Below, piece after piece: positions 1 to 34,471 of a stretch of 34,471 nt of DNA. The notes beneath the pieces are model-generated. The model was not told the DNA's origin. It made no database searches and worked only from the letters and a program-made list of their open reading frames with translations. The translations under genes and the position numbers were made by a program. Each line of letters opens with the position of its first letter. Within the stretch, counting starts at the first letter, position 1. The stretch is from Trinickia fusca (GTDB lineage Bacteria; Pseudomonadota; Gammaproteobacteria; Burkholderiales; Burkholderiaceae), in NCBI RefSeq assembly GCF_003628145.1, contig NZ_RBZV01000023.1:1-34471 (forward strand). Reading direction: 5' to 3'.

Positions 1-345
1 GTCTCGGTGTAGTAAATCCGCCGTCTTTGTTTCATTTGCAGCACCCCTCAGGCTCGCAAAGCCTTTAGTGTGTTGCATCGACCGGTTGAATCCGCAACCC
101 ACAGTCGACGTTCGACCGCAAGCCCACTGCAAGTCAGCTTTTTGAGTACAGCAGCCATTCGACGCATGGGGCGGATGGGCGGCCAATCTGGAATGGCTGT
201 CGATTCAATCATGTCCAACCGCTTTCGGCGCCGGTTTCGAAGAAACTACTCTAAACTTCTGTCCGTCGGAGTCGGTATCAAAGATAAAGGCGTGATCCAT
301 GATCAAAGCTAGATCAGTCACGCGTCAGGAACGTTCGGGGGATGC
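1..345. other. Left-edge non-coding stretch
   Basis: I see no convincing gene here. An open frame at 70-312 exists on the plus strand, in the same frame as the next gene and separated from it by a TAG, but its translation is rich in Arg and Ser, has no recognisable motif and lacks a good ribosome binding site. The stretch probably holds the promoter of the nuclease gene that follows; I could not pick out a clear sigma-70 promoter. Confidence 0.4.
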
Positions 346-1545
346 GTGCTTAACAGAAGAATTGCTATTGAAGTCAATAAGGCAACTTGGGGAACTAGGG
401 CCCTGCCGATATGGGCACGAACAGCAGCTCCGACACAAGTGGTAGATGTCGGACGTGCGTTGCTCATGTTGGGTTCCTTGACCACACCAAACGGTTTGTC
501 GCCCGGCTCCCCGGAGCGCTACTGGGCTTGTATCCGGTATTTCTCTGCTTGCGCGGCATCACAAGATCTTCGGATTCGGACTGCATTTACAGATCTTGAT
601 CCTCATCAAAAGGGGATCCTCAGCGACGATTTTGGGGTCGCAGTTTCCACGGAATGGTTTGTCCGGCAATTGGGCGGGGTGAATGACATAGTCGATGGAC
701 GTCGCTTCATTATCAATATGGGTGTTCGTCGCCCCAAATCGGGGCGATTGCCAAAGGTGGGGCCAGGAAAATGTCCCGATTTTGTTATCGAGGATCAACA
801 AGGCAAGTATCACGTTCTCGAGTGCAAGGGGACACAAAGCGGACGAGGGTACCTGAATACGGCGATGGCCACGGGCCGCGTGCAAAAACACGGAGTTCGC
901 ATCGCGCGAGCTCTACGGGGTGAACGCTTAGTAATCGGCTTGGCTCTCGCTGGGGAAGAAGATGATTACCAATCGCAACTCGTTGTTATTGATCCGGAAG
1001 AAGAGCCGCTAACGGAACTGCGAGAAAGTGATGCGAGCAGAGCGTCCCAAGTTTTGACGCGATTGAGCTTGGCTCGCGCCTTGAACCTCAATGGATTTAA
1101 TCAAACAGCTTTCGAAATTGCGTGGCCAGAAAAAATGGACCCGAGCAGTCCAGAGGCAGAATTACTCAGTGTTGCCGAGAGAAGAGGTTTTTCGCGGAAA
1201 TTGGACGACCGGAGACGAGCATGGAAGGATGAACTCGCCGCAGAACTCAGGTCGCCGCCTAGACGTCAGCTGGACGATTTTTTTGTGCAAGAAATGCGAT
1301 TCGATATTCCAGCAATAAGCTTGGATTCGGGTGCAGGTCTGGTGACGAGCGTCACGGTCCGGCGTGGCATTCAAAGCAGTCTCATAAAAAATTTATTTAA
1401 TTCCGGTAACGATCTTCGAGCTGCGGCTATAGATGTGGCTAACACAGTTGCCACCAACCAGGCGCGTGTCTCTTTCGAGGAAGATAAAAACTATGCCCGA
1501 CTAAACTACAACAATCTCTTCTTTAGTGAGATTTTATTTGAGTAA
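346..1545 (+). CDS. Orphan PD-(D/E)XK nuclease-like protein
   Basis: This is a 399-residue protein of no family I can name. Its visible hallmark is a PD-(D/E)XK core: Pro144-Asp145 in CPDFVIED, then a short hydrophobic strand and Glu159-x-Lys161 in VLECKGT, the usual spacing for the metal-binding site of restriction-endonuclease-fold enzymes. The residues before and after this core match nothing I recognise. The GTG start at 346 sits 5 nt after a GGGGG run, a plausible ribosome binding site. The gene stands alone, with no methylase beside it, so a classical restriction-modification role is not supported. Its codon and base use is more AT-rich than the Wadjet and secretion genes, which hints at recent transfer. 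A single-gene phage or plasmid defence nuclease is my inference; a mobile-element nuclease is also possible. Confidence 0.7.
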   Translation: MLNRRIAIEVNKATWGTRALPIWARTAAPTQVVDVGRALLMLGSLTTPNGLSPGSPERYWACIRYFSACAASQDLRIRTAFTDLDPHQKGILSDDFGVAVSTEWFVRQLGGVNDIVDGRRFIINMGVRRPKSGRLPKVGPGKCPDFVIEDQQGKYHVLECKGTQSGRGYLNTAMATGRVQKHGVRIARALRGERLVIGLALAGEEDDYQSQLVVIDPEEEPLTELRESDASRASQVLTRLSLARALNLNGFNQTAFEIAWPEKMDPSSPEAELLSVAERRGFSRKLDDRRRAWKDELAAELRSPPRRQLDDFFVQEMRFDIPAISLDSGAGLVTSVTVRRGIQSSLIKNLFNSGNDLRAAAIDVANTVATNQARVSFEEDKNYARLNYNNLFFSEILFE

Positions 1546-1872
1546 GTCAGCATTTCAACGGACGAAGGGCTGATGAAGCGGTGAGCAGGTATTACAAGAC
1601 TAACGGACGAACGGCGGCTTCTGTCGATGGCAGAGCGTTCGTCCTTTACGATTAGGTGGCCGTTCACGGAATGTAGCAGACCCTTGACCGTCCGAGCGAC
1701 CCGGCGTGTGAACGACTGCTTGTGGCCGACTACCGCCCGACGTGACCCGCCGTAGCGGACCCAAAGCAGACTGTAGGCTTTCCCGAAAGCGGACGCTCAA
1801 CGCCTAATTTAACCGGTCTGCACGGCTTTTGGGGCATGCTCGGTGAAGTGATTGCCCGGTGGCACGGTTGCG
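1546..1872. other. Intergenic region with dispersed repeat
   Basis: This gap lies between the 3' ends of two convergent genes (nuclease gene on plus, HNH gene on minus). No gene is evident; a 66-codon minus-strand frame at 1600-1800 has no motif. The middle holds a non-coding sequence that shares words with the gap at 5467-5756, described as a separate repeat. Confidence 0.5.
1608..1742 (+). repeat. Dispersed intergenic repeat, copy 1
   Basis: Two words recur in the same order at 5597-5654. The 12-mer CGAACGGCGGCT is at 1608-1619 and again at 5597-5608. The 20-mer TGGCCGACTACCGCCCGACG is at 1723-1742 and matches 18 of 20 bases at 5635-5654. The spacing differs (115 versus 38 nt between word starts), so the copies are diverged by insertion or deletion. 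No frame is shared, which points to a non-coding repeat family. Confidence 0.45.
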
Positions 1873-2547
1873 TTATTCATCGCTCATTTCCCCGCAGATC
1901 ACACAGCGCGCCCCATTCCACGCGGCGATGGAACCGCAATTGGGGCACGAAAAGCTAGAGTGTGTATCTCGAATAGCAGGTCTTCCCCCAACACCATATG
2001 GTCCGCGAACAAGCTGAATTCCGTCCCGTTCAGTGATGATTTCGAGAAACGGGGTAAGTAGAATCGGTTTCCCCGCGAGCTTAGGTTGCCGATGGCGCGA
2101 TATGAACTCCTTGAGCGTCTCAATCACGTCGTCGTCTAGCTTTCCATCATCCCTTGCGCGCTCCAGAACATTAAGTGCGTTTGCAATTTTGCGTTTGGAA
2201 ACGATCTCTTTGGCAAGCTTTCGCGCGTCATCAGCTTTCGCACTGGTGTGCTGTAGAAGAACTTGGATTTTCAGAGTTGGCACAAAGACCAGATCGTTCT
2301 TTGTGCTATTGCATGGATTGCAAGCGGGTAGCCAGTTATCAAATGAATTTAAATCGAACTCTGATGGAAGCTCAAAGTCTTCTAGAGCGGCTTGCAACTC
2401 CTTCGGTTTCGCAAGCAAAGATTCTGGAATGATGTGGTCGACTTCCATCGTCTTCAGATTAAGCGGCTTGCCGCAGAGATAGCACTTTTCGCCGTGAGTC
2501 GAATATATTGCGAAGCGCTCCGCTTGCGAGAATTTGTAGGTGGACAT
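1873..2547 (-). CDS. HNH endonuclease with C-terminal zinc ribbon
   Basis: A 224-residue HNH nuclease. The core is plain: Cys22-x2-Cys25 (CYLC), Asp37-His38 in EVDHIIP, then Asn71 and the Cys76-x2-Cys79-Asn80 cluster (CNPCN). This is the beta-beta-alpha-metal fold with a structural zinc, as in McrA-like HNH enzymes. A second CxxC pair at the C terminus (Cys201, Cys204, Cys215, Cys218) forms a probable zinc ribbon, not part of the minimal HNH fold and likely a DNA- or partner-binding module. The ATG at 2547 is the first reasonable start. It lies 87 nt downstream of the helicase gene on the same strand, so the two are probably co-transcribed and may act together on foreign DNA. The enzymatic class is secure; the biological target is inference. 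Confidence 0.85.
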   Translation of the reverse strand: MSTYKFSQAERFAIYSTHGEKCYLCGKPLNLKTMEVDHIIPESLLAKPKELQAALEDFELPSEFDLNSFDNWLPACNPCNSTKNDLVFVPTLKIQVLLQHTSAKADDARKLAKEIVSKRKIANALNVLERARDDGKLDDDVIETLKEFISRHRQPKLAGKPILLTPFLEIITERDGIQLVRGPYGVGGRPAIRDTHSSFSCPNCGSIAAWNGARCVICGEMSDE

Positions 2548-2634
2548 ATAGCTCGTAAGTCTCCGAATACTGCTCGACGACGGAGTTCAGGGGCAGGCAG
2601 CGCCGCTTGCAGAAACTGTCAGGCGTTCGCAGGA

Positions 2635-5466
2635 TCATCTGATCCTTGATCTTTGCTCAAGTGTCATCTGACTACGGCAGTTGAGCGAACGATACCGCGT
2701 GCATCCGTAGAAGGGACCACGCTTGCCAGGTCGCCGCACCATATATCCCTGCTTGCAAACGTCGCATCGGATTGGTTGCTCGTCCTTCTCTTCGAACGCA
2801 ATCGCCTTCCCGTATTCTGGCTGCAAAAGTTCAAGTACAAATCTGGACGGCTCGGTTGACGATAGAAATAACGTCACCTGTTCTCGAGCACGTGTTAGCG
2901 CGACGTAGAACAGTCTGCGCTCCTCCGCATACTCAAATGTCTCGCGGTTTGCAAACGACAGACCAAGAAGCGGATCATCCTCCATTTCCGATGGAAACGC
3001 ATACCGCTTCGCCTGCAGGCTGTGCACGAAGACAAAGTCCGCCTCCAACCCCTTCGACTTGTGGACAGTGTCAAGTGGCTTCGTCGTCTTCTTTTCTTCA
3101 TCGACAACCTTTTTGATCTCGAGTCGTCCATTGTATTGATCATTCCATCGATCTATATCCTGTTCGAGGATAACCTCTGTCGTCTCGTACTTATAACGTC
3201 CGAGAATCAATACAGTGACGACACGCATCCGCGACTCTGCCAGAACGGCGATTTCCGCCAGCTTGCGTTCAATGCATGAAATCAGCACACTTTTGTCAAA
3301 ATACTCTACGATCCTCACGACGCCGGCAGCCTCCGAATTCTTCGCCCTCACTTCCTTGGGAATTTGTGTGGGATTCTTTCTGACGAAGCGTGCCGCCACG
3401 TCACTGATACCCTGACTGCTCCGAAAGGTTGTACTTAGGAAACGGGTCTCGGTTTTCCCGAAATGGACTTCGAATTCACGCATGATAGACAGATCGGAAC
3501 CCGCAAAGCGATTAATCGCCTGCCAATCGTCACCGACGCCAAACAAAACCGAGTCTGGCTGCCTCGCGAGAAGCGCCTTGACCAGCCGTGCACGGCCTGG
3601 AGAGATATCCTGAAACTCATCTACCAAGATGAGTTTGAACGGAGAGTCCAAGTAACTACCGTCTTCGACGTACGCCGCTGCGAGGCCGATCATGTCAGCA
3701 AAATCGATGGAATTCAGGCTGCCATGCAAACGGTGCTCGTACTTTCGCCATACGGGAAGCAGGAGCTGGAGGAATGCCCGCGCCCGCGCCACATTGTAAT
3801 GCTTGCCCGCCGCGACCTCGAAGTGGCCCTCGTCGTAGCCACTCTCTTTCGCGTGCGAAATCAATGAATGTATGAGGGTGACAAGATCGAGATCCTTGCG
3901 CTCCTTAAGACGCTCCTGCAGCTCTGCCTCCGACCTCATCGCAAACGTCACGCCATGAGACAACAGTTCACGGCGCAAGTGGTCGAATATAGAACCATCC
4001 TTAAACTGTGCGCTGGTCGTCTCGATTAGGGGCGTGCTGCAATCAGCGTGGAGCGTGCGTTTGTCCACCGACGATTTCACGTACGTACTACCAAAAGGAG
4101 ACGTGCCGTCCCGACGTAACGCGAAGTGTTCGTGATAGAGCCGTCGGCCATCCGGGAGTTCATACGCAAAGTCCGGCTCGTATTTCGTCCAGCCACGTAC
4201 GGTGACGTCGTGCTCATACGGTGCCTCGTACCGGTACCGTACGCCGTGAACGTAAAGCCAGTTCGCAATCGCGAGCTCTTCATAGGAGCGTACAGGTTCT
4301 CCCTGAAGCGTCGGCAGACCCCACTCGTCACTGTTATCTCGCCTTCGGCCTCTCGCCCTGACGTAAGCCTCATAGTCCTGAACGCTTTCGAATTCCTGTT
4401 CCGGTCCTGGCTCCCAATAAATCGCCTTGAAGAACAGCCAGTTTCCGAGAAACTGTGAATCATTGGTTTTCAGGTCAGTGACGATTTTCAGGACAAGCTG
4501 CCTAGTTCCGGTCTCAACACGTGCCTTCTTGCCCTGAACGTCTTGGATGATCGCTTTGCCGAGACTATGGAATGTCTGCGCCTTGATCGGCATCTGGAGT
4601 CGCTTGGCCAGACGGTCGCGAATTTCCTCAGCAGCTTTCGCGTTGAACGCAAGCGCAAGCACCTCGCCAGGCTGCGCGTACCCTCTTTTAATCGCGTAGC
4701 CGACCTTGGCAACGAGGGTGGAGCTCTTGCCGGATCCGGCTGCCGCAACCAGCAGGTTACGGTCCTCGAAAACGACGACGGCCTCCTGCTGCTCGGACGT
4801 CAATTCCGCTTTTTCCACCTGCTTAAAGAAGTCTGCCCAATGCGGATCGGTGATCTCCCGCTTGACGAACGATTTGTTCCAGTCGCCAATTGCGACATGC
4901 GGAGGCTGGACAATCCGGGCGAGCTCGGCAACCCGCTTACGAGCTTTTTCATAGCTTGCATCGTCGAACGGCCAAATGTTCAGCAAATCCGCGAACTGGG
5001 GAAGTCGGGCAATGTTGCTGGCTTCTGAGTCAAGCAAGCAGCGGACGTCATGACCACGGATATATCGGTTTTTGCCCAACATGGCCACTATCGCCGCATC
5101 GAGCGACTTGATATACGGGAGCAGTTCCTCATACTCGCGCCGTCGATCCTCTTCAAGACGCGCTTTTCGCATCCGTTCGGCAGATAGCTTCCGCTCGCTT
5201 TCCTTGAGTGCTGCGGCCTGAACCAATTCAGCGGCCCGGCGCCGGGTAAGACCCGACAGCCGGATCTCCTGCCCGTCGTGATCAACCGCAACCGTGGCCC
5301 AAAGCAGGCGGGGCTCCACGCGAGCCATTTCAATAGTCGCCGTCGCAAGTTTGCGCCGCTGCCCCGATGCTTCGGTCACTTGGCTATGCGGTGCCCCCAG
5401 CACCAGCGTCCAGTCAGACCCACCGCCAAACAGTCGCCCCAAAATCCCGGGAGAAAATGTGGTCAT
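2635..5466 (-). CDS. HelD/UvrD-like superfamily 1 helicase with zinc finger
   Basis: A 943-residue superfamily 1 DNA helicase. The order is: an N-terminal HelD-type region with a charged, probably coiled stretch (about 85-115); a Q motif (LTSEQQEAV, 222-230); Walker A AAAGSGKSS (241-249); a long insert in the middle; Walker B LILVDEFQDIS; the GVGDDWQAI motif; and late motifs HKSKGLEAD and YVALTRAR. The C terminus carries a topoisomerase-type zinc finger (CDVC followed by CTRYRSLNC). E. coli helicase IV (HelD) is about 684 residues, so this is longer by an internal insert plus the zinc finger. All ATPase motifs look intact. The ATG at 5466 has GGAAG just upstream. The HNH nuclease gene follows, giving a helicase-nuclease pair. 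A role in defence or in repair is possible; the island context favours defence. Confidence 0.88.
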   Translation of the reverse strand: MTTFSPGILGRLFGGGSDWTLVLGAPHSQVTEASGQRRKLATATIEMARVEPRLLWATVAVDHDGQEIRLSGLTRRRAAELVQAAALKESERKLSAERMRKARLEEDRRREYEELLPYIKSLDAAIVAMLGKNRYIRGHDVRCLLDSEASNIARLPQFADLLNIWPFDDASYEKARKRVAELARIVQPPHVAIGDWNKSFVKREITDPHWADFFKQVEKAELTSEQQEAVVVFEDRNLLVAAAGSGKSSTLVAKVGYAIKRGYAQPGEVLALAFNAKAAEEIRDRLAKRLQMPIKAQTFHSLGKAIIQDVQGKKARVETGTRQLVLKIVTDLKTNDSQFLGNWLFFKAIYWEPGPEQEFESVQDYEAYVRARGRRRDNSDEWGLPTLQGEPVRSYEELAIANWLYVHGVRYRYEAPYEHDVTVRGWTKYEPDFAYELPDGRRLYHEHFALRRDGTSPFGSTYVKSSVDKRTLHADCSTPLIETTSAQFKDGSIFDHLRRELLSHGVTFAMRSEAELQERLKERKDLDLVTLIHSLISHAKESGYDEGHFEVAAGKHYNVARARAFLQLLLPVWRKYEHRLHGSLNSIDFADMIGLAAAYVEDGSYLDSPFKLILVDEFQDISPGRARLVKALLARQPDSVLFGVGDDWQAINRFAGSDLSIMREFEVHFGKTETRFLSTTFRSSQGISDVAARFVRKNPTQIPKEVRAKNSEAAGVVRIVEYFDKSVLISCIERKLAEIAVLAESRMRVVTVLILGRYKYETTEVILEQDIDRWNDQYNGRLEIKKVVDEEKKTTKPLDTVHKSKGLEADFVFVHSLQAKRYAFPSEMEDDPLLGLSFANRETFEYAEERRLFYVALTRAREQVTLFLSSTEPSRFVLELLQPEYGKAIAFEEKDEQPIRCDVCKQGYMVRRPGKRGPFYGCTRYRSLNCRSQMTLEQRSRIR

Positions 5467-5756
5467 GTCCGTTCTTCCAGTTCTTCTGATTCATTCTGTG
5501 GCGTATGTTAACTCCACCCGGACCGCACGCGCACCATCGAGCTCGCCCCGTGCAGCAGGCTAGGCTATCTGAAAAGTCCAGAGCTGAGCGGCCATTCGAA
5601 CGGCGGCTCTATGGGACAGGCAAACGGCAACACTTGGCCGACTGCTGCCCGACGCAGTCGGCAGAAGCCAACTCACAGCGGCCAGTCAGCCTTATGAAAA
5701 GCAGCCGTTCAAGATTCGGGCAATTGGACGGCCTTTCGCGACGGAAGAATGCTCCA
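5467..5756. other. Gap between TPR gene and helicase gene
   Basis: This 290-nt gap separates two minus-strand genes. It probably holds the helicase promoter and the end of the TPR transcript. It contains copy 2 of the dispersed repeat; a long plus-strand frame crossing it (5505-6611) is antisense to the TPR gene and is not credible. Confidence 0.4.
5597..5654 (+). repeat. Dispersed intergenic repeat, copy 2
   Basis: This copy carries CGAACGGCGGCT (5597-5608) and TGGCCGACTGCTGCCCGACG (5635-5654), matching copy 1 at 1608-1742 exactly and at 18 of 20 bases. Both copies sit in gaps flanking the helicase-HNH pair, so recombination between them could move that pair. Confidence 0.45.
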
Positions 5757-7736
5757 CTACTCTCCAACTCTCTCCAGCCATGCCTTGTACGCGGGGTTTG
5801 TATCGGAGGGCAGATTCCGGATATGGGCTTGAAGTTCGTCCTCCATGCTGAACGCTTTCCACACAATCGGTGCCAACCGGCCAACTGGGCTGTTTGCCCG
5901 CCCCGCTTCGCGCAGCAGTTGCAAGCTGCGTTCCTTGTATTCCGCGAGTATGTCCGACCGGTAGTCTTGCGCTTTGCCCAGCCCGGAGATGTACATGAGC
6001 TTCGGGACCTCTGCCGCAGGCCAATGCAGAGCCATGGTGAGAGGCCAGTCGAGCATGGTGCGCTCACCCCACAGCGCAGATTTAGACATGTGCTCGTTGG
6101 CGAGCAGCGTCAACATGAAGGCTTGGCCCAGCTCTGCGAGATACGCCGGCATGATATCGGCCGCAGGGTGCTGATAGAACGCGTCCAGCGGGTGTTCGCG
6201 CTTCAGGCCGATGCGAGCCAGCAAGCGTTTCTCGAGAGTGACCACCAATGCACCGAGTTCTGCCTGAACCGCTTTGCCGCTTTCGCTTGCTTGTTTTGTG
6301 CGAGTTGCGCAGTCCCAGAGGCTCAGAGATACCTGCCATTGGACATGATCGCTCTCTCCAGAACATGCGATCTCGCCGGTTACGAAGTACTTCATCCTCG
6401 GTGGCACGACATCGAAGAGCGCATTGCCATCGGCCTCGCATCCCGATACGACCGGGCCGGCGCCTTCCACGATCTGAACGTAGCAGTGGGCCACGTAGTC
6501 GCTCCAGTAGTGTGCCGCTTCGGCCAAATACAGAGGGATGGCGCGCGTAAGGCGTCCCAGATCATCTTCACGTTGCGATCCTGCACGCTCGGAGCCGTCC
6601 ATGATCTTTGAGAGCGCGAAGAAACCGACCTCTTGTGCGCCTTCCGGCTTCTGCGTGAAAAGCCAGTTGGCATTGCGTAGGCCGTAATGCCAAATCGGCT
6701 GGCTTAGCGTCAGAGTAGCGATCTTCAGGCCGTGTGGATCTATCGGCGTGCCTTGTGCGGCTTGCTTGCGCATTTCCTGAAATGCTTGCGCAAACTGATC
6801 GAGGTGGTGCTTGATCGGCGAGAAGCCCAGTGGGTACATGCGGGCGAGCAGAGCTTCGCCTTCATCGGCCTTACCGAGTTGCTGGCAGGCACGTAGTAGG
6901 TTGAGACCCGTCATAGGGTCGTGCTTGTGTTCGTCGTACGCCGGACCGACAAGTTCAAGGATCAGCGGCACTTGGTCATTGTTGCCTAAGTCGCCAGACA
7001 TCATCATTAGCGAACTGCCGTCGAACACGCCCGCTGCCAACACTTCTGCATAGAGAGCACGTGCCGCCTCGATTTCCTTGTGTTCTAGATGATGGCGCGC
7101 TAACCACAACTTCGCCCGCCAACTGCGGGGCAAAGCGGCTGCGGTGCGTAGCGCCTGTAGATAGGCCGCCTCGCCCCTACGCTCCCGCTGAATGGCCGCC
7201 CACCAGAGCAAACCGTTGTCTTGATTCGGATCGGTCTGTACCGCCTGCCAGAGAGTTTCATCTGCGCGGATCTGGTCACCGCGCTCGGCAAATACTTTGG
7301 CCAGATTGGTCAGCAGGGTCCCGGTCTCGCCGGCTTTCGCCATGCCTGTACGTAGCGTCGCCTCTGCGGCGTCCAGCTGGCCGTTTTTCATTTGCACGAT
7401 GCCCTGAATGGTGTGGCTGCGCTCGGGAATGTCATCAATCTCGACAAGGCGAGCAGCGGCGGGCATCAGATCGGCTGCAAAGCCATCGTTGAGGCCAGAA
7501 ACAATCAGGTTGTAGAGTTCGGCTGCATTGTTCCACTTCTGTTGCAGGTTGGGTAGGAAGACCTTGTCGCGCCACTCGGCACGAGTGATCTTCATCTCTC
7601 GACCATAGGCGTCATAGACGGTGATCAGTTCTCCGTTGAGCGGTTGCGATTCAGTTGCTCGCGTGGGGCTGGAAGAGGCGGTGGTAGTGGTGTCGTCCTT
7701 CTTGCCGCTCAGGGTTGACAGAATGCGTTTGAACAT
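5757..7736 (-). CDS. TPR-repeat protein of unknown function
   Basis: About 659 residues. After a short start (MFKRILSTLSGKK) and a Thr/Ser-rich linker, residues of about 85-270 form helical repeats of the tetratricopeptide type (for example NGQLDAAEATLRTGMAKAGETGTLLTNLAKVF and HKEIEAARALYAEVLAAG). The C-terminal half is Trp-rich and matches no family I know. No signal peptide or membrane segment is visible, so a cytoplasmic scaffold is likely. I chose the ATG at 7736; a TTG at 7769 would add 11 residues and is less likely. The gene is divergent from the Wadjet operon and is followed by the helicase-HNH pair on the same strand after 290 nt. It may be a separate housekeeping-like gene or an accessory of the island; the sequence does not decide. 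Confidence 0.75.
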   Translation of the reverse strand: MFKRILSTLSGKKDDTTTTASSSPTRATESQPLNGELITVYDAYGREMKITRAEWRDKVFLPNLQQKWNNAAELYNLIVSGLNDGFAADLMPAAARLVEIDDIPERSHTIQGIVQMKNGQLDAAEATLRTGMAKAGETGTLLTNLAKVFAERGDQIRADETLWQAVQTDPNQDNGLLWWAAIQRERRGEAAYLQALRTAAALPRSWRAKLWLARHHLEHKEIEAARALYAEVLAAGVFDGSSLMMMSGDLGNNDQVPLILELVGPAYDEHKHDPMTGLNLLRACQQLGKADEGEALLARMYPLGFSPIKHHLDQFAQAFQEMRKQAAQGTPIDPHGLKIATLTLSQPIWHYGLRNANWLFTQKPEGAQEVGFFALSKIMDGSERAGSQREDDLGRLTRAIPLYLAEAAHYWSDYVAHCYVQIVEGAGPVVSGCEADGNALFDVVPPRMKYFVTGEIACSGESDHVQWQVSLSLWDCATRTKQASESGKAVQAELGALVVTLEKRLLARIGLKREHPLDAFYQHPAADIMPAYLAELGQAFMLTLLANEHMSKSALWGERTMLDWPLTMALHWPAAEVPKLMYISGLGKAQDYRSDILAEYKERSLQLLREAGRANSPVGRLAPIVWKAFSMEDELQAHIRNLPSDTNPAYKAWLERVGE

Positions 7737-8090
7737 GGTCGAGTGGTAGAGATCGGGATTGAATGGCAACGATACTCAGAGTTCCCAAGTCTTGCTACAG
7801 ACTTCATTGATAATCTTGTTCAAAGTCCCATCCGCGGGGATTTTGTGACGCATTCAACATCCCCCAAAAAAAGAGCAAATCTGTCGGTGCTAAGGGTAGA
7901 CTCTTCGGGCAGTCCATGATCCATCTCTTCGACAAGAAACGCATTAATTGCACAGAGCGCGAAAAATTCCATCGACTCCGGCAGGGTAAGGCACTCCTCC
8001 AACGCAACGAATGGAATTGGACCGGCCAACCTGGCGAGGTTGGCAAACTCATCTTGGGTAGCGGTCGACCGAAAGGCGACTTTGAGAGAA
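7737..8090. other. Divergent gap upstream of jetA
   Basis: This region lies between the divergent starts of the TPR gene and jetA and should contain promoters for both. I see no clear -35/-10 pair. It also contains a weak small open frame on the minus strand, listed separately. Confidence 0.4.
7820..7972 (-). CDS. Possible small or remnant ORF upstream of TPR gene
   Basis: From ATG at 7972 this frame gives 50 residues (start MEFFALCAINAFLVEEMDHG); from TTG at 8122 it gives 100 residues but then runs antisense into jetA. The translation is acidic and has an ordinary protein composition, unlike the shadow frame at 7804-8103, so it may be real or the tail of a decayed gene. It shows no motif. 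It ends 83 nt before the TPR start and could be the first gene of that transcript. Confidence 0.28.
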   Translation of the reverse strand: MEFFALCAINAFLVEEMDHGLPEESTLSTDRFALFLGDVECVTKSPRMGL

Positions 8091-9572
8091 ATGAAAACTG
8101 CACTGGCGCTGCATGAGCTCAAGACGATGCGAGAGGGGCCAATGTGGAAACTACTGGCTTCTCAGCAGGCGCCACTGACGCTTTCGTTGTTGCAATCGCT
8201 CTTTCCGGAGACCTCGACTCAGTTGGGTTCTGCCAGCCTCATGGAGAAGCTTTCGGCCGAGCTGGATGTGCTTCGTGCGCGTGCCGAGGACGTCGAGAAG
8301 ACGCCGCAGATGCTGATTGCGGAGTGGGTGCAAGCGAAGTGGCTGGCGCGCAGTTTTCCGGAGGGCGCGAGCGAAGAGGTCTACGAGCTTGCGGCCGACG
8401 TGGTGCCGGCGTTGCGACTAATTCTGGCTCAGCTTGAACCGCGGCAGACGGCCACCGAAAGTGGCCTGGCTGTGGTTATCGACTCGGTGCTGCGATTGGC
8501 CACCGATACCGACCCGGACCCGGCATCACGATTGAAGGCATTGCATGAGGAGTCGCAACGCATCACTGACGAGATCAGACATGTGATGAAGCACGGCGTG
8601 TCTCCATTGGAGCCGGCACGCGCCAGTGAGCGGGTCCGGTACATTGTCGCAATGACGGAGGCCATCGCAGCTGACTTCAGGCGTGTGCGCGAGGCGTTTG
8701 AGCATCTCAATCGAGATCTACGCCGGCAACTAGTGGAGCACGATGGGCCGCGCGGCGAGGTGCTGGAAAAGGTGTTCCTCGGCAGTGACGCTATCGCGGA
8801 AAGCGAGGAGGGCAAATCATTCTCTGCCTTTTGGCGGTTGCTGACCGACCCTGCGCAGTTCGAGGGATTGAAGGCGGCGCTGGAAGCGCTGGAATCACGA
8901 CCTTTCATCCGGTTGCTCAGCCTTGAGGAGCGCCGGCGGCTCTTTCGGGTGACAGAGACGCTGCTGTTGGAAGGTGGGGTGGTGCAGGACGTGATGGCTA
9001 CGCTCGGACGCAGCCTCAAGACCTTTGTGCAAAGCCGTGAGTTCCAGGAGCAGCGGAAGATTCAGCGCTTGATTCGCGCGGCGATTACGGAATCTCTCGT
9101 GCTGAAAGACCAACTGACCCACGGTCGGACGCTCGACTACACGCTGACGTTGTCCACGACCAGCTTGCGCTCAGTGGCGCAGCTTGTGCTCGATGATCCC
9201 GAGGAGCGTCCCGGGGAGACTTCGGTCGACGATGCTGAGGCGCCCGAGATTGACCTGGCGGCGATGCGGCAGATGATCGACAACGCCGACATTGATATGC
9301 CATTGCTCAAAGCCAACATCCGTTACGCGCTGGCACAGCACAATCAAGTGAGCGTCGGGAAGCTAACTCGGATGTTCGAGGTGACCCAGGGGCTTGCCTC
9401 CATCGTAGGTTACATGGCACTCGGCCAGAGGTATGGCATTGTGCTTGAGAACCGGGAGCGGGAATTCTTTCCGCGAGAACGGGTGTCGTGGACTGGACAA
9501 GACGGCGTCGTGCGTCACGCACAGATCGCGCAGCTACTCTTCACGAGGGATTGCCTCCATGACCTCGATTAG
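8091..9572 (+). CDS. jetA: Wadjet protein JetA (DUF3375, MukF-like kleisin)
   Basis: A 493-residue DUF3375 protein, the kleisin-like subunit of the type I Wadjet condensin. The opening LKTMREGPMWKLL followed by APLTLSLLQSLF is the family's typical N-terminal winged-helix start, and long helical stretches fill the middle. In Wadjet, JetA bridges the JetC heads and binds JetB, forming a loop-extruding complex that senses small circular DNA. I placed the start at ATG 8091, preceded by GAGAGAA; a longer TTG form from 8040 has no support. It is the first gene of a four-gene plus-strand operon and overlaps jetB by 14 nt, which suggests translational coupling. Confidence 0.93.
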   Translation: MKTALALHELKTMREGPMWKLLASQQAPLTLSLLQSLFPETSTQLGSASLMEKLSAELDVLRARAEDVEKTPQMLIAEWVQAKWLARSFPEGASEEVYELAADVVPALRLILAQLEPRQTATESGLAVVIDSVLRLATDTDPDPASRLKALHEESQRITDEIRHVMKHGVSPLEPARASERVRYIVAMTEAIAADFRRVREAFEHLNRDLRRQLVEHDGPRGEVLEKVFLGSDAIAESEEGKSFSAFWRLLTDPAQFEGLKAALEALESRPFIRLLSLEERRRLFRVTETLLLEGGVVQDVMATLGRSLKTFVQSREFQEQRKIQRLIRAAITESLVLKDQLTHGRTLDYTLTLSTTSLRSVAQLVLDDPEERPGETSVDDAEAPEIDLAAMRQMIDNADIDMPLLKANIRYALAQHNQVSVGKLTRMFEVTQGLASIVGYMALGQRYGIVLENREREFFPRERVSWTGQDGVVRHAQIAQLLFTRDCLHDLD

Positions 9573-10419
9573 CAGACGGCGCGACCGTCAACCTGTCTTC
9601 AGGAGGATGGGGCCTGCTACCAACACAAACTCAGCAACCGCGACGGACGGTACCGGCGGCACGCTCGAGGACGACGTCGGCAAATTCCAAGACGTTGATG
9701 GAAATGATCCTCATCATCGAGAAGACGGTGGAGAGGAGAAGGCGCTGTTCGAGGGTGACACGTCCACGCTGCCCTACGACGTACGCAGAGCCTACGCATT
9801 GCTGCTTCGCGGGCCATCGATCGACGAGCGCCACAGCAAGCTTTGGCCGGTTCTCATCGACCACGAGGCTGCACTGCGCAAGCTGTTGCACTCGGCCTTC
9901 CTGGACTTGGTGATCGATCGCGACCAAAAAGTGGCGTTCTCGCGCCCGGTGCACGCGCCAGACCTCGATGTGCCGCAATTGTTGCGCGAGGTCCGGCTTA
10001 CGTTTCTCGATTCCGCACTCGTGCTCTTCCTACGGATGCGATTGACGTTAGCCGAGGCCGCTGGCGAGCGCGCGACGGTGTCGCGCTCCGATATGGCTGA
10101 ACATCTGAAGGCCTACGAGGCCAGCGACAACGTCGACCAGGCGCGCTTTGGCAAACAAATCGTGGGGGCGATCGATAAGGCTAAGAAGTACAACTTTCTG
10201 CGCCTGATTCGCAACAGCGGCGACCGGTTCGAGGTTTCGCCCACTCTCAAGTTGGTGTTCTCGCACGAACAGGTAAGTGAGCTATTGCGGACCTATAGGC
10301 GCATCAGAGCTCAGTCGGAGGGCCGGCCGGTGGAGGATGAAGAGCGGTCTTCGCCTGAAATCGAAGTGTCGGATGACGTTGACGACGATAACTACGGCGA
10401 CGTTATAGACGGGGAGTGA
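9559..10419 (+). CDS. jetB: Wadjet protein JetB (DUF4194, MukE-like)
   Basis: A 286-residue DUF4194 protein, the KITE (MukE-like) subunit of Wadjet. The first 70 residues are low-complexity and acidic; the folded part begins near SIDERHSKLWPVLIDHEAALRKLL and contains paired winged-helix segments, including the FLRLIRNSGDRFEVSPTLKLVF hairpin. The tail is strongly acidic (DDVDDDNYGDVIDGE). JetB dimers bind the JetA kleisin. The start at ATG 9559 lies inside the end of jetA, and the open frame extending further upstream to 9433 is only antisense-like extension within jetA. The gene stops 6 nt before jetC. Confidence 0.9.
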   Translation: MTSISRRRDRQPVFRRMGPATNTNSATATDGTGGTLEDDVGKFQDVDGNDPHHREDGGEEKALFEGDTSTLPYDVRRAYALLLRGPSIDERHSKLWPVLIDHEAALRKLLHSAFLDLVIDRDQKVAFSRPVHAPDLDVPQLLREVRLTFLDSALVLFLRMRLTLAEAAGERATVSRSDMAEHLKAYEASDNVDQARFGKQIVGAIDKAKKYNFLRLIRNSGDRFEVSPTLKLVFSHEQVSELLRTYRRIRAQSEGRPVEDEERSSPEIEVSDDVDDDNYGDVIDGE

Positions 10420-10425
10420 CCGAAC

Positions 10426-13400
10426 GTGGACGCGATGCAGAAGCCGCTTTTTGGAGACCTTGAGGTGTCGCTGCCGGCGGAGGACGCGACGTTGCGCGTG
10501 GACGATAGCCATCGCACGCAATGGACCGATCGCGATATCGAAGAGGCTAGGCAGCAACAGTTTCGGCTGCAGCAAATGCAGGTCCTGAGCTGGGGCACCT
10601 TCAGCAAACTGCACGTATTCGACATCTCACCGCGTGGACACCTGCTTGTTGGGCCGTCTGGATCGGGGAAGTCGACCATCTTGGACGCGCATTCGGCGCT
10701 TATGGCACCGCCGAACTCGGAGTTCAACGCGGCCGCAAGAGGCAATGACAAGGTCACCCGCGATCGCACGCTGGTGACCTATATTCGTGGCGCCTGGGCC
10801 ACCCACGAGTCGGACGAGGGAATTATCGGGGCTCAGTATCTGCGATCGGACACCACGCTGAGCGCAGTTGCGGAGGTCTTTGCGAATGCGTTCGGACAGA
10901 CCTTGACCATGGTGGGCATGTGGTGGCTCAAGGGTAAATCGACGCTTGCCAAGGATGTGCGGCACTGCTTCTTCGTGACTGAACGTGCGTTTAGCCTCAA
11001 GGAGCTCTCGTTCTTCATGCAGGCCGACTACAACCTCCGGTCCTTCGCAAAGCACCTGCCAGAGGTCAAGCTGTTCGACACGCATTCGTCTTTCCGGGAG
11101 CGCTTCAAAGCACGACTGGGAATCGACCACGACCTGGCGCTGCGACTACTCCATCGGACGCAGTCGTCGAAGAACCTGGGCGACATCAATGCCTTCATGC
11201 GGGACAACATGTTGGACGAACCCGAGACGTTCAGCATTGCCAAAGCGCTTTGCGAGGATTTCAACACACTGGCGGCGGCCCATCGCGACGTCGTCGAGAC
11301 GCGCGAGCAGCGGGACCTGCTCAGCGAAGCACGTTTACATCATGAGAAGCACCAAGTACAACAGGCAAAAGTCGCGCGGACCGATGAACTGCTTCGGCAA
11401 CTGGACCACCACGGCAAGTACCTGCTGTACACGTTACAAGGTAGGAAAGCGGACGAACTGAAAATCGAACTCGAGGGACTGCGCCAAAAGGTTGAGGCGC
11501 TGGCTCGGACGGCAGAGGACGAGCAGGCCGAGCTTCAGCGGCTGATGATTCGACGCGCCGGCATGGAGGATGGCAATGTCGCCGGCTTGCAGGCGCAGTT
11601 GAAGGCTAACGAGGCGCAACTTAATCAGGTTCAACGCGCGCGAAATCGCGTTCTTGGCTGGCTCAACGCGCTCGGATGGGCCGAACCGCAGGACGCTGGT
11701 CGCTTTGGGGAGTGTGTCGGCAACGCCATTCAGATGCGCGATCGTGGTCCAGGAAAAGGTGACGAAGCGAGGGAGCTCAAGCTGCGCGAAACGGTGTTTG
11801 AAGCGGATCGGCAACTCAGGGAGCTACTGGAAGACGCCGCATCGCTCGAATCGCGCAAATCAAATCTTCCGGGGAAGCTCGTGCAGGTGCGAGACCAGAT
11901 CGCGCACGACTTGAATCTGGATCCGGCAGTGTTTCCGTTCGGAGGGGAGCTGCTCGACGTACCAGAAACGTTTAAGCGGTGGCAGGGCGCACTGGAGCGT
12001 TTGCTGGCGCCGCTGACGCGCTCGTTCCTTGTGCCGGAGGAGCACTATCGCGAAGTCGTGGACTGGCTGGAGTCGAACCACACGGGCCAGCATGTGCTGT
12101 ATCTGCGCATGCGCGGCCATCAGGGGCGCAATGAAGTTGGTCCCAAGGCGCCGGGCCGCATGCTGGACACGGCAGATGATAAATACGGCGATTGGTTGCG
12201 CGAGGAAATCACTCAGCAGTACGGAAACGTTGTTTGTGCCGAGACAACCGAGGAGTTTCGCCGTTCTGATCGTGCTTTGAGCTTGCACGGCCAGATCAAG
12301 CGCGGAGGTACGCGGCATGAGAAGAACGATCGGGCTAGCTTGAATGAACGCCGAGAATGGGCGATGGGTTTCTCGAATGAGCAGAAGAAGCTCACACTCC
12401 TCGATGACATTCACGCGCTGCAGAGCACCAAGGCCGAAGCGGAGCTTGCGCTCGAAGAGCTGAAGGCGAAAAAGCAGGCGGAGCAGGAAAGGCTGAGCGC
12501 GGCGAGCGAGTTGTCACAGGCCGAATGGGAAGACATTGATGTCGTCTCCGTGGCGGTCGATGTACAGCATCTGAAGAACCAGATTTTGACCGCTGAAAGT
12601 TCGCACCCGGAAGTACGAGAACTAGACGGCCAAATCATGACGCAAGAGCAGAAGGTTTCCGATGCGCGCGGCGACTATGCGGTCGCGAACAATAAGCGTA
12701 CTAACACGACGCTTGAGATCGAGGCGTTGAGTCGCGAATGCGACGGCACCCGTGATGCATGGCGCACACCGCCCCGGGACGGGGAAGAGCTTCAACCGCT
12801 GTTCGGCAGCATAGATGAACTCGTGCTGGCGAATCTGGAGACTCGACATGAGCGCGCGCGAAGCACACTGAAAGAACTGAAGAGCGAGGCCGAGAAGCTG
12901 AGAATGAAGGCTCAGACCCAGCTCGAAGAGGTGCTCCGGACGTTCCAACGCGAGCATAAGCTGGCGGCAGCGGACATGGGCGCGGCGTTGGACGATTGGC
13001 CGGATTACGACCGGTTGCTGCGCAAGATTGAAGAGGACGATTTGCCTCGCTTTGAGGAGCGGTTTTTCATGTTGCTCAATGAGCAAAGCGACCGGCACTT
13101 GGCCAAGTTGCGACAGAGGCTCATTACCGAGAAGGACGAAATACGAGGGCGTATGAACATCGTCAACGACGCGCTCTCGCAGTCGGAGTTTAACCGTGAT
13201 ACTTACCTGCGCTTGGAGAATCGGCCGCGCACCCTATCGGATGTCACTGCGTTTCTGAGCGACCTGAGGGGGTGTCTTGAGCGCAACATCAAACCGGATG
13301 CCACCCGCGAAGAGCGGGAGGAGCAGTTCAAGGCACTGAATGCGATTGTGCAGCGGCTGCACAGTGACAAGCCGGAGGACGAGCGTTGGAAAGCGCTTGT

Positions 13401-13893
13401 GTTGGACGTGCGGCAGCACGTCGAGTTCGTGGCAAAAGAATACGATGCGAGCGGCCGTGTGCGTGACATTTATCAGTCCGGTGCCGGCAAGTCGGGAGGG
13501 CAGCGACAGAAGCTCGCAGCGACCTGTTTGGCGGCGGCTTTGCGCTACCAACTGGCCGGAACAGAGCGACCATTGCCGCAGTTTTGCACCGTGCTGATGG
13601 ACGAGGCTTTTGACAAGGCCGATAGTGAATTTACGGCAATGACGCTGAACATCTTCAACAACTTCGGGTTTCAGATGCTCATGGCCACACCGATGAAGGC
13701 GGTGCGAACGCTCGAGCCTTTCATTGGCGGCGCACACGTCTTCAGCAACACGTCCCGCCACAGCTCGGGGGCGGTGTCCATCGAATACGACATGGCGCAT
13801 CGACGGTTGGTCGGCTTGGGGGCGCGACGGCCAGAAGAGGAAAACAACGGGGATGAAGACGTCGGCGAAGGGGGTACACATGCCGATGTATGA
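10426..13893 (+). CDS. jetC: Wadjet protein JetC (MukB/SMC-like ATPase)
   Basis: A 1155-residue SMC-like ATPase, the motor of Wadjet. The N-terminal head has the Walker A GPSGSGKS at residues 76-83. Long coiled coils follow (roughly 270-420 and 660-900), separated by a hinge-like segment. The C-terminal head has the signature SGGQRQKLA near 1023 and a Walker B ending MDEAFDKAD, with Asp1059 and Glu1060. All catalytic motifs are intact, so the complex should hydrolyse ATP and extrude DNA loops. The GTG at 10426 is preceded by GGGGAG at 10411-10416; an ATG three codons later is the alternative. It overlaps jetD by 14 nt, the same overlap as jetA/jetB. Confidence 0.95.
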   Translation: MDAMQKPLFGDLEVSLPAEDATLRVDDSHRTQWTDRDIEEARQQQFRLQQMQVLSWGTFSKLHVFDISPRGHLLVGPSGSGKSTILDAHSALMAPPNSEFNAAARGNDKVTRDRTLVTYIRGAWATHESDEGIIGAQYLRSDTTLSAVAEVFANAFGQTLTMVGMWWLKGKSTLAKDVRHCFFVTERAFSLKELSFFMQADYNLRSFAKHLPEVKLFDTHSSFRERFKARLGIDHDLALRLLHRTQSSKNLGDINAFMRDNMLDEPETFSIAKALCEDFNTLAAAHRDVVETREQRDLLSEARLHHEKHQVQQAKVARTDELLRQLDHHGKYLLYTLQGRKADELKIELEGLRQKVEALARTAEDEQAELQRLMIRRAGMEDGNVAGLQAQLKANEAQLNQVQRARNRVLGWLNALGWAEPQDAGRFGECVGNAIQMRDRGPGKGDEARELKLRETVFEADRQLRELLEDAASLESRKSNLPGKLVQVRDQIAHDLNLDPAVFPFGGELLDVPETFKRWQGALERLLAPLTRSFLVPEEHYREVVDWLESNHTGQHVLYLRMRGHQGRNEVGPKAPGRMLDTADDKYGDWLREEITQQYGNVVCAETTEEFRRSDRALSLHGQIKRGGTRHEKNDRASLNERREWAMGFSNEQKKLTLLDDIHALQSTKAEAELALEELKAKKQAEQERLSAASELSQAEWEDIDVVSVAVDVQHLKNQILTAESSHPEVRELDGQIMTQEQKVSDARGDYAVANNKRTNTTLEIEALSRECDGTRDAWRTPPRDGEELQPLFGSIDELVLANLETRHERARSTLKELKSEAEKLRMKAQTQLEEVLRTFQREHKLAAADMGAALDDWPDYDRLLRKIEEDDLPRFEERFFMLLNEQSDRHLAKLRQRLITEKDEIRGRMNIVNDALSQSEFNRDTYLRLENRPRTLSDVTAFLSDLRGCLERNIKPDATREEREEQFKALNAIVQRLHSDKPEDERWKALVLDVRQHVEFVAKEYDASGRVRDIYQSGAGKSGGQRQKLAATCLAAALRYQLAGTERPLPQFCTVLMDEAFDKADSEFTAMTLNIFNNFGFQMLMATPMKAVRTLEPFIGGAHVFSNTSRHSSGAVSIEYDMAHRRLVGLGARRPEEENNGDEDVGEGGTHADV

Positions 13894-15088
13894 GCTGGGC
13901 GGCGCGTTGATGCCCGATGACGTTGCGCAGGCATGTAAGCGTCAGTTTGAGCGACAACAGGTCGACTGGCTGTTACGACGCTCTGAGAGTACTTGGCCGT
14001 TGTCGGTAGCGTTGCGGAGCCCATCGGACAAGGAGGCTGCGAATGCTCCTGCGGCCATGCGGACGTGGCTGTCGGCTTGGACGGGTTTCGACAACGCGTC
14101 CAGGGATAAGGGGCGACGCTGCGCTGTAGTGTGGCGATCGGTGAACTGGCGGTTGATGGGCAACGTGACGGTGCCGGAGAAGGTACTGTTCGAGGACATC
14201 GAGGCGGTCGCGGACTGCGCACGAGTGGACCAAGACTGGGAAACGTTGAAGGAGCGCTGGCGAGCTTTGTGCGAGCGCCACGCGTCCGTGACTGACAAGC
14301 GCGATTGTGCGAAAGCGCTGATTGGTGCGGCCCAGTGGGCGGATGATGACTTCGTGCGACTGTTGGAGTTTCTAGGCTGGTGCGAGCGCAACCCCGCCAG
14401 CGGACTCTACTTACGCCAGTTGCCACTGGTTGGCATCGACACAAAATGGGTCGAAAGGCGGCTAGGTGTAGTGGTGCCGCTGCTACAGGCCATCATGGGA
14501 AAGCTGGGCGATGTGCACCAGTTGTTGGTGCTAAGGCGCGCGCCCTACACGGTGCGCATGAGGCTGCTGGACCCGGTTCTTCGAGAACAGATGGCGGGCG
14601 CTGAGGACCTTCAGATGCCTGTAGACCAGTGGAGCAAACTACTGAGGCAGCCACCCAAGCGGCTTCTCATCATCGAAAATTTGGCTACGGGACTGGCAGT
14701 TCCAGATACACCAGGGACCGCTGTAGCGATGGGTCTCGGGAACAACGTGGCCGTCTTGAACGAGGTCGCGTGGGCGCACTCCGCAGAAATTCTCTACTGG
14801 GGTGACATCGATACCTGGGGCCTACATATCCTGTCGAGAGCTAGGAGCCTTTTTCCGCACTTGAATTCGATGCTCATGACGGAGACTGTGCTCACGTCGC
14901 ACCGGCATCTCTGGACTGTTGAGGATTCGCAGGACAACAGGCATGCTGATCATCTCACCGCGAAGGAAGCGGAATTGCTGTCCAAACTGCAGCAAGGGCG
15001 TTGGGGCAAGCATGTTCGCCTGGAGCAGGAGCGGATTCACTGGCCTAGCGCAGTTGAAGAGCTCTCCCGTCGCTGGGGGCTCTTATAA
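13880..15088 (+). CDS. jetD: Wadjet nuclease JetD (DUF3322/DUF2220, Toprim)
   Basis: A 402-residue JetD, the Toprim-type nuclease that cleaves DNA once the JetABC motor has stalled on a small circular plasmid. The N-terminal half corresponds to DUF3322 and the C-terminal half to DUF2220. The Toprim acidic residues are present: Glu266 in LLIIENLATG and the Asp309-x-Asp311 pair in YWGDIDTWG. The ATG at 13880 is preceded by GAAGGGGG, and lies within the end of jetC; an in-frame ATG at 13853 is possible but has poorer signals. With intact JetA, B, C and D the system looks functional. VapB follows after 21 nt on the same strand. Confidence 0.93.
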   Translation: MPMYELGGALMPDDVAQACKRQFERQQVDWLLRRSESTWPLSVALRSPSDKEAANAPAAMRTWLSAWTGFDNASRDKGRRCAVVWRSVNWRLMGNVTVPEKVLFEDIEAVADCARVDQDWETLKERWRALCERHASVTDKRDCAKALIGAAQWADDDFVRLLEFLGWCERNPASGLYLRQLPLVGIDTKWVERRLGVVVPLLQAIMGKLGDVHQLLVLRRAPYTVRMRLLDPVLREQMAGAEDLQMPVDQWSKLLRQPPKRLLIIENLATGLAVPDTPGTAVAMGLGNNVAVLNEVAWAHSAEILYWGDIDTWGLHILSRARSLFPHLNSMLMTETVLTSHRHLWTVEDSQDNRHADHLTAKEAELLSKLQQGRWGKHVRLEQERIHWPSAVEELSRRWGLL

Positions 15089-15109
15089 CGAGGGTGCGCC
15101 GAGGTCCCC

Positions 15110-15304
15110 ATGCGTACCACCATTGCACTCGATGGCGATTTGATCGCCAAGCCCCGAGGCTATACGGGCTTGGAGGAAAAAATGCTTGTGCGCGAAGTGC
15201 TCAAGGCCTTGATCCAACGTGAGGCCGCGAAACGACTTGCAAATCTTGGCGGTAGCCTGCCGGGTATCAAGGGAGCGCCGCGTCGCCGGCAGGACGTCAA
15301 ATGA
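15110..15304 (+). CDS. vapB: VapB-type antitoxin
   Basis: A 64-residue antitoxin of the VapB family that is normally paired with a VapC PIN-domain RNase. The start MRTTIALDGDLI is the family's ribbon-helix-helix strand, followed by YTGLEEKMLVREVLKALIQREAAKRLANLGGS, the toxin-wrapping helix region, and a basic tail. The ATG at 15110 has a GAGG-type site 7 nt upstream. It lies 21 nt after jetD and overlaps the vapC remnant by 4 nt (ATGA at 15301). Because its partner is gutted, it would be an orphan antitoxin that could still bind DNA or neutralise related toxins elsewhere. Confidence 0.85.
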   Translation: MRTTIALDGDLIAKPRGYTGLEEKMLVREVLKALIQREAAKRLANLGGSLPGIKGAPRRRQDVK

Positions 15305-15429
15305 TTTTTGTCGACACGTCACTGTTGACGTCCGTGCGCCTACAACCGGGCATCACCATCTGGACGTGGGACAAGCGATTGAAGAAAGTTGCCGATGAAC
15401 TCAACTTGGGCGTGGTGCTCGGGCACTAG
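15301..15429 (+). pseudogene. vapC: VapC toxin remnant with internal deletion
   Basis: A 42-codon frame follows vapB with the standard 4-nt overlap. It opens with MIFVDTSLL, the first strand of a PIN domain with its catalytic Asp5, and after about ten more residues jumps to TWDKRLKKVADELNLG, the characteristic C-terminal end of VapC (about 125-135 residues normally). Both ends are in frame, so roughly 90 internal codons, including the middle acidic residues, are missing. The product cannot form a PIN active site. This reads as an in-frame internal deletion rather than a frameshift. Loss of toxin with retention of antitoxin is the interpretation. Confidence 0.75.
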
Positions 15430-15582
15430 GCAACGTAAAAGTGCGATGCCAGACGACTTTCGCAAGGCGATGCCCGGTCGCTTCGAAGTTAAAACCCTGT
15501 TCACGCGTCTTAGCATCAATGCGCCCAGCAGTAGCCGCACAGGGCATCCATGTCTCCGTTCTTGGCGTCGCAAATGCCGCAA

Positions 15583-15777
15583 GACGGACTTTATTCCGCG
15601 GTAGGATCGCCGAACCGCGGTTTCCGCGCGTCATGACGGACTTTGCGCTTGAGCACGGCCCTAAGCCGAGATCCTTTCGATTCAACGACTTACGATCAGA
15701 CCCTTAGACGGACTTTATTCTCTCGGATCATATTGATCCGAGGGAATAAAGTCCGTCTCACGAGAATAAAGTCCGTC
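15583..15777. repeat. Cluster of GACGGACTTTATTC repeats
   Basis: The 14-mer GACGGACTTTATTC occurs in direct orientation at 15583-15596 and 15707-15720, and inverted (GAATAAAGTCCGTC) at 15744-15757 and 15764-15777. A partial copy, GACGGACTTT, is at 15635-15644. Four exact 14-mers in 195 nt is far beyond chance. The layout resembles terminal repeats of a transposon or recombinase-type element, or nested insertions at a preferred site, but no transposase gene remains. Confidence 0.8.
15707..15757. repeat. 51-bp near-perfect palindrome
   Basis: Two 24-nt arms (15707-15730 and 15734-15757) are separated by TAT. The arms agree at 23 of 24 positions when one is reversed and complemented; the single difference is T versus C at the fifteenth base of the arm. 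Each arm begins with GACGGACTTTATTC and ends with TCGGATCA. As DNA it could form a cruciform; as two abutted element ends it could be the junction left after excision or circularisation of a mobile element. It lacks a T-run, so it is not an obvious terminator. Confidence 0.85.
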
Positions 15778-16116
15778 ATGGGGCCAGATCGACGCGGCGC
15801 GTTGCAACGCCTACAAGTTAGGTGATTGCGAGAAAGACAGAGAGGGTGTTGATGAGGTGCCGCCGCCGTTCGGTTTTCCGGCGTGGATTATTTGTCATGT
15901 GGCGCGGGAGCCTCAGAACCGGCTTGGCGCGTTGGGACTGAACACCTCTAAGCGGTCCCGATAGGGGGGCTACGGCACTGTAAGGAACAGAGGTGCCGCT
16001 TTGACAGTGCTCATCGTGCTGTTTGCCCTCGCGATTCGCGACGCGACAACGGCTTATCTCGACCCAAAAGCGACCTTCATGCCTCTCTGAAGCGGACGCT
16101 CCAATCCGTTCATACG

Positions 16117-16812
16117 CTAGCGAAGAACAGCTTCGCCAGTCGCGTAGTCAAACCGATAAATGGCCTGATTGAAATCCACTGCCTCGATATAGTCGGGTAG
16201 CAAGCGAAAGCCTTCGGAAAATATGTCGGCTCCGGACGCGTGCCAAATTAGACCGCCATGTAGTGACAAGCGTGCAATCTCCAGTTCCCCGTGAGAGATG
16301 AGCGCTTCCCGCTTCTTGTCCCAGTAGACGCCAAAGCACGTCGCGGTGTCGACCCGAGTTGACCAGATTTGCCCATAGGGCAACTCCAACGACAGGCATG
16401 CCACATGATCACCGACAGCCAAGTAAAGCCTGTCGCCAATCACCAACGCCGAACGCTCATGCACTGCAGAGCATCCTCCACCCGCACCAACGACCATAAT
16501 GCCTTGGCCGTTTAGCTCGACACCATGGATAGAAGTCAACGAGTCGTTCGCAAGACGTACTTCAAGCGGGTATGAACGCACATTATCTTGTGACTCGAAT
16601 GAGTACATCGGCTCATTTACAACTCTGAGCGAGCCATATTGAGTGTCTATCTCCGTATGCACTGTCGGTCCTCGCTTGCTGATTAGCAGGTTGCCGTCTC
16701 CGGACAATTGTCGGCAACTCCGGTGGCGACGTCGAACGTCTGCACCGTTCCTGTCCTTACGCAATGGCAGTCGAGCGTTCCGCACCACACATCTGCCACC
16801 TTCAAGAATCAT
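16117..16812 (-). CDS. Uncharacterised protein, second gene of a pair
   Basis: A 231-residue protein I do not recognise. From about residue 60 the sequence has alternating strands rich in Trp, Tyr and Gly, such as YGQIWSTRVDTATCFGVYW and LIWHASGADIFSEGF, ending YRFDYATGEAVLR. This looks like beta-propeller-type or beta-sandwich repeats, but the match is by eye only. The first 50 residues are Arg-rich and look less like a folded protein. The ATG at 16812 follows the TAG of the upstream gene with no base between them, so the two are very probably translated together. No signal peptide or membrane segment is seen. Confidence 0.65.
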   Translation of the reverse strand: MILEGGRCVVRNARLPLRKDRNGADVRRRHRSCRQLSGDGNLLISKRGPTVHTEIDTQYGSLRVVNEPMYSFESQDNVRSYPLEVRLANDSLTSIHGVELNGQGIMVVGAGGGCSAVHERSALVIGDRLYLAVGDHVACLSLELPYGQIWSTRVDTATCFGVYWDKKREALISHGELEIARLSLHGGLIWHASGADIFSEGFRLLPDYIEAVDFNQAIYRFDYATGEAVLR

Positions 16813-17355
16813 CTATCTCGACAGTGACAGGAGATACTCTGCTAGACCTCCGTCGTCTGCCCACGCATCGGTCTCTGCTCGATCAATCCACTCCTCGCGC
16901 TCACTGTCACGCTTGAGTAATCTTCTGATTCCAGAAATTTCTTCGATCCAAGGTGTGGCTTCCAACTGTATTCGCGCGACTACCCATTCGACGAAAAGGT
17001 TCGGCATTCGTGGCATTCGATGCAGACGCTCCTTATAAAAGAACGGGTCGACGCCAAGCCATATTTCACCCTCCACCCATTGTCCGATTTTTGCAAATCT
17101 AGGCGGCCTGCTTTCGCTAAAGACCTTGACGCCGAAGTCTATGACCCACACTTCAGGGGTCGAAAATACTACTTGCGCCACGACGTCGTACCGGGAGGTG
17201 TCATTGTGTTTGCACCGCACTGCGCGCTCGTAGGACGGAGTCAATGCTGAACCACCGAACTCAAGCGCAAGCTTGTGCGACTCGCCGCGCTTGAAGTCAT
17301 CATAGTTTCCATCTTGAATAATCCACGCATTGAGACCAACAGTCAGCTCGTTCAT
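16813..17355 (-). CDS. Uncharacterised protein, first gene of a pair
   Basis: About 180 residues from ATG 17355 (MNELTVGLNAWIIQDGNYDDF). The open frame reaches back to 17736, but that part overlaps the YhcG gene and is Arg/Cys-rich, so it is not credible; a GTG at 17427 is a possible longer start. Strands such as YDVVAQVVFSTPEVWVIDFGVKVF and GQWVEGEIWLGVDPFFY suggest a compact beta-rich domain, followed by a charged helical tail. I know no family for it. It abuts the next gene as TAG-ATG. The pair follows the YhcG nuclease on the same strand, 190 nt downstream, and could share its transcript. Confidence 0.6.
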   Translation of the reverse strand: MNELTVGLNAWIIQDGNYDDFKRGESHKLALEFGGSALTPSYERAVRCKHNDTSRYDVVAQVVFSTPEVWVIDFGVKVFSESRPPRFAKIGQWVEGEIWLGVDPFFYKERLHRMPRMPNLFVEWVVARIQLEATPWIEEISGIRRLLKRDSEREEWIDRAETDAWADDGGLAEYLLSLSR

Positions 17356-17545
17356 TTCAAGGTAGTGATCAAAGGGGCGATTATCGCCAGAATCCGCTAG
17401 TTTCTGGGGATTGTTGACGATTTGCACTGCCCTGTCGAATGTCCCGGCCTGGCCGTCTACCGACCAACGGCGCCGCCTGCCCCGGCTTGGCTTTGTATCC
17501 AATGATTGGAAGTTACTGCCTCCCGGCAGTCTCGGTCGCTCGCAA

Positions 17546-18568
17546 TCATTCGTCGTCGCGCAACTCTGCTTCGATTTGTTCAATCGACGGCAGGTCGGTA
17601 GCGAGTTGCTGGGGCACCTCGCGCAGCAATTGATATTCGGCCACGCCCATCGGCTTTGCCATGCCGCGCAGCGCGTATTCTGCAACCAGCCGATTTCGCT
17701 CCTTGCAAAGCAGCAGACCGATGGTCGGCTGATCATGGGACGTTTTCAGTTGCGCATCGACCGCAGAAAGGTAGAAGTTCAATTGCCCCGCATACTCAGG
17801 CTTAAATGGCGTGGCCTTGAGCTCCACCACCACGTAGCAGCGTAGCTTGAGATGATAGAACAGCAGATCGATGAAGAACTCGTCGCCTCCGACCTCGAGC
17901 CGATATTGACGACCAACAAATGCGAAGCCCGCTCCAAGCTCAAGTAGGAAGCGAGTGACGTGCTGGGTTAGCGCACGCTCAATGTCGCGTTCTTGGGCGT
18001 CCTCGGTCAAGCCAAGGAAATCGAAAATGTACGGGTCCTTCAGCGTATCGCGGGCCAGATCTGATTGCTGCGACGGCAACCGGTCCGAAAAATTCGTCAC
18101 AGCGCGACCTTGTCGCTCGTACGCGCGCGTCTCGATCTGCATGACGAGTACGTTGCGCGACCAACCGTGCTCGAGCGATTTGATGGCGTACCATTCGCGC
18201 TCGTTGTTAGCTTTCAGTTTGTCGAGCAACGAGCACACATGCGACCACGGCAATTGTGCAACGGCCTGTTGCACAAATTCGCCATCTGGCCACGCCTCGG
18301 CAAGCGCACGCATGTATTTGAGGCTCCGCGGCGAAAAGCCACGCATATCCGGAAATGCCGCGCGCAGATCGCGCGAGAGCCGGTCGATCACTTTGGCTCC
18401 CCAACCTCCTTTGTGCTGTCGCTGCAGGATGTCCTGGCCGATTTGCCAGTAGAGCGAAACTAACTCATGGTTCACCGCCAGCGCGGCGCGCTGGCGGGCA
18501 GCCTCTACTCGCGTTTTGAGTTCCGCAAGCCAGGCGGCGTAATCGGGCGAGATAGCGACTTCGGTCAT
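17546..18568 (-). CDS. YhcG/DUF1016 family PD-(D/E)XK nuclease
   Basis: A 340-residue protein of the YhcG (DUF1016) family. The N-terminal domain (about 1-160) has the typical LVSLYWQIGQDILQRQ and GFSPRSLKYMRALAEAWP stretches. The C-terminal PD-(D/E)XK domain contains FFIDLLFYHLKLRCYVVVELKA, with the family's Asp and the Glu-x-Lys, and then GQLNFYLSAVD. These proteins are found in genomic islands and near restriction or recombination genes; their substrate is not settled. Length matches the family. The ATG at 18568 is preceded by GGAG 5 nt away. It marks the right edge of the island, next to the secretion operon. Confidence 0.92.
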   Translation of the reverse strand: MTEVAISPDYAAWLAELKTRVEAARQRAALAVNHELVSLYWQIGQDILQRQHKGGWGAKVIDRLSRDLRAAFPDMRGFSPRSLKYMRALAEAWPDGEFVQQAVAQLPWSHVCSLLDKLKANNEREWYAIKSLEHGWSRNVLVMQIETRAYERQGRAVTNFSDRLPSQQSDLARDTLKDPYIFDFLGLTEDAQERDIERALTQHVTRFLLELGAGFAFVGRQYRLEVGGDEFFIDLLFYHLKLRCYVVVELKATPFKPEYAGQLNFYLSAVDAQLKTSHDQPTIGLLLCKERNRLVAEYALRGMAKPMGVAEYQLLREVPQQLATDLPSIEQIEAELRDDE

Positions 18569-18732
18569 GCGGCTCCGTAGTGAAGTTCGCGCGCCACAGC
18601 GCGCGCGGTCCAGGGCCGATTATCCCGTGGAGGCAACACCGGGGCAATATTCGGTGCGATGTCCTTGCAACTGCGGGTACGAAGGTGGGTAGACGAGAAG
18701 TCAAAATGCGGAGGGAGTACGATGTGTAACCC

Positions 18733-18751
18733 GGCCAGCTCGACGCTGGTC
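18733..18751 (-). terminator. Possible weak hairpin after secretion operon
   Basis: GGCCAGC (18733-18739) and GCTGGTC (18745-18751) can pair around a 5-nt loop with one G-T wobble. It lies 43 nt past the stop of the last pseudopilin gene on the minus strand. There is no clear U-run, so termination is uncertain. Confidence 0.2.
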
Positions 18752-18793
18752 CGAACAAGTCTAGACAAAACAGGCAGGCACACCCGTCATGCT

Positions 18794-19429
18794 TCACCGT
18801 GAGCTCGACGGCCGCTGCCCCGGCAGATACCCCCCGTCAAAGCCGGACAGGGCGGGAGCGCCACCCGTTTTCCCCGGCGCGGCGGGGACGGCATTGGGCG
18901 GCGTGTTTCTCAGGCCCGGGGCCAGATAAACGAACTTCCACCCCGCATAGGTCTCTTCGCCCTCAAAGTCCTGGTATTGCCGCGGAAATCCCGCGCGCTT
19001 GATAGTGGCCGCTTCTGATCGGCTGAAGACACCGTAGAAACGATCGCCCCACATCATGAACACCCAATCGTTCTTGCCGGTGATCGGATCAGGATAGGCA
19101 CGACGGAGGTGATGCATAGGTACGGGAAAGCGTGTGTCGTCGAGCAGGTCATCGACAGATGCAGGGTAAGCCCGGCCGACGCGGTAATACCGCAGAATCG
19201 CCAGCCGGTACTGGTTGCCAGCGAACAGCAGCTCCTTCTCCTGCTCGCGGTGCCGTTGCAGCGACCACACGTCGAGCGCGCCGGCCAAGGCGATCGACAT
19301 CAGCATCAGCGCAATCAAAAGCGCCAGCAGCACCAGTCCGCCCTGACGCGCAGCACGCGGCGCCAAGCGCTGCCTCGCACCCACCTTCGCAGGCCCGGCG
19401 CTGCGCGAAGAGCAGGCGGCGACGCTCAT
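18794..19429 (-). CDS. Pseudopilin-like protein lacking Glu5
   Basis: A 211-residue protein, last gene of the secretion operon. After a basic leader it has RQGGLVLLALLIALMLMSIALAGALDVW, a hydrophobic N-terminal helix like that of a pseudopilin, but the G-F-T-L-x-E cleavage pattern is absent: the position equivalent to Glu5 is hydrophobic. That is a feature of GspK-like minor pseudopilins, although GspK is usually near 300 residues. The middle part (REQEKELLFAGNQYRLAILRYYR) is typical of T2SS/T4P pseudopilin-like proteins in beta-proteobacteria. The ATG at 19429 overlaps the previous stop by 4 nt (ATGA). A tip-capping minor pseudopilin is the likely role. Confidence 0.75.
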   Translation of the reverse strand: MSVAACSSRSAGPAKVGARQRLAPRAARQGGLVLLALLIALMLMSIALAGALDVWSLQRHREQEKELLFAGNQYRLAILRYYRVGRAYPASVDDLLDDTRFPVPMHHLRRAYPDPITGKNDWVFMMWGDRFYGVFSRSEAATIKRAGFPRQYQDFEGEETYAGWKFVYLAPGLRNTPPNAVPAAPGKTGGAPALSGFDGGYLPGQRPSSSR

Positions 19430-19815
19430 TTGGCGGCCCCGTCCGCGCGCGGTGTTGCACCCTGCGGACTGCTCGCCGGCGCCACATCGTAGACGCCCGG
19501 CTTGGCTTCGTCCGGCGAAGCGATCACAGCCCATTTGTCATCGCCATTGACCGGATCGACGGGAACGGCGCGCAGGTAGTGCTTCGCCACCAGTTCGTCG
19601 AGCGTCTCGGGATACTGGCCGTTGTCCCCGTAGTACTGGTCGATCGCATTACGCATCACCGCGACGTTCTGCTGTCGGACCTGCGCCTTCCCGCGTTCGA
19701 TGCTGTGCATATACCGCGGCGCCGCTATCGTCAGAAGCAGGCCGATGATGGCCATCACGACCACGAGTTCGATCAGCGTGAAGCCGCGGGTCTTGTGCGT
19801 GTGAGCGGGTTTCAT
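19426..19815 (-). CDS. GspG-like pseudopilin
   Basis: A 129-residue pseudopilin. The prepilin motif is RGFTLIELVVVMAIIGLLLTIAAPRY with cleavage after Gly11 and Glu at mature position 5, then a short globular domain with DELVAKHYLRAVPVDPVNGDDKW, the pattern of GspG-like proteins, and an Ala-rich tail. It is a probable minor pseudopilin of the machine encoded by the operon, needing a prepilin peptidase encoded elsewhere. It starts 9 nt after the preceding pseudopilin stop and overlaps the following gene by 4 nt. Confidence 0.88.
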   Translation of the reverse strand: MKPAHTHKTRGFTLIELVVVMAIIGLLLTIAAPRYMHSIERGKAQVRQQNVAVMRNAIDQYYGDNGQYPETLDELVAKHYLRAVPVDPVNGDDKWAVIASPDEAKPGVYDVAPASSPQGATPRADGAAK

Positions 19816-19824
19816 GATGCGCCG

Positions 19825-20352
19825 TCACCATTGTTTGTACGGGATACCGTTGATGCCGACGCGATCGGACTTCGACGACACGTCAAACACATCCTTGTCA
19901 ACCTGTTCGCTCCTGATGGTCGGGTCGCCGCCCGCCGCGCCATCCGGCGGCTCTCCATAGGCCCGCACGCTCCACGTATCCTCGGCAAGCGTGTCCGGGT
20001 CGCCGCTAAAGAATGGATCGCGCGGCACGTGACGCAGGAACATCAGCAGGCCGCCTTTCGGATCCTTGGCGTTCTTGACGCCCGTCACGAGCACGGTCAG
20101 CGTCGGCGGATAGCCGGACGCATCCGCTTCCTTGTCGATGAAACCGGTATCGCTCGCCTCCTTGTAGGCGTCGAGCGCGGTACGGATCTCGCGCAACGCG
20201 TCGCTCAGCTGCTGCTCCTTCTGACGCTGCACGATCATTTCCGAAAACGGCATGATCGCGAGCGCGAGAATGCCCACGAGCGCGAGCGTGATCACTAGCT
20301 CGATCAACGTAAATCCATGCTGATCGAGCTGGCCTGTGCCGCGCAAGCGCAT
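19825..20352 (-). CDS. Type II secretion-like pseudopilin
   Basis: About 175 residues from ATG 20352; a GTG at 20373 would add seven. I prefer the ATG because GGAAAG lies 7 nt upstream of it. The prepilin signature is HGFTLIELVITLALVGILALAIMPF, with Glu at mature position 5, followed by a helix (QRQKEQQLSDALREIRTALDAY) and a globular part with RHVPRDPFF, typical of T2SS/T4P minor pseudopilins. It follows the secretin gene by 24 nt and belongs to the same operon. Confidence 0.85.
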   Translation of the reverse strand: MRLRGTGQLDQHGFTLIELVITLALVGILALAIMPFSEMIVQRQKEQQLSDALREIRTALDAYKEASDTGFIDKEADASGYPPTLTVLVTGVKNAKDPKGGLLMFLRHVPRDPFFSGDPDTLAEDTWSVRAYGEPPDGAAGGDPTIRSEQVDKDVFDVSSKSDRVGINGIPYKQW

Positions 20353-20376
20353 CGCGCGCTTTCCGGTAGCCACGGC

Positions 20377-22680
20377 TCAATACCCGTTCTGGATCGGGCG
20401 AAGCGGGTTATCGCTCGGCATGGTGCCTGGCGGCATCTGCAGCGATGCCGGCGGCGCTGTCGGTGCGGCGGGCGGCGCCGAGGGTGCAGGCGTCGGTGTC
20501 GCAGTGGCCGCAGCGCCGGGCTCTGCTTCGCCGCCCGTCTGCTCCGCTGCCGAAGGTGTGGACGATGTGGCCGGTGCGGTCGGTGTCGGCGCGGCGCTCT
20601 GGCCAGACTGTCCTGCGGGAACAGGTTGCGACGCGGGCGATCTCGAGAAGCGTCCACCGTACGGTTCGGGCGGCGGCGTCGTGCGCGGCGCCGGCGCCAT
20701 CTGCCCGAACGCGCCGTTCGACGGGGAGGGCAGTGCAGGAATCACCGCGGCACCCGCTGCCGCGGACGTGCCACCCGCGGCGGCGCCTACCGTGCCGCCG
20801 CCGACCATCCCGGGCATCTGTCTCGCCGCAGGCACCACGGACGTTTCCGTGCTCGCCATGACGGGATCCAGCCGGAGCTGGTTGGCCTGCACATTGACAT
20901 CGGTGCCAGACCACACCTCCTGCGTGTCCGCATCGGCTGCAAGCTGCGGCCGGATGATGTGCGGCGTGATCTGCAACACGATCTCGGTCTTGGCGTGATC
21001 ACCGTGGTGGTCGGAGAACAGCCTCCCCAGTACTGGCAACTGCCCGAGGCCAGGCACCTTGTCGGCAGTTCTGCGGTCCTCGTCCGAGATGAGGCCGCCG
21101 AGAATCTGGGTTTCACCATCCCGTAGGCGCAGACTCGTCGATGCGCTGCGTGTTCCGATCTGATAGGCGAGCGAATTCAAGCCCTGTGGATTGTTGCTCG
21201 AGATCGTATTCGTTATGTTGCTGACTTCGAGATTCAGCTGGATGCCGACGTCGCCGTCGCGATAGACCCGTGGCTCCACTTCGAGCTTGATGCCGACATC
21301 GAGGTACTGAATCATCTGCGTATAAGAGGGGCCGCTCGTGCTCGGCGTGCTGGAACTCGAAATCACCGGCACCTTGTCGCCGATCATGATCCGCGCCTTC
21401 TCCCGGTTGCGCGTCCTGATGCGCGGACTCGCAAGCAGATTCGCATCGGTATCGGTGAGCTTGAAGTTCGCCGTGGCCGAGAGGCTGCTGACATTCAGCG
21501 AATTCACCGGAAGATGATGCAGCAAGCCCCATGTATTCGCAGTACTCGGGGTCGACGCCGTGAACGAGTTCGGCCATTCGATGCCAAGATCGGAGAGGCG
21601 CTCGTGCGACACTTCCAGCACCTCGACTTCCATCATCACCTCGGGATCCGGCAGATCCTGCGCGGCGATCATCTCCTCGGCAACCTTGATCGTGTCCGGC
21701 GTGCCGCGAATGGTCACGGTATTCGCACGCTCGTCGATCACGACCTCCTTGATCTTCAGAATGCTCTTCAGCAACTGCTGGATTTGCTTGGCGTCGACGT
21801 TCGACAACTGAAACGTGCGTACCTTGAGTTCCTGATATTCGAGCTGCTTGGCAGGGGTTGCGGGGTAGATAAAAAGCGTAGTCGCGTTGAGCTGCTTCTT
21901 GTCGAGCTGATTCTGCATCAGGATCATGTCGACCGTGTCCTTCACCGACGCGTTCGTCACGAAGATCGTCGTCTTCAGATCGGCGCGGACGTCGCGGTCG
22001 AAGATCACGTTCAACCCCGTGGTGCGCGACAACGCTTCGAACACCATGCGCACGTTCGCGTCGCGAAACTGTAGTGTCACCGGCTTCTGCATGATCGACG
22101 AAGCAGCAAGCTGGTCATCCCGATCCGAACGTTGCTGCCTGAGCTTGCCGTCGAGTTCCTTTTGCATCTGCAGCGCGAGGGTGTTGGTCGGGCTCTCCAC
22201 CAGCACGCGATGCACGTGATCAGCCGCCTGTTCATAAGAGCCGCGCTTCATCATGCGGTCGGCCTCCTGCAGGACGGCCAGATTCTTGCGGTCCTGATCG
22301 ATCATCGCGCCGATCTTGCGTATACGCTCATTGGTCGGGTCGATCTCGTTCGCCATATGGAGTCTTTGGATCGCTTCGTCGAACTGGTAGTCCTGGCGGA
22401 ATAGATCGGCCTGGTCGAGCAGCGCGTTGACTTTACTGTTGCGCTGGTTCAGATAGTCGACTTTCACCTGCGCGTTGGTCGGATCGTCATGAATGTTCGG
22501 GACGTGCATGCAGCCGCCGAAGGCGAACACCGACACGGCGATCGCAAGCGCAATCGCACGCCTTCTCGCGACCTGCGTCGTGCCTGAGCACGGGACATGG
22601 AACAGGATGATTGGCGTGAGGCGTGTTGATGGGCCGCTGTCCCCGTCGCGGCTCACCCCTCGTGTACGTGAGGTTTTCAT
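20377..22680 (-). CDS. gspD: Lipoprotein secretin (GspD/PilQ/MshL-like)
   Basis: A 767-residue outer-membrane secretin, the exit channel of the system. A hydrophobic segment ends in a lipobox, FAFGGC, with Cys57 as the likely acylated residue. Residues of about 75-185 look like TPR-type repeats (YQFDEAIQRLHMANEIDPTN, GSYEQAADHVHRVLVESPTN). Then come an STN-like domain (VTLQFRDANVRMVFEALSRTTG), an N-type domain with DERANTVTIRGTPD, and the C-terminal secretin domain with VPGLGQLPVLGRLF. The tail after about 650 is Pro/Ala-rich. TPR-like repeats before the secretin are more like MshL-type or pilus secretins than classical GspD. The start overlaps the preceding stop by 4 nt (ATGA). Confidence 0.9.
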   Translation of the reverse strand: MKTSRTRGVSRDGDSGPSTRLTPIILFHVPCSGTTQVARRRAIALAIAVSVFAFGGCMHVPNIHDDPTNAQVKVDYLNQRNSKVNALLDQADLFRQDYQFDEAIQRLHMANEIDPTNERIRKIGAMIDQDRKNLAVLQEADRMMKRGSYEQAADHVHRVLVESPTNTLALQMQKELDGKLRQQRSDRDDQLAASSIMQKPVTLQFRDANVRMVFEALSRTTGLNVIFDRDVRADLKTTIFVTNASVKDTVDMILMQNQLDKKQLNATTLFIYPATPAKQLEYQELKVRTFQLSNVDAKQIQQLLKSILKIKEVVIDERANTVTIRGTPDTIKVAEEMIAAQDLPDPEVMMEVEVLEVSHERLSDLGIEWPNSFTASTPSTANTWGLLHHLPVNSLNVSSLSATANFKLTDTDANLLASPRIRTRNREKARIMIGDKVPVISSSSTPSTSGPSYTQMIQYLDVGIKLEVEPRVYRDGDVGIQLNLEVSNITNTISSNNPQGLNSLAYQIGTRSASTSLRLRDGETQILGGLISDEDRRTADKVPGLGQLPVLGRLFSDHHGDHAKTEIVLQITPHIIRPQLAADADTQEVWSGTDVNVQANQLRLDPVMASTETSVVPAARQMPGMVGGGTVGAAAGGTSAAAGAAVIPALPSPSNGAFGQMAPAPRTTPPPEPYGGRFSRSPASQPVPAGQSGQSAAPTPTAPATSSTPSAAEQTGGEAEPGAAATATPTPAPSAPPAAPTAPPASLQMPPGTMPSDNPLRPIQNGY

Positions 22681-23309
22681 TTACTGTCCTCTCGTGGAAT
22701 GGATACCACCTGTCTTTCGTGCAGCGGCAGATAGGTCAGCACCACGTCCGACTCCGACACCGACTCGACGAGATACTGGCTATCGATCACATCGCCAGGC
22801 GACACGATCAGCAACTGTTCACCGTTGCTGAGAAAAACCTGCGGCTTGGCCGCCTTTGCGTCGAGTTCCCCCACGTAGGTAAAAGGCACGGGAGGCGCAG
22901 TGGGGGGAGCGGGCCGCACGGGTGCGGCCGGCACTTCGACAGGAGGCGGCGGCGGAAGCCATGAAGAAGCCGTGAATGGATCGTGGGCCGATTCGACGGA
23001 AAGCGGCGCGCGCAACGAGGCGAGCTTCTGGTGGGGCGTCGCTGCTGCCGCGGTGGTGGCCTTAACGGCGGCCGCACCATGCGTCGCAGAGGCTGGCGCC
23101 GCAGTCTTCGCGGCCGCCTCGCCCGTAGGTGACAGGAGCATGGGGTGCATGGCAACTGGCCGTGCGTGCGCGTCGTTGCGATGCTGGCTGTCGAGCACGG
23201 CGACGTGCACCGGCGTTTGTGGCGCCGCGACCAGCATGCGACACACTGCCCCGGCGGCCGCGAATCCGCAAAACGCCATCAGCACACGCATGGGCAGAGC
23301 GGGTTTCAT
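22677..23309 (-). CDS. PilP/GspC-like periplasmic link protein
   Basis: A 210-residue protein with one N-terminal membrane helix (MKPALPMRVLMAFCGFAAAGAV), a long Ala/Pro-rich linker, and a C-terminal domain of about 60 residues (PFTYVGELD, then PGDVIDSQYLVESVSESDV) of the HR type found in GspC and PilP. It likely connects the inner-membrane platform to the secretin encoded just downstream. The open frame extends to 23933, but the upstream part is antisense-like Arg-rich sequence inside the PilO-like gene. The true ATG at 23309 overlaps the previous stop by 4 nt. Confidence 0.82.
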   Translation of the reverse strand: MKPALPMRVLMAFCGFAAAGAVCRMLVAAPQTPVHVAVLDSQHRNDAHARPVAMHPMLLSPTGEAAAKTAAPASATHGAAAVKATTAAAATPHQKLASLRAPLSVESAHDPFTASSWLPPPPPVEVPAAPVRPAPPTAPPVPFTYVGELDAKAAKPQVFLSNGEQLLIVSPGDVIDSQYLVESVSESDVVLTYLPLHERQVVSIPREDSK

Positions 23310-23881
23310 GGCTGGGTGTTCCGGTAAATCAGTTCGAAGCGCACCCGCGCGTCGAGAATATTGCCGTCCACCGCGGGACGCTCGACATGGATTTCCCGTA
23401 GCGCGGCATTCGGCACGCTGTTGAGCACTGACGCAAGAAAATGCCGGATCGCACTGTACTGATCCTTGACGGGCAACATCACCTGATAGCGCGTGAAGCG
23501 CGCGCCCGCATCCGTGTTCACTTGATACTCGGCAGACCCGAGTGTCAGATTGCTGCCGTGCGCCTGTTCGAATATCGACGCGATATCGTCCGCGCTTTGC
23601 GAAAAGCGCGGGAACAGTTCCGGCAAGGTGTCGAGCGCTACCGCGTCCACCTCCACACTGCGCGTGTCGGCTGGATGATGCGTCTTTGCCGCCTGCGCCG
23701 CCTGTGTGACCTGGGCCGGATCCCGCATCTCCTTCGTATCGGCATTCACGCTGGAGATCTCGGCGCAGATGAGGGCAGCCGCGCCGATCATCAGGCCGCC
23801 GAGGAGTCCGGGCAGGCCGAACGAGCGCCGTAACTCGAACCGCAGTGTCAACAGCCTGTCCCGCAGTTGATCCGCTTTCAT
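23306..23881 (-). CDS. PilO/GspM-like inner-membrane protein
   Basis: A 191-residue protein with a short cytoplasmic start, one membrane helix (LLGGLMIGAAALICAEISSV) and a periplasmic ferredoxin-like domain (FTRYQVMLPVKDQYSAIRHFLASVLNSVPNAALREIHVERP), the arrangement of PilO and of GspM. It should pair with the PilN-like protein encoded immediately upstream to form the alignment complex. It is linked to both neighbours by 4-nt ATGA overlaps. Confidence 0.82.
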   Translation of the reverse strand: MKADQLRDRLLTLRFELRRSFGLPGLLGGLMIGAAALICAEISSVNADTKEMRDPAQVTQAAQAAKTHHPADTRSVEVDAVALDTLPELFPRFSQSADDIASIFEQAHGSNLTLGSAEYQVNTDAGARFTRYQVMLPVKDQYSAIRHFLASVLNSVPNAALREIHVERPAVDGNILDARVRFELIYRNTQP

Positions 23882-24408
23882 GACTTTCTCCAGACGGCGG
23901 TGATCTGGAAACGAACCGGCTTGCCCGGCACATTGGTCTCGACCAGGTGCTCGTTGAGCACGGCTTCGCGCAGCAGCACGCTTCGCTGCAGATATTTCAG
24001 GTAAGCGATCATCGCGTCGACGTTCTTCGCTTCGGCCGTGATGCGAATCTGGCTCTGTGCAGGGTTCTGGTCGATGCCGATCAGCGCGACATCATGGTCC
24101 GGATAATCTTCTACGATCGAAAAGAGGTCCTGCCACGGCACCGTCAGTTCGCGCAGTATCGACAGGCTTTGCTTTTCCGCCAGCTTGGCGACCGGTGTCT
24201 GCGGTGGCTTCGCCGCGTGTTTCTGCGCGAACGTCCGATGCCGGACCGCATCGAGTTCCGCCTGCACGCGATCGTTCTCGGCATACGCATGCCAAAGCCA
24301 CGTGCTGCATGCGAGCAGCAATAGAGCGCCGGCGCACAGCAGGATCAAGCCGCTCGTCTCGGTGCGGACACGGCGCCTGCCGAAGTCGATTTCGAGGATC
24401 TGGATCAT
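23878..24408 (-). CDS. PilN/GspL-type inner-membrane protein
   Basis: A 176-residue protein: short cytoplasmic N terminus (MIQILEIDFGRRRVRTETS, the kind of peptide by which PilN binds PilM), a membrane helix (GLILLCAGALLLLACSTWLW), a coiled segment and a periplasmic ferredoxin-like domain with DHDVALIGIDQNPAQSQIRITAEAKN. This matches PilN-type proteins. It overlaps the PilM-like and PilO-like genes by 4 nt on each side. Confidence 0.82.
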   Translation of the reverse strand: MIQILEIDFGRRRVRTETSGLILLCAGALLLLACSTWLWHAYAENDRVQAELDAVRHRTFAQKHAAKPPQTPVAKLAEKQSLSILRELTVPWQDLFSIVEDYPDHDVALIGIDQNPAQSQIRITAEAKNVDAMIAYLKYLQRSVLLREAVLNEHLVETNVPGKPVRFQITAVWRKS

Positions 24409-25307
24409 TGCGCATAGTCCATCAGTCGACGCGCGGGCGAGCTGTCCGTCGCCGGTTGTGGCGGACGCACTGCAGCCGCAAAACGTGCTTCGAAGGGCGC
24501 CGGGTCGGTGTCGTTCCCGAACAGATAGATCGTGCAGTCTTCCCGCTTGAGGCCCGCTCGAGTTGCCGAGCGTTCGAACAGTTGCTCTGCCAGTTCGGCA
24601 AGCCGCGACGCGTTGTCCGCATCGCCGGGAAAGAGGCGCTGCGCATCATAAGCAGCCCAGCCGCGCCGCTCGATCATCACGGCCTGCATCAACTCCTCGG
24701 CGACGAACATCAGTAGCGCGTCGCCGCCCGCCACGATATCGATGCGATTGAGCATTTCCGGAAGACCCAGTTTCAAGCTGGAAATCCGGACATGCCCGGA
24801 GGCGCTCACTTCATGAATGCCGTCATGAAGCGCGCGGGACATGGCGCTCGCAAACAGCGCACGGCCGCCCTGCTGCACGCAGAAGCGCACCAGCAGCGAT
24901 TCGCCGTCAATCCCATAGGTATCGGTGAAATGGGCCAGTGCGATCTCTTCGAGTTCGCGCGCTCGCAGTGTGCGAAAGTCGCCGCGCAATATCGCGTGAT
25001 TGCCCCAGAAATCGTCCAGCACCACGTTTGCGTTGCGCGTCGACGACTTCGCCTCGCGGGGCGCTTTCTCATCTGCATCATCGGCATCGGCATCGGCATC
25101 GGCGCCGGGTGTGGTGACGAGCGCCGTGCGCAGCGCGTCGAGCAGACCCGACTCGGTGCCGTAGTGGTCATCGGGAATCGTGAAGCGGGCCGGCTCCGCG
25201 GACGGCTGGTGTTGGCGCGTGCGCCATAGTCCGGGCGCGCTTACTCCGACGACGATCTCGCGTGTACCGACTCCGATCGCAACCGAACTATTCAACCATC
25301 GTGACAC
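24405..25307 (-). CDS. PilM/GspL-like actin-fold protein
   Basis: A 300-residue cytoplasmic protein. It opens with SVAIGVGTREIVVGVSAPGLW, the first strand pair of an actin-like PilM/GspL fold, and has later strands such as GGDALLMFVAEELMQAVMIERRGW. It should bind the PilN-like peptide and the GspE ATPase. An Asp-Ala stretch (about 70-80) is encoded by four tandem CATCGG hexamers (25079-25102 on the plus strand). The GTG at 25307 has GAGGAG 7 nt upstream and lies 20 nt inside the end of gspE. Confidence 0.78.
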   Translation of the reverse strand: MSRWLNSSVAIGVGTREIVVGVSAPGLWRTRQHQPSAEPARFTIPDDHYGTESGLLDALRTALVTTPGADADADADDADEKAPREAKSSTRNANVVLDDFWGNHAILRGDFRTLRARELEEIALAHFTDTYGIDGESLLVRFCVQQGGRALFASAMSRALHDGIHEVSASGHVRISSLKLGLPEMLNRIDIVAGGDALLMFVAEELMQAVMIERRGWAAYDAQRLFPGDADNASRLAELAEQLFERSATRAGLKREDCTIYLFGNDTDPAPFEARFAAAVRPPQPATDSSPARRLMDYAQ

Positions 25308-27012
25308 GGTTGATCTCCTCGAGTGTCGTTTCGCCGCGCTTTACTAGCTCGACCGCGGCGACGCGCAGCGTCTGCATGCCGTAGCGCATCGCCGCAGCCT
25401 TGATGTGCCCGAGTGGCGCGCGCTCCGACAGCAGTTGCCGCAGCTCGTCGTTCATGCGCAGCGCCTCGGCGATCGCGCGCCGTCCGCGATACCCGCTGCC
25501 ACGGCATGCGGCACAGCCGGCGCCGCGGCGAAAGCGGTAGCTGCCTGCTGCGTCCGGGTCGATGCCCGAGCGGATGAGCGTCTCCTTGTCGATCGTGTCT
25601 TCGGTCATGCAGTCCGGGCAGCATTGCCGCAACAGGCGCTGTGCCACCACGCCATTGAGCGCGGAAACGAAGCTGTACGGATCGACCTCCATGTTGGTGA
25701 AGCGGCCGATCACGTCGAACACGTTGTTCGCGTGGACGGTCGTGAACACCTGGTGCCCGGTCAGCGCAGCCTGCACGGCGATCTGCGCCGTTTCCGGATC
25801 GCGGATTTCTCCGACCATGATCTTGTCCGGGTCGTGCCGGAGAATCGAGCGCAGTCCGCGTGCGAACGTGAGTCCCTTCGCTTCGTTGACGGGGATCTGG
25901 AGGATCTCCCCCAGCTGGTATTCGACCGGATCCTCGATCGTCACGATCTTCTCGAGGCCGTTGTTGATTTCCGTCAGAATCGCGTAGAGCGTCGTCGTCT
26001 TGCCGCTGCCGGTCGGCCCCGTGACGAGCAACATCCCGTACGGCATCGATGCGATCGCGCGCATGAAGCGCGTGTCGCCCTCCTGAAAGCCGAGGGCCTC
26101 GAGCGTCAGACCGCTTGCGGATTGCGAAAGCTGATAGCGGTCGAGGATCCGCAGCACCGCGTCCTCGCCGAACTGGTTCGGCATGATCGACACGCGGAAG
26201 TCGATTTCACGCCCCGCGTACTGCGCCTTGAAACGGCCATCCTGAGGCACGCGCCGCTCTGCGATATCGAGCTCGGAGATCACTTTCACGCGCGAGAGCA
26301 CCTGGTCCGCGACATCGCGACCCTCGGCACGGCCGACCACGGTGAGCACGCCATCCACGCGGCACTTGATCATCAACCCATTCGCACGGCATTCGAGGTG
26401 AATGTCGCTCGCCATCATCTTGAGCGCGTCGTAGATCGTCGAGTTGAGCAGCCTGACGACAGGACTGTCGTCGCTGCTGATGCCCTGCAGCGTCAACGCC
26501 AGCGAGGCCGGATCGACCGTGTTCTGGATCGGGTCGTCGAACGCGAGGGAGTCCATCGCGCGAACATCCTTTTCGCGCACGGCCAGATATGCATTGACGT
26601 CTCCTGCGCTGGCGAGCGCCCAGCTATACGGGACGCTAGGCTGCGAGCGCATCCGATGCTCGACCCAGCCGCGCGTGCGTGCATCGAGCGGATCGGCGAT
26701 CACGAACAGCAGCCCATTGGCATCGTTTGGATCGTGGAAACACACGCAGAGGCGCGTCGTCGCGTCGACGAACGAAATCACTTCGAAATCCGGTTCGAGC
26801 TGATTCAGCTCGCGCATACCGATCGACTTCATCCGGAATTGCGCAGCCAGTTGCACGCGCAGTTCGTCCGCGCTGAGCGAGGTCTGGGCCATCAGCTCCT
26901 CGAGGGCGCGGATTCCCGAACCATGCCGCTCGCCGAGCGCTCTCAGCGCGTCGCGCAGATCCGCGCGCGCTTCGGCTTGAAGGCCTTCCGGTAGGGTGAT
27001 GACGGTATCCAC
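25288..27012 (-). CDS. gspE: Secretion ATPase GspE
   Basis: A 574-residue hexameric ATPase that powers pseudopilus assembly. After an N-terminal domain (about 20-150), the order is: an Asp box ASDIHLE (201-207), Walker A GPTGSGKT (332-339), Walker B GEIRD (401-405), a His box TGHQVFTTVHANN (418-430) and a tetracysteine zinc site (C465-x2-C468 and C500-x2-C503). All the motifs of an active GspE/PilB-family ATPase are intact. The start is GTG at 27012, preceded by a GGGGGA-type site. It is followed by the actin-like gene with a 20-nt overlap. Confidence 0.95.
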   Translation of the reverse strand: MDTVITLPEGLQAEARADLRDALRALGERHGSGIRALEELMAQTSLSADELRVQLAAQFRMKSIGMRELNQLEPDFEVISFVDATTRLCVCFHDPNDANGLLFVIADPLDARTRGWVEHRMRSQPSVPYSWALASAGDVNAYLAVREKDVRAMDSLAFDDPIQNTVDPASLALTLQGISSDDSPVVRLLNSTIYDALKMMASDIHLECRANGLMIKCRVDGVLTVVGRAEGRDVADQVLSRVKVISELDIAERRVPQDGRFKAQYAGREIDFRVSIMPNQFGEDAVLRILDRYQLSQSASGLTLEALGFQEGDTRFMRAIASMPYGMLLVTGPTGSGKTTTLYAILTEINNGLEKIVTIEDPVEYQLGEILQIPVNEAKGLTFARGLRSILRHDPDKIMVGEIRDPETAQIAVQAALTGHQVFTTVHANNVFDVIGRFTNMEVDPYSFVSALNGVVAQRLLRQCCPDCMTEDTIDKETLIRSGIDPDAAGSYRFRRGAGCAACRGSGYRGRRAIAEALRMNDELRQLLSERAPLGHIKAAAMRYGMQTLRVAAVELVKRGETTLEEINRVTMVE

Positions 27013-27031
27013 GCGCGTCCCCCGATACGTT

Positions 27032-28234
27032 CTACTGAATGCTCGACGCGATTTCGAAGATCGGCATGTACATCAGCACGACGATGCCGCCTATCACCAC
27101 GCCAATGAAGATCATCATCGCGGGCTCGATCAGTCGCGAAATCAGATCGATCGTGCGCGACACCTGCGCCTCCTGGAAGGCCGCAATCCGATCGAGCACC
27201 GGGCCGAGCCCCCCCGTCTTCTCCGCTACCGTCAACAGACGGTACGCGATGGTGTTGGCGAGCCCCGCTGCCTGAAACGCATCCGAGACCTTCGCGCCGT
27301 TGCGCACCTGCTGCAGCGCGCTGGCGAGCGCAACCTGGTCCGCGCGTCCGACCAGGCCTCGCGCAAGGTCGAAAGCCTTCACTGCGGGGATGCCGCCGTC
27401 GACGAGCATGGCCGTCGTGCGGTAGAACTGCGACTGGCGAAAAACACGGAAGTGTCGTCCGATACCGGGCAGCGCCAGCAAGCGATCGGCGATCCAGTTC
27501 CGCACGAACGAGCGGCGCAACGCGAAGCCTGTCGCCGCGGCCAGCACCGCGAGGCCGAGGGTCAGCTCGGACCCGTGCGCGTGCACCATGCCGCCCCAGG
27601 CCATCAGCAGGCGCGATAGCAGCGGCAGCTCGCGCCCGCTGTGCTCCAGCAGGCTGGCGAAGCGCGGTACAACGAACCCGAGCAGGAACAGGACGACGGC
27701 CGCGCCGACGAGCAGCAGGACCGTCGGATAGATCGCCGCCGACACCACCCTTGCACGCAGCTCATGGAGTGTCGCGCTGTTGCGCGAGTAACGTGTGAGG
27801 CTGTCGGCGAGACCGCCGGTCTGCTCGCTCGCCTTCACGCACGCAACCAGCACCGGCGGGAATATATGGCTTGCGTGCTCGAGCGCCGCGGACAGCGATT
27901 GTCCTTCTTCAAGTTGGCGCAAGAGGTCGCGATACACTTGCGCCGACGTCTCCCGGTGTTCATTGCCGCCAAGCGTGCGCAATGCATCGACGACACCCAC
28001 GCCCGCGTCGAGCAGCGCGGCGAGCTCGCGGGCAAAGAGTTCGACGTTGAACCGGGCGCGGCGTATCCCGAGTCGGTTCACACGATGCCGCTGCCGGCCG
28101 CCGTCGGCGCGAACCGACACGACGCGCAGGCCGCGGGCGCGCGCGAGCGCCGTGGCGGTCGTCGACGAATCGCTGTCGATGCGAAGCGTCTGGACCGAGC
28201 CATTCGTATCGAAGACACGCAGCACATACTTCAC
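27032..28234 (-). CDS. gspF: Inner-membrane platform protein GspF
   Basis: A 400-residue GspF/PilC-type protein with the two typical repeats of a cytoplasmic helical domain and hydrophobic segments at VVSAAIYPTVLLLVGAAVVLF, ELTLGLAVLAAATGFAL and PAMMIFIGVVIGGIVVLMYM. The motif ELAALLDAGVGVVDAL and LPLLSRLLM are family-typical. The GTG at 28234 is supported by AGGAGA 6 nt upstream; the open frame continuing further upstream overlaps gspG and is Arg-rich nonsense. It should anchor GspE and the PilM-N-O complex in the inner membrane. The gap to gspG is 52 nt and to gspE 19 nt. Confidence 0.92.
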   Translation of the reverse strand: MKYVLRVFDTNGSVQTLRIDSDSSTTATALARARGLRVVSVRADGGRQRHRVNRLGIRRARFNVELFARELAALLDAGVGVVDALRTLGGNEHRETSAQVYRDLLRQLEEGQSLSAALEHASHIFPPVLVACVKASEQTGGLADSLTRYSRNSATLHELRARVVSAAIYPTVLLLVGAAVVLFLLGFVVPRFASLLEHSGRELPLLSRLLMAWGGMVHAHGSELTLGLAVLAAATGFALRRSFVRNWIADRLLALPGIGRHFRVFRQSQFYRTTAMLVDGGIPAVKAFDLARGLVGRADQVALASALQQVRNGAKVSDAFQAAGLANTIAYRLLTVAEKTGGLGPVLDRIAAFQEAQVSRTIDLISRLIEPAMMIFIGVVIGGIVVLMYMPIFEIASSIQ

Positions 28235-28286
28235 GTCGACTCTCCTTGCAGAGCACCCACCACCGGCGCGGCCGCGCCATGCATCC

Positions 28287-28781
28287 CTACCATGACGAGA
28301 TCGTGACGTTCTCGCCCGAGCCGTCGCCGCGCCCGTTCTTGCCAAGCGAATACAGGTCGTAGTCCCCGTGGTCACCCGGCGAGCGGTACTGATACGGGCG
28401 ATCCCACGGATCCTCCGGCACCGCCTTCTGCAGATACGGGCCGCTCCAGTGGGTGGCATTCTGCGGCTTGGCCACGAGCGCCTCCAGACCCTCTTCGGTC
28501 GTCGGATACACGCCGACATCCAGTCGATATTGATCGAGCGCCTGGCCGAGCGACACGATTTGCGCACGCGCGATCTTGACGTTCGACTTGCCGACTTGTT
28601 CGAAATATCGGGGGGCGACGAGACCGGCCAGCAATCCGATGATGACCATCACGACGAGCAGCTCGAGCAGCGTGAAGCCGCGGCTCGCACGCGCGCGTGC
28701 AGCAAGGCCGACGTCATGCCATGACGGCTCTGACTCGCTCTCCTGCATGCCGCGTTGGATAGAGGTCGATTCGCTATGCAC
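28287..28781 (-). CDS. gspG: Major pseudopilin GspG
   Basis: A 164-residue major pseudopilin, first gene of the operon. The prepilin peptidase site is RGFTLLELLVVMVIIGLLAGLVAPRYF, with cleavage after Gly35 and Glu at mature position 5. The globular domain has the GspG hallmarks: DVGVYPTTEEGLEALV, WSGPYLQKAVPEDPW, and the Asp-rich calcium-binding end DHGDYDLYSLGKNGRGDG. The start at GTG 28781 has GGGGGAAG just upstream, which gives an unusually long 35-residue leader; an ATG at 28748 has no such site. Its own promoter is the conserved architecture at 28832-28899. Confidence 0.93.
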   Translation of the reverse strand: MHSESTSIQRGMQESESEPSWHDVGLAARARASRGFTLLELLVVMVIIGLLAGLVAPRYFEQVGKSNVKIARAQIVSLGQALDQYRLDVGVYPTTEEGLEALVAKPQNATHWSGPYLQKAVPEDPWDRPYQYRSPGDHGDYDLYSLGKNGRGDGSGENVTISSW

Positions 28782-28831
28782 GGCTTCCCCCCGTATCGAC
28801 TCACCGCTTCAGCATCGCTGAAGCTGTTGAA

Positions 28832-28899
28832 TGCATTCTTGTTCAGGTCGATACGGCCAAGAAGTAGGGAGTGCCGTCCAAAGACATGGGTAAAGACCC
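28832..28899 (-). promoter_or_regulatory. Conserved three-block promoter of gspG operon
   Basis: On the minus strand: GGGTCTTTACCCATG (28899-28885), 15 nt, CCCTACTTC (28869-28861), 18 nt, ACAAGAATGCA (28842-28832), then 50 nt to the gspG start codon. The same three blocks with the same spacings occur before the DUF1269-like gene (34335-34268). The outer block is an inverted repeat (GGGT/ACCC), fitting a dimeric regulator; AAGAAT in the last block could be a -10 element with CCCTACTTC near -35. The functional assignment is inference; the conservation is directly seen. Confidence 0.7.
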
Positions 28900-28930
28900 T
28901 CCAGTTGCAGCGTCCCCGTCTGGAGGGATT

Positions 28931-29605
28931 TCACATATGCTCGTCGTCGGGCAACGTCAGCACGCCCATGTCGATCGCTAGACGCACGAGGCCGCTCAGA
29001 TTCCGGATGCCGAGCTTGCGCATCAGGTTCGCCCGGTGCTTTTCTATGGTTTTCGGGCTGAGACTCAGGCACTCGCCAACCTGCCGGTTGGTGTGTCCCT
29101 CGACGACCAGCCTGAGTACGGTACGCTCGCGGCCAGTCAACGCGTTCCACAACTTCGCCCTGCGCGCGATGTCCTCCCGTGATCCGTGCGCGTCTGCGCA
29201 GATCCGGTTGGCATCGGCACCGGCCATGCGTTTGCCCTGCATCACGAAACGCATCTCCCGGACCAGCTGGTCGAACGATGCGTCCTTGACCATGTATCCG
29301 TCGGCACCGGCGGCAAACGCCTCCCGTACATGGTCTTCGCTCCAATGAACGGTCAGGACGATGATCCGTATGCGCGGGGCGTCGCGCTTGATGGCGGTGA
29401 TCGCCTCGAAGCCGCTGCCACCCGGCATCGTCAGATCCATCAAGATCAGATCGGGCTGCGTCTCCCCGGCGAGGCGATGCGCTTCGATCCCGCCGCTCGC
29501 CTCGCCGACGATGCAGTAGTCGTCCAGTTCGGAAACCATGCGGCAAAGGCCGCTGCGCAATAGATGCTGGTCCTCGGCAATCAGCACGCGATGTTTTATT
29601 CCCAA
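28931..29605 (-). CDS. NarL/FixJ-type response regulator 1
   Basis: A 224-residue two-component response regulator. The receiver domain (1-120) has the acidic pair Glu11-Asp12, phospho-acceptor Asp57 in LILMDLTM and Lys in VKDASF. The LuxR-type helix-turn-helix is at about 150-210 (LTGRERTVLRLVVEGHTNRQVGECLSLSPKTIEKHR). It is paralogous to the regulator at 31744-32523. The TTG start at 29605 has AAGGAG 8 nt upstream. It lies 37 nt after the sco gene and 149 nt before gspG on the same strand, so it may share the sco transcript and control gspG. The partner kinase is probably the soluble histidine kinase at 30564. Confidence 0.92.
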   Translation of the reverse strand: MGIKHRVLIAEDQHLLRSGLCRMVSELDDYCIVGEASGGIEAHRLAGETQPDLILMDLTMPGGSGFEAITAIKRDAPRIRIIVLTVHWSEDHVREAFAAGADGYMVKDASFDQLVREMRFVMQGKRMAGADANRICADAHGSREDIARRAKLWNALTGRERTVLRLVVEGHTNRQVGECLSLSPKTIEKHRANLMRKLGIRNLSGLVRLAIDMGVLTLPDDEHM

Positions 29606-29642
29606 TTTCGTCGCTCCTTGCTGGACGCTGCGCGCCCAGGGC

Positions 29643-30278
29643 CTAGTCAGAAGCGACCACGTCGTGATAGGCGGCGAGCAGTTCCGACGGTGTGGCGAAG
29701 CCGTCGATGCGCAACCAGGGCTTGCCGGGCGCGGCGCGCAGGAACGTAACCGGCGTGTGGTTCATCTTGTCGCCCCGATAGACGTTGAACGCGCGCTGTG
29801 CCGCCATGCTCGCCTCGACCGTGCCGGTATAGTGCTGCCATTCGGGGCCTGCTTCGAACCTGGCCGCATAGGCTTTGAGCCGGGCAGGCGTGTCCTCTTC
29901 CGGATCGATCGAGATCGACACGATGTGGACTTTGCCCCGGTCGCTGCCCAGATCGCTTTGCAATTTCTCGAGCGTCTGGCTGATCATCGGGCAGATGGTC
30001 GTGCAGGTGGTGTAGATGAACGTCAGGATCACTGGCCGGCCATCGTTCAGCTCGTCGACCAGCGAGACGGCCTTGCCGTCATCGCGCACGAGTTCGACCG
30101 AGGGCAGCGTGTACTGGGCCGTCGTGCGCGTCGTCATGCCCGCCATCATGTGATGATGCATGTGAGGATCGGCAACGGCCGCGGCGTCCTCGGCAGGTGC
30201 GCACCATGCCGCCGTTGCCGCGAGCGCGGCGCCCGTCAGCACGAACGCGCCGATCCTCGATTTTGCAGTTCTGTTCAT
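29643..30278 (-). CDS. Sco1/SenC-type copper chaperone
   Basis: A 211-residue Sco protein that delivers copper to, or reduces, the cytochrome oxidase copper site in the periplasm. It has a signal segment (GAFVLTGAALAATAAWCA), the thioredoxin-like domain with the copper motif Cys92-x3-Cys96 (TTCTTICP) and the conserved His174 in MNHTPVTF. Residues 39-48 (HMHHHMMAGM) form an extra His/Met-rich stretch between signal and fold that could bind copper. The ATG at 30278 has GGAG upstream; the open frame to 30479 before it is not supported. It is divergent from the histidine kinase gene. Confidence 0.93.
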   Translation of the reverse strand: MNRTAKSRIGAFVLTGAALAATAAWCAPAEDAAAVADPHMHHHMMAGMTTRTTAQYTLPSVELVRDDGKAVSLVDELNDGRPVILTFIYTTCTTICPMISQTLEKLQSDLGSDRGKVHIVSISIDPEEDTPARLKAYAARFEAGPEWQHYTGTVEASMAAQRAFNVYRGDKMNHTPVTFLRAAPGKPWLRIDGFATPSELLAAYHDVVASD

Positions 30279-30563
30279 ACCGGTCTCCAGAAACGAGAAG
30301 AAAGGTCTCGCTGCGCGATGCGAAGGCGCGCGGCGCTGTCGCCCTCTCGCCACTGCAGTGTCATGAATTTGCCGGCACGCGTCATTGGATGAGGGACCCC
30401 AAACGACGGTAGGGTATGCCCGCTTGATGGAAAGCCCGCACTGCGCAACCGGGATGTCCCCACACCGCGACCCTATCAATCCCCCGTTGTGGCGTGCCTG
30501 AATCGCGGCCTACAATCCCGGAAGCCTTACGATTTTCTTATGTGGACCCATCGGGATGCTCCA

Positions 30564-31697
30564 ATGGATGAAAGCCAGCCAGGGGGACCGCAGGTAAGAT
30601 TGCTCGATCTGATCGAAGCAATGCGCAAGCTTCGTAGCGGGGCCCAACCCAGCCAACCCGACGCCTGCGTCGTCACCGACCCGCACGGAGCAGCGCTCGC
30701 GATTCTCACGCCCGATGGGACTTTCGTGTCGGCAAACCGCAGCGCCGCAGCGCTGCTCGGCTATTCGAGCGCCGAGCTCGTCGGCAAGCGCCTCGTCGAC
30801 CTTGCGCCCGACGACTTTCGCGCCGCACTGGCAGGCGAATTGTCCGCGAGCGCGGTTCGCGAGTTTCATTCGTTCGGTGCGGTGCTCAGCGGCCGGGCGG
30901 GCCGTCCAATGCGGCTTGCGCTGCATCAACAACGCTTGGCCGGGAGGCAGACGGATTCGATCGTCTTGCTGACGCTGTTCGAAGAGCTGCTGATCGTCGA
31001 GCCCAGGCTCGCCGACCCGGCTGAACTGGTCGATGCAAGCGAGCGGTTGTGCCAGACGTATCTGATGCTGGGCCAGCAGCAGGAACGCCAGCGTCTTGCG
31101 GCGGAGTTGCACGATGGCCTCGGCCAGGCATTGACCCTCGTCAAGCTGATGACGGAGGACGCACTGATGCGCATACGCCGCGGGCAGGTCGGCGATGCGG
31201 CGAAACTGCTCGATGCGACCGTGTTCAGAGTTCGCGAAACGATCGGCGAGGTGCGGCAGATATGCGCCGAACTGCGGCCGATCATGTTGGACAAGCTGGG
31301 GTTGCCTGCGGCATTGGATTCGCTGTGCCGGCGCATCGAGCACGGCACGGAAGCGATGTCGGTCGTGTTCGACTGCGATGTCGCGGATGAGGACGTGCCT
31401 GAGCATCTGAAGCCGGACATGTTCAGAGTGGCTCAGGAGGCGCTGAACAACGCCGTCAAGCATGCCGAGGCTACGGAAATCTCCCTCAGCCTGCGGCGTG
31501 ATGCGGGCGGCTTGCGGTTGACGATTCAGGACAACGGCATCGGCTATGAGAGCCATCCGCTTGCCACAGAAGATGCGTATACGACCGGGTTGGGCCTGAT
31601 CGGCATGCAGCACCGCGTCGAGATGCATGGCGGCGCGTTCTCGATCGAGTCATCCGCCACCACGGGTACCCGCGTCTGCGCGACCTGGATGCTCTAG
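30564..31697 (+). CDS. Soluble PAS-domain histidine kinase (NarX-like)
   Basis: About 377 residues from ATG 30564, chosen for GGGA upstream; ATG 30540 and GTG 30489 would be longer. There is no membrane segment. A PAS domain follows (about 40-120: LAILTPDGTFVSANRSAAALLGY), then a HisKA_3 dimerisation helix with the phospho-acceptor His183 in ELHDGLGQALT, and a HATPase_c domain with N box EALNNAVKHAEA, DNGIGYE and GLGLIGMQHRVEMHGG. This is a NarX/DegS-type kinase that should phosphorylate NarL-family regulators such as the two encoded beside it. The signal sensed by PAS is unknown; no haem-ligand His pattern is evident. Confidence 0.92.
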   Translation: MDESQPGGPQVRLLDLIEAMRKLRSGAQPSQPDACVVTDPHGAALAILTPDGTFVSANRSAAALLGYSSAELVGKRLVDLAPDDFRAALAGELSASAVREFHSFGAVLSGRAGRPMRLALHQQRLAGRQTDSIVLLTLFEELLIVEPRLADPAELVDASERLCQTYLMLGQQQERQRLAAELHDGLGQALTLVKLMTEDALMRIRRGQVGDAAKLLDATVFRVRETIGEVRQICAELRPIMLDKLGLPAALDSLCRRIEHGTEAMSVVFDCDVADEDVPEHLKPDMFRVAQEALNNAVKHAEATEISLSLRRDAGGLRLTIQDNGIGYESHPLATEDAYTTGLGLIGMQHRVEMHGGAFSIESSATTGTRVCATWML

Positions 31698-31724
31698 GGC
31701 CCGTTCACGCCAATAACAGGCCCT
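31696..31724. terminator. Possible bidirectional hairpin
   Basis: AGGGCC (31696-31701) and GGCCCT (31719-31724) form a perfect 6-bp stem with a 17-nt loop, between the convergent ends of the kinase and regulator 2 genes. The stem begins inside the kinase stop codon. There is no clear T-run, so this is tentative. Confidence 0.25.
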
Positions 31725-31743
31725 CGCACTGTCCTCGTCGCGC

Positions 31744-32523
31744 TCAAGGTCCCGCATCGCCGAGCCTGTATTCGGGCAGCTCGCCCCCCGGGCTGGAGCC
31801 GGGCGCCGGATTGGAGCGTTTCGGCAAGTGCTCATCGTCCACGTTCGGCTCAGCACACTTGGCGGCGAGCGAGGTCAGCAGGCCCATGTTCATCGCGACG
31901 AGAACCAGTTCCGTCAGATTGGCGATATGGAGCTTGTGCATCATGCTGGCGCGATACTTCTCGATCGTCTTCGGACTCAGGTTCAGGTATTGCCCGACCT
32001 GCCGGTTGGTGCGTCCTTCCGCGATCAGCTTCAGCACGCTGCGCTCGCGCGCCGTCAGCACGTCCCAGGCATGCTTCGGTGCGGGCGCTTCGCGGCCGCT
32101 GACGAACGAGTCGACCATGTACCCGTACACGTCTGCGCTCAGATGTTTCTTTCCCTGCATGACGGAGCGCATCGCGACCAGCAGCTCGTCGAACGATACG
32201 TCCTTCAGCACGTAGCCGTCGACGCCGGCACGCAGCGCTTCCCGCACATACTCCTCGTTTTGATGCACCGTGAGCGCAATGATCCGCACGCTCGGCGATC
32301 GCCGTTTGATCGTCGCGCTGGCATCGATGCCATTCATCCCCCGCATCGACAGATCCATCAGGATCAGATCAGGGGTGAGCGCCATCGCCTGCTGGCAGGC
32401 TTCCTTGCCGTCTCTTGCTTCGCCGACGACGTCGTAGTCGCCTTGCGCACACAGCATCGAACGTAGTCCATTTCGCAGCAGATCGTGGTCCTCTGCGATT
32501 ACAACGCGATATTTGATATTCAC
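31744..32523 (-). CDS. NarL/FixJ-type response regulator 2
   Basis: A 259-residue response regulator closely similar to regulator 1: Glu11-Asp12, Asp57 in LILMDLSM, Lys in LKDVSF, and the LuxR-type helix-turn-helix LTARERSVLKLIAEGRTNRQVGQYLNLSPKTIEKYR. The shared TNRQVG and SPKTIEK helix suggests overlapping DNA targets. It carries about 30 extra C-terminal residues (AAKCAEPNVDDEHLPKRSNPAPG), not part of the usual fold. The GTG at 32523 has a GGGGGAAAG-type site upstream. It converges with the kinase gene. Confidence 0.92.
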   Translation of the reverse strand: MNIKYRVVIAEDHDLLRNGLRSMLCAQGDYDVVGEARDGKEACQQAMALTPDLILMDLSMRGMNGIDASATIKRRSPSVRIIALTVHQNEEYVREALRAGVDGYVLKDVSFDELLVAMRSVMQGKKHLSADVYGYMVDSFVSGREAPAPKHAWDVLTARERSVLKLIAEGRTNRQVGQYLNLSPKTIEKYRASMMHKLHIANLTELVLVAMNMGLLTSLAAKCAEPNVDDEHLPKRSNPAPGSSPGGELPEYRLGDAGP

Positions 32524-33073
32524 GTCTTTCCCCCAGCTCCACCGCTCCCGGTCGCGACGATCGGCTCAACGATTTGACGCTATTCCTGCCGTTCGTAAAG
32601 CCTTCACTTTTGTTTTTTAATCCCTAAGTGTTTGCTTCACGTTTCCGTCGAACGACTGCGGTGCGTCTGCCATTCGCAAGGTTCACGCCGCCTCTCTGCA
32701 AGCGAGCAACGGCGCGTGTCTCCGCATTTCCGGATATTTCGGGAGCGCACCGGATGTCGAAAAATGTTTCAAATTTGAATTCTTTTGATTGTTACCGAGG
32801 ATTAGTGTCGCTACCGATGGCGTGAAAATCACTCGCTTTTGCTCGCCAGAGGGAAATGAATTCGTGACGATGCAGCGAGGTGAGAATAGTTCGGTCGTGG
32901 CACTTGATGGTTGATTTATTACCGTTAATTTCAGCGTATTACCGTCCGTTACGGACGTAAAGTTTCTGTACTGGGCAACGCGGTAGCCATTTCACGCCTC
33001 AAAGTGTAGGGAGGCGCCCCATTGCTGATCCGTTTTTTCTTACACCACAATTCAGGTGCAGGAGAACACGAAG
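32524..33073. other. AT-rich regulatory gap
   Basis: No gene is evident between the divergent starts of regulator 2 and the transglycosylase. It is AT-rich compared with its neighbours, and contains a perfect 12-bp palindrome TTCAAATTTGAA (32769-32780), and the TATTACCGT repeats listed separately. Confidence 0.5.
32917..32960. promoter_or_regulatory. TATTACCGT repeats and inverted repeat, possible operator
   Basis: TATTACCGT occurs at 32917-32925 and 32937-32945, 20 nt apart (two helical turns). The second copy leads into an inverted repeat: TTACCGTCCG (32939-32948) faces CGGACGTAA (32952-32960). It lies about 110 nt upstream of the transglycosylase start. An array of sites for a DNA-binding protein is plausible; which one is unknown. 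Confidence 0.4.
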
Positions 33074-33706
33074 ATGCATTGCCGCCCGTCATCCAGGTTG
33101 GGAAACGCGATCGTTGCCGCATTCGCGATGCTCGGCGCGGTGTTGCCGGGAACTGCGCTCGCACAGATATTTGGCGGCGTCGACAGCAACGGGGCAATCG
33201 TTCTCACGAACATGCCGGGCAAGCCCGGATTGAAGGTCATCGTTGCGGACCACCCGCCAGGCGAACCTGGCGCGAAGCGCACGTCCCGCAAGTCAGCCGG
33301 CAGCGCTCAGCGCTCCTTGTTCGCCGATGTGATCGATGAGGCCAGTCGCTCCTTTCGCGTTCAGTCCGAACTCCTTCGTGCGGTAATCGACGTCGAATCG
33401 GGATACAACCCGAAGGCCGTGTCGGACAAAGGTGCGCTGGGACTGATGCAGTTGATGCCGGATACCGCCCGGCGCTTCTCGGAAGGCGACATGCTCAATC
33501 CACGAGACAACGTGTTGGCCGGCGCACGCTATCTGCGATTCCTCCTCGATCTGTTCAAGGGCGATGTAGAGCTCACGCTGGCCGCTTACAGCGCCGGAGA
33601 GAATGCCGTGATTCGCGCCGGCTATCACATACCGCCGCTGCCGGAAACACGTCTGTACGTTCCGCGCGTGCTCGCGCGTTACAGGCAGCTTCTCGCGTCC
33701 AGTTGA
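33074..33706 (+). CDS. Lytic transglycosylase (SLT domain)
   Basis: A 210-residue exported lytic transglycosylase that cuts peptidoglycan glycan strands. A signal peptide ends near ALA-QI (residue 30). A short DUF4124-like segment (IFGGVDSNGAIVLTNMP) follows, then the SLT domain with catalytic Glu108 in AVIDVESGYNPKAVSDKGALGLMQLMPDTA and AYSAGENAVIRAG. Such enzymes often open the cell wall for envelope-spanning machines, so a link to the secretion operon is possible but not shown. The ATG at 33074 has GGAG upstream. It ends 5 nt before the convergent DUF1269-like gene. Confidence 0.92.
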   Translation: MHCRPSSRLGNAIVAAFAMLGAVLPGTALAQIFGGVDSNGAIVLTNMPGKPGLKVIVADHPPGEPGAKRTSRKSAGSAQRSLFADVIDEASRSFRVQSELLRAVIDVESGYNPKAVSDKGALGLMQLMPDTARRFSEGDMLNPRDNVLAGARYLRFLLDLFKGDVELTLAAYSAGENAVIRAGYHIPPLPETRLYVPRVLARYRQLLASS

Positions 33707-33711
33707 GCACT

Positions 33712-34221
33712 TCACGGAAACGCGGGAATGGTCGGGTCCGTTCCAGCGATGTGCGCTTCCGCGTGATGAGTCTTGATCATCTGTTCGATCTCTTCCACGC
33801 GGTCCTTCGGAACGTCGATCATCATCAGAAGCTCGCCCCGATGGATCCCTTTTTCGAAGCGCTTCAATCGCGTGTTCGGCACACCGACGCCGATCATCGA
33901 GGCCGTCCATGCGCCGAATCCCGCGCCTGAAAGCGTGATGGTCACCACAGCACCGCCAGCGATCGTGAGGTCCTCGGGCGGAAAAACGAGTGCAATCAGC
34001 GCCATCAACATCCCGGTCGCGCAGCCCGCTACTGTGCCTCGCGCCAGCGACGGCAGCAGGTCGCTGCGTTGCGCGAGCGAGGCTTGCGGCAGGCCAACGA
34101 TTGACACCTTCTCGTTGGCGATGACATGCATATGCCGCCACTCGACTCGCTGCAACAGCAGTTCGTCGACGATCGCCCGCGCACACTGTGTGGAGGGCAA
34201 CAGAAAATACATGCGTCTCAT
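33712..34221 (-). CDS. DUF1269-like membrane protein
   Basis: A 169-residue protein. The N-terminal part (MRRMYFLLPSTQCARAIVDELLLQRVEWRHMHVIANE) and the last part (GELLMMIDVPKDRVEEIEQMIKTHHAEA) are beta-alpha modules as in DUF1269-type proteins; between them are two Gly-rich membrane segments (GTVAGCATGMLMALIALVF, GGAVVTITLSGAGFGAW). Function is unknown; relatives are linked to stress responses. The ATG at 34221 has GGAG upstream. Its promoter shares the three-block pattern with gspG. Confidence 0.78.
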   Translation of the reverse strand: MRRMYFLLPSTQCARAIVDELLLQRVEWRHMHVIANEKVSIVGLPQASLAQRSDLLPSLARGTVAGCATGMLMALIALVFPPEDLTIAGGAVVTITLSGAGFGAWTASMIGVGVPNTRLKRFEKGIHRGELLMMIDVPKDRVEEIEQMIKTHHAEAHIAGTDPTIPAFP

Positions 34222-34267
34222 GTCGGTTACTCCAACTTTGCATGGGGCTCGCACCGAGCCCCGTGAT

Positions 34268-34335
34268 TGCATTCTTGTCCGGGCGCAAGCAGGCTTGAAG
34301 TAGGGCGGCTAGCCGAAATGCATGGGTCGAGACCC
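34268..34335 (-). promoter_or_regulatory. Conserved three-block promoter of DUF1269-like gene
   Basis: On the minus strand: GGGTCTCGACCCATG (34335-34321), 15 nt, CCCTACTTC (34305-34297), 18 nt, ACAAGAATGCA (34278-34268), then 46 nt to the ATG at 34221. The outer block agrees at 13 of 15 bases with the gspG copy, and the inner two are identical. The GGGTCTCGACCC core is also an inverted repeat. Confidence 0.7.
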
Positions 34336-34356
34336 GTAGATATCCTTTCGTTATCC

Positions 34357-34471
34357 TCACAGGCTGCCGTAGCTATGCAGCCCCGACAGGAACATGTTCA
34401 CGCCGAGGAAAGCAAACGTCGTCACGAGCAGGCCCGTGAGCGCCCACCAAGCTGCAACGGTGCCGCGCAGC
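34357..34471 (-). CDS. ccsB: Cytochrome c biogenesis protein CcsB (3' end only)
   Basis: The window contains only the last 37 complete codons and the TGA. The translation ends WWALTGLLVTTFAFLGVN, then MFLSGLHSYGSL, a membrane helix and the end I associate with CcsB/ResC-type cytochrome c haem lyase subunits of beta-proteobacteria. The rest lies to the right of the window. The stop is 21 nt before the outer block of the DUF1269-like promoter. Identification from the C terminus alone is good but not certain. Confidence 0.75.
   Translation of the reverse strand, partial: LRGTVAAWWALTGLLVTTFAFLGVNMFLSGLHSYGSL

Follow-up and report, generated by a model that had tools for sequence, protein, structure and literature searches.

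Two promoters in the Trinickia fusca genome, one before a compact type II secretion (gsp) operon and one before a DUF1269-like gene, share a 68-bp signature of conserved blocks, and this is a constrained promoter signature linked to a regulator, the NarL-type response regulator RR2. The conservation of the sites, their spacing, their recurrence and their co-occurrence with RR2 are established by computation, and RR2, with its kinase (HK), is the likely activator of both promoters. The best explanation of the whole, which we hold with reasonably good confidence, is that both sites are one activator-dependent sigma70-type promoter that is activated by RR2 via HK and drives the gsp operon and the DUF1269-like gene. 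The signature probably marks an undescribed control circuit for the secretion machine: the regulon is new, its NarL-type two-component kind is already known, and no description of motif or regulon appears in the titles and abstract openings of the literature searched, a scope in which subscription papers were largely absent.

In the window, the whole stretch of DNA that was analysed (34,471 nucleotides), the gspG-operon promoter signature lies at 28832..28899 and that of the DUF1269-like gene at 34268..34335, both on the minus strand of one contig with their starts (28899 and 34335) 5,436 bp apart. Read on that strand, both 68-bp sites match GGGTCTnnACCCATG-N15-CCCTACTTC-N18-ACAAGAATGCA exactly. 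The gspG site, read directly and recovered by the whole-genome pattern and by a profile (E = 8.9e-17), consists of block A (28899-28885, GGGTCTTTACCCATG), block A' (28882-28874, TTTGGACGG), block B (28869-28861, CCCTACTTC) and block C (28842-28832, ACAAGAATGCA); the DUF1269-like gene site (profile E = 1.5e-13) has the same blocks and spacing, with A at 34335-34321, B at 34305-34297 and C at 34278-34268. From the end of block C it is 50 nt to the GTG start codon of gspG (28781) and 46 nt to the ATG of the DUF1269-like gene (34221). Each site occupies a short intergenic gap: the first between gspG and the gene for a second NarL-type regulator, RR1, and the second between the DUF1269-like gene and a cytochrome c assembly gene, whose relative in stretch L054 has PF01578. 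An earlier note on this DNA had given the coordinates, strand, blocks, 15- and 18-nt spacers and the 46-50 nt to the start codons, all of which are confirmed; it had counted three blocks where we find four. The addition, A', is the conserved stretch TTYGGCGRG (columns 18-26) between A and B, in which T20 and G25 are kept in 22 of 23 sites and G22 and C24 in 21 of 23.

The two sites are the only matches to the pattern in the whole 6.1-Mb genome at up to three mismatches, the tolerance that the earlier note had proposed, and the reversed control has none. At the same tolerance the window holds the two sites only, and 100 shuffles of it hold none; a 23-site profile (model R1) found both sites in the genome, with the next match at E = 0.708. 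The two 68-mers agree at 46/68 columns, and when the window is compared with itself, on the same strand and without gaps, two diagonals outscore the pair, reaching 53/68: one starts at 29235/32153, within the RR1 and RR2 genes, and the other at 19736/28630, the second position within gspG. We give almost no credence to the idea that the sites are a functionless relic of recent duplication or gene conversion, to which their identity and their place on one contig, 5.4 kb apart, might point. Each site is kept with its own gene across genera while the flanks diverge, and the signature recurs on other contigs; diverged flanks and gene-specific conservation contradict a recent duplication of the two sites, in keeping with the earlier note's argument against a recent duplication of the whole region.

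To relatives we applied a 24-letter core, which has 51 matches in 40 of 398 family genomes and none when reversed. In the 39 loci L001-L039 there are 38 sites, 35 directly before a GspG gene, two before a DUF gene and one (L029, genome G040) before neither; this last match has no profile support and is probably chance. Mean pairwise identity among gspG promoters, averaged over 12 chosen sites from seven genera with the G766 row left out, is 0.81 in block A, 0.90 in B and 0.93 in C (its first nine columns), against 0.38 in the upstream and 0.36 in the downstream flank. The blocks thus differ from their surroundings (81-93% against about 37%) as expected of constrained elements, which the earlier note had taken them to be. 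The two spacers stand at 0.64 and 0.49 over the same 12 sites, the first being higher because A' lies inside it, and among 12 chosen DUF promoters A' is the most conserved part (0.86).

A scan of named genomes for RR2 gave 64 loci. The gspG site is present in all 35 that have RR2 at 74% identity or more (Paraburkholderia, Burkholderia, Trinickia, Pararobbsia), several of which are training-site genomes (for example L147, which is G043), so that this count is partly a repeat; none of the other 29, with 23 RR2 relatives at 38-44%, mostly in Comamonadaceae, and six weaker matches, has any profile match at E <= 1. Absence of the blocks upstream of the orthologous genes, the observation that the earlier note had named as speaking against it, is therefore not what the relatives display. 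Relatives of the DUF gene occur in 23 of the 35 loci, with a clear site in 19 and a marginal one in L167 (E = 0.077); in G345, G434 and G172 (the set L149, L150, L181) the DUF gene has no site, and a different gene lies upstream of it in place of the assembly gene. Training genomes recur in the later counts also, which are not independent of the profile. Paraburkholderia nodosa DSM 21604 (L148) has both sites, one site was found in Cupriavidus metallidurans CH34 (G331), and L009, a 24-kb stretch with a Variovorax relative of the gsp operon, lacks the motif, RR2 and HK. An A-A'-like stretch in G023 (L106) has no clear target, inspection of L107 (G325) yielded no assignment, and G043 has two further weak profile matches (C48, C117).

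RR2 (31744..32523, minus strand) joins a receiver to a GerE/LuxR HTH (PF00072, PF00196), and its predicted partner HK (30489..31697, plus strand) joins PAS, HisKA_3 and HATPase_c domains (PF07730, PF02518, PAS). With presence set at E <= 1e-80, RR2 is found in 41 of the 398 family genomes, the motif in 40 and both in 38 (Fisher p = 4e-47, a nominal value as the genomes are related). Two genomes have the motif alone, G040, where it lacks profile support, and G453; three have RR2 alone. Among these three, G005 (E = 0.0036) and G201 (E = 0.0013) have a variant gspG site that is one base longer. In G351, which holds an RR2 relative, the motif is absent at E <= 0.05, and the 18 kb surrounding this RR2 contain neither a kinase gene nor gsp genes. 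An order-wide sample of 399 genomes has the motif in two, the window's own and G766 from another family, and RR2 in the same two; in G766 the site precedes gspF-E-...-D, and the HK-RR2-SCO genes lie 30 kb away. HK adjoins RR2 in G766 and in the RR2-bearing gsp clusters examined, with only its C-terminal half matching in G005. That genome (L103) has two copies of RR2, at 7412-8071 and 17064-17723 and ~9.7 kb apart, each with 75% identity to the query; next to the second copy there is no more than a short fragment of a kinase.

With few exceptions RR2 adjoins the gsp operon, and its co-occurrence with the motif is therefore in part linkage. Such strong linkage would also be seen if the motif were read by some other factor with its gene elsewhere, such as a global regulator or an alternative sigma factor, and RR2 merely travelled with the gsp cluster, and the site before an MXKDX-type gene in G453, which has no close RR2, would suit that explanation. 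We nonetheless think it unlikely: motif and RR2 both persist in G766 though 30 kb apart, the motif is absent from 355 of the 357 sampled family genomes without RR2, and an inverted repeat such as that of block A is better suited to a dimer than to a sigma factor. RR1 (28931..29605, minus strand; NarL-type by Pfam) is a second candidate, either as the binder itself or as one half of an RR1/RR2 heterodimer, with RR2 controlling something else; it adjoins the gspG promoter in most clusters, directly upstream as in the window, and all 35 named loci have both regulator genes. This we judge quite improbable, as the motif is kept without a separate RR1 in six clusters: G307, G201, G005, G766, where no RR1 was found, and G331 (L008/L048) and G430 (L049), the two Cupriavidus genomes that lack it. 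Because RR1 is missing there, only RR2 of the two regulators seems needed. The earlier note had pointed to both NarL-type regulators nearby, and this is supported for RR2, which tracks the motif across genomes; RR1 seems not to be required.

RR2 and its kinase have the domains of a NarL/FixJ-family two-component system (receiver and GerE HTH; HisKA_3 and HATPase_c), as do NarX-NarL type regulons such as that of E. coli NarL. Unlike E. coli NarL, RR2 falls below the cut-off of the curated NCBI NarL equivalog model NF007935 (149.9 against 250 bits), and here the targets comprise a secretion operon and genes probably of copper/redox function rather than nitrate respiration. The best solved relatives of RR2 by sequence are VraR and NarL, VraR leading and DevR sixth in the list.

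A dyad at column 6.5 of block A reaches 0.644 against a shuffled-column 95% level of 0.601 and is the sole dyad above that level; the second half-site, A'+B, has no significant dyad in the same test. The left arm GGGT is lost or altered before the DUF1269-like gene in 17 of the 43 genomes scanned with the profile, their matches starting at columns 4-8, and the TACCCATG half is therefore the more constrained half of block A. The inverted repeat that the earlier note saw in this outer block is thus present as a dyad but is not strictly conserved. Sites of the DosR kind are G/C-armed inverted repeats, which the GGGT-N4-ACCC of block A resembles; its arms and spacing differ from those of the DosR box, and hypoxia control is not indicated. 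NarL heptamers take a 7-2-7 head-to-head arrangement, unlike the heptamers here. Block A holds a heptamer, TACCCAT, that fits the published NarL/NarP consensus TACYYMT (PMC4886647, available portion); the consensus fits column 8 in 17 of the 23 sites and column 34 in 10, with no fit on the opposite strand. We also considered the low-oxygen lxa-locus motif of B. cenocepacia and set it aside, as it is not shown in the available portions of PMC4603805, PMC3759415 and PMC9104464.

Within AAGAAT at columns 60-65, A61 and T65 are invariant in 23/23 sites. An A and a T at these two -10 positions are key for -10 function. A 17-bp spacer sets a poor -35 (TTCTTG) against block B, and a sigma70 scan found no promoter at the sites, as expected from so poor a -35. 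Block C would accordingly serve as a sigma70-like -10, with block B abutting the poor -35, a layout that suggests an activator-dependent promoter; given the -10 so placed, the centres of block A and of A'+B would fall near -65 and near -45 respectively, a distance of two helical turns.

We infer RR2 binding, activation rather than repression, the positions of the -10 elements and starts, and the substrate and signal, and propose the following mechanism. At both sites, taken as the same activator-dependent sigma70-type promoter, RR2 (31744-32523), phosphorylated by the kinase at 30489-31697, would bind the block A region at TACCCATG/GGGT and probably a second, lower-symmetry site downstream, running from TTYGGCGRG into TCCCTACTT (A'+B, ~20 bp, two helical turns). 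The bound activator would sit against the poor -35 and recruit RNA polymerase to block C, with its conserved -10 (cAAGAATg), and transcription would start near 28828 and 34264. The predicted targets are the compact type II secretion operon and the DUF1269-like gene, joined in some relatives by a cupredoxin and a small secreted protein of the MXKDX type. Genes for a multicopper oxidase, an SCO1 protein and c-type cytochromes accompany the module, which therefore probably serves to build an extracellular system of electron transfer or of a copper enzyme.

Just past the predicted start, the gspG leader holds an 8-bp hairpin with a 3-nt loop (28806..28824, minus strand; fold z -1.65). Of 35 orthologous gspG leaders, 28 fold with z < -1 relative to mononucleotide shuffles, and the hairpin changes in pairs among orthologues, for example from GCTTCAGC/GCTGAAGC to GCTTCGGC/GCCGAAGC. 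A conserved hairpin so close to the blocks could mean that the element acts in RNA, as a leader or riboswitch, and not as promoter DNA. We consider this very improbable and reject it: Rfam gives no match up to E = 0.5 in 28000-34471, the hairpin lies 3' of the blocks, and it is not a feature of the DUF leaders as a class (19 folded, mean z -0.17), the window's own DUF leader folding at z -3.0.

Taking the signature as promoter DNA, its first target is headed by the major pseudopilin GspG (28287..28781, minus strand; PF08334, and TIGR01710 above cut-off). The rest of the predicted operon (20377..28567, minus strand) encodes GspF (T2SSF), GspE (T2SSE), three proteins that match nothing in Pfam and a GspD-like TPR secretin, in an order kept in relatives. 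The Pfam domains T2SSG, T2SSF, T2SSE and Secretin occur together, as in type II secretion operons; the window's secretin does not pass TIGR02517, and the genes appear to form a single operon. The second target (33712..34221, minus strand) is only weakly assigned as DUF1269-like, its match to PF06897 (E = 0.0011) lying below the Pfam cut-off.

One element with fixed spacing, before more than one gene per genome and kept in relatives, is what we find, and the regulon that the earlier note had suggested is borne out by recurrence of the signature before MXKDX-type and cupredoxin genes in relatives. Sites precede a small secreted protein starting MNKLTA in six genomes, G172, G429, G046, G453, G307 and G430; in an NCBIfam scan covering the G453 and G430 proteins, the former passes TIGR02953, the pentapeptide MXKDX repeat protein model (49.1 against 41 bits), and the latter falls below its cut-off (20.3 bits). 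The site is near the gsp cluster in G307 and G430 and on a different contig from it in G172, G429 and G046, which bear RR2. Sites also precede a cupredoxin-domain protein in G313 (PF13473, E = 5.7e-8) and its look-alike by eye in G338, both RR2-bearing genomes with the site on another contig than the gsp cluster; the assemblies are drafts, and the distance between site and cluster is sure only on the large contigs of G429 and G313. The training set included the sites of G307, G453 and G313; those of G172, G429, G046, G338 and G430, outside it, were found by the profile at E = 2e-5 to 0.005. Most RR2 genomes have no site beyond those of gspG and the DUF gene. In G453 the 16 kb retrieved with the MXKDX-gene site (L042, 9428-9493) contain no gsp genes, and the genome has neither a close RR2 (best 39%) nor the multicopper oxidase; the site is a candidate orphan, or may answer to another regulator of the same specificity. 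In G766 a cupredoxin-like gene, similar by eye and without a Pfam hit, lies alongside the site.

The neighbouring genes indicate what the regulon may serve besides the secretion machine. The cluster holds an SCO1/SenC-family protein, of a copper chaperone/redox family (29643..30278, minus strand; PF02630, E = 3.3e-22), HK, RR2 and a lytic transglycosylase, and clusters of relatives add genes for cytochrome c, a cytochrome c assembly protein and a multicopper oxidase. A 567-aa multicopper oxidase lies on another contig (C39) in the window's genome. Of 15 genomes chosen for comparison, 13 have a relative, G351 and G453 being the exceptions; a search of 190 family genomes at E <= 1e-100 gave 13 with a relative, every one of them RR2-positive. 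The oxidase carries Cu-oxidase domains, scores below every curated NCBIfam cut-off and has no better than marginal sequence matches in the PDB; the oxidase genes in stretches L054, L055 and L057 have no promoter signature. Because the oxidase tracks RR2, copper/redox chemistry is indicated rather than the coupling to an envelope or stress gene that the earlier note had suggested; SCO1, cytochrome c with its assembly protein, multicopper oxidase and cupredoxin all speak for redox/copper biology. Judged by these neighbours, the regulon probably serves copper or redox proteins besides the secretion machine. Adjoining the oxidase genes is a giant protein of ~2,750 aa, in L054:8604-16880 (G059) and L055:9737-17980 (G429), which may be a partner of the dedicated secretion system that is secreted or lies at the surface; the L054 protein (2758 aa) has only cadherin, SdrD and Ig-like hits.

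MnxR is an NtrC-type regulator, unlike RR2, which is NarL-type. In Pseudomonas putida GB-1, MnxS1/MnxS2-MnxR control is associated with Mn(II)-oxidising multicopper oxidases (PMC8218464, available portion), and two-component control associated with multicopper oxidases is the likeness to the system here. The oxidase here has Cu-oxidase domains and co-occurs with RR2, and may or may not be a Mn(II)-oxidising enzyme of the MofA/MnxG/McoA kind.

In the ten other genomes of the window's genus the motif is absent at up to three mismatches (G005 has its variant site), and in its spacers the window's gspG site is almost the same as that of Trinickia mobilis (G043, L147); horizontal transfer of the module is therefore likely. 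The gspG-F-E-...-D gene set, with the motif, is also present in L008, from the CH34 megaplasmid (2,580,084 bp), which would correspond to the accessory gsp cluster Rmet_4704-4713 with the same gene set. For the smaller gsp cluster on CHR2 of CH34, lateral transfer has been suggested (PMC2864759), and the available portion of that paper describes no promoter or regulator for it. Elsewhere in the window, four consecutive plus-strand genes (8040-15088) include one for a 1155-aa SMC-like ATPase; we take these genes to resemble a Wadjet/Jet-type plasmid-defence operon.

A wider reading, which we offer tentatively as possible though short of probable, is that of a horizontally moving Burkholderiales module in which a PAS-kinase/NarL-type circuit of its own, reading a rigid four-block promoter, controls a dedicated type II secretion system together with redox proteins and a secreted copper oxidase. 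Regulator and DNA signature would travel together and capture unlinked genes, such as those for the MXKDX-type protein and the cupredoxin, to form a self-contained extracellular oxidation regulon.

The motif offers a test of when and why this accessory Burkholderiaceae type II secretion system is made. It names RR2 as the candidate regulator and ties the secretion system to a multicopper oxidase, SCO1, a cupredoxin and an MXKDX-type protein. A long signature of near-fixed spacing that tracks one regulator across genera is, moreover, a model for how a circuit and its DNA sites move together.
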